DNA of 64,000 bases from Diplonema papillatum (lineage: Eukaryota > Euglenozoa > Diplonemea > Diplonemida > Diplonemidae). The translations under genes and the position numbers were made by a program. Location: the NCBI GenBank assembly GCA_030068145.1, contig JAPJBO010000562.1, positions 87,137-151,136 of the forward strand. Reading direction: 5' to 3'. This document shows positions 1-64,000 of this stretch, piece by piece (position 1 is the stretch's first letter; each line of letters begins with the position of its first letter). Below the pieces are notes generated by a model, which worked only from the letters and a program-made list of their open reading frames with translations, was not told the DNA's origin and made no database searches.

Positions 1-1505
<1,505 letters not shown>

Positions 1506-2002
1506 GACACGTTGAGTTCGGACACCCTGTCTGCAAGAAGTTCATGGACCTGGCCGAGAAGGTCATCGGCGAGGCGCTGCCCGAGACGAAGCTGCACGTC
1601 GGTGGAACGTACGTGTGCATGGAAGGTCCGGCGTTCTCGACCCAGGCGGAGTCGAGGCTCCACAAGTCGTGGGGTGCCTCCGTCATCGGCATGACCGCCG
1701 CCACCGAGGCAAAGCTGGTCCGGGAAGCCGAAATTGCCTACTGCCTCATCGGCCTGGTGACCGACTTCGACGCTTGGAAGGAGGGCGACCACGTGGACGT
1801 GGCGTCCGTCTTCGCGATCCTGAAGGCGAACGCCGGCAAGGCGCAGATCTTCACCAAGGCCGTCGCGAAGGCCGTCCACGAGAACAAGTTCGATTCCGCC
1901 GCGCACTCGTGCCTCGCGTCCGGTCTCATGACCAAGCCCGAGTCTGTCACCGAAGAACAGCGCAAGGCCTTCAAGCCGCTGTTCGAAAAGTACGGCTGGT
2001 GA
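1506..2002 (+). CDS. S-methyl-5'-thioadenosine phosphorylase (MTAP), last exon, 3' partial
   Basis: The enzyme cleaves 5'-methylthioadenosine with phosphate to adenine and 5-methylthioribose-1-phosphate in the methionine salvage pathway. The exon starts after a CCGTAG acceptor. It enters in phase 1, so a Gly codon is split, and encodes about 164 residues beginning HVEFGHPVC. The family signature EGPAFSTQAES is at about 1,621-1,653. It is followed by the WGASVIGM block, which carries the substrate-binding Met, and by VTDFDAWKEG, which corresponds to the ATDYD nucleobase-binding motif. The protein ends FEKYGW and then TGA. MTAPs are about 280-300 residues, so the N-terminal phosphate-binding half lies in exons upstream of the window. 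The reading frame extends open upstream to 1,163, but that sequence does not resemble the family. A purine nucleoside phosphorylase is less likely because the GPAFSTQAES and WKE motifs fit MTAP better. Confidence 0.9.
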
Positions 2003-2007
2003 TTTTG

Positions 2008-2222
2008 TTTTGTATGAGCACCCGCTTTGTAGAAAATGCTTGAGGAGACTGCCAGTTGCGATAGATCAAAGGAGGTAAATGTGCTGTAGCCCACACGAAC
2101 CACAGGTAAATCTCGGTTTAGTGGCCGGCGTAAGCGTTTCAACAAGGCCCACTTTGTAGTTGTATTGTTTTCTCCCCCTCTAGCCTCCTTCGAAATGAGC
2201 ACAAGGCAGTCCCTCGAGTATT
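2008..2222 (+). repeat. Dispersed repeat family B (about 215 bp), full copy
   Basis: The copy runs from TGTATGAGCACCCGCTTTG to CTCGAGTATTTC. Other copies are at 6,150-6,358 (minus), 38,553-38,772, 52,988-53,202, 53,203-53,420 and 60,313-60,530 (minus). It starts immediately after the MTAP stop codon, so it forms the start of the 3' UTR or lies just beyond it. The near-terminal sequences AAATRCTYGAGG and CTCGAGTATTT are inverted relative to each other. Confidence 0.85.
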
Positions 2223-3331
2223 TCTTGTGCAAGTGCGTGGTGAGCCATGCTTTTCTTGTGCGCGACCGAACGGCTAACTCGCTCAATGTCCAAACACGCT
2301 CTCCTGTCTTCTTGTTACCCGAATCTCTTTGGCGTGTGCTCTACACCTGAGGGAAGTCTGAACGTGCAAAAGAACAGGCGAGCGTTCGGGCAGCGAGGGT
2401 TGTAGCAGTGGGGTTGAAGGATCACTACCTCTCTCCCTGTTGGTAATCCGGTGGTTCGACCACGCATGAATGAAATCAAAGACTGGCAAAATGAAAGAGA
2501 CCGGCATTCGTAAGGCAAGAACGCTAATCACGTAGCTAACTAATCTGGCATGACCTCGCCGCGACAATCTCAAAAAATGGCGGTGTTCACATTCCACGGA
2601 AAGAATCGTTCGCGATCCAAGAAGAGATATGCAACAGCGGGAAGCTGGAAAGTCGTGCATCAATCTGCGGCGTGCAATGGTTTTTTGTCTCCGCCGTCGT
2701 TGTTGCTATACAGTGGAACGAGACTCCATCTTCGCACGCAACGGTCAGTCCTTCAGGGCCCTGTGCCTCTCCTATGTTGCCGGAATCAGGTTCAACTACA
2801 ACGTCCCCACCTCAGCCAGTTTTTTAACTGATTGCTCAGACACAGTCGTAGGGGCCTCCTCCCCGTGACGGATTCGCCTGTGCTCTGGTAGCACGGGTGG
2901 TTCTGGCGGTTCTGGCGGTTACGAGCTACGAACAGCCGCCTGACAAACCAGGCTCACACCGCTGCCCTGTCTGCAGACACTCAGCTTCCGCGCTGCTGTC
3001 GGTCCGCCCTACGTGTCCGTGGCTTAAAAGACCGAAACACGGCGCAGACGGGACCAGTGCGGTGTTGCGTACGCATCCATCCCAAGCACGTTCGTGCAAT
3101 CTCCCCCCCCCCCGCTCTTTCTTTTCCATCTCGTCCAACCCCCCCAGTCAAATACCCACTTTTTCCGTTTTCTTGCGAGGAGGCAGTTTGCTGCAGGGGG
3201 GGGCGGGGAATGGTTGCCGGGCTTCTGGCGGCACTGCTCACGAGGTGCTGACTCTTGTACTTGTACTCAGGATGATGGTCCGCCTTGTCGTCCCTTTGGC
3301 TTCAAGAACGCACGGCGCAGATAGAACACGC
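2223..3331. other. Intergenic sequence, no gene recognised
   Basis: Only short unsupported open frames are present. A fragment at about 2,918-2,985 (GTTACGAGCTACGAACAGCC) recurs near 23,970 and 43,186, so part of it is dispersed repeat. Confidence 0.5.
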
Positions 3332-3469
3332 ACACGGTGAAGTCTAGCCTCAGAAGCTGGAGTTAACGCTGGAGTTAAAAAGTGGGCGTCGCACCCGCTT
3401 TTCGGGTGTGACTCGGGCACACCCTCTTTAACTCCAGCTTCTGAGGCTGAGGCTGGACCTCACCGTGTA
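3332..3469. repeat. MITE-like foldback element, copy 1
   Basis: The ends ACACGGTGA and TCACCGTGT are inverted. Inside them the blocks CCTCAGAAGCTGGAGTTAA and TTAACTCCAGCTTCTGAGG are also perfectly inverted, giving a long hairpin with a GC-rich centre. A related copy lies at 62,950-63,120. It is too short to encode a protein and so is a non-autonomous element. Confidence 0.8.
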
Positions 3470-4891
3470 GTGTCGAGCGCACACCGCTCTTGCATCCCCC
3501 CCCCCCGGCATTCTAAGCACTCGCACTCCGCAGCCATTTCCGCACTGGTTCACCTTCGGTGGAGCGCGCTGACTCCAGCGCTGCTCACCTACTTCGGTTT
3601 TTTTTTTGTTTTTTGTTTTGCTTTCTTCTTTCCTTTATAGAGTTAAAGTTCGCTTGAAATTCCGAGGTTTAGGGTCTCCGTGTGACCGTTGATAAATGGG
3701 TTCTCTTTGATCAAGAAAGGGCTATACGGTTACGGGTTGTATATTTGGTGCACGCTTTCGTTATAGGTTATGGCTAGCCATGTCCGGGACTGTTTGTGAC
3801 CGACACCAAGTCACTCCATACTTTTTAGTATGAACAGTCTTGCGGGTTGCCCTTCAATGTGTTGTGCAGGCTAAAGTGACGTAGGTGTAGCGTGTTTTGG
3901 TGGTTGATCCGCATCCCTTGAAAATGACACAGTGTAAGTACAAGTGGAGAAATGATTGCACGCGAACAAACTCCAAGCGCCAGCTTGGACTTGCTTGGAA
4001 GGAATGCTCGACGAAGCTGCCAGACAACGAACCCTACGTATCCCAAGTGCTGTAACCACCGAACCACGGACGTGAGAAGCCAATTCCTAGGCAATTCCTT
4101 AAGGAAAAACATCAAAAACCCACACCGCAGCCACAAAAAACAGCCCGACTAGGACACAACCACACAGGGAACCCAAAAACATTCGGAAACCCCAGAAAAG
4201 TTTGATCCATACCGGTGTGTTGATAAAACGCCCGCAGAATGTGTCGCCAAACCGCCAGGACTGGTCAACCTCTACACGACAAGACACACAAACACAACAG
4301 GTTAAAAATCCTGAGTGAAAACGAATTTGACAGCAGACGCAGACACGTCTGCAGGTCAGCCTACTCCGGTACCATTTATGTGGACGTGCAGACCTCAGGA
4401 ATAAGAAGGCCAGCACAACAGCTTGGAAGCCTGGGGTGTACGAGCGCTCTCGTGCAAAAAATGTGACTTTGCCGTGCATGGCGCTGAAAGGGTTTCTCAC
4501 TTTGAGACTGCTCAAAAAGGAAAGGCAGGGACTGACAGTGATCGTCGCAATCCAACGGACCGACAGCCAGCGTCTGCAGTTTTCCGAAGATTGTCTGCAG
4601 ACGCGTCTGCAGGCAACACTGGTCCGGGGGCGTGTGCATGCTACCACCCAAAACGCGTGAAGCGGTACAGGTAGGTGGAGGCCGCTGGCCTCCACCCACC
4701 TGCATACAGCCGTCGATTGACCTTTCCCGAGAGGGACGAGTTGGAATGCAGGTACCATCTCCGGAGAGCTTCCGGTTTCTCCCAGAGTAGAGGAATTGAA
4801 GCAAACGCCGCCTGGGCCCCTTGAACGTTATTGCGGATCATCTCCTTGCCCGAAACCAAGAGGAAATTGGTGTGTCGGATACACCTCTTTA
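3470..4891. other. Intergenic stretch with eroded repeat fragments
   Basis: It holds a decayed family C piece (about 3,831-3,945) and broken family A pieces (about 3,970-4,075 and 4,258-4,320). It also has several CGTCTGCAG-type words between 4,325 and 4,640. No gene was recognised. Confidence 0.55.
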
Positions 4892-5100
4892 TTACACAAG
4901 CGCCAGCTTGGAAGGAAATGCTCGACAAAACGCTGCTAGACAAAGAACCGAAGGGATCCCAAGTGCTGTAACTACCGAATCACTTGTTGAACGGACGTGA
5001 GGTCATGCGGGTCTACCCCTACACGACAAGACACACAAACACAACAGGTCAAAAGTCCTGAGTGAGAAAACAACACACGGTGGTGTAAGTGAAGAACAAC
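4892..5100 (+). repeat. Family A repeat, A half only
   Basis: It begins ACACAAGCGCCAGCTTGG and ends GGTGTAAGTGAAGAACAA, which is the exact point where the A half of the YR retroelement's split repeat ends. No B half follows. It may be the left end of a lost element or a partial recombination product. Confidence 0.8.
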
Positions 5101-5269
5101 CCGTCGACTTCAACTGCAGCTCTTGCTCATGCAAAGATATTACTGGGGGCGGTCGAATACAAGAGGTACCCCTTGTATTCGGCGTGCCGATCCTGCAATT
5201 TTCCCGAAAAAGAAATAGAAAAAGTACCACTAACCCGGAACCCGCGGGAACCCCATTCTTCTTGGAAGA

Positions 5270-5560
5270 CGCACGTACTTTGTGGTCCCCGGGTCTATTT
5301 TCTGTTTCGGTTCTCTTCACGCGAGCACAAATTCGCCGGAAAAGGTCTGCTACATGGGCCAGCAAAGAAATGTTACCAATTAGTGGGTCGATTCCCGTCA
5401 TTCCCAATGAAAACCAGTGGTTTCCATGCCCGGTGCCCCGCATCTGGTAAAGACCCACGAACCACGCACATAATCTTTGGTCCCCGGGTCTATTTTTCAC
5501 GGTTCTCTTCATCGGAGTTCATCGCGATCAGAAAACCTTCAAAGAAGGTCTGCTATGCGG
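5270..5560 (+). repeat. Family F tandem repeat, period about 200 bp
   Basis: Units contain CCCGGGTCTATTTT, GGTTCTCTTCATCGGAG and AAGACCCACGAACCACGCA. Arrays of the same unit recur at about 11,560-12,060 (plus) and 33,505-33,865 (minus). Confidence 0.75.
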
Positions 5561-5757
5561 ACCAAGAAAAATCAACCTTTTTCGAGATTTCCAAAATGCC
5601 TCTTCTATTCAAGGTACCTCTTGTATTCAAGGTACCTCCTGTATTCCCCCCCAGTAAGCACGAATGTTTTTTTTGAAAACACAACAGGCGGAGAAGTCCA
5701 GCACCTCCCCACCCCCCGTTCTCGCTGCAAAGTTGAAGGACTGGATACAAGCAAAAT

Positions 5758-8700
5758 ATGCCAGCTGCAGAAGATGACAAGGAGCAGCGCGAGCTGACGA
5801 AGCGCATTCGACTCCTCGAGGTATGATGAGAGTATGTTTCGACAACGAACTGCTAGCGGCATGTGGGTCCATTGCAAACCGGCAACGGTTGCACACGAAC
5901 GGGAGTATGAGCCAACGAAAACCACATGCGCACTCAGCACTACACCCCCCAGAAAGGAACCCTGTACACGACGCGCAAAGAGCAAGAAACTTTTGCCTGA
6001 TCATTTTCATCAACTTTGGTCAGTTGATGCTGATCATCCGTTACTTCGCTTATCAGTGCAAGCCTCAGGGTTCCCTCCTTTTTCAGTCATCCCGCCGCCG
6101 AAGGAATTCTGAATTGCCGACGACTCACAGCGGATAGCAGCAAAAATACTCGAGGGACTGCCTTGTGCTCATTTCGAAGGAGGCTATTGGGGGAGAAAAC
6201 AATACAACTACAAAATGGGTCTTTTTGTTGATCGCTTACGCCCGTCACTAAACCCCCTGTGTTTCGTGTGGGCTACAGCACAATTTACCTCCTTTGATCT
6301 TTCGCAACTGGCAGTCTCCTCAAGCATTTCCTACAAAGCGGGTGCTTATACAAAACAAATAGTTCCGCTGTAGTCCTTTGAGTGAGAACAAGAGCGTGAT
6401 TCTTTCGCCAACCTTTCTGCAGGGCAACAGGCGGTCGTATGCTGGTGACACGAAGACGCAGATCCAGAAGCAGCAAGACACGGTGAGCACGCTCCGCAAG
6501 GAAAACAAGAAGCAGAAGGATGAGCTGAAGAGCGTGGCGGACACCACCGGGCTCTGCACGCGGTATCAGTCGGAGCTTGGCAACAGGGAAGAGACGTACG
6601 ACATGGTCCAGAGAAAGATCGAAATCGAAATGAGGAAGCTGCGCGAATACGAGAACAAGTCCGCTGAGTACGTGGCTGAAGTAGCTTCCAAACGTAAGGA
6701 GAGGTCGGCGACCATGGGCGGAGTGAACGCGACGCAGGAGAACCACCAAATTGTCGACAAGCAGGTCAAGGTGCTCGAAAACCGGCTGGACCAAGCCCTG
6801 ATCAAGTTCAACGAAGGCTTGAGCCACAACAAGGATCTGCGTGAGCAAATCGACAACCTCCGCCGCGAAAGGGTCTGTTGCTTTATTATTTATGCCGTAC
6901 CGGCGCACATTCGTATGGATCCGCAGTCTCCCGAAATATGGACGCCGAACGGAGCCGGAAGCGTCTTCTTCGTTTCGCGCTTCTTCCAGGCTTACTCAGG
7001 TTAAGAAAAACGTCGTTTCCTTGAAAGTATGGAAACGGAAACGAAACCCGGAACGTGTAACGTCTTGTTTTTTTTATAATATGCGCCTGCTGTCTCCGGC
7101 TGCTTCGGCAGACGACACATACTACTACTACTACTCGGCGGCATGCTGCAAAAACTCGCACCACAAGTGCCTGACTCACGAGCTGCCGACGTGCGATACG
7201 TGCATCCGGTACGAGGACGTGCGGTGCCGCAGGCCCAGGCAGTGCTGCAAGCGAGGGCCCAGGCAGTGCTGCAAGCGAGGACCCAGACAGTGCTGCAGAC
7301 GAGGGCCCAGGCAGTGCTGCAAGCGAGGGCCCAGGCAGTGCTGCAGACGAGGGCCCAGGCAGTGCTGCAAGCGAGGGCCCAGGCAGTGCTGCAAACGAGG
7401 ACCCAGACAGTGCTGCAGACGAGGGCCCAGACAGTGCTGCAAACGAGGACCCAGACAGTGCTGCAGACGAGGGCCCAGGCAGTGCTACAAGCGAGGGCCC
7501 AGGCAGTGCTGCAAACGAGGGCCCAGGCAGTGCTGCAAGCGAGGACCCTGACAGTGCTGCAGACGAGGGCCCAGGCAGTGCTGCAAGCGAGGGCCCAGGC
7601 AGTGCTGCAAACGAGGGCCCAGGCAGTGCTGCAAGCGAGGGCCCAGGCAGTGCTGCAAACGAGGGCCCAGGCAGTGCTGCAAGCGAGGGCCCAGGCAGTG
7701 CTGCAAGCGAGGACCCAGACAGTGCTGCAGACGAGGGCCCAGGCAGTGCTGCAAGCGAGGGCCCAGGCAGTGCTGCAGACGAGGGCCCAGGCAGTGCTGC
7801 AAGCGAGGGCCCAGGCAGTGCTGCAAACGAGGACCCAGACAGTGCTGCAGACGAGGGCCCAGGCAGTGCTGCAAACGAGGACCCAGACAGTGCTGCAGAC
7901 GAGGGCCCAGGCAGTGCTGCAAGCGAGGGCCCAGGCAGTGCTGCAAACGAGGGCCCAGGCAGTGCTGCAAGCGAGGACCCAGACAGTGCTGCAGACGAGG
8001 GCCCAGGCAGTGCTGCAAGCGAGGGCCCAGGCAGTGCTGCAAACGAGGGCCCAGACAGTGCTGCAAACGAGGGCCCAGGCAGTGCTGCAAACGAGAGCCC
8101 AGGCAGTGCTGCAAGCGAGGGCCCAGGCAGTGCTGCAAGCGAGGGCCCAGACAGTGCTGCAAACGAGGGCCCAGGCAGTGCTGCAAGCGAGGGCCCAGGC
8201 AGTGCTGCAAACGGGGGCCCAGGCAGTGGTGCAAGCGAGGGCCCAGGCAGTGCTGCAAACGTGAGAAGGTTTCCGTCTGTCAACAGCAATTGTGTAAAAG
8301 AGGGAAAGGGTGCGTGCCGTAGTGAGTGGTGAAGAGGACGAGTGTAAAAGAATGGAGGTGGCACAAACAACCAGACCAACGGATTGCCTTTCCTTCTTCC
8401 AGAAAAAAAAAAACAGCGCCAATATTAACAACCCCCCCGCGCAGGTTGTTTTCGACGGCATCTACCGCAAGCTCGAGAAGGAACTGCACGAAAAGAAGAA
8501 GCAAATGGCGGAAATCATCGAGAGGTCGAACCTGTACTATGAGGACAGAGACGCCTGTGGGTTGGAGCTTCGACACCTGCGGGAGGCGGCGGAGAAGGTA
8601 TGCTTCTGGACCCCGAGCGAAATTCCCCTCGGGCTACCGGTCTGGCGTTCCGGGTTCTCGTCCGTCGGTGTGGGGTTGTTACTTCGAATAGCGGCCGACT

Positions 8701-11700
8701 CTGTCACGAGTCTGCGAGTCTGTGTCGCGGGTTGGTGGAGGTGGGAGGGGTGTTGGGAAGGGGGAAAGAAGTAAAAGTCAGCCAGAGTCGAAGCTTCTAG
8801 AGCCGCCGGACGTCCGCTTCGGCCGCCGTAACCATGATCGCCTTCTGGTTGCTGCGATTCGTCTGTCTGGAGGCGGGGCGCGGAGACCGAGCGGCTCGAC
8901 GACGGTCGTCGTCGGGCACGCCGGAATCCCGCTGCGGGGGGCCGCCGCCTCGCCGCCGCCGTCACGTCGAGCCGGTCCGTCCCTATCTCTTGAAACTGCA
9001 TCGAAGTGCCTGTCGCTGTTTATCGCAGTGAATCACGGTTCCACCACGGTCTATCAGGTCCATACCTGGTCCCTAGAGCTGCATCGAATTGCCCGGTGCT
9101 GTATTCTTCGGTCTATCACGGTCTATCAAGAGGGGATGGACCGGTTCAGTCACTTGGCTTTGACTTGAATTGAAGTACTTCAATCCTAACCTCGGTTTGG
9201 TGGAGCGCAAGGACGACGTCTTTCCACTTCACCTGTCCTGGTAAAGCATAGTTCGGGCAATGCTAAGTTCGTTCAGTCGTTGCTTAGTTCAAGTAAAATG
9301 TGGGCATTGCTAAGTTCGAGCAAAGTTCGGGCAATGTAACTTACGGTCGAGGCTCCGATTCTCGAGTTTCCGAGAAATTCCGCGAAAAAGCGCAATTTTC
9401 GGGCACATTAGACTCCGAGAGCCTACGAACCCCGGAAAGGAAATTTGACCGGGAAAATGTCCTGGGCCAAGTCAAGACCCTTGGTGGGTGCGGGCATGAG
9501 GTTTTGCGGGTCTACCCCTACACGACAAATGACACAAACACAACAGGTCAAAGTCCTGAGTGAGAAAACAACACGCGGTGGTGTAAGCGAAGAACAAATC
9601 AGATTGTGTTTATATTGTATTCGCCCTTCTACCTCTACATTTCCTCCCTTCCATTCGGAGTCAACGCAGCTACGTCGGGTATTTTCTTGTTTCTTCTGTG
9701 CGCACTAGCGGTACTCATTTGCCAACTGCTAATTCTTAATACGTAGCATGGTTCAACTAGTTTCCACCCCTTCGCAGGACATCCAGCAGTACGAACGACA
9801 CTTCGAGGAGCTGGACCTGATGCTGGAGGCGAACAAAAGCCTCGAGCTGTCCATCAAGAGCATGCGAACGCAAACGCGGTCTTCTTCGAAGCCGGAGGAC
9901 GAAGAAGACGGCTCGCGGAAGAAGAAGCAGGACAGCCGCGGGAAGCAAGACTCCGAGCAGGAGCAGGAGCAACGATCTTACAACTACCAAGACATCGTAG
10001 ACCAGCTCAAGGAGGCGACCGGAATCCAGGACATGGAGGTGCTGCTGCAGAAGTTCGTGAAGGCCGAAGAGCAGAACTTCTCGATGTACAACTTCGCCAA
10101 CGAGCTGAACACCGACAACGAAAGGCTGGCCGAGGAGATCGAACAGTCGAAAGAGTTCACCATCATAGAGCGCGGTGTGAATTTGCTGCATTTGTTTCAC
10201 ATAAGCGCCAGCTTGGACGGAGCTCCAGACGAAGAACCGAAGGGATCCAAGTGCTGTAGCAACCGAACCACGTGTTGAACGGACGTGAGGTCATTCGGGT
10301 CTACCCCTTCACGCCAAGACACATGGCAAAGGTTGGGAATGTAATGCCAGCTAATTTCGTACAAAGCTCCGGGCAGAGAATGAAACACCACCGAACAGGA
10401 CACGCGTTTTCTTAGAACCGTGACCACAGAATCTGTTTGGGCGAACGCGGCATTGAATGTACGTTAAATGCGCGGCTCCGAGCGACCCCTCGAAGGAGCG
10501 GAGTTTAACCTGAGTTTTTATTTCCCTTTTAAGAAGGCCGCGGAAGTCGGCTGAGCCGGGAGCTTCCGGAGAGGGCTTAAGTATTACAACCTGGTTCGAT
10601 TGCGGGATGATAAAACCTCGGGGATAAAAGACTGCGTGTTTTTCCCGTCCAAGAAAAAAGTATACAGGATCTGCATACCCCAGGAGCCTCTGAACTACCG
10701 TATGCGGGTTTAATACGAAACGTGTAAATGTTTCTTAGCTACTTTTTGGCCAAAGTGTTTCTTAATTAACACGTTTCGTACTAAAAACATGGGGTCTGAC
10801 GTACATAGTGAAATTTGAAAACTGTTGAAACCCCATGATGATCCCCCATTTTTGTTCGAGCCTTTGAGCTGGAAAAACGTATCAGCTCCAATCGTCTTGT
10901 TGACATCCTCGAGCGTCCGTTTCTATGAACCAAGAGTCGGTGTCGGCGGAAAAGACCGTTGCAAGGTGGCTGACTATCTTGCTTCCACAAAAGTCAGAAA
11001 GCGAGCAAGATACAACGCATCTTCGGAGCGACCGGTCAGTTGTTACAAGCATCCAGTGCCAACCACGAGTTCCTGACACGCTAGTGTTCACGAAGGTGTT
11101 CATTAGGCGGGCACGCGTCAGTGACGGCAGGGTAAGCCGGTCGTATGGAAGGGCAGCAAGCAAAGGCGGAGTTGCCCTTTTTTAAAGAAGGAGTAAAGCC
11201 TCTCCAGGTGATTACCATACAGCTTCTTCTCGTGCTCGCCAGCCCCAAGACTAGCATGAACCGCATCCACCTCCACAGCAACGCATTCATCGTTTGCCAG
11301 TTCTTCAAGCTCTTGGTCAAAATCAGCGAAGTCAGAACGTTGATGCAACTGCGCATTCACTCAGTACGAGACATTCGTTGAAGTTGCGATGGAGTTCGGC
11401 GAGAACGTTGTCCCCGCAACCGGTGGCCTGGGGCAGTGTTGGCGGTGGCTCTCGGAGCTGGAGCCAGCTCGGGAGCTGGAAAGAGCCAGCGGGAGCCAGC
11501 AGGGCACAATAAAAAGCCATCTCAAAATTCCCCCAAAATGCGAGAAACCCTTTGCACATTTTTTTTGGATATCCGGGTCTACTTTTTGCGGATCTCTTCA
11601 TCGGAGCTGATCACGCAAAAAATCGCCGAAAAAGGTCTGCTACGTGGACCAGCAAAAATATGTCACCACTCGGGGGATTGATTCCCGTCCTTCTCGATGC

Positions 11701-14700
11701 ACACCGGTGGTTTCCGCGCCGGGGCCCTGTCTCTTCCAAAGACCCACAAACCACGCACATGTTTTGTGATCCCCGGGTCTAATTTTCACGGATCTCTTCA
11801 TCGGAGCTGATCGCGAGCGTAAATTCGTCGAAAAAGGTCTGTTCCGTGGACAGCGAAAAAAACGGCACCACCCAGGGGATCGATTCCCGTCCTTCCCGTC
11901 AAAACCCTGGTGGTTTCCATGTCCGGTGCCCTGCATCTCGTAAAGACCCGCGAACCACGCATACTTCTTGGTCCCGGGTCTATTCTTCACGGTTCTCTTC
12001 ATCGGAGCTTATCGCGAGCTAAAAATCGTCAAAAAAGGTCTGCTGCACGCACGAGCAAAATTTTCACCAGAACCCCAGCTCCCGCTGGCTCCCAAAGAGC
12101 CAGAAGAACCAGCTCCCAAGAGCCACCGCCAACACTGCCTGGGGGCTGTCTTCAACGAAGACCTTGGTCGGCCTCCTCTCCTGTTGGATCGGAAACTTTC
12201 TCTTCCAGTAAATTTGCGTCACTCAACCCGGTCACCACGAAACTCGCCCGGATTGTCGAATCTGCTTCGCTGGGGTGAAGGGCTGACGCGGGCGAAGAAA
12301 TTGGTGCCTATTTCTTTTTTGACGGGTTCAGATTTTCTGTCAATTTTCCTGCGTCCTTTTTTTAGTGTCGAGCCCCAGTTTACTCTAAGTACAAAACCCC
12401 TCAAAACCCCTATGGAAGTGCAGTTTTTAATACGAAACGTGTTAATGTTTCATAGCTTCAGATCCGGGGTGTTTCTTAATTAACACGTTTCGTATTAAAA
12501 CCGTTTCGTACTAAACACGTTTCATATTAAACCTGCATACGGTAATAATACCCTGGCTCAAGGCGCCTTTCCAAAAAGAGAAACCCCTCCCCGTAAAAGA
12601 ACAAAGTAGAAAGCTACAGGTTTGACACGTAGACCGATACGGACTGCACGGCCCTGCTCAACGTGTAGGACGTGTGGGGCCCAGGACCACTTGCACAACG
12701 CAGTGGACCTGGTGTCGGTCACATACGCCAAGTACATGGGTGTTAGGACCACCCTTAGCGAGTCTAGAGGTAACCTTTTGCTCAGTCGGCGTTTGCGCAC
12801 GAACCTTTTTGTCCAGTCCGGCGTTTGTGCAAACCCGAACCTTTTCGTCCAGTCCGGCGTTGGTGCAAACCCGAACCTTTTTGTCCATTGCGCAAACCCG
12901 AACCTTTTTGTCCAGTCCGGCGTTTGTGCAACCCGAACCGGTTGCCCAGTCCGGCGTTGGTGCAAACCCGAACCTTTTTGTTCAGTCCGGCGTTTGCGCA
13001 AACCCGAACCTTTTTGTTTAGTCTGGCGTTTGTGCAACCCGAACCGTTTGCCCAGTCCGGCGTTGGTGCAAACCCGAACCTTTTTGTTCAGTCCGGCGTT
13101 TGCGCAAACCCGAACCTTTTTGTTCAGTCCGGCGTTTGTGCAGCCCGAACCGTTTGCCCAGTCCGGCGCTGGTGCAACCCGAACCTTTTTGCCCAGTCCG
13201 GCGTTTGTGCAAACCCGAACCTTTTCGTCCAGTCCGGCGTTGGTGCAAACCCGAACCTTTTTGTCCATTGCGCAAACCCGAACCTTTTTGTCCAGTCCGG
13301 CGTTTGTGCAACCCGAACCGGTTGCCCAGTCCGGCGTTGGTGCAAACCCGAACCTTTTTGTTCAGTCCGGCGTTTGCGCAAACCCGAACCTTTTTGTTTA
13401 GTCTGGCGTTTGTGCAACCCGAACCGTTTGCCCAGTCCGGCGTTGGTGCAAACCCGAACCTTTTTGTTCAGTCCGGCGTTTGCGCAAACCCGAACCTTTT
13501 TGTTCAGTCCGGCGTTTGTGCAGCCCGAACCGTTTGCCCAGTCCGGCGCTGGTGCAACCCGAACCTTTTTGCCCAGTCCGGCGTTTGTGCAAACCCGCAC
13601 CTTTTTGCCCAGTCCGGCGTTTGTGAAAACCCGAACCTTTTTGCCCAGTCCGGCGTTTGTGCAAACCCGCACCTTTTTGCCCAGTCCGGCGTTTGTGAAA
13701 ACCCGAACCTTTTTGCCCAGTCCGGCGTTGGTGCAAACCCGAACCTTTTTGCCCAGTCCGGCGTTTGTGCAAACCCGAACCTTTTTGTCCAGTCCGGCGC
13801 TGGTGCAACCCGAACCTTTTTGCCCAGTCCGGCGTTTGTGCAAACCCGAACCTTTTTGCCCAGTCCGGCGTTTGTGAAAACCCGAACCTTTTTGTCCAGT
13901 CCGGCGCTGGTGCAACCCTAACCTTTTTGCCCAGTCCGGCGTTTGTGCAAACCCGCACCTTTTTGCCCAGTCCGGCGTTTGTGAAAACCCGAACCTTTTT
14001 GTCCAGTCCGGCGCTGGTGCAACCCTAACCTTTTTGCCCAGTCCGGCGTTTGTGCAAACCCGCACCTTTTGTCCAGTCCGGCGTTTGTGCAAACCCGAAC
14101 CTTTTTGTCCAGTCCGGCGCTGGTGCAACCCGAACCTTTTTGCCCAGTCCGGCGTTTGTGCAAACCCGCACCTTTTTGTCCAGTCCGGCGTTTTGTGAAA
14201 ACCCGAACCCGTTGAACCCTGAATCCTGGCCTGATAGACCCCCCCCCGGAAAACCCTGATGCTAAGTTCGGGATGATGGCAAGTTGGGGGCCCTTATCCA
14301 GGGGGGAGGGCCCCTCCGGACCGCCCCTGGTGAACCTTTGATGCTGAGTGCAGACCCGGAAAAAAGTCCACCGGCGGGAACCGAACCTCCCACCCAACGT
14401 CGTCAACTGACGACTGTGCCACGCCGTTGTCCGCCGCGAGAAATTTTCTCGACGAATTGTGAGTTCTCAAAAGTACCATGAAAAAACGGTAGAGAAATGT
14501 CCGGGGTGGGGGTACCCCACGGCCTGCCCCAGAAAAGTGGGATAGCTCGCTAGAGAGCTAAATTTGAGAATTTCTAATTTACCAACCTCTAGACTCGGAA
14601 AACGAAGTTACACGGATGCGCAACCACATGTGACAGTAAACAGTAAAGTAAAAGCGACACAAAGTACGTGAAGGAATAATGAAAACACACTGCCCAGACC

Positions 14701-17700
14701 CTGCTCTAACAGCACAAAAGGAAAACACCCCCTTCCCCCCTCGCCTCACAAGTCAAACGGAGACTTCGAAAAACTGACCGCTTACTACAAGAAACAGTCT
14801 AGAAATTGAATTACGCTCCTTCGACGGGTCACTCGTTCCTAACGTCGTCCCGCTGTTTAACGTACATTTAATGCTGCATTCGCCCAAACAGTTTCGGTGG
14901 TTACGATCCTTAGCTGGCCTGCTAAATCTGTGGGACAGAGTCTAAAGGTCAGTCCTTCCAGAAAAGTTGGCCCACATCAAGGCTTCTAAAGGCCAGTCCT
15001 TCCAGAAAAGATGGTCCACATCAAGGCTTCTGAAGGCCAGTCCTTCCAGAAAAGTTGCGAAGGCGGGACGGGCTCTGTGACGAAGGTGCAGCCGTGGCCG
15101 TTAGTCTAAGACACGGAGTTTAGCTGGCGGCGCGCAAGCTTGCGTTTCCTGGACGATCGTGCCATTCACCTCACGTGTCCGTGGACTGTTCCAAGAAATA
15201 TTGTGTCCTGCTTTGGTAGATTTTGTTCTCTGCCGGGGCTTGCTCGAAAGTAGCTGGCATTACACTTCGAAGAAACCTTCCCAACAACAGGCGACCTGGC
15301 ACGCTCGAAGCAGTTGAAAACGTTGGAAGAGGAGTTATCGAAGGCGGAATCGCTAGCCGAGACGCTGAACGACAGCACGGTCCAGTCGAAGAAGCGCATT
15401 GAAGAGCTTCAGGGTGCCATTCAAGAAGTTTTCAACAAGGTGGGCTATTCCGGAGATGACACCGACATTGGCGCTACTGAATGCACCGAAAGCAATATGG
15501 TGTGCCATCTTGTTCACCTGGCACTCATAACACACTTGTGTGTGGTGTGTCTATTATGAACACATGTACTTTAGTTATCATCGAGTCGACTTGTCATTGT
15601 GTTTATCTAGCACTGTGCTGCGTCCGACTTCAGCTTTGCAAGCTGTGGTTGACCGTCACGTTCCTGGACCCGGAGTGACCTTTTTCTTTTACATAAGCGC
15701 CAGCTTGAAAGGAAATGCTCGACGATGCTGCCCGACAAAGAACAGAAGGGATCCAAAGTGCTGTAACTACCGAACCACGTGTTGAACGGACGTGAGGTCA
15801 TGCGGGTCTACCCCTACACGACAAACACACAAACACAACAGGTCAAAAGTCCTGAGTGAGAAAACAACACACGGTGGTGTAAGCGAAGAACAAAAAGGGA
15901 TGAAGTGGAGCAGGGAGGCCGCGGTGGAGTGGGTGAAGCAGGCTACGGGGCTCCAAGTTCCGTCCGCTTTCCATTTTCGTCCGGACAATGGTCGACTGCG
16001 GCCGATTATCCGGTTGGCGGGGGAGGCCGGCGCTTCCGCGGACGCGTACCTGAGGTCCCTGCTAGGGGCCCTGGGGGGCGAGCAGCCGCCGAGCGGGACG
16101 GCGCAGTGGGTGTTGGCTTGGTTGGCATGCGCGTCCGCGCCCACGGCCACCCGTGCTGACTTCGAGGAACTGGTCCGGTCGGTGTCGCCGGACCGCGAAG
16201 ACCCCTCCCCTCGACTGCCTGGCCGCTCCGCCGACGCCTCGCACTCAGACTCGGCGGATTACGCCGCCATCTCCGCCGCCGCGGCCACAGCGGCGGCCCG
16301 CGCCTCATCAACTGCCGCCACTTCTGCTGCTGCTGCCGCGGCCGACCCCTCCGCCGCCTCGTCTTCCGCTGCTGCTCCGCGCACCCCCTCGGGGATTCCG
16401 CTCCCGGGAACACCGGACGGAGACGAAGAGGTCGCCCGGGCCCTGCAGGTCGACGTGCAGGACACGCCCGCGAGGCGGGTGACGTTTGCGGAACGCCCGG
16501 ACGACATCCGGCGCCTGGAGGGCCAGGTGGAGCGCCTCACCGCGATGGTGCTGGAGCTCGTGGAACGCTCCTCGCCCCCAGCCCCTCAGCGCCCATCTGT
16601 CCAGCGCAGCATGGAAGTGCCGCCCCCGCCTCCCCTCGTCGATGCCTCTCGCGTCCCGTTCGGGTCGCATCACGCGGGGGCAGGCCATGTTCCGGCGCCC
16701 TTCTCTGCCCCCCAGCCGCCGGCTCCCGTTCCTGCGCCGACGCAGCCCTCCCAACCGGTCCAGGAGAACCCATTCACCCTCCCAGACGGAGGTTTTTCAG
16801 CAGGACCCGCTCGACGCGCTGGAGCGCGGGTCCGTTCAATCCCAACCAGCGCTGATCACCCCGGGCCCCGGGCTCCTCGACCCCCGTGTGTGGCTGTCCT
16901 ACGGGCAGGTCGAGAAGTCGCTGCTCCTCGTCCACATCCGCGATATTTTCGCGGAAGTCCTCAACGGGTCGCAGACCCTGGCGAACGACGGCCAGCACCT
17001 CCTTCACCACCTCTCGTGCATCCTGCATCTGATGGACGACTCCTCCGACCCAGAGGGGATGGTGCAGCTCGCCGAGAGCACCTTGCACCGCCTAGTGGTA
17101 CTCAAAACAGGCCTCAAGGCGGGCTGGTCCGTTGCGGCGGACCTCCAGAAGGCGTACCACGAGGAGGACGTGGTGCCCGCCTTTCTCCGCCGGGGGTACC
17201 AGGCGATGCGGAAGGCGGACGAGCAGCCAACGAAGCCCGCCCGGTCTCGGGGGTTACCACAGACGAGGCGCGCTGCCCCTCCCCACAGCGCAGCCCCCCT
17301 TCCGCAGGCGGACGGGGCGCGCACCGGCAACAGGAGGAAGGGGTCTCGGTGAGCGTCCTGGACCGCTTCCCCCCACCTCCGCGCGCGACATCCGGTGGTC
17401 GGGCGCTTTTGTTGGAGCCTCCGCTGTCGAACGGCGAGCGGGAGAGACTTGTTGGCAAGGCCAACTCGTACATCGGCGACGCGCTGGCGTTGTCGACGCG
17501 ACGCGGCGTTCACTCGGTGTACCGGCGCTTCCTAGAGTTCCGCCATCACTGGGAGACGCGATTCGGTACGCCGTTGGACGTTCCGACGGCGGTCGTTCTG
17601 TTTGTGACGCGTCTCCTGTCGCGCGAACTGAACCCCATCTCTCCGTCCACCGCGATACAGTACGTGGTCAACGTACAATCCGCGGAGAAGCGTCTCGGTC

Positions 17701-20700
17701 GACCGATCGAGAGTCAGCTGGTTCGAGACTTCGTCAGGTCCCTGAAGAGGGCGGGTGCTTTGCGGCCGACCAAGCAGGCAGTTCCGGCCACAAAGGAGGA
17801 TGTGGAGCGCGCCGTGCGCCTCGAATCAGATCCCGTGATGCGTCTGGCCATCACCCTCGCGTGGCAGGGGGCAGCCCGGGTGGACGATGTCCTTACCAGA
17901 GAGGCCCGAAACGTGACCGAGAGCTCCGATTTCTGGTCGGTGAACTGGGTCGGCTCGAAATCGGACCCTTTCCGTTTGGGACAGGTGACCGGCGTGGTCC
18001 TTCCACCCCCGCAGGATCAGACTCTCCGATCCCTCCTCCGCTCCACGCGCCCGGGTCAACGTATTTTCGCGGGCGTCACGTTCCGCCGCGTCGTGGCGGC
18101 GCTGAAGAGGGCCAACCAGGCTCTGACGGGGCATTCCCTGCGCCGGGGGGCGCTGTTTCGCCTCCTGAGGATGGGCGTCGACCTCGACACGCTCCGGAGA
18201 GTGTCCCGCCACTCGACCCAGGATGCCCTTGTGCGCTACCTCCCGGAGGCGGAGGTACCCCTCGTCCGGGAGACGGCAGGCGCGTCGGCAACCCTCCTGT
18301 GAGCCTCCCTTTGGAACCGGTTTTCCCATACAGGCCGCCGAAGAGAGCTCCTCGTAACCCCCTGTCCAAGTGCTATCCTGGACCCGATGCTTTGTCGCAG
18401 GATGTACCCCCCCCGGCGTTTTTGGAAGCGATCCGGCACCATGGGGGCATCGGCGATGCCCCGCCGTCGGATTTTACGCCTTTCGTCACCGTCGCCTACG
18501 GGGGCGACCTCATCGTCAACGAGCTTGCCGCTCCTCCGGCGCAGCGCAGCTCGGAGGGGTATTTAGCGCCCATCACGTCCTCCTTCATGGATCTCGACAG
18601 GCTCCTTGCCATGGATACACACGGCCTACTCGGAGGCGTGTTGGACGTTATCAGGTCGCGTGAGTCTTTCGAGTCCGCGCTAGTCCGCGACGCCTCCTCT
18701 TGGCACTCAGAGGCCATAGCGCGCGGGACCTCGAGGCGGATGCTACACCACCTTCCGGACCTGCTGAAGTACGGTGTCGCGGAGGTAGCACACGAGCATC
18801 CGAGAGTCGTGCTCCCCGCATTCACGGTTCCCAAGAAGAGCGGGGGGGAGAGGTTCGTGTGCGATGGACGAAAGCTGAACGCTGTCATGCCCCGACCGCC
18901 TCCGATGCTCCTGCCCTCCATGCCCGACGTGATCGATCGGGTGCTAAGCTCGGCGGTCGTCTACCTGGCGGATGCGAAGAGCTACTTCTACCAGTTCGAA
19001 CTGGATGAGGGCGTCCGCGGGTATTTCGGCATGAACCTTGCGGGCCCACGTGGGAGTTTCGTCAGAGCCCGTTTAAGGGCGATGTGCATGGGCTGGAGCT
19101 GGGCTCCGGCGATAGCACAGAGAGCTTCTCGCGTCATCCTGCCGGAGACTGACGGTCTCCCGTGGGTTGACAATTTCATCATCGTGGGCGATTCTTTGGC
19201 CGAGGCGGAAGAGAAGTTCACACGTTTCGCCCGGCGATGTCGTGAGGTGAACTGCGTCCTCAACGACGACGAAGGCCAGTACGGGATCCCCCTCACGCAG
19301 TTCGACCTATTGGGGCTGCAGTTCGATCTGGCCAGCAGCCCACCTCGGTACAGTATGGCCACTGCTTGGGTTGAAAAGCTGCTGCGGTCTTCCGAACTCG
19401 CCGTTTTCCGGGGCGGAGCCGTTTCTCCCCGGGCGTTCTGGGCACGCGCGGGGGGCAGTCGATCCGACTATGGTCCGACGCCTCCTCAAAAGAATGGGCG
19501 GCGCTACTCGAGGGTGAGCCCGAACGGGTGTCACAGGGCATTTTCTTTGGTCACTTCGCAGAAAAGCACATTTTTTTGAAAGAGCTTTTCGCAGTGTTGA
19601 AAGGCCTCGAGCTAGCCGTTAGAACACACCGTGGAGTGTCCGTAGAGCTGATGGTAGACAACCTACCGGCGGTTCATTGCCTGAACAAGGGCCACTCGAA
19701 GAATTACGCGGCGAACACAATACTGTCGCGCATTTTTGATCTGGCCCGAGAGTACGGACTTGAGCTCACGGCTACGTGGGTGCCGACCCACGAACAGAGG
19801 GCGGACGAGTACACCCGGGGTACCCAGGCGAAAGAGAACGCGACGCCTGGAGGGTGGTTACCGAAGGAGGAAGATCTCTCGCCTCCTCCGGATCTGACTA
19901 CTTGAAAGGCCACTGCGTGGTCCCTGGGGGTCCTGGATGGTGTAAGCGAAGAACAAATCAGATTGTGTTTGTATTGTATTTGCCCCTTACCTCTATATTT
20001 CCCCCCTTCCATTCGGAGTCGAAGCAGCTACGTCGAGTATTTTTACATAAGCGCCAGCTTGAAAGGAAATGCTCGACGATGCTGCCCGACAAAGAACAGA
20101 AGGGATCCAAAGTGCTGTAACTACCGAACCACGTGTTGAACGGACGTGAGGTCATGCGGGTCTACCCCTACACGACAAAACACACAAACACAACAGGTCA
20201 AAAGTCCTGAGTGAGAAAACAACACACGGTGGTGTAAGTGAAGAACAAATCAGATTGTGTTTGTATTGTATTTGCCCCTTACCTCTATATTTCCCCCCTT
20301 CCATTCGGAGTCGAAGCAGCTACGTCGAGTATTTTTTTCTACGTTTTCCTACCGTTGTCGACAACAAATTCACAACCTTTTTACCAGGGCGAAAGCCTTG
20401 TGGTGCCGAGTAGACGGGATAGGGGGTTTGGGGGTTAGGGCCAATCGGTAGCCGCTTGACCCGTAGGCTCTGCAGTTCGCCGAACACGTGAAGCTTGGCT
20501 CCCGTGTACACAGGCTTTCCCCTGCGCGCATGGGGAGGTGTCGCTGCTCACCTGTCAAATCCGTCCTGACGTGGCCTCGGCCTGCCCCAATAGGAACGAA
20601 AGGAAAAGTTCAAAATTGGACGATCCCCATTTCTTTTTTTAGCCACATGCAATGTGTGAGGAAACTGAACCGCCGAAGTAGGACCTTCTGATCGTGACCA

Positions 20701-23700
20701 TTTGCCAAATTTGCCACCTGAAACCACGACCAGGATTTGGGCTCAGGGTAGTGCGGTCAACGAAAACTCTAGTTTCCCTTTCTACTTTCTCCTACTCTCG
20801 CGGTGTACGGTTTGCACATGCGGCCGATTCTGCCAATGTCGTCGTCTAGAGCCCGTCGGACCCCTTCCCGCAGCTCACCGTTGTAGAGCTTCGCACAGCG
20901 TGGAGCCGGCATACTTCCGTCGTACGCGGTGACACAAAATTCAGTCAGCTTATCGGAGAGCTCGGGGAGCTTGAGGATCTCATTTGGTATTCCGTCTGAA
21001 CCTGTCGCTTTTCCTCCCTTCAGTTTCTTTGCCACCGCCTGGACTTCAAGAATTGTCGACCTCCTGTCTGCGAGCACAAGAAGGGGAAGGTATCGGAGAA
21101 AGTCTGCCACAGACGGGTGCACATGTCACGGGTTCGTTCGAGGGTCGTCTCAAGATTTGTGCAGTGCCGAGTCTGAGTCGTGTCGTTGGCCCCTGTAGGG
21201 TGCCTAGTTGTGTTGTTCGAGGGTCGTCTCAAGATTTGTGCAGTGCCGAGTCTGCGTCGTGTCGTTGGCCCGTGTAGGGTGCGTAGTTGTGTTGTTTGAG
21301 GGTCGTCTCAAGATTTGTGCAGTGCCGAGTCTGCGCCGTGTCGTTGTGGCCCGAGTGGGGTGCGTAGTTGAGTTGTGTTGACCACGTGGCCGTAGCCGCC
21401 TGCCGCCTCCAATTTCGCCCACGCGATGCGCTCGCTTGCGACACCCATTTCGACCCAGGCAATCTGGGGCGACGTGAGCATCGCAATTCCACCCAGTTGG
21501 GGGTCCGCTGGTGCTGCTACCAAGTGTAGCCTCCTGCTGTCTCAATAGGGTAACCAACAGAAGTCTGCTACCGTACGGCTTCACGTAGCCAAGAACCCAC
21601 GCCGCAACCTTCTAAGGTGAAAACGTGGAAGAGAAAAGGCCTTTTCTTGCGTTCGGTGCATTCGCGAGTCGACTGCAGCGACTCGGCCAAGAGACCACCA
21701 GCAACCTTTTGCACCGAAGAGACACCACCACTCGCCGTCCCGACCACGGTGCTTATCCGGCGTCGCGGGAAACTATCCCTTGCCCTTCTCCACGAATCTG
21801 GTGCTCCTGCAGGCAAAGGATTTTCACGTCGCTTTCAATGCAGTAGAGCACGAGGTCCGCGGTTTTGCGTCGGTCCGTCAACGTGCGTATAAATCGAACT
21901 TCCGCTCCCTGCCGCACGGGCTTCTTCGGTTTGTGCCACCTGCGACGCGGGCCGCTTCACTGCTCGTCTGCGACTGCTCTGTACTCATCCGCGATTGCCG
22001 CTTCTCGTACCGACCGCGCCTGCCTTACCTCTTCTGCCTTTCCCTCTGTGGTCCGTCGGCCGCTCCGGCTCGGTCCGACAACATGCGACAGTTCCACGTG
22101 TGCTAACGCGAGTCAGATTGTTTGCTGTAAACACAGCCGTTCTTGGTCTGTTCCGTCGTTCGCAATTATTTGGCTCGACCCGGGCCATAGGTACTCCTTG
22201 CAGCACGGAACAGAGTTCTCCCAGCTATCGCCGTCCCCGAGTTAGCCGTGCCTCTCTGCTCCGTCTGCCGCGTCTCACCGGGCGTCTGCCCAAGTTTTCT
22301 CAACTCAAAACGCTTTTGGGAACCCCACCGATCACCACAAGCACGCACTAAGCTGAACTTCACAAACAAACAAAAGGTCGAAAGACACCAATCTGTACGG
22401 CCATTCGGGATCGTCGGAAACACAAGAACCCTTTATCAACGGTCACACGGAGACCCTAAAGTTTAGGCTAAACCCCCGGAATTTCAAGCGAACTTGAACT
22501 CTAAAAACCTCCTCATTCCCGCGGAGAAGACTAGCATAGGAGGCAGTTGTATAAACATGGAGATTTACCCCCCCTACTTTTAACATTGCCTCATGCACCT
22601 CAATAACGACAGATGATGTTCCTCGGAATGATTGAAGAACGCGCCAATGAGATTCTTGCGGCGTATCACGTCGTGAAGGCTTCCGAAACGCGGTCGAAGG
22701 CACGTCTGCGAGAGGAGGAGAAGAGGCAGTCCAAGGAGCGCCGCCTGCAAGAAAGGCAAAATCGAAGGGATCAAGGTGCTTTCTTCTCTCCGTTTTCTTG
22801 GTGCTAACAGCACCGTCATATCTTGCAATGGATTCTGAAAGTTTTCGCGACGTATTCAGCGTGTTTACGGGAACGTCTCCGGAACAACGGTTGCACATGA
22901 AAGAGAAAACGAAGCCAACGAAAAAGTGCAAACCCCCCGAGAGAGGTTTATACCCTGAACACGCGAAGAACAAGCAACTTTTGTCGTATCATTTTTATCA
23001 TCTTTCGTCAGTTGTTGCTGATCGTCCGTGTGCGTGCAAGCCCCAACTCCGGAAATGCTTTTGCTTTTCCTTCGGCTGACACCATTTGCGCACGTATCCA
23101 TGGTTAAGAAGACGACTGAAAGCATAGACACAAAGATAACTCGAAGCATCTGCAGAATAACACGAAAAGCCTCTGGGCAAAACCCCGTTTCACACTTCTT
23201 CAAAACCAGCACATTTTAACGACGTCCCCACGTTTCTTGACCACGCGCAACCATACTGACCACGCACAACCATACTGACCACGCACAACCATACTGACCA
23301 CGCGCAACCATACTGACCATGCACAACCATACTGACCACGCACAACCATACTGACCACGCACAACCATACTGACCACGCGCAACCATACTGACCATGCGC
23401 AACCATACTGACCACGCGCAACCATACTGACCACGCGCAACCATACAGGGGAAGACGTACACGGGGACGACGAAGACGATGAGGAGGATGCCGCCAGCGA
23501 GGCTGCGGGGACCGCGCCGTCGAGGTCGAACTTCTTGGGCAACGGCCCGGCGGTGCCCGTGGGCAGCACCAACCTTTCGAAGGTTGTCGAGATGAAGCTG
23601 CCGGCGGCGGCCGACTCGTTCAGCAACGACTACGCGGAGGACGGCGAGGACGAACGCCCCTTCTCCCAAGAGGAGCTCCGGCACCAGACCGAAGCGCGCA

Positions 23701-23777
23701 TGGCCCGCCAGCTCAACCGCGACGACCGAAACGACAAGAGCAAGCGGAAGCAGAAAGACAAGCACCGCCGGGTCTAG
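5758..23777 (+). CDS. Outer dynein arm docking complex subunit (ODA1/DC2, CCDC63/CCDC114 family), seven exons, 587 aa
   Basis: This coiled-coil protein is part of the complex that docks outer dynein arms on axonemal doublet microtubules. Exons are 5758-5820, 6423-6872, 8445-8597, 9778-10174, 15291-15499, 22613-22775 and 23449-23777. All six introns are GT-AG and phases agree across every junction (1,764 nt, 588 codons with stop). The start is ATG at 5758. Family-like stretches are RRSYAGDTKTQIQKQ (exon 2) and VLENRLDQALIKFNEGLSHN running into IDNLRRERV across the exon 2/3 junction. Exon 3 has FDGIYRKLEKELHEKKKQMA, exon 4 has EEQNFSMYNFANELN and exon 6 has FLGMIEERANEIL. The middle of exon 4 is an acidic and Gln/Lys-rich insert. 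The C terminus is acidic, then very basic (SKRKQKDKHRRV). The length fits the family (roughly 550-670 aa). Introns 2, 4 and 6 hold minisatellites, and intron 5 holds a YR retroelement in sense orientation. The family assignment is firm; the exact orthologue among family paralogues is inference. Confidence 0.9.
6150..6358 (-). repeat. Dispersed repeat family B, copy in intron 1 of the docking gene
   Basis: Reverse orientation: it begins AAATACTCGAGGGACTGCC and ends GGGTGCTTATACAAAACAAA. It lies 64 bp upstream of exon 2. See the copy at 2,008 for the family description. Confidence 0.8.
7231..8260. repeat. 24-bp minisatellite, about 43 units, in intron 2 of the docking gene
   Basis: The unit is GGCCCAGGCAGTGCTGCAAG plus CGAG, with variants at three or four positions (ACCCAGACAG, GCAGACGAG). 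The period is a multiple of three and the unit lacks stops, so several long open frames appear on both strands. It is intronic because exon 2 (ending NLRRERV) joins directly to exon 3 (VFDGIYRK), as in the protein family. No sign of selection for one frame was seen. Confidence 0.95.
8977..9146 (+). repeat. Dispersed repeat family D copy
   Basis: It contains CTGCATCGAAGTGCC, TCGCAGTGAATCACGG, CTATCACGGTCTATCAAGAG and GGATGGACCGG. Copies in the opposite orientation lie at about 46,190-46,345 and 63,122-63,295. The internal GTCTATCA words repeat. Confidence 0.7.
9493..9695 (+). repeat. Family A repeat, 5'-truncated A plus B, in intron 3
   Basis: It starts inside A at about CATGAGGTTTTGCGGGTCT, passes the A/B junction word GGTGTAAGCGAAGAACAAA at about 9,580, and ends at ACGTCGGGTATTTTC. 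Confidence 0.8.
10199..10322 (+). repeat. Family A repeat, partial A, just after exon 4
   Basis: It begins ACATAAGCGCCAGCTTGG, about 25 bp into intron 4, and fades after CACGCCAAGACACA. Confidence 0.75.
10696..12544. mobile_element. TIR element of about 1.85 kb in intron 4, class unknown
   Basis: The left end TACCGTATGCGGGTTTAATA and the right end, in reverse complement TACCGTATGCAGGTTTAATA, are inverted and extend through GAAACGTGT. Both ends also carry subterminal palindromes with TTAATTAACACGTTTCGTA. A minus-strand open frame at 11,118-11,360 is not recognisable as a transposase. Inside lies a second inverted pair (11,420-11,510 against 12,075-12,155) enclosing family F tandem units, so the interior is nested. 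No clear target-site duplication was found. Confidence 0.65.
11420..12155. repeat. Nested inverted repeat enclosing a family F tandem array
   Basis: GGCAGTGTTGGCGGTGGCTC on the left is inverted on the right as GAGCCACCGCCAACACTGCC. Both arms carry AGCTGG/GAGCCAG direct words. Between them, family F units (period about 210 bp) occupy 11,560-12,060. Confidence 0.7.
12795..14212. repeat. 36-bp minisatellite with higher-order structure, intron 4
   Basis: The basic unit is GTCCAGTCCGGCGTTTGTGC followed by AAACCCGAACCTTTTT, with 33-36 bp variants. There are about 40 units. A block starting TTGTCCATTGCGCAAACC at about 12,882 recurs at about 13,261, giving a higher-order period near 379 bp. Long open frames in several phases and both strands are artefacts. 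Confidence 0.95.
14370..14428 (-). other. tRNA-like sequence with A and B box words, D-arm reduced
   Basis: On the minus strand TGGCACAGTCG fits the Pol III A-box consensus and GGTTCGGTTCC fits the B box. Flanking heptamers AACGGCG and CGCCGGT could pair at six of seven positions, and GTCGT/ACGAC forms an anticodon-like stem. T-rich sequence follows at once on that strand. At 59 nt it is too short for a normal tRNA because the D arm is missing. It may be a tRNA pseudogene or a SINE head. Confidence 0.3.
14945..15058. repeat. 46-bp tandem repeat, about 2.5 units
   Basis: The unit contains GGCCAGTCCTTCCAGAAAAG and CCACATCAAGGCTTCT. Related units lie at 34,655-34,812, after the ankyrin array, and at 40,790-40,855, after the 54-bp array. 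Confidence 0.85.
15687..15894 (+). repeat. Split repeat half A1 of the YR retroelement
   Basis: It runs from TTTTACATAAGCGCCAGC to GGTGTAAGCGAAGAACAAA. The first ATG of the gag-like frame follows six bases later. It is immediately preceded by a right-end fragment of dispersed family E (about 15,616-15,672). Confidence 0.85.
15900..17352 (+). CDS. Gag-like ORF of the YR retroelement, with a frame change near 16,780
   Basis: The first frame starts at ATG 15,900 (MKWSREAAVEWVKQATG). It continues through a Ser/Ala-rich linker and a short predicted coiled coil (DIRRLEGQVERLTAMVLELV) to about 16,780. From there the protein-like sequence moves to the +1 frame (EVFQQDPLDALERG, then an Arg- and Leu-rich helical region to RKADEQ) and ends at TGA 17,350-17,352. 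No zinc knuckle is visible. An upstream ATG at 15,792 lies inside A1 and is less likely to be the start. The frame change may be a one-base indel or a shift site. The name rests on position and composition only, since gag proteins of this class are poorly conserved. Confidence 0.6.
17346..18302 (+). CDS. Tyrosine recombinase of the retroelement
   Basis: The protein would catalyse strand exchange for integration of a circular DNA intermediate through a 3'-phosphotyrosine. An N-terminal SAM-like core-binding region (KANSYIGDALALSTRRGVHS) precedes the catalytic domain. The tetrad is visible: Arg in GAARVDDVL (codon at 17,877), His-x-x-Arg in HSLRRG (18,132 and 18,141), His in SRHST (18,210) and the nucleophile Tyr in VRYL (18,237). 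The stop is TGA 18,300-18,302. The frame overlaps the end of the gag frame and lies -1 to it. No good AUG precedes the domain, so expression as a frameshift fusion is plausible but unproven. The start given is nominal. Confidence 0.88.
   Translation, partial: SVSVLDRFPPPPRATSGGRALLLEPPLSNGERERLVGKANSYIGDALALSTRRGVHSVYRRFLEFRHHWETRFGTPLDVPTAVVLFVTRLLSRELNPISPSTAIQYVVNVQSAEKRLGRPIESQLVRDFVRSLKRAGALRPTKQAVPATKEDVERAVRLESDPVMRLAITLAWQGAARVDDVLTREARNVTESSDFWSVNWVGSKSDPFRLGQVTGVVLPPPQDQTLRSLLRSTRPGQRIFAGVTFRRVVAALKRANQALTGHSLRRGALFRLLRMGVDLDTLRRVSRHSTQDALVRYLPEAEVPLVRETAGASATLL
18302..19453 (+). CDS. Reverse transcriptase domain of the retroelement
   Basis: The domain would copy element RNA into DNA. 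Motifs include VPKKSGGERFVCDGRKLNA, motif A in VYLADAKSYFYQFEL (Asp codon at 18,971), motif B around AMCMGWSWAPAIAQ, and motif C as PWVDNFIIVG (Asp codon at 19,169). Most retroelements have two adjacent Asp in motif C; here the second is Asn. The frame is -1 relative to the YR frame and open well upstream, without an AUG near the junction. The 3' end runs into a G-rich stretch (about 19,450) where the RNase H frame takes over. The connection segment between RT and RNase H looks short, which suggests a small deletion. The frame's stop at 19,577-19,579 lies beyond the change. Confidence 0.87.
19420..19905 (+). CDS. RNase H domain of the retroelement
   Basis: The domain would degrade the RNA strand of the RNA-DNA hybrid. 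It shows SIRLWSDASSKEWA (first Asp, codon at 19,477), FLKELFAVLKGLELAV (Glu), ELMVDNLPAVHCLNKG (second Asp) and the C-terminal WVPTHEQRADEYTR. The stop is at 19,903-19,905. The frame is -1 relative to the RT frame, and the switch lies in or near the G run at about 19,450-19,455. The two domains are normally one polypeptide, so this is probably an indel in this copy or in the assembly. The start given is nominal. The B1 repeat begins 33 bp after the stop. Confidence 0.83.
   Translation, partial: RFSPGVLGTRGGQSIRLWSDASSKEWAALLEGEPERVSQGIFFGHFAEKHIFLKELFAVLKGLELAVRTHRGVSVELMVDNLPAVHCLNKGHSKNYAANTILSRIFDLAREYGLELTATWVPTHEQRADEYTRGTQAKENATPGGWLPKEEDLSPPPDLTT
19939..20337 (+). repeat. Split repeat halves B1, A2 and B2
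   Basis: B1 starts with the 19-bp junction word at 19,939-19,957 and ends GTCGAGTATTTT. A2 starts at once (ACATAAGCGCC at 20,045) and passes through the junction word (one base different, GTAAGTGAAG) into B2, which ends near 20,337. A2-B2 is equivalent to the solo copies elsewhere. Confidence 0.88.
20380..20530 (-). repeat. Dispersed repeat family E, partial copy, reverse orientation
   Basis: It contains GCCGCTTGACCCGTAGGCTC and GTGAAGCTTGGCTCCCGTGT, the reverse of the blocks at 57,127 and 59,883. Confidence 0.7.
20640..21080 (-). mobile_element. Non-LTR retrotransposon (LINE) fragment, RT N-terminal part and 3' tail
   Basis: The minus-strand frame 20,769-21,122 contains AVAKKLKGGKATGSDGIPNE, the start of a LINE-type reverse transcriptase fingers region, followed by EILKLPELSDKL. 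The YxDD region is absent. The 3'-ward part (20,640-20,815) is repeated in inverse orientation at about 26,030-26,205, where it ends in an A/G-rich tail. This is a truncated, presumably dead copy in intron 5 of the docking gene. Confidence 0.7.
21137..21370. repeat. Tandem repeat of about 75-80 bp, three units
   Basis: Units begin TCGAGGGTCGTCTCAAGATT and carry GTGCAGTGCCGAGTCTG and TGTCGTTGGCCC. Confidence 0.85.
21371..22612. other. Remainder of intron 5, no feature recognised
   Basis: Only unsupported short open frames are present. The acceptor CGACAG ends at 22,612. Confidence 0.5.
23235..23447. repeat. 19-bp minisatellite, about 11 units, intron 6
   Basis: The unit is ACTGACCACGCRCAACCAT. 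The array abuts exon 7: the last partial unit supplies the ATACAG acceptor. A unit length of 19 makes three phases open on the minus strand with a 19-aa periodic peptide, which is an artefact. Confidence 0.95.
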
Positions 23778-24024
23778 ACCGACACCTACCCCAGTGTCCT
23801 TTAAAGTGGAATAAGAAAGAAAAAAAGAAATCATGTCTCTGCATTCCCGCGAAGAAGACTTCGTGCTAGCATCAAACATACACGAGAGGCAAGTATCGCC
23901 TGAACACGAAACAAGGATTTTCTCCCCACGGGCTTTCCTGCTCTGGTAGCACGAGTAGTCCTGGCTGTGCCGAGCTAAGAACAGCCGCCTGACAAACCAG
24001 ACCGCTGTCCTGCTGGCTGCTGAG

Positions 24025-24350
24025 AACGGCGAGGACGAGCGCCCCTTCTCCCAAGAGAAGCTCCGGCACCAGACCGAAGTGCCGTCGACCAAGAATTCGA
24101 GGGTTAACGAGTTCGGCACATCGCACAGTATACTGAAAACCCTACTCTGTTTTTTCTCTCCCGTGTACTGATCCCCCGAAACAGCGCTTCGTTTTGTTTG
24201 TGCGTGCCGGTTGATCGTTTTCCCACTTGTATTTACCCTGTGTGTATTCAGGTAAGGATTTCTGATCAACCATGGCCCGCCAGCTCAACTGCGACGACAG
24301 AAACGACACGAGCAAGCGGAAGCAGAAAGACAAACACTGCCGGGTCGAAC
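24025..24350 (+). pseudogene. Partial duplicate of docking-gene exon 7, split by a family C repeat
   Basis: 24,025-24,090 repeats the acidic part of exon 7 (GACGAGCGCCCCTTCTCCCA). 24,271-24,350 repeats its basic end (AAGCGGAAGCAGAAAGACAA). Between them sits a family C insertion (about 24,165-24,270, minus). In the second half the normal exon-7 stop is not preserved and the reading frame differs. Confidence 0.75.
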
Positions 24351-24399
24351 CGACACCCCCCTTCACCACTTGGGGCTTCAACTTCTTCGAAAAGAAAAC

Positions 24400-24728
24400 A
24401 AAAGAGCGTTTTACCACCTTGCGCGGTGTCGCGGGATGTTTGGCAGCCGCAGGAAGGCCCGATCGCCGGCCGCAAGCGGAAGAAAACGAAGGCGACCACA
24501 CCCGACTCAGGGGTGCATCGAAGGAAGAAGGTACCGAGGGCAAGCAGCTCTCAGAAACGACCGGGAACCACGGGCACACCAATGCCCTCGAAAGTGAAAA
24601 ACGGGCACTCCTGCCCGCCCTCGGACTCGCCGACTCAGTCTTTGGAATCGCAAGAAAGCCAAATCCCGCTAGCGCCACAAATGCTCGACCTTGACGACGC
24701 AATGGCAGGTGACGACGTCATCCGATAA
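24400..24728 (+). CDS. Possible exon of an unrecognised basic protein
   Basis: The open frame to 24,728 is Lys/Arg/Ser-rich (GRKRKKTKATTPDSG, VHRRKKVPRASSSQKRP). It ends in a small acidic tail (MLDLDDAMAGDDVIR) with coding-like base composition. The frame runs open from 24,198 through the duplicated exon fragment, so its true start is unclear. No family was recognised. A nuclear localisation would be a guess from composition. It could equally be a read-through fragment. Confidence 0.25.
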
Positions 24729-26029
24729 CCTGGCTATCGAGGCAGTGCTTGCTAATCCATGTGGTTCATGTACTTAAAAGAACTCAATGCTAAACAAACA
24801 TAACGTGGGCGGCGCCGAAGCTTTACCAGCTTCGGCTGACACCACCTGCGCACTTAACCATGGTTAAGAAGACGACTGAAAGCACAGACACAAAGATTGC
24901 TCAAAGCATTTGCAAAATAACACGAAAAGCCTCTAGGCAAAAACCCGTTTTCACACTTCTTCGAAGAAGACTTGGTGCCAGCATCAAACATGCATGAGAA
25001 GCAGACAGTACTGCGTAGACACCAAGCGCTGCCACCCAACTATACGTAAATGAGCACCTACTCTGTAGGAAATACTCGAGCGAACGCCAGTGTCATAATC
25101 ACGAAGGAAGAAATGTTGCCACACGGTACATCTGGAATTGATACCGGGCGAAAGCGTTCAACAAAGGAAAAGGCACGTGTAGTTTGAACTTGATATGCAG
25201 CAACAATCTGTGACGATAGACTGCACAAGCCGCTGCGGATTACCTCTTTGCACGCGTCGTGCCACAACCTCCCCTTTCGTGAGAAAGCGAAGACGAAACC
25301 TGCTATCTGCTTTGTCAAGAGCTGCGACTCAACTATTCTCAACGATAACACGTTGCCAAACTAGCCACCCGAAGGCGGTTCTACCGCCGAGATTTGTTTG
25401 GTCACTCTTTGAGCGCGCGCGAACGAAGCGGAGCGCCTGTCCTTTTATCCCCCTTCCTCGCCCACACAGCTTCCGCTCTCCGTGGGAATTACACTTTCTA
25501 TGGCTACTCTTCCTTTATTCTCTCTCTTTCACAGTCCCGACTCTGACTTTCCCTTGTACCATGCATCACCTTGCTTTCCGCAGGTCGCGAAAGAAAGTGA
25601 CGAGTAGAGTTAATCCCACGGCACCTTCTGCACACGTGATTAACGTGAAGAAGCCTGGTAAAGCGTGCAGGCAGCACTTGACCGGACACTTGTCCTAAAT
25701 TACCGTCTGCTTCAAAGGAAGCGAACTTTCGCTTCAAAAGGTGTCGTGCCGCCGTCACACTGGCAACTGACTGAGCGAATCTCGCCAGGTGAGTGCCTCG
25801 TCGAAAGGGTCCGCACGCCCTGTAGTGACGCTCGCTGAGAAGTGAATTGAGCGCCCTGTACGTAGTGATTGCACTTACTGAATGAAACTGATTGTTTCGT
25901 AGGCTTCGATTACAACACAAAAAGTTTAAACAACCCAAGAATCCAGTCAAAAGAACAGAACGCCGTCACACTGGCAAACTGACTGAGCGAATATCTCCGG
26001 AAGCACACAAAAAAGTCGTTGCGACAAAA
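24729..26029. other. Intergenic stretch with scattered repeat fragments
   Basis: It includes a decayed family B start (about 25,045-25,085). A piece at about 25,785-25,850 is related to part of the 508-aa gene (GTGAGTGCCTCGTCGAAAGG occurs in both). No gene was recognised. Confidence 0.5.
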
Positions 26030-26240
26030 ACCGTACACCGCGAGAGTAGGTGAAAGTAGAAAGGGAAACTAGAGTTTTCGTTGACCGCACTACCCTGAGC
26101 CCAAATCCTGGACGCGGTTTCAGGTGGCAAATTTGTAAATGATCAGGAGCAGAAGGTCCTACTTGAGCGGTTCAGTTTCCTCACACATTGCATGTGGCTA
26201 GAAGAAAGAAGAAAAGAAAAAGAAAAAGAAAAAGGCCGCT
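26030..26240 (+). repeat. LINE 3'-end copy with A/G-rich tail
   Basis: The sequence to 26,205 is the reverse complement of 20,640-20,815. The copy then ends in AAGAAAGAAGAAAAGAAAAA, as expected for a 5'-truncated non-LTR insertion. Confidence 0.65.
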
Positions 26241-26495
26241 CCTGCTCCAGGAATGTCGTGACGGTCAACCACAGCTTGCAAAGCTTGAGTCGGAGGCAGC
26301 ACAGTGTCACAACCCCGTCCGCTCTGCCCTGCGGCTGACCGTCTCGACGAGCTTGTGTTCAGCGCGAGCGCCAAGCCCCAAGGTGCGCCAAGCCTTGATG
26401 CTTTAGTAGCCACTTGACCCGTAGGCCCGTGGCTCTGCAGTACCGCCGAAGACGTGAAGCTTGGCTCCCGTGTAGCAGGCTTTCCCTGGTACCAC
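26220..26495 (-). repeat. Dispersed repeat family E, copy in reverse orientation
   Basis: It carries the same blocks as 57,127-57,403 in reverse order: GACGGTCAACCACAGCTTGC, GCGGCTGACCGTCTCGACGA, CACTTGACCCGTAGGCCCGTGG. It directly follows the LINE tail. Confidence 0.8.
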
Positions 26496-26589
26496 ACATT
26501 GCATGTGGCTAAAACAAAAAAACTCCCATCATCAACGAACGCCGTCAGACAGGCAACTGACTGAACACCAAAGAAAAGGTGGGAAGAAC

Positions 26590-28116
26590 ATGGCAGCGCC
26601 GCAGCAGAATCCACCGTGGGGCTGCGTGCCACCGTGGGCCTGGGGTGCACATGTCCGTCCCGGCCAGCACGGCGCGGGGCCCCCGCCACCGCCGCCGCCG
26701 CCGCCGCAGTGGTCAGGCTCCGGCATGCCACCCCCTCCACCGTGGGCTGCCTTCGGGCTGCCGCCGCCGCCTCCGCCGATTCAGTCCGGCGTCCAGCCGC
26801 CGCAGCCGCCGCCGGGCTTCCCTGCGTTCCCATGGGCGGCAGGCTGGGGCGACGAGGCTGCAGGCAGCGACTTGGACGACGCCGACGGCAGGGCAGACGA
26901 GCTGCATGGTGCGGGTTGCAAGCAGGCGCCTGTTCGCTCGGGTACGGTGAGTGCCTCGTCGAAAGGGTCCGCCTACTACCCTGTAATGACGCCGTCTCAG
27001 AGGCAGATCGAGAGGTACCGAAGACTAGTGGACTACGCGAAGGACAACATGGTGGTTCCAGGGTCCCAGCAGCCGCAGGCGACGGGTTCTGGGAAGGCGT
27101 CTGCCAGGAGGCAGCACCCGCAGCAGCGCCTGCTCTCCGCCCAGCAGCAGAAGGACCTGCTCGAGATCCAACGCCAGCACCACAACGACCCCTCCGGAGA
27201 CCTCCTGCAACGTCGGCACACCGAGCTCAAACATGAGCTCATCCAGCAGCAGCAGCAGGTCGGCAGGCCAACCTCCGCGAAGCCCAGCTCCGCTAAGCCG
27301 GGGGGGCGCGGGGCCTCCCAAAAAAGGCGGCCGCTGGCGGCGACGAACGCGAATGCCGCTGGCCGTGTGGCCTCCCGGGGGGTGCCCAATGCGAAGCCGG
27401 TGGGGAGGGCCGCGGTGCCGGTGCGGTCGATGAACGCCGACTACGTCGCGGCGCGGCACCAGCAGCTCGAGGAGGTCGAGAACCTGCGCTACGACTTGGA
27501 CGAGCGGGAGCAGGCGGACTACTGGACGGACAGCAGCCCGCAGCGGGGCCGACGGGGTGAGGCCGACGAGCCGCCAGCGACGTCTCCGCTCCGGAGCATC
27601 AACCACTATCCGGGGATCGCCCACGTGTCCGTGGACCATCTGCTGGCGAAGATTGCGGAATCGCAGGTCCCCGAAGGGCTGGGATTGGAAGCGGAAAGCG
27701 AATCGTCTGGTGTGTACAATACGGGTCCCGCTTTCCGGCGGAAAGCGTCTGATGGCGGGAGTGAACGAGAGGGTGGGCACGACGACACCCACCACCTGCA
27801 GGAGCTCGACAGCCTGCACCAGAAGCTGCGGGCGAGTTACCTCGACATCCAGCGCAACCCGCAGAAGTTCCTGGACAGGGTCTGCGGCCGGACGGCATAC
27901 CCGTCGGCGCCGGGCCCCGCGCACGACGTCCTGGCGGACCTGCTCTCCAAGGACAGGGCCGCCACGTCGGCCCGCGGGTACCAAGGGGTCCAGTTCGTGA
28001 AGTCGGTCCCCTCGGCGACAGCGACCCGGGTGCAGAACGACCTGACCCACCTTCAGAACCAGTGGGACAAACTCATCAGCACCCACGATACCGTTCGCGC
28101 TGATCCTTCGGCGTGA
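26590..28116 (+). CDS. Intronless gene for a 508-aa proline-rich protein of unknown function
   Basis: The start ATG at 26,590 follows an AAGAAC context and opens MAAPQQNPPWGCVPPWAWG. Residues 1-90 are Pro/Gly/Trp-rich with polyproline runs of the profilin- or SH3-binding type. A Gln/His-rich stretch with predicted helix (QQRLLSAQQQKDLLEIQRQH) lies near residues 175-225. A basic Ala/Ser/Gly-rich linker follows. The C-terminal third is better structured (SLHQKLRASYLDIQRNPQKF and NDLTHLQNQWDKLISTHD). No signal peptide or membrane segment is evident and no family was recognised. Its 3' end was copied downstream into a TIR element (28,360-28,711), and that copy keeps most residues. This suggests the gene is real and the copy fairly recent. 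Confidence 0.72.
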   Translation: MAAPQQNPPWGCVPPWAWGAHVRPGQHGAGPPPPPPPPPQWSGSGMPPPPPWAAFGLPPPPPPIQSGVQPPQPPPGFPAFPWAAGWGDEAAGSDLDDADGRADELHGAGCKQAPVRSGTVSASSKGSAYYPVMTPSQRQIERYRRLVDYAKDNMVVPGSQQPQATGSGKASARRQHPQQRLLSAQQQKDLLEIQRQHHNDPSGDLLQRRHTELKHELIQQQQQVGRPTSAKPSSAKPGGRGASQKRRPLAATNANAAGRVASRGVPNAKPVGRAAVPVRSMNADYVAARHQQLEEVENLRYDLDEREQADYWTDSSPQRGRRGEADEPPATSPLRSINHYPGIAHVSVDHLLAKIAESQVPEGLGLEAESESSGVYNTGPAFRRKASDGGSEREGGHDDTHHLQELDSLHQKLRASYLDIQRNPQKFLDRVCGRTAYPSAPGPAHDVLADLLSKDRAATSARGYQGVQFVKSVPSATATRVQNDLTHLQNQWDKLISTHDTVRADPSA

Positions 28117-28205
28117 TTGACAGTATGTCCCACATCTTCTTGACCTGGAAGGCGCGGATGCAAGCCTTGCCCGTTGTACACACCTCGTCTACGAGTCGTA
28201 TGCAC

Positions 28206-28860
28206 GTTTTAGATTCTCGTCTAAACTCGCCATACCAGTTTAGACGAAAACTTCTTAAAGTGGCTTCACTTGGAACGAGTTGTATTCTCGCATACGACTT
28301 TTTTGACGAGAAATTGCACCGGAGACCAGAATACTAGGATACGAGTTTGGACGAGTATAAGGAGCACGGCAGCCTGCACCAGAAGCTGCGAGCGAGCTAC
28401 CTCGGCATCCGAAGTTCCTGGACAAGGTCTGCGGCTGGACGGCGTACCCGTCGGCGCCGGGGCCGCGGGCACGACGTCCTGGCGGACCTGCTCTCCAAGG
28501 ACAGGTACCAAGGGGTCCAGTTCGTGAAGTCGGTCCCCTCGGCGACAGCGACCCGGGCGCAGAACGACCTGACTCACCTCCAGAACCAGTGGGGCAAACT
28601 CAGCAGCACTCGCGACACCGTGCGCGCTGATTCTTCGGCGCGACCAGCAGTATGATCCGTATCTTCTTGACTTGTCATGCAGAAATGCAAGCCTTCCCCC
28701 ATCCAAAGCTTGTATACTCGTCCTCACTCGTATCTGGTATTCTGGTCTCCGGAGGAATTTCTCGTCAAACAGGTCGTATGGATACGACTCCTTCCAAGTA
28801 AAGCCACTTTAAGACTTCTCGTCTAAACTCGTATGGCGAGTTTAGACGAGAATCTGAAAC
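28206..28860. mobile_element. TIR element with captured 3' end of the upstream gene
   Basis: The left arm (28,206-28,359) and right arm (28,712-28,860) are inverted copies of about 150 bp with some mismatches. Shared words are AGATTCTCGTCTAAACTCGC and GGAGACCAGAATAC, the latter read on the right arm in reverse complement. Each arm also contains its own short palindrome (TCTCGTCTAAACTCG against CGAGTTTAGACGAGA). The interior is a copy of the neighbouring gene's C-terminal coding part and 3' UTR. The terminal word recurs alone at about 55,735-55,760. No transposase is present. Confidence 0.75.
28360..28711 (+). pseudogene. Captured fragment of the 508-aa protein gene
   Basis: It matches about 27,805-28,180, keeping SLHQKLRASYLGIR and QNDLTHLQNQWGKLSSTRDT, but has small deletions (about 22 and 30 bases) that shift the frame. 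There is no start of its own. It includes homology past the stop codon, so the copy was made from genomic DNA or an unspliced transcript. Confidence 0.8.
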
Positions 28861-29098
28861 ATCCGCAGCTTCTGGTGCAGGCTGCCGATTCCTGTCAGGC
28901 GTTGTACACATCACCTCTACGTGTCGTATTCTCGTCTCTGTCCGTACCGACTCGTTGCAAGCAACGGACTATGGTGCAAGCTAGATACGTAAGCAAGACG
29001 CGAAGCGAAAGGGTCGACACATAATTAAACTCCGAAACCCATGCAATCAAGGGTGGGCGGGCGAGAAAGCAAATTGATTTGCCGAAACAAGTTGTGGT

Positions 29099-29812
29099 GA
29101 TGGACGCACAGGTCAACCCGTACACTTCGGTGCAAGACCCAAATTGAAGATGTATTGGTCCCCCCGTTAGCCTCCATCGGAATAAGCGCAAGGCAGCCCC
29201 TCGAGTATTTTTGTTGTGTGGTTAGGGGAGTGTTTACTTGTGTCCTGGATGCACGAGGGTGGAGGTCCAGCCTCGGAAGCTTGACCTACACCAGGATGGA
29301 CGCACAGGTCAACCCGTTCACTTCGGTGCAAGACCCAAATTGAAGATGTATTGGTCCCCCCGTTAGCCTCCATCGGAATAAGCGCAAGGTAGCCCCTCGA
29401 GTATTTTTGTTGTGTGGTTAGGGGAGTGTTTACTTGTGTCCTGGATGCACGAGGGTGGAGGTCCAGCCTCGGAAGCTTGACCTACACCAGGATGGACGCA
29501 CAGGTCAACCCGTACACTTCGGTGCAAGACTCACTTTGAAGATGTATTGGTTCCCCCGCTAGCCTCCGTCGGAATAAGCGCAAGGCAGCCCCTCGAGTAT
29601 TTTTGTTGTGTGGTTAGGGGAGTGTTTAGTGTCCTGGATGCACGACGAGTGGAGGTCCAGCCTCGGAAGCTTGACCTACAGCACGATGGACGCACAGGTC
29701 AACCCGTACACTTTTCGGTGCAAGACCCACTTTGAACATGCATTAGTTCGCCCCCCCCTCTAGCTTCCGTCGGAATAAGCGCAAGGCAGCCCCTCGAGTA
29801 TTTTGTGTGGAA
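29099..29812. repeat. Tandem repeat of about 196 bp, 3.6 units
   Basis: Units start GATGGACGCACAGGTCAACC and include AATAAGCGCAAGGCAGCCCC followed by TCGAGTATTTTTG. The latter is the right end of family B, so the array appears to be built from a family B fragment plus other sequence. Confidence 0.9.
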
Positions 29813-30826
29813 ACCCAAGTACCCGTACGTTTAGGTTGCCTCAAGGATTCCCTCGGCGAACCGGGATAATCTTCCTCTCGGTACTGGTCAGTGCGGCAGC
29901 GATGACTATGCGAACGGACGCTCGTGGGTGGGTGGGGCCCTGGGATGCCGCGTTCTCTCTTTTTCACGGCAAGTTCTGGCGGCCGCTGCTTAACAAAGTA
30001 CGCAATGTACTTAAAAGAACTCAATGCTGAACAAAATTTGACGTGGGCGGCTTTGGATTTACATCTGAATGACACCTCAATACAAAAAAAGCTGTCGACA
30101 ACTAACAAGTAAAAGAATAAAACTACGCATTTCTTTTCCAATTTGCTACAGTTTCGCACCGAGACACCCAACCACACAGTCGCGACTGAGTTTTGCCGCT
30201 TTCTTGTGTCAAGAGAACCGATGAGGCTTCGGCCTCGTGTATGTATGTGCTGTCGCCCGCGTTCAGCACTCCATGTTATTTCTTCTTGTTCTTCGCCCGT
30301 TTTCTAGACATTAGACGACACAGTCCGGCCGCTTTTCCCCTTCTCCTGCAGCTTTTCTTCGTTGGTAGCATCTACCCGCTAGGAGTACCAAAGTTAAAAT
30401 CATGACAAAGAATTCTTTTGCTGGTAGCACCTGCATGGCCTGATTGATAGGGCTGCGGATTTTGTACCAGCCGGGGGGCGGGCATGCCAACCGACTAGGT
30501 GAGGAAGGGGCTGGGGTAGCATCGTGATTTGGCGTCGCCCCTGCTGGGTCACGACAGGTGAGTGGCGTCACTTCCCCATAAGCGAGCAAGGCGAGACGCG
30601 ACGGGAGACACCACCCCACCGCCTGATCAACGGGGGGAATCCGTAGCGCGACTGAAGATGCTGGGGGTAGCGGATTATAGAGTATCGTGACCCGGCGAAA
30701 CTCAGGTGCTCCCGTCGTGTCACCGCCGAAGGGGCAGCAGTCATAGGGAACTTAGCTAAATGACAGGTTGGGTGACGCCGCCTCCCCAAGCCAGTTAGGG
30801 GGAAGGACGTGATGAGGGGGGGGGGG
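29813..30826. other. Intergenic sequence, no gene recognised
   Basis: Short open frames only. Part of 30,000-30,060 (AAGAACTCAATGCT...ACGTGGGCGGC) recurs near 24,778-24,815, so it is partly repeat. Confidence 0.45.
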
Positions 30827-32028
30827 TAGGGGGGGTCAAAAGCTGTCAAAATAGGTCATTTTTTTGGGAACCACATAGGGGCTCCTAAAAGGCAATACAA
30901 TTTGGTAAACCGCCCCAAAACCGTATAGAAATGCCTAAAACATGCTTTTTGGCTGCTGAAGTGCCCCGAAAAGGCCTTTTTACGAGTGCCCAATTTTTTG
31001 ACTCAGGGTGGACACCGTTTGGTACCGGTGTTCTTCTTTTTAGGTGACAACCCCAAAAATAGTGACAGCATGAACCGAAGAAGGAAAACAACACTGCCCA
31101 AACCTATGTATTTTTACTCAAAAGACTTTCCTGAGAGTTGGGGATGGTGGGGCTTCGTAGGAGGCATTGACAAGCGACTCAATGAGGTACGGCTTCGTAA
31201 CGTGCCGCCCCCTCGAGTCCTTGACGTCAGCGCCAGCTTTCGTAGTGGCCTGTGTCGTGTAGCGTGCTACCGCAAGCTGCAGATACCCTGCCCTGAGCTG
31301 CTATGTCGTGGCAGTCCTATAAATCCACCGCCGAACCTTTTCGTTCAAGTCCAGTTTTCTATTTTTGTTCAAGCTCAACGTGCGTTGGGGTTAGGTACCA
31401 GAGATACACCCCGGTGACCAGTATTGTCTTCCGTGCGTGTGCAATGCGACCCTTTCGGGGTGGTGTACGAAAGGCGAACTTGAATAAAAGACACTGTCGC
31501 GTGCATCCCTTCAACAAAAACGTTGGGATCTGGAAAATCCCACTACGGATGAGAGCATCTCATTGTTTTTCTCGGAAAGACATCGAACTTTGTGAATATC
31601 GCTTCGGGGAAGAGCTGCTGCCTGCGGTGTCAACAACACCTCAGCTTGCGCAAGACTCAGAGAGCCTTTTGGGACGTTGTTAACCATCCAGACGAGCAAC
31701 GTTCATAGCTGCCTTCCTCCTGGGTGTCGTTTGCCCTTTTGTTGCTTCCATTTGTGGCTGCCTGCACGTGATTGTAGCCTCATCTTTGCATGGTATGAAC
31801 AGTGAAGCACACACACAGGCTGCTAGCCGGTACCAAACGGTGTCCACCCTAAAACCATCAACTAATACACCCCCCCCTGGGCCATTTTCCATGAAACTTC
31901 CCCCAAAAACACGTTTCCGGGCATTTCTGAGGCGGGTTGCATGTTTTTTTAGCCTTAAACTGCCGTTAAGTCTACAGGCTGAAAATGTCACCATTTTGAC
32001 GCAAAAAAAGACCTTTTGACCCCCCCTA
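30827..32028. mobile_element. TIR element of about 1.2 kb with G-rich ends
   Basis: The ends TAGGGGGGGTCAAAAG and CTTTTGACCCCCCCTA are perfectly inverted over 16 bp. Related interior sequence lies at 55,780-56,375. Open frames at 30,986-31,417 and 31,303-31,683 match no family recognised here. The boundary shares CCCCTA with the next element. Confidence 0.6.
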
Positions 32029-32030
32029 GG

Positions 32031-33319
32031 GCTATGTAGGATGGAAACGTTGGAAACGTTTCCGTTTCCGTTTCCGTTTCCGTTTCCTTCTTTTTGGCGG
32101 TGGATGGAAACGCCGTTTCTTTTCAAAAGAAACGGCTGGTATGCCACTAGTATACTGGCTGAAGGTCCGACCGGAAATGTGTTCCGAACGGCGGACCCCG
32201 CAATCCAGTGGGAAACCATGGACAAGGAGGCTCCGAAAAAGAGGGAGGAAAGAAGCATAAGAGTTGCGACCGCGCAACCACACGCATCCGGTTGTGATGA
32301 CTTTGAGGTCTGCAGCTCTTTATACCAATGGCTGTTGTGGCGACGATGCTCTGTTGATGCGAGGCCGTTGGCCAACGCGCTGAAGACGATCGGGAAAGCA
32401 CATCCGCTTCCAATAATAGGCTATACAGATACGATCGTTCAGGACAGCGGGAGCTCCGCCGCACCACAGGCTACAAGACCGGGGTTTTCAGCGGTGTAAG
32501 ACAAAGAGGGAGTGCAAGCAGCATCAAGAGGTGAGAAGGGCACACGTATGCCGGGGCAATGTTGAACCCGCCACAAAAGCGATGGCCACGCAGTAACGTG
32601 TGTGTTAAACATCGATTGCCACAGTGCACCTTGCATACAACGACGGGTGGCAACCGTCACCGGAAGGGGCACCATCGGGCGGTGTTGTCGGAGCATAGAC
32701 AGCGACGGCAGGAAGAACCACCGACAATGCAGAAGAGGACTGCAGATTCAAAAAGCCCCACGCGGCACGGCCGCCGATACAAGTAAACATGAGAACGTGG
32801 GTTGGAAGCAGCAGAGGACGAAGTGGTAGGCACAGAAGAGTGGAATCTGGTGCCAGAAAACCTCAGCATCCGCATGTAACGACATTCTGCATCATTAGCT
32901 TGTGGTTTCCTATTTGCTCGTCTCAGATCGCCGACGAAAGAAAGCGGTGAGCATCAGCGACTGCTCTGCACAAACGAGACCGCGACGACACACAAGAAGG
33001 GGCCGAGCCAAGTCGAAGAACAGCCCAGGAAGGGCCCTGAAGAGTCAGAGAGCCCGCCAGAAGACGGAGGAAGAGAAGTGCCCGCTGGTAGATCAAAAGA
33101 AGAAGGTGATCCCGCCCTCTGAAAGGAAAGCCAAAATTTGGCTGGAAACGGACACCCGACGGACACACAGAAGGACCCGCGAAGTGGTATCCTATAGGAC
33201 CCCTCAGCACGAGGAGCCTTCTGGCGTTTCTTTTAAAAGAAACGGAAACGTTTCCGTTTCCGTTTCCGTTTCCATATTTCGAAAAAACTAAAAGAAACGG
33301 CGTTTCCATCCAACTTAGC
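32031..33319. mobile_element. TIR element of about 1.29 kb with GGAAAC repeats in both ends, flanked by CCTAGG
   Basis: The inner ends are GCTATGTAGGATGGAAACG and, in reverse complement on the right, GCTAAGTTGGATGGAAACG. Both arms carry hexamer arrays of TTTCCG (32,051-32,091) or its inverse (33,236-33,275). The element is bracketed by CCTAGG at 32,025-32,030 and 33,320-33,325. Internal open frames (32,041-32,499 and 32,902-33,291) are not recognised. The second is Lys/Arg-rich. Confidence 0.65.
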
Positions 33320-33504
33320 CCTAGGGGGGGGGGGGGGGAACGTGTTTGCCCAATTACTTGAAAGCCCCCCCTCCGACTGCAGCAGTTGAGGAAGGTGCAA
33401 ACTTGGTCCCCGGTGCTCGCTGCGGTCGCGGGCGCGGGCGGCCTCCGCCGCCGCCAGGACGGCTTCCCGGGACCGGATGGGCTCGTCGAGAGCCGCCAAG
33501 GCTT

Positions 33505-33865
33505 CACAGGTTTGCATTGGGAAGAACGGGAATCGACCCACTGACTGGTGACATTTCTTTGCTGGCCCATGTAGCAGACCTTTTCGGCGAATTTGTGCTC
33601 GCGTGCAGCTCCGATGAAGAGAACCGTGAAAAATAGACCCGGGGACCAAGAATTATGTGCGTGGTTCGTGGGTCTTTACCAGATGCGGGGCACCGGGCAT
33701 GGAAACACAGGTTTGCATTGGGAAGAACGGGAATCGACCCACTGACTGGTGACATTCCTTTGCTGGCCCATGTAGCAGACCTTTTCGGCGAATTTGTGCT
33801 CGCGTGCAGCTCCGATGAAGAGAACCGTGAAAAATAGACCGGGGACCACAAATTACGTGCGTTTT
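33505..33865 (-). repeat. Family F tandem repeat, reverse orientation
   Basis: Two units of about 200 bp contain CTCCGATGAAGAGAACCGTG and GGTTTGCATTGGGAAGAACG. Same family as 5,270 and 11,560. Confidence 0.8.
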
Positions 33866-34008
33866 CCAAGAAAAAGGGGGTTCCCGCGGGTTCCGGGTTT
33901 GCGGCACTGTTTTCAATTCCTTTTTCCGGGAAAATTGCAGGATCGGCACGGCGAATACAACCTCAATGGCCAGCCAGGGATTGACCACACTCAACCACCA
34001 GGGGGCCG

Positions 34009-34707
34009 GTGGAACAGGGGCTGATAAAGTATGCTGCCATCACGACTCCTGCCGAGGATTGCCCAAGGGAGTCCACGGACCTGATCACTGCAAGCTATCG
34101 AGGGCACGCAGGCATCCGCAAACGACTGCTGCGAGAACGCGTTGCCGTCGACCGTGGTTTCACTGCGCTGTCTCTCGCAAGTAGCGACGGCTAGCTGGCC
34201 GTGGTGAAGGAGCTGTTGCTGGCCGGTGCCAACGTGAACGCTGCAGCCAGCACCGCACTCACGCTAGCCTGTCCGGCTGGCCACGAAAGCGTCGTGAAGG
34301 AGTTGTTGCTGGCCGGTGCCAACGTGAACGCTGCAGCCAGCACCGCACTCACGCTAGCCTGTCAGGCTGGCCACGAAAGCGTCGTGAAGGAGTTGTTGCT
34401 GGCCGGTGCCAACGTGAACGCTGCAGCCAGCACCGCACTCACGCTAGCCTGTCAGGCTGGCCACGAAAGCGTCGTGAAGGAGCTGTTGCTGGCCGGTGCC
34501 AACGTGAACGCTGCAGCCAGCACCGCACTCACGCTAGCCTGTCAGGCTGGCCACGAAAGCGTCGTGAAGGAGTTGTTGCTGGCCGCTGCCGATGTGCATG
34601 CCGCAGACTGCAGTTTTTGTACTGCAGTCCACGTTGCGTTCTGTCATGCAGGCATCCTGAGAAAGGCCAGTTCCTTCAGAAAACTTGACCCACATCAAGG
34701 CTTCTAA
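34009..34707 (+). pseudogene. Ankyrin-repeat gene fragment with in-frame stop
   Basis: A single frame runs from 34,009 to a TAG at 34,192-34,194 and, in the same phase, onward to 34,707. The part before the stop is a diverged ankyrin unit (ITASYRGHAGIRKRLLRERV, then GFTALSLASSDG). After it come four nearly identical 90-bp units, each VVKELLLAGANVNAAASTAL plus TLACQAGHES, and a diverged end. The stop falls where the ankyrin consensus expects the residue before LAVVKELL, so it interrupts what was one protein. It may instead be an expressed shorter ORF from a codon after the stop. No other domain is seen. Confidence 0.7.
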
Positions 34708-34812
34708 AGGTCAGTCCCTTCAGAAAGGTTGACCCACATCAAGGCTTCTAAAGGTCAGTCCCTTCAGAAAGGTTGGCCCACATCAAGGCTTCTAAAGGTC
34801 AGTCCCTTCAAA
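34655..34812. repeat. 46-bp tandem repeat, about 3.4 units
   Basis: The unit contains AAAGGTCAGTCCCTTCAGAA and CCACATCAAGGCTTCT. It overlaps the 3' end of the ankyrin frame. Same family as 14,945. Confidence 0.9.
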
Positions 34813-34970
34813 GACCAGAGTCTGTCGCCGTAGAGGAGGTGATAATGAATGTAGTCGCACGCATTTGCAGCAGTCTGAACACACCTAAGGCCCACACACA
34901 CTTACACACCACAAAAAAGAAAAAGAAAAGAGGAAAAAGAAGAAGATCTTGTCTTCACCACGCGCTAACG

Positions 34971-37381
34971 ATGGTCTTTTTCTACACGCTTGCATCAGCG
35001 CCGAACATGACGTGCTACGTGGGGCGCGACAAACACGAGAACGAAGAACTCATCAAATGGGGCTGGCCGGAAGATGTCTGGTTTCACGTTGACGGTCATT
35101 CCAGGTGTGCAATCGCTTTCCGGCAAACCTCCCCCCGCCAGGACTGTGCACACACTTTCTTGTGTTAACAATGCATTGTTGGTACTAAGAATTAGTAGTT
35201 GGCAGCGTACTACATGAAACTTACCAAAGCAGGTGATTTCCGCTAGTGCGCACGTGGCTTTTGTGGCTAGAATTTCAACAAAACTACGCATTTCTTTCCC
35301 CCATGACCCAGGAAAATTGGGGTCCAGTGTCGCACGGTAAGCGGGAGAAAGTTCGTCGTCTTTTTTTGGCTGGAAGTCCTGTCGAACAAGCTTCCCTAAT
35401 ACAGTGCGCATATTTACGTTAGACTCGAGAAGGGTCAGACCATCGCAGACCTGTCGGAAGACGTTATCGAAGAGTGCTGCCAGCTCACGAAGGCCAACTC
35501 CATCGACGGCTGCAAGCTCAACAACATCAAGGTTGTCTACACCCCGTGGGCCAACTTGAAGAAGACGGCCACCATGGACGCCGGTCAGGTGTGTCCTCTT
35601 ACCCCACTGAGAATTTTTTACATAAGCGCCAGCTTGAAAGGAAATGCTCGACGATGCTGCCCGACAAAGAACAGAAGGGATCCCAAATGCTGTAACTACC
35701 GAACCACGTGTTGAACGGACGTAAGGTCATGCGGGTCTACCCCTACACGACAAATCACACAAACACAACAGGTCAAAGTCCTGAGTGAGAAAGCAACACA
35801 CGGTGGTGTAAGCGAAGAACAAATCAAAGATTGTGTTTGTATTGTATTCGCCCCTTACCTTTATATTTCCTCCCTTCCATTCGCAGTCAAGCAGCCACGT
35901 CGAGTATTTTCGTCGGCGACTCGCTCCTGCATTAGGAGAATGCTGCTACTGCAGTTTCACTGGAACATAAAAAATGGGGAAATACTCGACGTTGCGCTTC
36001 GACTCCGAATGGAAGGGAGGAAATATAGAGGTAAGGGGCAAATACAATACAAACACAATCTGATTTGTTTTTCGCTTACACCACCGTGTGTTGCTTTCTC
36101 ACTCAGGACTTTGACCTGTTGTGTTTGTGTGATTTGTCGTGTAGGGGTACGACCCGCATGACCTCACGTCCGTTCAACACGTGGTTCGGTAGTTACAGCA
36201 CTTGGGATCCCTTCGGTTCTTTGTCGGGCAGCATCGTCGAGCGTTTCCTTTCAAGCTGGCGCTTATGTAAATAAACAAGGGTCTAACGCACGATGTCTAA
36301 CGTGTGGGGTCCCAATATTAGTACAAACGAATAGCAACTGGTGGAGTTTCCTTGATGAATCGCGAGAGCCACGCCGCGCGCGCTAGCCCCTGTTGGGTTT
36401 GACTCTCGTCCGACTCGCGGAAACTGACGGGCCCGGACACAATTAAATTACGGCTGCTGCTCACAGTCGTTGTCGCTTTTTGCCCAGCCAAAATGGTGGG
36501 AAGGCGGCACCTGCTCTCACAGTTTCACTGATGGAGTTGATGCACCACGACAGTCGGAAACAGTTTTGGGTTAGAATGCAAAGAATCTGTAGCGACAATC
36601 TGCATCGATCGGAAACGGGGTGTGGTTGGTTGTAAACCCACAGCTAGCGTTATATCATCAATATCAGCATGCCATCCTAGGATCTATCCACGCTAGTGAG
36701 GTGGGGACGGTGGCCCAACACACCTACCAGCCCGGGGGCTAGGTGGTGGTGGTACCTCCCACCGCATGCGCACCTGTAGCTACTCACATAATCCTTCAGT
36801 TTTCACCCGCTCATCAGGAAAGGTTATCATCCATCATCCTCCAAGAGCTGAAGGTGCACGGCCTGCAGGGAGGTTGGAGTAAAGTTGCCCGTTGGAAGAA
36901 TGATGCCCCAGCATCAAACAAGGTAGGACAACACGAGTCCTCAAAAGGCTTCACATCCCTTGTGAGCTCTTATTTCGCATTGCGCAGAAATCCATGTACA
37001 TGCACAACACTGGCGTATTAGTACACCCACCGTGGTGTTTTAACGTTAACCTTCCATATATATAAACATCCAAACCAGGTGAGCTTCTTCAAGCCGAGGG
37101 AAGTGCGATCGTTCATGGTCACGAAGAAGAAGGCAGACATTATTAATCCGTTGGAAAAGACGAAGACGGAGAGGCCCGTCGACCTGAAGTGGGAACGTGA
37201 ACAGCGGGATACGGAGGAGAGGCACGAAGAGAGAATGGCTGCCGTGGCCAAGAAGGATGCAGAGAAGCTGCAACGGGAGGAAGACAGGAGAAAGGCCGAC
37301 CTCAAAAACTACGTCGGATTCACCGACACGTCGAACATGACCTCCAACAAAGAACCTATCGACCTTGATGACTTCATGTAA
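34971..37381 (+). CDS. CCDC25-like protein (NFACT-R / DUF814 domain), three exons, 206 aa
   Basis: Exons are 34971-35104, 35405-35588 and 37079-37381. Both introns are GT-AG. The first splits a Ser codon (AG|T) and the second is in phase 0. The protein opens [20 protein letters not shown] and has the family block [20 protein letters not shown]. Exon 2 continues with [36 protein letters not shown] and [17 protein letters not shown]. Exon 3 gives [18 protein letters not shown], a charged coiled coil, and ends PIDLDDFM. Length and domain order match animal CCDC25 (about 208 aa). Those proteins carry the NFACT-R domain found in ribosome quality-control factors, and mammalian CCDC25 has been reported as a DNA sensor. 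The function here is not known. Intron 2 contains two family A repeats in inverted orientation. Confidence 0.93.
35617..35910 (+). repeat. Family A solo A-B unit in CCDC25 intron 2
   Basis: A complete A (ACATAAGCGCC to GAAGAACAAA) is joined to a complete B (ending GTCGAGTATTTTC), with no coding region between them. It starts 28 bp after the donor site. Confidence 0.88.
35979..36271 (-). repeat. Family A solo A-B unit, inverted partner
   Basis: The reverse complement of the unit at 35,617, separated from it by 68 bp. Together they can form a hairpin with arms of about 290 bp in the pre-mRNA. Confidence 0.88.
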
Positions 37382-38244
37382 AAGTCACACCCCCACACGT
37401 GTTCGTGTTGATCTGGTATCCATGGCCACCAACAAAAGGACATGCCGACCTTAGTCATCGAGTATCCAACATATCCTTCAATATCAAGAAGCCCCCCGCC
37501 GACTTTGACTACTTTATGCAAGGCGCTTCCACTCATTCTTTCAATGGACGCAGAGCCCGGCGTACCCCGTGTACCGTCAAGCAAGGGAGTCCTGATCCGA
37601 TATGGTATTACCGTCCTGCAGAAAGGCACCTGTCGAGGCTGGCGCCGAAGTGTTGACGCCCGCAACGCTGCCCACCTTGTCGACACAAGGAAGCCGTCTG
37701 CCGCGTTCCCTGGATGATCGCGAAAGAGGTGGTGTACGGACGTGTGGGCAGTCCCACGTACGTCCTCGCGTGTGTAGCAGGGTGGTCCATCCGCACCTTG
37801 AACGGTCAGGTTAAGTGGGTATCCACCCACCTGAGGATGGTGGTGTACGTACACACCACCTGCGTAGTACCATCATGGTAGTACAGAGGAGTGTAGATAT
37901 ACTCCACGTCTATGGAAATATGACTTTTCTGTAGGTCCTGGGTATGGGCCTGGTGGATTACACCAGAGTCGAATCCCGTGGCATTACGGCAACCCCCTCA
38001 CCGAACAACCGGCAGCACCAGGGATGAGCGACGGGGAGTTCCTCTCGTCCTTCTCCCCGTTGCTGTCGGAATGCTCCGGCTCCACGTCTGTGGAGGCCCT
38101 CTCCATCAGTAGGGTACGGCCGGCCACCGTGCGGTTGAGTGCCAGGCCGCCCCGGAAGAGTCGCGGTCGGAAATCAGCGAGAAATGGCCCGAAGGTCCAG
38201 GGATGGGGGATCAGGCGTTTCCCGTTTTTGTGTGTGTTTTTCTT
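37382..38244. other. Downstream of CCDC25, no gene recognised
   Basis: Short frames only. The sequence at 37,840-37,980 has tRNA-like words but no credible tRNA fold. Confidence 0.45.
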
Positions 38245-38545
38245 TTTTACGTAAGCGCCAGCTTGGGGAAGGAAATGCTCGACGAAATGCTGCCAGACAA
38301 AGAACCGAAGGGATCCCAAGTGCTGTTACTACCGAACCACGTGTTGAACGGACGTGACGTCATGCGGGTCTACACCTACACGACAAATCACACAAACACA
38401 TCAGGTCAAAAGTCCTGGGTGAGAAAGCAACACACGCTGGTGTAAGCGAAGAACAAATGAGATTGTGTTTGTATTGTATTTGCCCCTCTACCTCTACATT
38501 TCCTCCCTTCCATTCGGAGTCAAAGCAGCTACGTCGAGTATTTCT
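38245..38545 (+). repeat. Family A solo A-B unit
   Basis: It runs from TTACGTAAGCGCCAGC to ACGTCGAGTATTTC, slightly diverged (GGTGTAAGCGAAGAACAAAT at the junction). It is directly followed by a family B copy. Confidence 0.87.
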
Positions 38546-38552
38546 TTTTTGT

Positions 38553-38772
38553 TTTGTATAAGCACCTGCTTTGTAGGAAATACTTGAGGAGGCTGCCAGT
38601 TGCAAAGATCAAAGGAGGTAAATGTGCTGTAGCCCACACGAAACACAGGTGAATCTGGGTTTAGTGGCGGGCGTAAGCGTTCAACGAAAAAGACCCATTT
38701 TGTTGTTGTATTGTTTCTCCCCCTCTAGCCTCCTTCGAAGTAAGCACAAGGCAGCCCCTCGAGTATTTTGTT
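38553..38772 (+). repeat. Dispersed repeat family B, full copy
   Basis: It runs from TTTGTATAAGCACCTGC to CCCCTCGAGTATTTTG. It abuts a family A unit, so the two families are found end to end. Confidence 0.87.
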
Positions 38773-40234
38773 TGGTTTTCTTGTTATGTTGCCTCATCCG
38801 CGGTTGAGTCACCCGACCGTCCCACCCCACACCCTCATTCCGCCCGCATCCTTCTTTTTTTTGCATGCGCAAGCGTACCGGGGAAAGCCGGCTGCATGGG
38901 AGGAACGCGTCACGTGTAGCTGTACGTAAGCCGGTTTCATCGCCTCCTGACAGACCGCGATGCACAGCAGTATACCTGTAAAACGTCTACAAGTTGGGAT
39001 GCAGATGGTCTGCTTTAGCTCAACTGACTACCACTTCGTCTGCACAGTGGCGTGCTGCTGTTCGCGCGGTCGGTTTGCGTACTTTCCCTTTCTTGCTGGT
39101 GAGCATGCTTCAGTTAATGATGGACCTGATAGACTGTGATCCACAGCACCATACGTCTAAAGTTAGAATGCAGAGGATCTGTGGCGATGGTCTGCTTTCG
39201 TCACTCAGTTGGCTATCTCTTCCTTCATTTGCACCGTGGCGTGCAGCAGGCACGCGCACCATCGTCTTCGCGCGGTCGGTTTGCGTACTTTCCTTTCTTT
39301 GCTGGCGAGCATGCTTCCGCAAACCCTGCCTTCAACTTCACGCGTGGCGTCGGGCACTTCTTCTACCGTTGAAGACAGCACCTGGCACTCTGTGCCGATC
39401 CTGATAATGATGGGACCTGATGGACCGTGGTGCACCGTGCTAGAACAAGGCTTACCACAGCCTTCGGGCTATAGACAGCTCACTGAGGTTGTGGCGTTCG
39501 TTGTGGACCCAGGGCTGAGCGTGCAACCAACCAATCTACCAGGAAAATACCCCCCTGTAGTTAGCATGGTGCACTGCAGAACTGGGCTGGCTTCGACTGC
39601 AACGGTACCAAAGATCACAAGGTAGGCAGCTACAGGCAACGCGATGCAGGCCCAATAGAGATGGGGACGGACCGGCTTACGTACTGCAGGCAGCGGGTTG
39701 ACGGGTTGAGTACTCACCGATTTCCCAAACCAAAGCACCACGGCGGCGTACCTTGGTGGTAGGCGCTTGCGCTGCATACAGGCCCGTAGAGACGGTCAAC
39801 CACAGGGCAGAGTGGACGGGGTTGTGGCACTTGTGCTACCTCCCTGACTCGAGCTTTTTTAGCATGCCGCGGTTGGTCGTCGTGCTCACGCGCCTCCTCC
39901 CGGAGCGAACTTCTTCTCTCCCCAGCAGGGAGGGGGCCGGGCACTGATGGGGGTGCGGCGTTTTCTTCAGTCTGCGTTACGTTTTGTGGACGTCCTTCCG
40001 TGCTTACATGGAAGTCGTCATCTCTATCACTTCTCTTCACCGCCACTTTCCTTCTGCGTTTCCAGCACTAACTATCCTGCGGGTGTGCGCAGCACAATGT
40101 AATTGTGCAGGCTAAAAAGTGCAGGCAAGCGTTTTTTATCAGCTGCTGGATCGAAAATGGCAGTTAGGTCGTTTCACTTAACGAACAAGATCTTGACCCT
40201 TCAACAGCTGACTCTCTGGGGCTCCAAAGCAGTC
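38773..40234. other. Intergenic, partly tandem-duplicated, no gene recognised
   Basis: The block near 38,995-39,130 is partly repeated near 39,170-39,330 (AGCATGCTTC...GCAGAGGATCTGT and CGCGCGGTCGGTTTGCGTAC). Fragments of family E lie near 39,700-39,840. Words such as GTAGCGATGGCCTGCATTGG near 61,580 suggest a wider family. Confidence 0.45.
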
Positions 40235-40630
40235 GGCCGAAGCGGAGCACAGTCAATGAGGCGAAGAATGGCTCTTGTAAGACAGCCAGCACGAAGCGGA
40301 GCACAGTCAATGAGGCGAAGAATGGCTCTCGTAAGGCAGCCAGCACGAAGCGGAGCACAGTCAATGAGGCGAAGAATGGCTCTTGTAAGGCAGCCAGCGC
40401 GAAGCGGAGCACAGTCAATGAGGCGAAGAATGGCTTTCGTAAGGCAGCCAGCACGAAGCGGAGCACAGTCAATGAGGCGAAGAATGGCTCTTGTAAGGCA
40501 GCCAGCACGAAGCGGAGCACAGTCAATGAGGCGAAGAATGGCTCTCGTAAGGCAGCCAGCACGAAGCGGAGCACAGTCAATGAGGCGAAGAATGGCTCTT
40601 GTAAGGCAGCCAGCGCGAAGCGGAGCACCG
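40235..40630. repeat. 54-bp minisatellite, about seven units
   Basis: The unit contains CGAAGCGGAGCACAGTCAAT and GAGGCGAAGAATGGCTCT. The 18-aa periodic open frame is an artefact of a period divisible by three. A 46-bp family fragment follows at about 40,790. Confidence 0.95.
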
Positions 40631-40948
40631 TCCCTCGGGCGAGACACCCCCCGGCGCATGCACGAAGAATTAGCTGACAGTCAACCTCCATTAACGAACA
40701 AGATCGCGATCCTTAAACAGCCGGGGGCTCTAGAGGTGCGGTCCGCAAAGGCCTCAGAATACTCTCGTAGTAGGCGGCCTCTGAAGGCAAGCCCATCCAG
40801 ACATCAAGGCCTCCACAGGCCAGTCCCTTCAGAAAAGTTGACCCACACCAAGGCCGTGGTGTTGCCGTCACGTTGCAGTCAGCCCATTTAGCTTTTGTGT
40901 CGAAGCCTCACAACCATCCTAACAGGAAACGAAGACACCGGTCAAAAT

Positions 40949-40950
<2 letters not shown>

Positions 40951-40984
<34 letters not shown>
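40951..40984. repeat. (CA)n microsatellite
   Basis: About 16 CA units with one interruption. Confidence 0.9.
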
Positions 40985-40985
<1 letters not shown>

Positions 40986-41483
40986 TCACACCGAAAAAAA
41001 AGAAAAGAAAGAAGGGAAACCACGACAAACAACCAAAAAGAAGAAGGCACCTGCCGAGTCAGCCACCCTCCGTTTCTTTTTCTCTTTGTGCTCGTTCTTC
41101 TTTTGTTTCTCTTTATTCGCGGAGGAGGAGTGGTTGGCGACACATTTCGCGGTGATCCGAGGCCATCTCTCGTGAGGGCACGGGGGGGCTAGCGCTCTGG
41201 CTGCTGACCCGCGCGTGCCGACGAGGTAGCGGTCCGTGCAGGCAGTTCCCGCCCCGAGAGGCGCGAGCCCTCCCTTCCCTCTGCCGCCCCCGGCGATCGC
41301 AACCTATCGAACCGACGGAGCCCGCCGCCAAAGAAATCTTCTTGCCTTTTCCTGATTTCCACGAAAAAAAAACTCCCCCCCGCGCCACGTACACAACACG
41401 ACACCCCCCCCACCCCCTTGCGAAGAAGCGTCGGAGGGGGGCGGGGGGTAGTGTTTTAGCAGGCGAAAGGAGAAGACGAAAGG

Positions 41484-42359
41484 ATGAGCCGGCAATGGGC
41501 CGAGTTCCCGGATTCGAGCATGGGGAAGATGAAGCCCGCGGCCAGGTCGTCTCTGTACGCGTCGCTGCACCAGGCACGCGCCTTTGCGGTCGCCGTGGGA
41601 TACACGGCGGTCGCGATGCCGGACGGCGGCGAAGAGTGCCTGTTCTACCGGGGAACCACCGAAAGCCTCCTGCGGAGCCGCAAGAAGACGAAAGGCTGCA
41701 CCCTCCTCATCCGCGCCTCGTCGAACGGCGGGCAGGGTGGGGAAGAGGGGGGCGTGGTGAGGGACGGAGACGAGTGGGAGTTTGTAGAAGGCGAGGTGAC
41801 CGCGGAGGTGGCCCGGTGCCTCGAAAAGGCGCAGGACATCGTCCGGCGTGACCAGCTCACCCGCGAAGAAGAAGACGGCGGGGCCGACGAGAACGCGGAG
41901 CCGTGGGGCAACGGGCCGGATGCAGGCGGTCCCCAGTCGGGCGCCGAGCTCTACCCCCGCGACGAGTGCTCGTGCCAGACCGACAGCGGGAGGACGGTTT
42001 ACATGTGGGAGTACGAGTTGTGGTACCCGTTCGTAGGTTGGCGCGCCCCGTTCTTCTCCTCGTCGTACCACTTCGTCGGCGAAGACGGCGTCTCGATGCC
42101 GTCGCCGTACAACGACCAAGTCGACGAGACGTTCGCGTTCCTCCTGCCGCCCAACACGCGGTGGAGCGGAGAGTGGGTCGTGTGCAGCAGCTTTCCGCCG
42201 AAGCCCACGGCATCGGCCGCTCCGCCCGCATCCTCGTCTTCGTCTTCCCGAGGAGACCCCACGTGGCTCTACTCGATGGACTTCCGCTACTTCCACTCAT
42301 CGCGCGGCTTGCTGAGGAAGCGGAGGTGGAAGAGAACGTTCGTCCCCATCGACACCTGA
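41484..42359 (+). CDS. Dysferlin-domain (DysFN-DysFC) protein, 291 aa, intronless
   Basis: The start is ATG at 41,484 (MSRQWAEFPDSSMGKMK). Residues 1-150 are unrecognised and end in an acidic Gly/Glu-rich linker. The DysFN-like part begins at about residue 173 with YMWEYELWYPFVGWRAPFFS and continues to NTRWSGEWVVCSS. A Ser/Ala/Pro linker separates it from a DysFC-like end, GDPTWLYSMDFRYFHSSRG then LRKRRWKRTFVPID. The aromatic and RxRRWxR pattern is typical of dysferlin, TECPR1 and the Pex23/Pex30 peroxins, where the domain acts at membranes. No transmembrane segment is seen here. Several decayed copies of the 3' end follow in tandem. The domain assignment is by motif pattern; the cellular role is unknown. 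Confidence 0.75.
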   Translation: MSRQWAEFPDSSMGKMKPAARSSLYASLHQARAFAVAVGYTAVAMPDGGEECLFYRGTTESLLRSRKKTKGCTLLIRASSNGGQGGEEGGVVRDGDEWEFVEGEVTAEVARCLEKAQDIVRRDQLTREEEDGGADENAEPWGNGPDAGGPQSGAELYPRDECSCQTDSGRTVYMWEYELWYPFVGWRAPFFSSSYHFVGEDGVSMPSPYNDQVDETFAFLLPPNTRWSGEWVVCSSFPPKPTASAAPPASSSSSSRGDPTWLYSMDFRYFHSSRGLLRKRRWKRTFVPIDT

Positions 42360-42384
42360 TCGAACAAAAGATGTCGGGCTCGCA

Positions 42385-43130
42385 TTGATCTCCTGTGGGC
42401 TTTGCGGGTTTCTGGAAAACTGCTTCGGAATCCATGGCGCCGATGGGTCCAGCGAATTAAACGGTGCATGGCGCGGCCAGGGAGGCGGGCTCATGGATGG
42501 CGGCTATTCAGTCCAGGAGACGGTAGAGCGTCGGCAGCTCCCTCATACTGTTTGCACGTGGCATGAGGTACTTGTTCGTCGGTTGGCACGCTCCGTTTAC
42601 CACTTCGCGGGCGCTCTCGATACCAACTCGACGAGACGTTCGCGTTCCTCCTGCCGCCCAACACGCGATCACACTGATCTAAGCATGAACCCCGTGGGCT
42701 TGGCGGGTTTCCGGACTACTGTTTTGGAATCGATGACGCCGATGGGTCCGGCGAACAAAATGGCGCGTGTCGCAGGCAGGGAGCTGGTTGAATGAAGGTG
42801 CATATCCGGTCGGGGGGGATGGGGTGAGCGTCGGCAGCTCCCTGCCAGCAGCTTTCCGCCGAAGCCCGCGGCATCGGCCGCTCCGCCCGCATCCTCGTCT
42901 TCGTCTTCCCGAGGAGACCCCGCGTGGCTACTCGATGGACTTCCGCTACTTCATCGCGCGGCTTGCTGAGGAAGCGGAGGTGGAAGAGAACGTTCGTGCC
43001 TATCGACACCTGATCGAACAAAGAATGCCGGGATCACACTGATCTAAGCATGACCCCCGTGGGCTTGGCGGTTTCCGGAAGGAGACCACGCGTGGCTTTA
43101 CTCGATGGACTTCTACTACTTCCCCTCATT
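42385..43130 (+). pseudogene. Two or three tandem, decayed copies of the dysferlin-domain gene's 3' end
   Basis: 42,600-42,665 repeats the segment around ACGTTCGCGTTCCTCCTGCC. 42,840-43,045 repeats the last 180 bases of the gene with a deletion, keeping TACTCGATGGACTTCCGCTA. 43,080-43,130 repeats part of it again. The spacer AAGCATGAMCCCCGTGGGCT also recurs. All copies lack a start and are frameshifted. Confidence 0.78.
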
Positions 43131-44204
43131 TGTCTGAGGCTTTGCGGTTCCTGGACTTCCCCGAGGCGGATTTTGTCTGCGGTCGGTGTTACGAGCTACG
43201 AACTGCCGCCTGACAAACCAGACTCACGCCGCTGTCCTGTCTGCTCAGTGCTTCGCCCTGGCCTCGATGAGTGGAACGTAAAGAATAGCTGGTGATGTGC
43301 ATAATGGCGGAATGTAAATAGCGCCAGGTTGCCATTATATAAATGCCGGGGCCGATCCTGTCACATTCTCTTTCCTCGTTCCATCCATGCAGGTCCGAAA
43401 CCTGCTTGTGGAAGCAGCAACCTTCATGCATCCCATGCCCATCGTTTCTTCCAAACATACCTCTCCGCTTTGGTTCCGTCAGCACGCAACGGTCGCACGT
43501 ATCTGCTGGATAGATTCCCTACCAAAGGACTTCTTTCATTTTGTATTTCTTGCCAAACAATGCAATATTGAAGGAAATGAGAACGCGTCGCAGGTCATCC
43601 ACTGCGTTTCCTTGTGGCCTGCTACAGGCTGCACCACGAAACAATCGTCTGGGGCAAAGCGTTCAGCGAAAAGAAACAGGCGTGTGTTTGTTCGTACGTG
43701 CCGGGGGGAGGATTAGCCTGTTAGTGAGTGCATATAATGGTTAGGCTATTCCTTCTCTCAAACACGCTGCCGGCGCTCTCGTTCGTGTTTACAATAAATG
43801 CAGTGTTACTACGAAACGCAATTCCGTCCCATCATCATTTTCCGGTTTCAAACGTGGCTGGCCGCGCCTCATTTTTGGAATGAGCGTGAGAGACAAAAGC
43901 CGCGCACAAGTTGCGGGGTAGGGCTAGGCAGTTATTCACGAAGCGCTGAGGATGCGGGATACCGTCGCCCGAAAGAGGCTGGGACGTGTGCATGGCATGC
44001 TGCACTGCCAGGTCTAGAGTTGCTCTGGCAGCGCACCAAGGCTAGAACAGCAGGTGTCTGATTGTCTTTCCGTGTGCCTGAAAGTGGCCGTGTCGAGATA
44101 GATGGACCTCTCACCTCTGCGACGATTGTTACATCCTCACTGATGACATCCGTCCTTAGCAAGGGCGGCCTTTTTCCTTGAGTAAAAGCACGCAGACTTT
44201 TTAG
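43131..44204. other. Intergenic, no gene recognised
   Basis: A repeat fragment at 43,186-43,260 is shared with 2,918 and 23,970. No supported coding sequence. Confidence 0.45.
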
Positions 44205-44370
44205 TACTAACAATCTTGTGGGTTGCCCTTCAATGTATTGTGCAGGCTAAAAAGACGTAGACAGCGTGTTTTGGTGGTTGATCAGAATTCCTTACCTGAA
44301 TACACACAGAGTAACTACAAGTGGGAAAACGATCAACCGGCACGCACAAACAAAACGAAGCGCCTGTCTC
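44205..44370 (+). repeat. Dispersed repeat family C, full copy
   Basis: It contains GGGTTGCCCTTCAATGTATT, TTTTGGTGGTTGATCAGAAT and GGGAAAACGATCAACCGGCA. Other copies lie at about 3,831 (partial), 24,165-24,270 (minus) and 53,715-54,240 (tandem). The words GGTTGATC and GATCAACC are inverted near the ends. Confidence 0.8.
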
Positions 44371-44590
44371 CGAGGTTTCATTGTCGCAAACGAATCCCCG
44401 TGTGCAGCGGGCGGTGCCCACGGCACACGGCACCAAGCATCCATGCGGAGCATCAAGCTCGTGTAACAGCCAGCGCACACGTATCAGGCTGCCACGCAAA
44501 CCCACATCATCGCACACACACACGTATCAGGTTACCACACAACGCACTCTCCGGTAGCTCCGGTTCGCTGATCTCCGCGGCCTTTGATAA

Positions 44591-45917
<1,327 letters not shown>

Positions 45918-46120
45918 GCCACACCCTTTGACTTGTTTTATGTGTTCTCGGAATTGTGTCAGCGCGGTAGCGATGACAGCGAAAACACGTATAGGTGGGA
46001 GGGGAGAGGCCCTGGGACTGCTAAGGCGTGACAACCCCGCCCCTGTCTCTCCCAGGGAGCCACCGCGAAACTAGCCTGGCCCACCTGACGGTGGAGGCCC
46101 ACACCCTTTGACTTGAAAAT
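45918..46120 (+). repeat. Dispersed repeat family G, fuller copy
   Basis: It matches window positions 1-166, including GTGGGAGGGGAGAGGCCCTG, with the CACACCCTTTGACTTG word at both ends. Confidence 0.75.
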
Positions 46121-46189
46121 CCACTGCGCGTCCTCAAGGTCATCCGGAGGTGGATACCCCCCCTTCACTACACTACTACATACCTGAGC

Positions 46190-46345
46190 CCGTCCATCCC
46201 CTCTTGATAAATCGTGATAGATCGAAGAATACAGCAATTCGATGCAGCTCTGATGGACCTGATAGACCGTGGTGGACCGTGATTCACTGTGATAAACAGC
46301 AGCAGGCACTTCGATGCAGTTTCAAGAGATAGGGACTGACCGGCT
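46190..46345 (-). repeat. Dispersed repeat family D copy
   Basis: Inverse of 8,977-9,146. Contains TGATAGACCGTGGTGGACCG and ATTCACTGTGATAAACAGC. Confidence 0.7.
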
Positions 46346-46735
46346 CAATACGCGAGGACGTCGTGGGATTGCCCATACGTCCGTACACTCGATCCACCCC
46401 CAAGACCATTTTCTCCCCTCCCCTCTCTGTAAAAGAAGGGAGGTAGCACGAACTACCAGCGGCGGAGGCCACCCCAAAAATATTTCTTACCTTTTCCTTA
46501 TCCCTCAAAACCAGCACCAATAACAACGACCCCCCTCTCTGCAAATCGGGAAACATATCGATGTACCAGTGCGGAACAACGGTCACCGAAGCTGGCGCTA
46601 CCCGCGGCACTCGGTTTCTTCCGAGCCTTCTTGCATGCTGTGCCTGCGATGAAGTGTCGGCTTGGAACAAGAAGAATCCAACTGGTTAGTTAAACCACAG
46701 CATTTCGCCTCATCACAGCGGTGGCGAGTGGAATG

Positions 46736-46801
46736 TGACTTCTGCCCAGTGCCCTGAATGTCAACGCTGAGAGATCAGATCAAGCGCGGGTGAACGGCGG
46801 C

Positions 46802-46841
<40 letters not shown>

Positions 46842-46946
46842 AAGACGCGCATGAATGGACCAATGAGATTCCTTCTGCCCCTGCCTACTATCTGGCGAAA
46901 CAGCAGTCAAGGAACGGACTTGAAACTGTCAGCGGGGAAAGAAGAC
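46736..46946 (+). rRNA. Orphan fragment of 28S (LSU) rRNA gene, about 210 bp
   Basis: The sequence carries the nearly invariant LSU core: TGACTTCTGCCCAGTG, GGTGAACGGCGGCAGTAACT, ATGACTCTCTTAAGGTAGCC, AAATGCCTCGTCA, GACGCGCATGAATGG and CTACTATCTGGCGAAAC. It ends at AGCGGGGAAAGAAGAC. Homology stops abruptly on both sides and several conserved positions differ (CAATGAGATT, AAGGAACGGACTT). It is therefore a dispersed, non-functional piece and not part of an rDNA unit. It spans the site used by R2-type retrotransposons. Confidence 0.85.
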
Positions 46947-47789
46947 AGTCAAGGGAACGGATTCACCGTTCGTGAGAGAAATAGGTCACAGAATCCACAT
47001 GAGGCAGTGCCCCCTGAACCCAAACCTGAAACGGTACCAGAACCATACTTCACCTCTCTTTCACTCCGCCTTCCGGAGCACACTTAGACAAGCGGATCCT
47101 CGTACTAGCCTTCCATCGTGTCACCTAGCCCCCGCCCCCTCTTGCTGCGCTTTTTTATCTCGTTGTGCTAATACCTTGTGACATTCTTCCTTCCATTATA
47201 CTTCTGACCAGCAACAAAAAGAAAAAAGACACGCGCCGTCCGCCACAGCCGGGCTCCCCTCCCACTCCCCTTTCATTCCTTGCGTACGGAGCCATGCGCC
47301 CCTACCCTTTTTGACTCGTTCTTTTACTTCGAAGAAGACTTGCGTGAGCTAGCCAACACTGCAGCTGTCGAGTGTCGTCGCCCAAACCAGCTTATGTCTC
47401 GGCCAGCCAGCATCAAACACGCATGAAAGGCAGTCGGTAAAGTTTACCGTTTAAGCACTTAAGGACGGAGGGGGAGTTAATTTGGGAAAAGGGCGGGCTC
47501 CATAGCAAACCTCAGGTATCCGTTGAGAGCTCGGAGCAGGATTTCTGCCCGACGAAGGACGCATTTCAAAGATTTGTGTCAGATCTTTCCAATAAAGCAA
47601 ACAGCGACCACTTTCGACCATTCTTTGGCCTCTCACCCGCGAACTTGACACCCGCGAACTTTCTTGAATTAACTACCCCTATAGTGGTAGTTCGTCCTTA
47701 AGTGGTTAAACTGTAATGCTATGATTTCCGCCCAATGGATGATAAAGCACGAAATGGGAACGTGTCAGTAGACCGTAAAGGGTACCTAC
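46947..47789. other. Intergenic, no gene recognised
   Basis: The sequence at 46,948-46,965 partly repeats the LSU words AGTCAAGGGAACGGATT. The remainder is unannotated. Confidence 0.45.
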
Positions 47790-48094
47790 GGGAACATGTC
47801 CTATGGCCGAGAACCAGCAGCAGCAGCAGGTGCTCCCATTTTGGAACAGCCGGTGCCCCACCAGCGGCGGAGCCCTGCACCGGAAGTGGAAGCTGCTGGC
47901 GCGGGCGTGCTTCCTCGAGGATAGGTCGCTGTACTGCTGGACGGCCGGCACCGTCGCCGCCTTCGCCGCGCGGCTGGCCGCCGCCGCCTCGGATGCCGTC
48001 GGGTACCGCCAGTTCGCCGACGCCCTGCGCGCCGCCACCAACGAGCGCAGCGCCGAAATCAGCGCCCAGCGCCGCATCCCCCTGCGGCAGGTCC
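47790..48094 (+). pseudogene. 5' fragment of a PP2A B'' subunit gene copy, interrupted by a TIR element
   Basis: It is near-identical to 50,440-50,755 of the intact gene, starting ATGGCCGAGAACCAGCAGCA and ending CCGCATCCCCCTGCGGCAGG. It has fewer CAG and GCC codons in the Gln and Ala runs. The element at 48,095-50,129 is inserted here. Beyond it only GGTCCGCAAGGC (50,130-50,141) matches before homology is lost, so the rest of this copy is missing. Confidence 0.88.
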
Positions 48095-50129
48095 CCACCT
48101 GGTCCGGGCTCCTGGTAAGCTCCCCGAAACTCCCGGACACTTCCCCGAAACTCCCCGAGACTCCCCGATACTCAGCCCGATTTCTGGGGGAAAAAGTGGA
48201 GCTGCCGGTGGGTGGGCAGGTGTACAGGTTGGTAGTTGAGTGGACAGATGGGTGGATGGGGGTGGGCAGGTCGGTGGATGGATGAACAGGTGGGTAGTTG
48301 GGTAGACGGGGGGTGGATGGGCGGGCAAGTGGGTGAGGTGTGCAGGTAGGTGTGCTAGTGTGCTTCGGACGCGGCTCTCTTGAGCCGTCCGTGTTCCTCC
48401 TCCTCCGATCCTCTTCCTTGGCCACCTCGACAGCTCGCAGGGCGTTTCTTAACACCGTGCGAGAGAACTCGGATGCATCTACCAAACTGTAGCTTGGACT
48501 CCTAGGCAGTTGTTGAGGCATACCCTGCAGCCTGCGGATTCGGAGGGCCTGAAGGCGAACCAGCAGTTGCTGGAAAACCTGCCTTTGAGTCCTTGGACAC
48601 AGGGAGGAGTCTGGAACAGGACGCGTCTTGTGCATGAGCGCAGATTCAACCATCATCTGACTCCTGTTTGCGGTTGCAACCTTCGGTACCACGAGTTTGC
48701 CATTCTTCTGTCAAACTCTTCAATTCCAAGAAGTATTCGCGCCCGCCATCTCCCGATGACCTTCCCACTTCTGACCACGCTGCAACAGTCACGTGTAAAC
48801 CGGGCAGACCCAGTCGTCCCCATCTGGTCCCGAACGACGAGCACCGCTCCTGCACCCGAGTTTAGCCTTCGATGATTGGAAGCCGTACCGGAAACAGTGG
48901 GTCAACCCATCCCGGAATTCTGAATTCGTGCACCCGGTTGAAAGGAGTGTCCACTTCGGAGTCCACATTATGTGAAAAGTTGTAGAGTACGGGAGGAACC
49001 GGAAATCTCCGGAAAGATGGTACCCGCATTCCAACTCGTCTCGGGAAAGGTCAGTCGACGACCGTATGCAGGTGGGTGGAGGCCCTGGGACTGCGAAGGC
49101 GTGACCACCCCATAAGGAGGACTCTCTATCTTGCGTTGTCTCTCTGTCTCAGTCGCCATAGCAACCTTATCCTGCTTTCAGGATGGCCATCGTGCCTCTC
49201 ATTTGGATTATCAACCTTACTCCTCGCCCGAATTGCCGTCTTCGACCGTAACTGCCCCTGGTCCTGGTGGTTGGGTTAGCATGCAAAGAGCCTGTGGCGA
49301 AAATCTGCATCTGCTCTCTTTCGTGACCTCTTCGTGCTACCTCTCTTCGTCACTGGCACTTTTTCTTGCACCTCTGCCCGCCGCGGAGTGCACGTCTCTG
49401 TCTTCGATACGCCGCCGCTTCGTTGCCAGCGGCCGTCCTAGTGTCGTCGCCTTCTGCGGCGTTCTCGATGGCGGTGTTGGCGCCGGCATCCGCCGCTTCC
49501 CTTGTGGCGCTTGGGCCGATGGTCGCAGCTTGCGTCTCGACTTCGGTGTCGCTTCGGGCGTCCCCGGGGGCGAAGGCCCGCGCTTCTGTCTCTTCGCCGC
49601 CGACTCCGCACATCGGCATATCGTGCTGCAGGCATCCGTGGTAGTGGCACGCCTTCCTCCATGCACTGGGTCTCCGCCGCCCACTAAATTTACCCTCTTC
49701 TGCCCCTTCTTGCCGGAGGTGCCGTCTTCGAAGGCCTCCCACCAGCACGTCCAATCCTACGTCCATCCCCCAGATCTCATCATTGAATGCGTGCCTGTTC
49801 GTCCCAGCTGCGACTCGAGCACGAGCATCGTCCCGCACGACCTCGGGTGGAACGGTTCCTGCTCTCCTTGCCGCGGATCCTGTCGCTACCTGTGTCAAAC
49901 CGTGTCAACCTGTACCTCCCAGTCTGTCCTTCCTGCTCAGCCTCTATCTTCGTCTTCGGGGCATAGCCAAACACGGGACCGCTTTGCGCAAGGTAGGGCC
50001 GTAATAGCGTAGCCCCCTCCCCGCCTTCGCCAAGGCCGGCTGCAGGGAAAGTGGTCGCCACAAAGGAAATACCCCGAAACTCCCCGAAACTCCCCGATAC
50101 TCCCTGATATTTTTGTCTGGACCAGGTGG
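48095..50129. mobile_element. 2.0 kb TIR element, copy 1, with 5-bp target duplication
   Basis: It begins CCACCTGGTCC and ends GGACCAGGTGG (11-bp perfect TIR). It is flanked by GGTCC at 48,090-48,094 and 50,130-50,134. The intact paralogue reads GCGGCAGGTCCGCAAGG at the same place, giving the empty site. Subterminal arrays of CTCCCCGAAA lie in the same orientation at both ends (about 48,120-48,175 and 50,080-50,105). On the minus strand the interior encodes Arg-rich frames. These include GTNRHAFNDEIWGMD and CSTICRCAESAAKR, in pieces shared with copy 2. No known transposase motif was recognised, so it is either non-autonomous or of an unfamiliar class. Confidence 0.85.
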
Positions 50130-50134
50130 GGTCC

Positions 50135-50451
50135 GCAAGGCTTCTTGAGAGAAAGCACGCGAGTAGAAAGAGTAGAAAGAGGAGCAGAGGAACACTAGCC
50201 CATGCCGCAGTCAAGTATCGTCGCCCAAACCAGCTTAGGCCTCCGCCTTTCATGCATGTTTGATGCTAGCACGAAGTCTTTTTGAGAGAAGATATATGAG
50301 TAAAAGAGGAAAGCTCCTGTCCATGGACAAGGTGCGTGAGAGGCAAGACCGTGTGATTACACTAAAGTTCAACAAGATCCCCCGCTTTGATATCATCATC
50401 CACCAGGTACCGGCCACTGTAGCCACAAGGGTGCCAACGGGAACATGTCCT
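50135..50451. promoter_or_regulatory. Upstream region of the PP2A B'' gene
   Basis: The reading frame is open from 50,260, but family comparison and the shared boundary with the duplicate place the start at ATG 50,452. The 20 bases before the start (AACGGGAACATGTCCT) are shared with the broken copy at 47,800, so the duplication included some 5' sequence. No core promoter motif was identified. Confidence 0.35.
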
Positions 50452-51852
50452 ATGGCCGAGAACCAGCAGCAGCAGCAGCAGCAGCAGGTGCTGCCATTTT
50501 GGAACAGCCGGTGCCCCACCAGCGGCGGAGCCCTGCACCGGAAGTGGAAGCTGCTGGCGCGGGCGTGCTTCCTCGAGGATAGGTCGCTGTACTGCTGGAC
50601 GGCCGGCACCGTCGCCGCCTTCGCCGCGCGGCTGGCCGCCGCCGCCGCCGCCTCGGATGCCGTCGGGTACCGCCAGTTCGCCGACGCCCTGCGCGCCGCC
50701 ACCAACGAGCGCAGCGCCGAAATCAGCGCCCAGCGCCGCATCCCCCTGCGGCAGGTCCGCAAGGCGATGGCCGAGGCGAAGAGATACGGGGGCATTCCTA
50801 CCGGGCCAGCGCTGTTCGGCTTCCTGGCGCACGCCCACGACGCCGAGGAGGAAGTCCCTGTAGCAGACCTCGTTCTCCTAACCCACCGCATGCTTTTACA
50901 CTACGAATCCCGGGTGCACCTGTCCCGTCTGGACGGCGGAAAAGGGTACCTGACGAGGGCAGAGCTGAGAGAGTACCTGGCCGAAATAGCCGGATTGACG
51001 CCGCCCGCGGCAGACCCGTGGGATAGCCCGCCCGGCGAGCTGAGCGAGGATGCGTACGTTGCAGGCGTCTGCGCGGTGTTCCACGTCTTTTTCGACTCGA
51101 GTCGGCGGAACCACGTCGCGACCGAATCCCTGCTGCAGTCGACCCTTCTCCTCGACATGGTGACCGTCCGGCTCTCGCGCCGGCAGGCCGCGGAGCGAAA
51201 GCAGCTCGACCCAGGCCGCACCTGTCACCGGAAGCAATCGCACGACAGCGCCGGTTCTTCGCGGGAGGCCGACAGCGTCCTCGACGCGGTCGGATCGCTG
51301 GTGGGCGTCGACTACCAGAAGCAGGTGCGCGACGAGTTCTCGAAGATCTGCTCCTTTTCGAGGGGCGATTGCGGCCGGTCGGAGGTGTCGGCGGCGCAGG
51401 TGTACGAAGGCCTGCCGCACCTGAGCCGGAACTTCGTGTCGCGGGTGCTCGACGGATACCCGGGGGGTTGCATGGGGTACGGCGACTTCTGCGAGTTTTT
51501 CATCTTGTCCAAAGCGCCCGGAAGCGACGAAGCGCTGCCGTTGTGCTGGCGCGTGCTGGACGTGGCGGGGGCGGGGAGGGTGACCGTGAGCGACTTGCTG
51601 GACTTCCTGAGGGGCAACCAGTGGGATCTGCCCGAGCCCGCGCTCAACAGCATCGCGTTCGAGGCTTTCGACACCGTGGCGCACGCTGGCGAGAACAGCG
51701 ACAAGGGCTTCTTCACCGTCGCCGACCTTAAAAAGGTTGGGGACACACTCCGGATGAGTGTCTTCGGCCTCATCTTCAGCCGCGATCCTCCTACTATAGA
51801 AGACGAAGAACCACCGTCACCGCCTGACTTTTGCCTTGTCGAAGATCCGTGA
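50452..51852 (+). CDS. PP2A regulatory subunit B''-gamma (PPP2R3C / TON2-FASS-like), 466 aa
   Basis: B'' subunits are EF-hand-containing regulators that direct protein phosphatase 2A. The gamma/TON2 group acts at microtubule organising centres and in division-plane control. Start MAENQQQQQQQQ; an upstream in-frame ATG at 50,260 is less likely. After Gln and Ala runs come FGFLAHAHDAEEEVP and MLLHYESRVHLSRLDGGKGY, the first EF-like hand. These are followed by GVCAVFHVFFDSSRRNHV, CMGYGDFCEFFILSKAPGSD and LCWRVLDVAGAGRVTVSDLL, the second EF-like hand. The end is NSIAFEAFDTVAHAGENSDK and MSVFGLIFSRD. The order and length match PPP2R3C (about 450 aa). Canonical calcium ligands look poorly kept in both loops. 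It is intronless. Two partial broken copies flank it. Confidence 0.82.
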   Translation: MAENQQQQQQQQVLPFWNSRCPTSGGALHRKWKLLARACFLEDRSLYCWTAGTVAAFAARLAAAAAASDAVGYRQFADALRAATNERSAEISAQRRIPLRQVRKAMAEAKRYGGIPTGPALFGFLAHAHDAEEEVPVADLVLLTHRMLLHYESRVHLSRLDGGKGYLTRAELREYLAEIAGLTPPAADPWDSPPGELSEDAYVAGVCAVFHVFFDSSRRNHVATESLLQSTLLLDMVTVRLSRRQAAERKQLDPGRTCHRKQSHDSAGSSREADSVLDAVGSLVGVDYQKQVRDEFSKICSFSRGDCGRSEVSAAQVYEGLPHLSRNFVSRVLDGYPGGCMGYGDFCEFFILSKAPGSDEALPLCWRVLDVAGAGRVTVSDLLDFLRGNQWDLPEPALNSIAFEAFDTVAHAGENSDKGFFTVADLKKVGDTLRMSVFGLIFSRDPPTIEDEEPPSPPDFCLVEDP

Positions 51853-52282
51853 CATGCCCCCCTCGCATGGCTATGTGTCGAGGTGTCCTGCTGCTCTTCT
51901 TGCGCATTTTGACAACGATTCGTCGCGTGATTCCTTCTGCTTAACGTGAGATGGCAGCAGATGGACTCATCAGAATGCTTTGTGCGCTTCACTCGGTGAC
52001 ACTGATCAGTTCAATGAAAATGAACGCGAAAGGAAGAAAACTAAACGAATTGCACTTACGATGGGGTAACCCCCGAGATAGCCGCTGAATGGTGAGAGAA
52101 ACAGGCTAGCCCAGGAGGTCACACCACCAAACCCTACTTTTGTTGTCTGATTCCTTTGAATCCGGTGCCCAACACCTTCCTAGAGAGTGGTTCGTTACGC
52201 GCTTAGCATTCCCACGATGAATCGACAGAAGTACACCGGCGTTTGCTTTTCTTTGCTGTTGTATGCCACATCTGCGCCGGAA

Positions 52283-52905
52283 CTTGTGTCTTGAGTGCTC
52301 GATGGGTGCCGGGGGGGTGCATGGGGTACGGCGACGTCTGCGAGTTTTGCATCTTGTCCAAAGCGCCCGGAAGCGACGAAGCGCTGCCGTTGTGCTGGCG
52401 CGTGCTGGACGTGGCGGGGGCGGCCGTGAGCGACTTGCTGGACTTCCTGAGGGGCAACCAGTGGGATCTGCCCGAGCCCGCGCTCAACAGCATCGCGTTC
52501 GAGGCTTTCGACACCGTGGCGCACGTTGGCGAGAACAGCGACAAGGGCTTCTTCACCGTCGCCGATCTTAAAAAGGTTGGGGACACACTCCGGATGAGTG
52601 TCTTCGGCCTCATCTTCAGCCGCGACCTGCCTGTAGTTGTATCGTTTTCTCTCCCTCTAGCCTCCTTCGAAATGAGCACAAGGCAGTCCCTCGAGTATTT
52701 TTACAGTCGACGCAATCTGCTAGACAAAGAACCGAAGGGATTACCCAGTGCTGTAACTACCAAACCACGTGTTGAACGAAACGGACGTGAGGTAATGCGG
52801 GTCTACCCCTACAAGAAACGGAAGAAGCCATGCACGCGCCCACCACAGCAGATGAAGAACCATCGTCACCGCCTGACTTTTGTCTTGTCGAAGATCCGTG
52901 ACATG
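52283..52905 (+). pseudogene. 3' fragment of a PP2A B'' gene copy, broken by repeats
   Basis: 52,300-52,626 repeats 51,450-51,780 of the intact gene at very high identity, with a 9-12 base deletion after GTGGCGGGGGCGG. Homology then stops at family B and family A fragments (52,628-52,818). It resumes at 52,845-52,905 with the gene's last codons (CCGCCTGACTTTTGTCTTGT...GATCCGTGACATG). The repeats therefore lie inside the copied coding end. Confidence 0.85.
52628..52818 (+). repeat. Fragments of family B (right end) and family A (part of A)
   Basis: 52,628-52,702 ends TCCCTCGAGTATTTTT (family B end). 52,706-52,818 contains CTAGACAAAGAACCGAAGGG and ATGCGGGTCTACCCCTAC (family A). Confidence 0.8.
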
Positions 52906-52984
52906 CTCCCCTCACAGCGCTGCACAACGAACATCGGCACAGTGGCAAAGCTGCTCGGGGAATCGACACCTCGGCTTTCTTTTT

Positions 52985-53615
52985 TTGTATAAGCACCTGC
53001 TTTGTAGGAAATACTTGAGGAGGCTGCCAGTTGCAAAAGATCAAAGGAGGTAAATGTGCTGTAGCCCACACGAAACACAGGTGAATCTGGGTTCAGTGGC
53101 GGGCGCAAGCGTTCAACAAAAAAGACCCATTTTGTAGTTGTATTGTTTCTCCCCCTCTAGCCTCCTTCGAAGTAAGCACAAGGCAGCCCCTCGAGTATTT
53201 CTGTATAAGCACCTGCTTTGTAGGAAATGCTTGAGGAGACTACCAGTTGTGATAGATCAAAGGAGGTAAATGTGCTGTAGCCCACACGAGACACAGGTGA
53301 ATCTGGGTTTAGTGGCGGGCGTAAGCGTTGAACGAAAAAAGACCCACTTTGTAGTTGTATTGTTTTCTCCCCCTCTAGCCTCCTTCGAAATGAGCACAAG
53401 GCAGTCCCTCGAGTATTTTGTATGCGCACGCTTTGCAGGAAATACTTGAGGAGTGCCAGTTGTGAAATCTCGAAGGAGGTGAAGTGTGGTACTCATCAGC
53501 ATGCCGATGACCCCCCACGATTCGCAACAATATTCCAATCTCAAAGGAGGTCAACGTGCTGTGAAACGCAGGTAAATCTGGTTTTGTGGCGGGCGTAAGC
53601 GTTCAAGCGAAGAAT
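52985..53615 (+). repeat. Family B tandem array: two full copies and one truncated
   Basis: Units begin at 52,988, 53,203 and about 53,420, head to tail, each starting TGTATAAGCACCTGCTTTG or TGTATGCGCACGCTTTG. The third loses its right end near 53,610. Confidence 0.87.
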
Positions 53616-53714
53616 AAAAACACCTTCTTTTTTCCATCTATCTTTGTCAAGAGCTGCAACTCAACTATTCTTTGGACAAGCTAGGAAGCTTGTCCAAAAA
53701 TTGTTGAATTGTTG

Positions 53715-54240
53715 AAGCTTGCAGGTTGCCCCTCAATGTATTGAGCAGGCTCAGACGTAGACAGCGTGTTTTGGTAGTTGACAAATATTTCTGACCTGAA
53801 AGTGACAGGTGGGAAAACGATCAACCGGCACGAAGCGCAGTCTTTTTAGTCCTCAATGTATTTTGTGCAGGCTGAGACGTAAGGCAGTGTCTTTTGGGGG
53901 TCGGTTGATCAGAATTCCTGACAGAGTATATACAGGTGGAAAAACGATCAACCGGCACATGAAGCGCCGTCTTTTTAGTACGAACAATCTTGCGGGTTGC
54001 TTCAATGTATTGTGCAGGCTAAAAAGACGTAGGCAGCGTGTTTTGGTTGATCAGAATTCCTTACCTGAATATACACAGGGTAAATACAAGTGGGAAAACG
54101 ATCAACCGGCACGCACAAACAAAACGAAGCGCCTGTCTTTTTCGTCCTCAATGTATTGTGCAGGCTAAGACGTAAGGCAGCGTCTTTTGGGGGTCGGTCT
54201 ATCAGAATTCCTAACCTGAAAACGGTTCCCGCGAGCGAAC
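53715..54240 (+). repeat. Family C tandem array, about four units
   Basis: Each unit has CCTCAATGTATT.TGCAGGCT, TTGATCAGAATTCCT and GTGGGAAAACGATCAACCGG. Units are of unequal length (about 110-170 bp). Confidence 0.85.
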
Positions 54241-54994
54241 GCCCTGCTTTGTCGATGTTGCGCTTTCGGCATTTTTTGCTCTCTTCTCTTTTTTCTCTTC
54301 CGTGTAACCAAGCAAAATATGCTAATTACACAGGCCGTTGCGATGTTTGCATTCCATTTAACCTTTTCCTTACCGTCAGCCAACAAAGAAAGCCAGCATG
54401 GAGCTGGTGCGAGCAGTCTGCGCCTGAAAACTGGAAAGTAGGATGAACGTCAGCTGCCGTGTACAGAGAGAGAGAGAGAACAAGTCAACCCAGTCGAAGG
54501 AAGTCGGCATCCAATAATGAGTGTGTACCAACTCACCTGCCGAATGCACCGGACCCCTAGGTTTATGCCACGTTCTTATCGATTCTATGAACGGGTGCAG
54601 ATCAAACCATCATCCATTGCTTCTATTTTTCTTCGCTCCCTTGCTGTCTTTGCATAAGTCGGTAAGTCGTAGAGCAGGCAGCCGTGGTGTAGTTCCTGCA
54701 GTTTCTGCTATCCTCCGATGCATTGGTGCTCCCACCGACTTTTTCCACGCTGCATGTCACCTTCTGTTGGCCCGTGCAAACTCACTCACTGTTGGTGGTG
54801 CGCCCTGGGCTGGTTACCACACCGCCGGCAACTTTTGTAGCGAGTTCGTCAGGAAGATTTTTGCTCCGCGCCAACAGTCACTTTGGGGCGGTGCTCGAAG
54901 GTTTCGCGCGGCAAACATGCTTTTCAAGGCTTTTTCGGCAATGCCCGCGCTGTGAATAGTTTACCCATTATTGATGAAGCAGCCCCCCTCCCCC
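54241..54994. other. Intergenic, no gene recognised
   Basis: Open frames at 54,521-54,959 have no recognisable domain. Confidence 0.4.
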
Positions 54995-55731
54995 CCTAGG
55001 CATAGGTGGCGGGCGAGTCAAAAGGCGAGTTTCGGGGCTCGAGGGCCCTAGGGCGAGTCTGGGGCGAGTGGGCGAGTCAAAAGGCGAGTTTCGGGGCTCG
55101 AGGGCCCTAGGGCGAGTCTGGGGCGAGTGGGCGAGTCAAAAGGCGAGTTTCGGGGCTCGAGGGCCCTCGGGCGAGTCAAAAGGCGAGTTTCGGGGCCCGA
55201 GGGCCCTAGGGCGAGTCAAAAGGCGAGTTTCGGGGCTCGAGGGCCCTAGGGCGAGTCTGGGGCGAGTGGGCGAGTCAAAAGGCGAGTTTCGGGGCTCGAG
55301 GGCCCTAGGGCGAGTCAAAAGGCGAGTTTCGGGGCTCGAGGGTCCTAGGGCGAGTCAAAAGGCGAGTTTCGGGGCTCGAGGGCCCTAGGGCGAGTCTGGG
55401 GCGAGTGGGCGAGTCAAAAGGCGAGTTTCGGGGCCCGAGGGCCCTAGGGCGAGTCAAAAGGCGAGTTTCGGGGCTCGAGGGCCCTAGGGCGAGTCTGGGG
55501 CGAGTGGGCGAGTCAAAAGGCGAGTTTCGGGGCTCGAGGGCCCTAGGGCGAGTCTGGGGCGAGTGGGCGAGTCAAAAGGCGAGTTTCGGGGCCCGAGGGC
55601 CCTAGGGCGAGTCAAAAGGCGAGTTTCGGGGCCCGAGGGCCCTGGGGCGAGTCAAAAGGCGAGTTTCGGGGCTCGAGGGCCCTAGGGCGAGTCTGGGGCG
55701 AGTCGCGACTCGCCCGCCACCTATGCCTAGG
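54995..55731. mobile_element. Minisatellite enclosed by perfect inverted repeats (about 25 bp)
   Basis: The left end CCTAGGCATAGGTGGCGGGC is exactly inverted at 55,712-55,731, and the match extends inward over GAGTC. The interior is a variable array of GGCGAGTCAAAAGGCGAGTT, TCGGGGCTCGAGGGCCCTAG and GGCGAGTCTGGGGCGAGT blocks, about 15 composite units. CCTAGG stands at both outer edges and could be a target duplication or part of the TIR. It is non-coding. Confidence 0.85.
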
Positions 55732-56375
55732 CGTATCAGATTCTCGTCTAAACTCGTCATACTGGGGGTATTTTGGCCACAAGGTCGTTTTTGGGACATA
55801 TTCTTTGGTGCTAAGAAATGTTGTGTGAGGCAAACTCAAAAAGTCGTCCCCGGTGTGCCACGTTTGCTACCTGGTTGGCCCATCTTCCGTTCAGGAACCA
55901 GTGCAATGTGCTAGCGGGAAGCTGCAGGTACCTATTTCTGAGCTGCTATGCCATGGCAATCTTTTGGCCCAACCCCAAAGTTCTTCATTTGGGCCCAGTT
56001 TCGTTTTTTTTTTGTTTGGAGTTCGTGCTGGGGCTAGGTAAGACGGTTCTGAATGAAAGGAAACAGCCGTTTGTCTTCGACACTAAAATCTTGGCTGTGT
56101 TGTCGACCTGGTAGTTTTCCCAAGTGTTGTTCGACCCATTTCTGTTGCTTACACCCTACTAGTGCTCCTAGGGATGGTACCAAACGTGGCACAAAATATT
56201 TCCTGGCCAGAAAAACGGTAAAGATTGTCGCAAACGGCGGAATAAAAACACTTCTGACCATTTCCCCCGGAGGATCGTGGAGTTTGAGTTGAACTTTTGC
56301 GCGCATGTTTTTTGTCTTTGCAAATTTCAGAAAAATTGGACGCGGGTTCAGGTGACATTACCCCCCCCTAGAAGG
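55732..56375. repeat. Sequence related to the interior of the 30.8-32.0 kb TIR element
   Basis: 55,735-55,760 carries the terminal word of the 28.2 kb TIR element (AGATTCTCGTCTAAACTCG). About 55,915-56,040 resembles 31,255-31,400 (AGCTGCAGGTACC..., GAGCTGCTATG.C.TGGCA). The block ends at CCCCCCCCTAGAAGG. Confidence 0.5.
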
Positions 56376-56725
56376 CAACAACCGCGCGGAGGGGACGCCA
56401 GATGGAATGACCTCTAAAGTCCTTCTATCCACTCAAAACAATAGTCAACCCCCGACCCGCAGGACTTTAGAAAAGACAAACCCCGGATACTTCCGAAGAG
56501 AAAGCTTACACCACTCTAGCTTCAACCCAAACCTCTAAAAGAAGAAGAAGAAAGAAAAAGAAAAGCTCAAGAAGAAGAAGGGCAGCAGCACTCAACCCGC
56601 GTGCTAGCGGCAAGAAACACACGCACACCCAAACGCACATCGCACCCGCGCTCAGCCGCTGCCTGAGACCCTCCTGCGGGGAGGCAACTGGGAGGTGCTC
56701 CAACCAGCCTTCGGTCAGTGCGGCG
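56376..56725. other. 5' flank of the 144-aa protein gene
   Basis: It has AAG-rich sequence (56,540-56,585) and no other recognisable signal. It may be 5' UTR. Confidence 0.35.
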
Positions 56726-59700
56726 ATGGTGAACACGATGACACAGAAGCGAGCGACCAATTACGGCCGTGCGATAGGCGGAATCCCCATCAGGCACGAC
56801 GTCATTGCGATGAAGATGCTGCTGTGCGAGGCGCGAGCGAGAGAGCGAAGCTTGCTGCTGACGCCCGGGGAGCGGCGCAAGGCCGACATCAAGTGGCGGT
56901 TCGTTCTCACGCAGGTCAAAGAGGCAGAGCGAAAGGGCGCCAGCCCCTGCGAAATCAGGGCGGATCTGGCCAGCAGGTTTGCGCACCTTTTTTTTTTTTT
57001 TTCCCGAAGACAACTAGTGTCAGACTAGCCTACCCGAAGGCAGTTGATTCCTTTAGGCAAGATTTCTCTACCGGCGGAAGTTGTTTGGGTTAACGTCTTT
57101 TTTTTTTTTTTCTTTACTTGTATAAGGTACCAGGGAAAGCCTGCTACACGGGAGCCAAGCTTCACGTGTTCGGCCGTACTGCAGAGCCACGGGCCTACGG
57201 GTCAAGTGGCTACCGATTTCCCAAACTAAAGCATCAAGGCTTGGCGCACCTTGGGGCTTGGCGCTCGCGCTGAACACAAGCTCGTCGAGACGGTCAGCCG
57301 CAGGGCAGAGCGGACGGGGTTGTAGCACTGTGCTGCCTCCGACTCAAGCTTTGCAAGCTGTGGTTGACCGTCACGTTCCTGGACCAGGAGCGGCCTCTTT
57401 CTTCTTTCCGAGATTACCCCCTCAGGTGACACCATTTATCTGTAGCCATACTTCAACCTTCTTGGAAGTTTTTTGTGTTACCGTCGATCCCGAAGGACGA
57501 TCAGTTTGGTGTTTTTTTTTTTTTTTTTTTTGGAACAACATTTTATCTATATAAAACCACCTGGTCCGGGCTCCTGGTAAGTTCCCCGAAACTCCCCGAC
57601 ACTTCCCCGAAACTCCCCGATACTCAGCCCGATTTTTGTGGGAAAAAGTGGGGCTGCCGGTGGGTGGGCAGGTGTACAGGTTGGTAGTTGAGTGGACAGA
57701 TGGGTGGATGGGGGTGGGCAGGTCGGTGGATGGGTGAACATTGGGTAGACGGGTGAGGGCAAGTGGGTGAGGTGTGCAGGTAGGTGTGCTAGTGTGATTC
57801 GGACGTGGCTCACTTGAGCCGTCCGTGTTCCTCCTCCTCCGATCCTCTTCCTCTACTAACCGGATGCATCTACCAACTGTAGCTTGGACTCCTGGGCAGT
57901 TGTTGGGGCACACCCTTCAGCCTGCGGATTCGGAGGGCCTGAAGGCGAACCAGCAGTTGCTGGAAAACCTGCAGGACCTGCCTTTGAGTCCTTGGACACA
58001 GGGAGGAGTCTGAACAGGACGCGTCGTGTGCATGTGCGCAGGTTCAACCATCATCTGACTCTTCTGTTTGCGGTTGCAACCTTCGGTACCACGAGTTTGC
58101 CATTCTTATGTCAAACTCTCCAATCCCCTCTTGGGTTTTGGTTTGGGCAAAAAGTATTCGCGCCCGCCATCTCCCGATGACCTTCCCACTTCTGACCACG
58201 CTGCAGCAGTCACGTGTAAACCGGGCAGACCCAGTCGTCCCCCATCTGGTCCCGAACGACGAGCACCGCTCCTGCACCCGAGTTTAGCCTTCGATGATTG
58301 GAAGCCGCATCGGAAACAGTGGGTCAACCCATCCCGGAATTCTGAATTCGTGCACCCGGTTGAAAGGAGTGTCCACTTCGGAGTCCACCTTATGTGAAAA
58401 GTTGTAGAGTACGGGAGGAACCGGAAATCTCCGGAAAGATGGTACCCGCATTCCAACTCGTCTCGGGAATGGTCAGTCGACGACCGTATGCAGGTGGGTG
58501 GAGGCCCTGGGACTGCGAAGGCGTGACCACCCCATAAGGAGGACTCTCTATCTTGCGTTATCTCTCTGTCCCAGTCGCCATAGCAACCGTATCCTGGCCA
58601 AGCATCATCCTGCAACCCTGCTTTCGGATGGCCATCGTGCCTCTCATTTTGGTTATCAACCTTACTCCTCGCTCGAATTGCCGTCTTCGACCGTAGCTGC
58701 CCCTGGTCCTGGTGGTTAGGGTTAGCATGCGAAGAGCCTGTGGCGATAATCTGCATCTGCTCTCTTTCGTGACTACCTCTTCGTGCTACCTCTCTTCGTC
58801 ACTGGTACCTTATCTTGACCTCTGCCCGCCGCGGAGTGCACGTCTCTGTCTTCGATGATGGCGAGTCCTTACGCCGCCGCTTCGTTGCAGCGGCCGTCCT
58901 AGTGTCGTCGCCTTGTCTTCGGCGTTCTCGATGGCGGTGTTGGCGCCGGCATCCGCCGCTTCCCTTGTGGCGCTTTGGGCCGATGGTCGCAGCCTGCGTC
59001 TCGACTTCGGTGTCGCTTCGGGCGTCCCCAGGGGCGAAGGCCCGCGCTTCCGTCTCTTTGCCGCCGACTCCGCACATCGGCATATCGTGCTGCAGGCAGG
59101 CATCCGCGGTGTGAGTTCCTGCAGCATTCCGCGATCGTCTTGCACGTCCCGCACTGCGTCATCCTGTGCTTCTCGCAATACTTCACGGCGAGGCCGTCCC
59201 CTGTCGCGTGGTGTGCCTCGGCAGCAGCGCGCTACCGACGCTTGCCGATGCTTGCACTCTTCGCATTTCGCTTTGTGATGTCTCGTACACACTCTCTCGT
59301 CCTTGGTGGTGGCCTGGGCACGCCTACCTCCATGCACTGGGTCTCCGCCGCCCACTAAATTTACCCTCTTCTGCCCCTTCTTGCCGGAGGTGCCGTCTTC
59401 GAAGGCGTCCCACCAGCACGTCCGCCCATACGTGGAAAATACGTCCATCCCCCAGACCTCATCATTGAAGGCGTGCCTGTTCGTCCCCAGCTGCGACTCG
59501 AGCACGAGCATTGTCTCTGTACCCGCACGACCTCTGGTGGAACAGTTCCTGCTCTCCTTGCCGCAGCGGATCCTGTCGCTACCTGTGTCAAACCGTGCCA
59601 ACCTGTACCTCCCAGTCTGTCCTTCCTTCTCAGCCTCTATCTTCGTCTTCGGGGCATAGCCAAACACGGGGACAGCTGCGCAAGGTAGGCCCATAATAGC

Positions 59701-60844
59701 GTAGCCCCTCCCCGCCTTCGCCAAGGCCGGCTGCAGGGAAAGTGGTCGCCACAAAGGAAATACCCCGAAACTCCCCGAATTTCCCCGAAACTCCCCGAAA
59801 CTCCCCGGAACTCCCCGAAACTCCCCGATACTCCCCGATATTTTCGTCTGGACCAGGTGGTTAAATGTAAAATGCAATGTGTTAGGTACCAGGGAAAGCC
59901 TGCTACACGGGAGCCAAGCTTCACGTGTTCGGCCGTACTGCAGAGCCACGGGCCTACGGGTCAAGTGGCTACCGATTTCCCAAACTAAAGCATCAAGGCT
60001 TGGCGCACCTTGGGGCTTGGCGCTCGCGCTGAACACAAGCTCGTCGAGACGGTCAGCCGCAGGGCAGAGCGGACGGGGTTGTGGCACTGTGCTGCCTCCG
60101 ACTCAAGCTTTGCAAGCTGTGGTTGACCGTTACGTTCCTGGACCAGGAGCGGCCTTTTTCTTCTTCTCTTCTTTCTTGGAACGACATACCACGCTGGACA
60201 TGTCAGTCACGCATATCACCAATGCATTGTTGGTGCTGAGAATTAGTAGTTGGCAGCGTACTACATAAAACTTACCCAAAGCAGGTGAGTTCCGCTAGTG
60301 GGCACGTCCTCAGAAATACTCGAGGGGCTGCCTTGTGCTTACTTCGAAGGAGGCTAGAGGGGGAGAAACAATACAACTACAAAATGGGTCTTTTTTGTTG
60401 AACGCTTACGCCCGCCACTAAACCCAGATTTACCTGTGTTTCGTGTGGGCTACAGCACATTTACCTCCTTTGATCTTTTGCAACTGGCAGCCTCCTCAAG
60501 TATTTCCTACGAAGCAGGTGCTTATACAAAAAAATCCCGATTGAACCGGACATATATGCCCGGTTGGTCAGATTTGGGTTAAACCACGGGGGCAGCTACG
60601 ATTTCTGCAGGTCGCGCTCTCTTCAAATTTTGAACAACGAATTCTTCCTCCTCTACACAGATACCCGTTCCAAGGCATGCTGACGCCGCAGTACCTCTTC
60701 AACAAGGAACTCGAGAAGCGTGGCGTCGTCGCTGAGGCGAACTCGGTCATCTTCTCGAACAGCAGCCGCACGTCTCACGCATCCAGCAAAACCAGCGAGT
60801 CGAGCCGGAATTCCTCGTCCGAGAAATCCGAGAAGGACGACTGA
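56726..60844 (+). CDS. Two-exon gene for a 144-aa protein of unknown function
   Basis: Exons are 56726-56976 and 60661-60844. The intron is GT-AG and splits an Arg codon (AG|A), giving LASRYPFQGMLTPQYLFNKE across the junction. The start is ATG 56,726; a second in-frame ATG lies four codons on. Residues 10-85 are well ordered in character (NYGRAIGGIPIRHDVIAMKM, RKADIKWRFVLTQVKEAERK) and probably helical. After NKELEKRGVVAEANSVIF the protein ends in a low-complexity Ser/Glu/Lys tail (SSEKSEKDD). No signal peptide or membrane segment, and no family was recognised. The join is supported by frame continuity and composition, not by a known homologue. The 3.7 kb intron holds a TIR element between two near-identical direct family E repeats. 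Confidence 0.65.
57127..57403 (+). repeat. Dispersed repeat family E, full copy (left of TIR element copy 2)
   Basis: It contains GGTACCAGGGAAAGCCTGCT, CCAAGCTTCACGTGTTCGGC, GAGACGGTCAGCCGCAGGGC and TTGACCGTCACGTTCCTGG. T-rich runs flank it. Nearly identical to 59,883-60,157. Confidence 0.88.
57557..59860. mobile_element. 2.3 kb TIR element, copy 2
   Basis: Same 11-bp ends as copy 1 (CCACCTGGTCC and GGACCAGGTGG) and the same subterminal CTCCCCGAAA arrays. The flanking pentamers TAAAA and TTAAA match at four of five positions. It is about 270 bp longer than copy 1, mainly near 59,100-59,300. There the minus strand encodes a Cys/His-rich stretch in two frames: CTRHHKAKCEECKHR and KYCEKHRMTQCGTCKTI. 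That suggests a zinc-binding domain broken by a frame change. Copy 1 lacks this part. Confidence 0.82.
59883..60157 (+). repeat. Dispersed repeat family E, full copy (right of TIR element copy 2)
   Basis: Same sequence and orientation as 57,127-57,403, differing at only a few positions. Confidence 0.88.
60313..60530 (-). repeat. Dispersed repeat family B, reverse copy in the intron
   Basis: It runs from AAATACTCGAGGGGCTGCC to GCAGGTGCTTATACAAAA and ends 130 bp before exon 2 of the 144-aa gene. Confidence 0.87.
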
Positions 60845-62949
60845 GTACTGTCCGCTTCGGCGGGCGAAAACGAAAAGAAGATCATAAAGCAACAAAAGTC
60901 GAGAAACACCTGACAGCACTTCCTCAACTTCGGTTGATTGTCGACAACGCAAAATGAAGACGTGTGCCGAACGGTAGGTGTTTCAGTTCGCCGTCTGTCC
61001 AGTTTTTTTTTCGTGGTGTGTGGGTGTGTGCTATGCGACGAGATCAGGAGCCCTGGACGGTCTGGCAATAGTGGTGCAGGGAGATCTCCCAGCGAATTTT
61101 ATTGGAACGAGCCACACGGGCGACAACCGTCAGCATGAGCATTTCGCACACCTCTGCTGGTAGACCCTAGTTTACCGCACCCCGGGGGAGGGAATCCGTG
61201 ACTTCATACAAAAAAAAACTTTCACTCCAAAAAAAAAAAAAAAAAAAATGAACCCCAGGCACATTTCTATCTATTGTGTCCTTGGGTAGGCAAAGGCGGC
61301 CGCAGCAAGAGAAAAAAAGATAGAAGAAGAAATAAAAAGACCCGGAGGCTTTTGCATTGCGTTATCGGTGTTTCACACCGTGAAACACCCCGGGCGTGGG
61401 GGGTTTTGAAAGAAAAGCCCACCGCATGGGCGCGGACCTGATGGCGGAAAAATGACAACTGATATCGAAATGGGCCTGTGGCACACTACTGCAGTACATC
61501 GGTACAGAGCGTGCGATCTGAGTCATCGTCTGACGGTCAAACCAACACCGGGAATAGTCGTGGTTTGACAGAGTACCTGTAGCGATGGCCTGCATTGGCC
61601 ACAAGGTGACTGCATCTTCGATCGTACCGCGTCGTACTTCAGGCGTTTGCATTCGAAGTATTGTCTTCGCGCGGTCGCTTTGCGTCCTTCCACTATAACT
61701 GCCTGTGATAGGCTACGATAGTCGAGGTTAGAATGCAGAGTATCTGTAGCGATGGCCTACATTGGTCACTAGGTGACTGCCTCTTCGATGGTACCGGGTC
61801 TTGCTTCCGGCGTTTGCACTCATTCGAATCCTCGTCTTCGCGCGGTCGCGTCGACCCGTGGATAGAGCTGAAGAAAGCCCCCGCTCACGCCGGGGGGTTT
61901 CGCAAACTTTCAAAAGCCTGTTATACCAAGAGAGGGGGGGGGGTAAAGGAAAGGCCCACCCCAAGCAAACTCCCCGCTGGTAGAGAAACCCTGCTGTGTG
62001 TGTGGCCGTGACACTCGCTGTCGCTGGAGAGAAAAGCGAGAAAGGAGTTTCAAGCGAACTTTCCCTCGCAAAAAAAAGAAAAACAAAAAAGAAAAGCTGA
62101 GGGCAACCCAACGACAAACAAAAAAAAAAAAAATGAAAAAGGATTAGGTGGGGGGAACAAGGAAATGAGGGCTGAAGAAAAATAGATCAGCTGCTTTTTT
62201 TATTCGATGCGGGTAAACCGTAAGTTGACTTGACAAAAGGCCGGCGTGTTCGTTGTGGGTGCACTCGGAAGCCCCTTTCATGATGCCTATCGGGCACGCT
62301 AACGGTGCGGATCGGTATTGGCCCGACCCTGAGCCGGTTTACCTTTATCCGCTGGAACTTCATCGTATTGCCTGCTCTTTCTAGTGCAGGCCATCGCTAA
62401 AGATGTTCTGCATTCTCATCTCAACTGCTGCTGTCTGTCACAGTAGCATGACACATCATGTGCGAAGAGATAACCGCGCCGCCGGCCATGCAGATTACCG
62501 CCACAGATTCTTTGCGTTCAAGCCCAAAGTATCAGCAGTCTATCAGCAGGGTTGAGTGGACTGGCTAATAATCTCGAGTACAGCACTTGAAGAATCGGAG
62601 CGTCAGTCTCTCCTACCGGACACGCAATCGATCTTGTCAAACTACGGTGAAAGCTGGGTGGGAGAAACCAGCAAAAGATAAGGAGAATCATCCTAAACCC
62701 ACCGGTTCGAATGAAGTGCCTATTTCTTTTTCTGCCGCTCCCTCCACTTCTACCCTCCCCCACCTATGTTGAGAGATGCTCCACTCCTTTTCTTATTGGA
62801 AAGTATGCACAATGCTGCAGGGGGCTAGTTGACTGTTCCCAGTTGACGGATTCTTTGGGGGAACGGTCTTTTCGAGACCGTGCCCCGGCAACAAACGAAA
62901 ATAAAAAACCTTGCCACTGAAAAACGCTTTGAAGGTAGTCCCGACTCTA
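60845..62949. other. 3' flank and intergenic sequence, no gene recognised
   Basis: It has A-rich runs at 61,205-61,250 and 62,065-62,135. A locally duplicated block (GAATGCAGAGTATCTGTAGC, GATGGCCTACATTGG) at about 61,560-61,690 recurs at 61,730-61,855. Confidence 0.45.
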
Positions 62950-63120
62950 TACACGGCGAAGTCCTCCAGCTTCAGAGGCTGGAGTTAAAGAGGGTGTGCC
63001 CGAGTCGCGCCCGAAAAGCAATCAAAACGCGTGTAAATCTACACCCGAAAAAGCGGGTGCGACACCCGCTCCTATCACTCCAGCTTCCCTCCAGCTTCTG
63101 AGGCTGCGCTCCGCCGTGTA
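62950..63120. repeat. MITE-like foldback element, copy 2
   Basis: The ends TACACGGCG and CGCCGTGTA are inverted, with CAGAGGCTGGAGTTAA inverted imperfectly inside. Homologous to 3,332-3,469. Confidence 0.75.
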
Positions 63121-63121
63121 T

Positions 63122-63295
63122 GAGCCGGTCCATCCCCTCTTGATAGACCGTGATAGACCGAAGAATACAGCACCGGGCAATTCGATGCAGACTAGGGATG
63201 GACCTGATAGACCGTGGTGGACCGTGATTCACTGTGATAAACAGCGGCCGGCACTTCGATGCAGTTTCAAGCGATAGGGACGGACCGGCTCAGTG
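63122..63295 (-). repeat. Dispersed repeat family D copy
   Basis: It contains CCCCTCTTGATAGACCGTGA and CACTTCGATGCAGTTTCAAG, in the same orientation as 46,190. Confidence 0.75.
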
Positions 63296-63464
63296 TAGGG
63301 AGCGGATGAAAATGCCAAGTTCGCAGTTCGGAGCGGGCTCACAATTTACGACCAACAAACAACCTCCAACGACGTGTTCATCCAATGTGGGCTCGACGTT
63401 CCGCTGATCTGCATGAAAAGCTGAACTTGAAGTTACACGACGATGCGCGTTGAAGAGTGAGTGT

Positions 63465-63521
63465 AAAATACTCGACGTTGCTGCTTCGACTCCGAATGGA
63501 AGGGAGGAAATATAGAGGTAC
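63465..63521 (-). repeat. Family A repeat, B-half fragment, reverse
   Basis: AAATACTCGACG followed by GCTTCGACTCCGAATGGAAG and GGAGGAAATATAGAGGTA, the reverse complement of B. Confidence 0.8.
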
Positions 63522-63523
63522 CT

Positions 63524-63630
63524 CCCCCCCCCGTGTTTAAGATCGCGTTTTTCCGTGTTTAAGATCGCCCCCCAAAAAAAAAAAACCGATCTAATACACG
63601 GGGGGGGACGATCTTAAACACGGGGGGGGG
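63524..63630. repeat. Short foldback with C/G-rich ends
   Basis: CCCCGTGTTTAAGATCG at the left is inverted as CGATCTTAAACACGGGG at the right, and each motif is also partly repeated internally. It may be the edge of a larger G-run TIR element or a compact foldback. The rest to 64,000 is homopolymer-rich with no gene seen. Confidence 0.6.
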
Positions 63631-64000
63631 ACAAAAAACACCCCAATTTTTTTTTCCCGCTACGCGGGGCCCTGAACCCCCCCCAGTGCTGATGCTAAGG
63701 CCCCTAAACTCGGCATCGTTGTCAGCCGGACGGCAACGAGGGTGGGTGGTCCCCCCCCCCCTAAACACCCCCCCCCTCCTGCAGGGCCTGTGTGCAGCAG
63801 GGTGGTGACCGCTCCAAGGTGGTTTCCTCAGCAGCGACCAAGAAAAAAAAAACTTTTTTTTTGGCCCAAATCCTCCCAAAAAAGCACTCGAAAAAAAGTT
63901 TTTTTGACCCACTTTTTCCACTATTTCACCTTGGAGAATTTAGCTAAGGTGGGTCCCACAGTAGGTCCACAGTGGGTTGCACCAGGAGGGGGGGGGGGGG

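Follow-up and report, generated by a model that had tools for sequence, protein, structure and literature searches.

Among the retrotransposons with a tyrosine recombinase (YR), those of the Ngaro and PAT groups carry reverse transcriptase and RNase H (RT-RH) upstream of YR, a Peptidase_A17 is reported for TATE, and an RNase H closest to the hepadnavirus RH is a criterion for VIPER-like elements. The diplonemids, among them the marine Diplonema papillatum, are the sister group of the kinetoplastids. VIPER has been described as known from kinetoplastids alone (PMC3783388), and its 4390 bp hold ORF1 at 169-1509, YR at 1510-2517 and RT/RH at 1386-4214 (PMC5146736). In T. cruzi and C. fasciculata VIPER has the repeats A1 and B1-A2-B2, and SIRE equals A2-B2; the cited passages leave undecided whether SIRE is a remnant or was moved with the help of VIPER (PMC6681497). 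VIPER and TATE are stated to be without target-site duplication (PMC12278014), and in Ngaro and PAT the internal repeats lie downstream of the YR domain (PMC4157794). ORFs of Diplonema resembling TATE have already been mentioned, in the cited passages without a structure (PMC10161547); a structural description of a VIPER-like element in diplonemids was not found among the papers listed from the open-licence literature. Here we describe such an element, together with its copies and its short derivatives.

The window, i.e. the whole stretch of 64,000 nucleotides that was analyzed, belongs to the genome of D. papillatum (Euglenozoa, Diplonemea), and the stramenopile host supposed in the preliminary description was mistaken. 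Repeat search and Pfam scan of ORF stretches delivered the layout A1 – ORF1 – YR – RT-RH – B1 – A2 – B2 at 15687–20336 on the forward strand (Table 1). The A repeats (208-209 nt) share 99% identity, as do the B repeats (107 nt), which confirms the split-repeat structure A1-ORFs-B1-A2-B2 first read from the letters. DIRS1 is likewise a YR retrotransposon, with short-junction-core recombination and no target-site duplication (PMC3266345), but differs in its inverted terminal repeats: no inverted pair of at least 25 nt (seed 11) was found at 13500-22500. The window copy is defective, and it very probably belongs to a VIPER-like YR retrotransposon of D. papillatum that was active recently. Besides the frame change in ORF1, about 217 bp were lost between RT and RH, where the segments lie 16 bp apart compared with 233 bp in complete copies.

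Table 1. Features of the YR element and of related A-B units in the 64-kb window
Feature	Position	Strand	Remarks
A-only fragment	4892..5099	+	94%
3' part of A-B unit	9491..9685	+	91%
A fragment	10195..10323	+	81%
A1, left split direct repeat	15687..15894	+	starts at T-run (TTTT-ACATAAGC)
ORF1, gag-like by position only	15900..17352	+	frameshifted near 16.8 kb in window copy
YR ORF, stop included	17349..18302	+	Pfam PF00589, E 2.5e-6 at 17352-18299
Reverse transcriptase	18311..19430	+	WVDNF as motif C; -1 frame with respect to YR
Deletion site (~217 bp) between RT and RH	19431..19446	+	from comparison with complete copies
RNase H part	19447..19905	+	out of frame with RT in window copy
B1	19938..20044	+	107 nt, 99% to B2
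A2	20041..20249	+	B1/A2 junction GAGTA-TTTTT-ACATAAG, presumed circle junction
B2, right end	20230..20336	+	GAGTA-T-run; first ~20 nt (GGTGTAAGYGAAGAACAAA) common to A2 end
Tandem array, period 196	29099..29804	+	units ending CTCGAGTA-T-run; read as third-family A-B units
Solo A-B unit (SIRE-like)	35616..35910	+	95% to A2B2
Solo A-B unit	35980..36271	-	96%
Solo A-B unit	38245..38543	+	92%; family-2 unit 38552-38765 8 bp further on
Two tandem A-B units (216-218 bp), 74%-YR subfamily (family 2)	52982..53415	+	
B-end fragment	63465..63520	-	96%

A search for intact copies, as suggested in the preliminary description, delivered complete copies at 13 of the 20 loci fetched from the YR group of the window, with gene order and split repeats as in the window. 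They are 98.5-100% identical inside, whereas their flanks differ. Nine of the 13 have three open ORFs, and in intact copies each ORF lies in frame -1 relative to the preceding one. Gene order was counted at 71 RT places (72 listed matches, the second piece of the C30 match being dropped) against 79 YR matches of at least 88% identity; 47 YR matches at 74%, out of at least 126 in all, were set aside. Among the matches listed, YR lies directly upstream of RT on the same strand at 62/71 places, downstream at 0/71 and inverted at 0/71, and 9/71 have no listed YR within 3 kb. The order YR before RT-RH claimed for this locus is thereby borne out, and neither copies with YR downstream of RT nor two nested elements, both named beforehand as contrary results, were encountered. 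Nesting or joining of a YR element and an RT element at the window locus, as the broken state of this copy and the repeat-rich genome (PMC10161547) might suggest, can be practically dismissed and was rejected, because YR is upstream at 62 and downstream at none of the 71 listed RT places; the complete copies, and single gene models with YR before RT (P0038, P0061 and, from another source, P0047), speak against it as well. Chance is excluded for the arrangement because it recurs in many copies. Two further subfamilies (YR 93% and 74%), represented by four loci, have the same gene order, and the one locus examined in each shows the -1/-1 frames. Between subfamilies dN/dS is 0.11 for YR, 0.13-0.17 for RT-RH and 0.26-0.41 for ORF1.

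ORF1 gave no match in the Pfam scan and is open across 483 codons in locus L036 and 493 codons in L043. Its stop is overlapped by a GTG of the YR frame (GTGA), and an early AUG in the YR frame was not found in any of the three subfamilies. A scan of L036 for -1 slippery sites, covering those with AAA or TTT as second triplet, delivered none between ORF1 and YR; a single C CCT TTC lies within YR in the appropriate frame, 333 nt upstream of the YR stop, and is not convincing. The motifs of all three enzymes had been called clear. This holds for the YR tetrad R-HxxR-H-Y, which is seen in the alignment; RT stands too, though with WVDNF instead of YxDD, and RH is recognized by homology, without a Pfam match. 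The PF00078 match of RT (E 1.5e-5, 25.2 bits) lies under the Pfam cut-off of 29.6 bits, and the identity of RT is backed by homology, by a profile search against solved structures (solved RTs) and by a model. At the YxDD position, 72 of 73 relatives have xxDN. The RNase H region 19447-19902 has no significant Pfam match of its own. It shares homology with the RH portion of relatives, among them P0001, the model of which resembles solved RT-RH structures. Peptidase_A17 was not found among the ten relatives examined. PAT differs by a putative methyltransferase (PMC4157794); the Pfam scan of five ORF stretches of the window copy gave no such family.

In the diplonemid element, with a total length of about 4869 bp, ORF1 occupies ~216-1664, YR ~1667-2614 and the RT open frame ~1411-4434. 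It resembles VIPER in that ORF1 is followed by an abutting YR and then by RT-RH with an open frame overlapping the whole of YR, an overlap (open from 1411) of a kind that chance can produce where sequence is GC-rich. Further likenesses are the repeats A1 ... B1-A2-B2 and a short A2-B2 derivative, which is SIRE in VIPER hosts. The differences are the T-run targets and the host class, Diplonemea as opposed to Kinetoplastea, which concerns distribution and is not a structural criterion. At the level of architecture, a VIPER-like element is present outside the kinetoplastids. With TATE (Leishmania, Bodo and others) the element shares the order gag-like, YR, RT-RH, the split direct repeats and the tandem clusters, but TATE of L. 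braziliensis is located in telomeric hexamer repeats (PMC6681497), whereas the diplonemid element occurs at dispersed T-runs.

Split A-B repeats also link the element to the YR retrotransposons Ngaro and PAT (PMC3783388, PMC4157794) and would fit an Ngaro- or PAT-like element with rearranged gene order. The Ngaro order RT/RH before YR is, however, not that of the diplonemid element, and the RT-then-YR sequences P0080, P0086 and L041, which are not confirmed as Ngaro or PAT themselves, are only distant, so that such a rearrangement appears highly improbable. P0080 and P0086 score 5e-17 and 6e-5 in the profile search; P0080 and L041 fall on very long branches outside a 74-row RT clade, and P0086 was too short for the tree. 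L041, the one distant RT-then-YR locus from the genome-contig search, is part of a MAG labelled Chromatiales and is taken as eukaryotic contamination. IMG/VR delivered no relatives, either with the window RT or with a family profile.

The 74-row clade (SH-aLRT 91, the program starring values of at least 95) includes among the RT relatives transcripts that carry the labels PhM_4 and PhF_6, which are codes for strains of basal kinetoplastids (PMC7859406). Their position argues against an independent lineage of YR retroelements that reached the YR-before-RT order separately and does not descend from a VIPER/TATE ancestor, as do the host in the sister class of the kinetoplastids and the agreement with VIPER in ORF sizes, in overlap, in split repeats and in short A-B derivatives. 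Such a lineage is rather unlikely, but would agree with the homoplasious structural traits of YR elements (PMC4157794), with the xxDN motif of the relatives and with the profile search, where no trypanosomatid or Bodo protein occurs among the species-named matches, most of the 78 matches being unnamed and the search word-dependent. As regards the earlier expectation that the known group would be extended or a new one defined, the architecture does reach a neighbouring class, and on structural grounds a new group is not needed; because the host is a diplonemid, the extension does not lead to a remote supergroup.

The element is inserted at T-runs, and no target-site duplication recurs consistently. 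The B1/A2 junction has exactly five Ts in 13/13 complete copies and in the window copy. The implied target T-run, whose length may include element-borne Ts, measures at least 7 in 10 of the 14 full copies, compared with 0.3% of window positions in such runs. Flanking words of at least 4 beside both T-runs occur in 3/14 full copies (L022, L033 and L040, 6 nt each), with a mean over the 14 copies of 1.71 versus 0.98 in shuffles (4/500 shuffles as high). Among 16 solo units one has such a word (a T-run), and the mean is 0.88 versus 0.88 (272/500 as high). A short duplication in a minority of copies, or repetitive T-rich targets, may lie behind the flanking words. The 6-nt word of L033 is C-rich, and that of L040 lies among local TTTTGACC repeats. 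Joining the flanks of fetched loci gave no clean case of an empty site; the spanning row of L030 versus L031, 71% alike, was rejected.

By analogy with the published split-repeat model of PAT and Ngaro, RT-RH would turn an RNA spanning A1 to B2 into a circle closed at B-TTTTT-A, the ~20 nt common to the A end and the B start being a place where strands could join. The Cre-fold YR would then recombine the T-run core of the circle with a genomic T-run, leaving T-run flanks. Solo A-B units could be products of A1xA2 recombination or short passengers moved in trans. As each B-T-A junction provides a T-run of its own, A-B units may insert beside and into one another and so build arrays. In locus L058 two A-B units of family 1 interrupt a family-2 unit at TTT, and TTT is all that both sides share. 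A-B units form composite arrays.

We tentatively consider it possible, though short of probable, that the element forms the diplonemid branch of a YR-before-RT lineage that is ancient, Euglenozoa-wide and active to this day. The RT of this lineage would function although Asn replaces the second catalytic Asp (xxDN), and its recombinase would give rise to composite satellite-like arrays by inserting A-B units into other A-B units at their T-run junctions. With structurally complete copies, nearly identical to one another, in the sister class, the origin of the architecture would move back to the ancestor that diplonemids and kinetoplastids share. Diplonema is a free-living, genetically tractable host for studying mobility (PMC8611851). 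With an xxDN polymerase motif in elements that are apparently mobile, it can be tested how strict the YxDD rule is, and the composite A-B arrays point to a specific path by which the end of a retrotransposon may become a satellite.

The proteins closest to the RT of the YR retroelement at 15687-20336 are Diplonema papillatum gene models, 97-99% identical to it, and the stramenopile host suggested in the preliminary description is thus incorrect; D. papillatum belongs to the Diplonemea (Euglenozoa), and diplonemids are described as the kinetoplastid sister group (PMC12699882). Genome-wide counts refer to the window's own assembly (271 Mb, 2910 contigs). The window YR has at least 126 scored matches (lower bounds throughout; 1675 first-look candidates), none with an internal stop; among the listed matches at least 38 are full-length at 100% identity (rounded), at least 31 are at 93-94%, at least 47 at 74%, and at least 10 are others. 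A genome search by RT, independent of YR presence, delivered at least 72 matches, at 71 places, one match being a second piece. A listed YR lies directly upstream on the same strand at 62 of the 71 and, among these RT places, never downstream or on the opposite strand, which upholds the YR-before-RT order claimed earlier; nine have no listed YR within 3 kb, the pairing having used only the 79 YR rows at ≥88% identity.

Twenty copies, every one from the 100% YR group, were fetched with flanks. A1, ORF1, YR, RT, RH, B1, A2 and B2 (A and B being split direct repeats) are all present in 13, and parts are absent or truncated in L023, L024, L027, L028, L031, L034 and L038. In the 93% subfamily, locus L043 has the same repeats and order as the window element, and L042 the same order with a repeat set incomplete within the fetched part. 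Loci L044 and L045 of the 74% subfamily both have the same gene order; no repeats were reported in the fetched L044 locus, and L045 has a series of A-B units of 216 bp at its end.

Identity among the 13 complete copies is 98.5-100% over their inner parts. Within a copy, the two A repeats (A1, A2) show 0-9 differences over about 210 positions, and the two B repeats (B1, B2) show 0-4 over 102. The copies are not assembly duplicates, since their flanks differ. All three frames are open, with a -1 step from one to the next, in nine of the 13 (L021, L022, L026, L029, L032, L033, L036, L039, L040), and a frame is broken or fused in four (L025, L030, L035, L037). Between subfamilies dN/dS is 0.11 for YR, 0.13-0.17 for RT-RH and 0.26-0.41 for ORF1, with dS against the 74% subfamily near or at saturation (1.2-2.2). 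The window copy is defective, with a frame change in ORF1 and about 217 bp absent between RT and RH.

At the YxDD position, WVDNF, WIDNF, YVDNF or WVDNW is found in 72 of 73 family RTs (P0001-P0028 and P0034-P0078, near-duplicates included); the sole exception, P0028, is cut short and lacks the motif. The xxDN motif aligns onto YVDD/YLDD of the solved CaMV and Ty3 RTs; among distant relatives P0086 has YVDNF and P0080 YLDDF. Since many near-identical copies carry the xxDN RT, RT activity seems compatible with Asn at this position. Neither WVDNF nor YVDNF occurs in the papers listed by one literature search that had both among its terms.

The RT tree, built by a quick method with SH-aLRT support only, comprises 82 rows (85 taken, three under 180 residues dropped). 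The window RT falls within D. papillatum sets (SH-aLRT 100 and 99), themselves in a 74-row clade (91) that includes PhM_4/PhF_6 transcripts at three places; we take these strain codes to be Papus ankaliazontas and Apiculatamorpha spiralis. Rows P0080 and L041, in which RT precedes YR, are outside this clade on very long branches. The L041 element (5124-8483) lies on a 10-kb contig, probably eukaryotic contamination, of a MAG labelled Chromatiales.

The D. papillatum element, about 4869 bp long, has ORF1 at about 216-1664, YR at 1667-2614, starting at the ORF1 stop (GTGA or GTAG), and an RT-RH frame at 1411-4434. VIPER is described as 4390 bp with ORF1 at 169-1509, YR at 1510-2517 and RT/RH at 1386-4214 (PMC5146736), and with repeats A1, then B1-A2-B2 (PMC6681497). 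ORF layout and repeats are shared with VIPER as published, and the element would work in the same manner. The presence of such ORFs in Diplonema is partly known already, since PMC10161547 reports more than 60 that resemble TATE, MULE and Helitron proteins, the passages concerned giving no structure.

The element is inserted in the CT-rich tail of a different dispersed repeat family (15608-15688). The ORF at 20769-21122 (-), with no match in a Pfam scan, contains a GSDGIPNEILK stretch that resembles a LINE-type RT remnant. The partial second copy of the gene with weak EF-hand matches runs at its end into an A-B unit of family 2, the 74%-YR subfamily.

Features of the window
Feature	Position	Strand	Basis
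RT motif C, xxDN in place of YxDD	19167-19181		
SIRE-like solo A-B unit or fragment of window element	4892-5099		
same	9491-9685		
same	35616-35910		
same	35980-36271	-	
same	38245-38543		
same	63465-63520	-	
CT-tailed dispersed repeat, other copy	26224-26306	-	
same	57323-57403		
same	60084-60162		
Phosphorylase superfamily gene	1163-2002		PF01048, 5e-19
Gene with weak EF-hand matches; partial second copy	50260-51852; 52243-52992		copy seen in ORF translations
Tandem array, 24 bp, 43 copies	7232-8261		
Tandem array, 36 bp, 40 copies	12800-14209		

The short A-B form has a precedent, since SIRE of Trypanosoma cruzi is the A2-B2 part of VIPER (PMC6681497). At least 41 near-full A2B2 matches, of at least 44 in all, were found genome-wide (lower bounds; 821 candidates). 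Of these 41, 36 look solo, three have a listed YR or RT no more than 5 kb away, and another two (contigs C2623, C192) adjoin a B1 piece. Families 1 (that of the window element) and 2 occupy 4045 bp of the window, 3438 bp of it outside the element.

In the window element and the 13 complete copies the B1|A2 junction is GAGTA-TTTTT-ACATAAG, and a T-run of variable length lies outside A1 and outside B2. Assuming that the donor junction supplies five Ts, the implied target T-run is ≥7 for 10/14 full copies and 10/16 solo units, L055 (flanks those of L046) and L058 being excluded; such runs make up 0.3% of window positions. Beyond the Ts, a 6-nt word adjoins both T-runs in L022 (CAAGAT), L033 (CCCCCG) and L040 (GACCAA). 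The shared flanking word is above expectation in the 14 full copies (mean 1.71 vs 0.98 in shuffles; 4/500 as high), with no excess in the 16 solo units (0.88 vs 0.88; 272/500). Target-site duplication is therefore not consistent across copies, and the 6-nt words of the minority (3/14 full copies) may be short duplications or may reflect repetitive T-rich targets. About 20 nt common to the A end (15875-15894) and B start (19938-19956), GGTGTAAGYGAAGAACAAA, border the coding part, as does the family-2 equivalent, GCGTAAGCGTTCAACAAA, at the A1 end and B1 start of L045.

A family-1 unit is followed immediately by a family-2 unit in L048, L051 and L052, and the two are 8 bp apart at 38245-38765 of the window. 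Family-2 units stand in tandem at 52982-53415 and in L045 (5085-6464). The array of period 196 at 29099-29804, with the CTCGAGTA-T end of other A-B units, is read from its sequence as putative A-B units of a third family. In L058 a family-2 unit contains two inserted A-B units, and its TTT is the sole sequence common to both sides. The end CGAGTA-T-run is common to all these tandem or composite arrays of two or three A-B families (29099-29804; 38245-38765; 52982-53415; L045:5085-6464; L058), and the composite arrays may have been built by unit insertion at B-T-A junctions.
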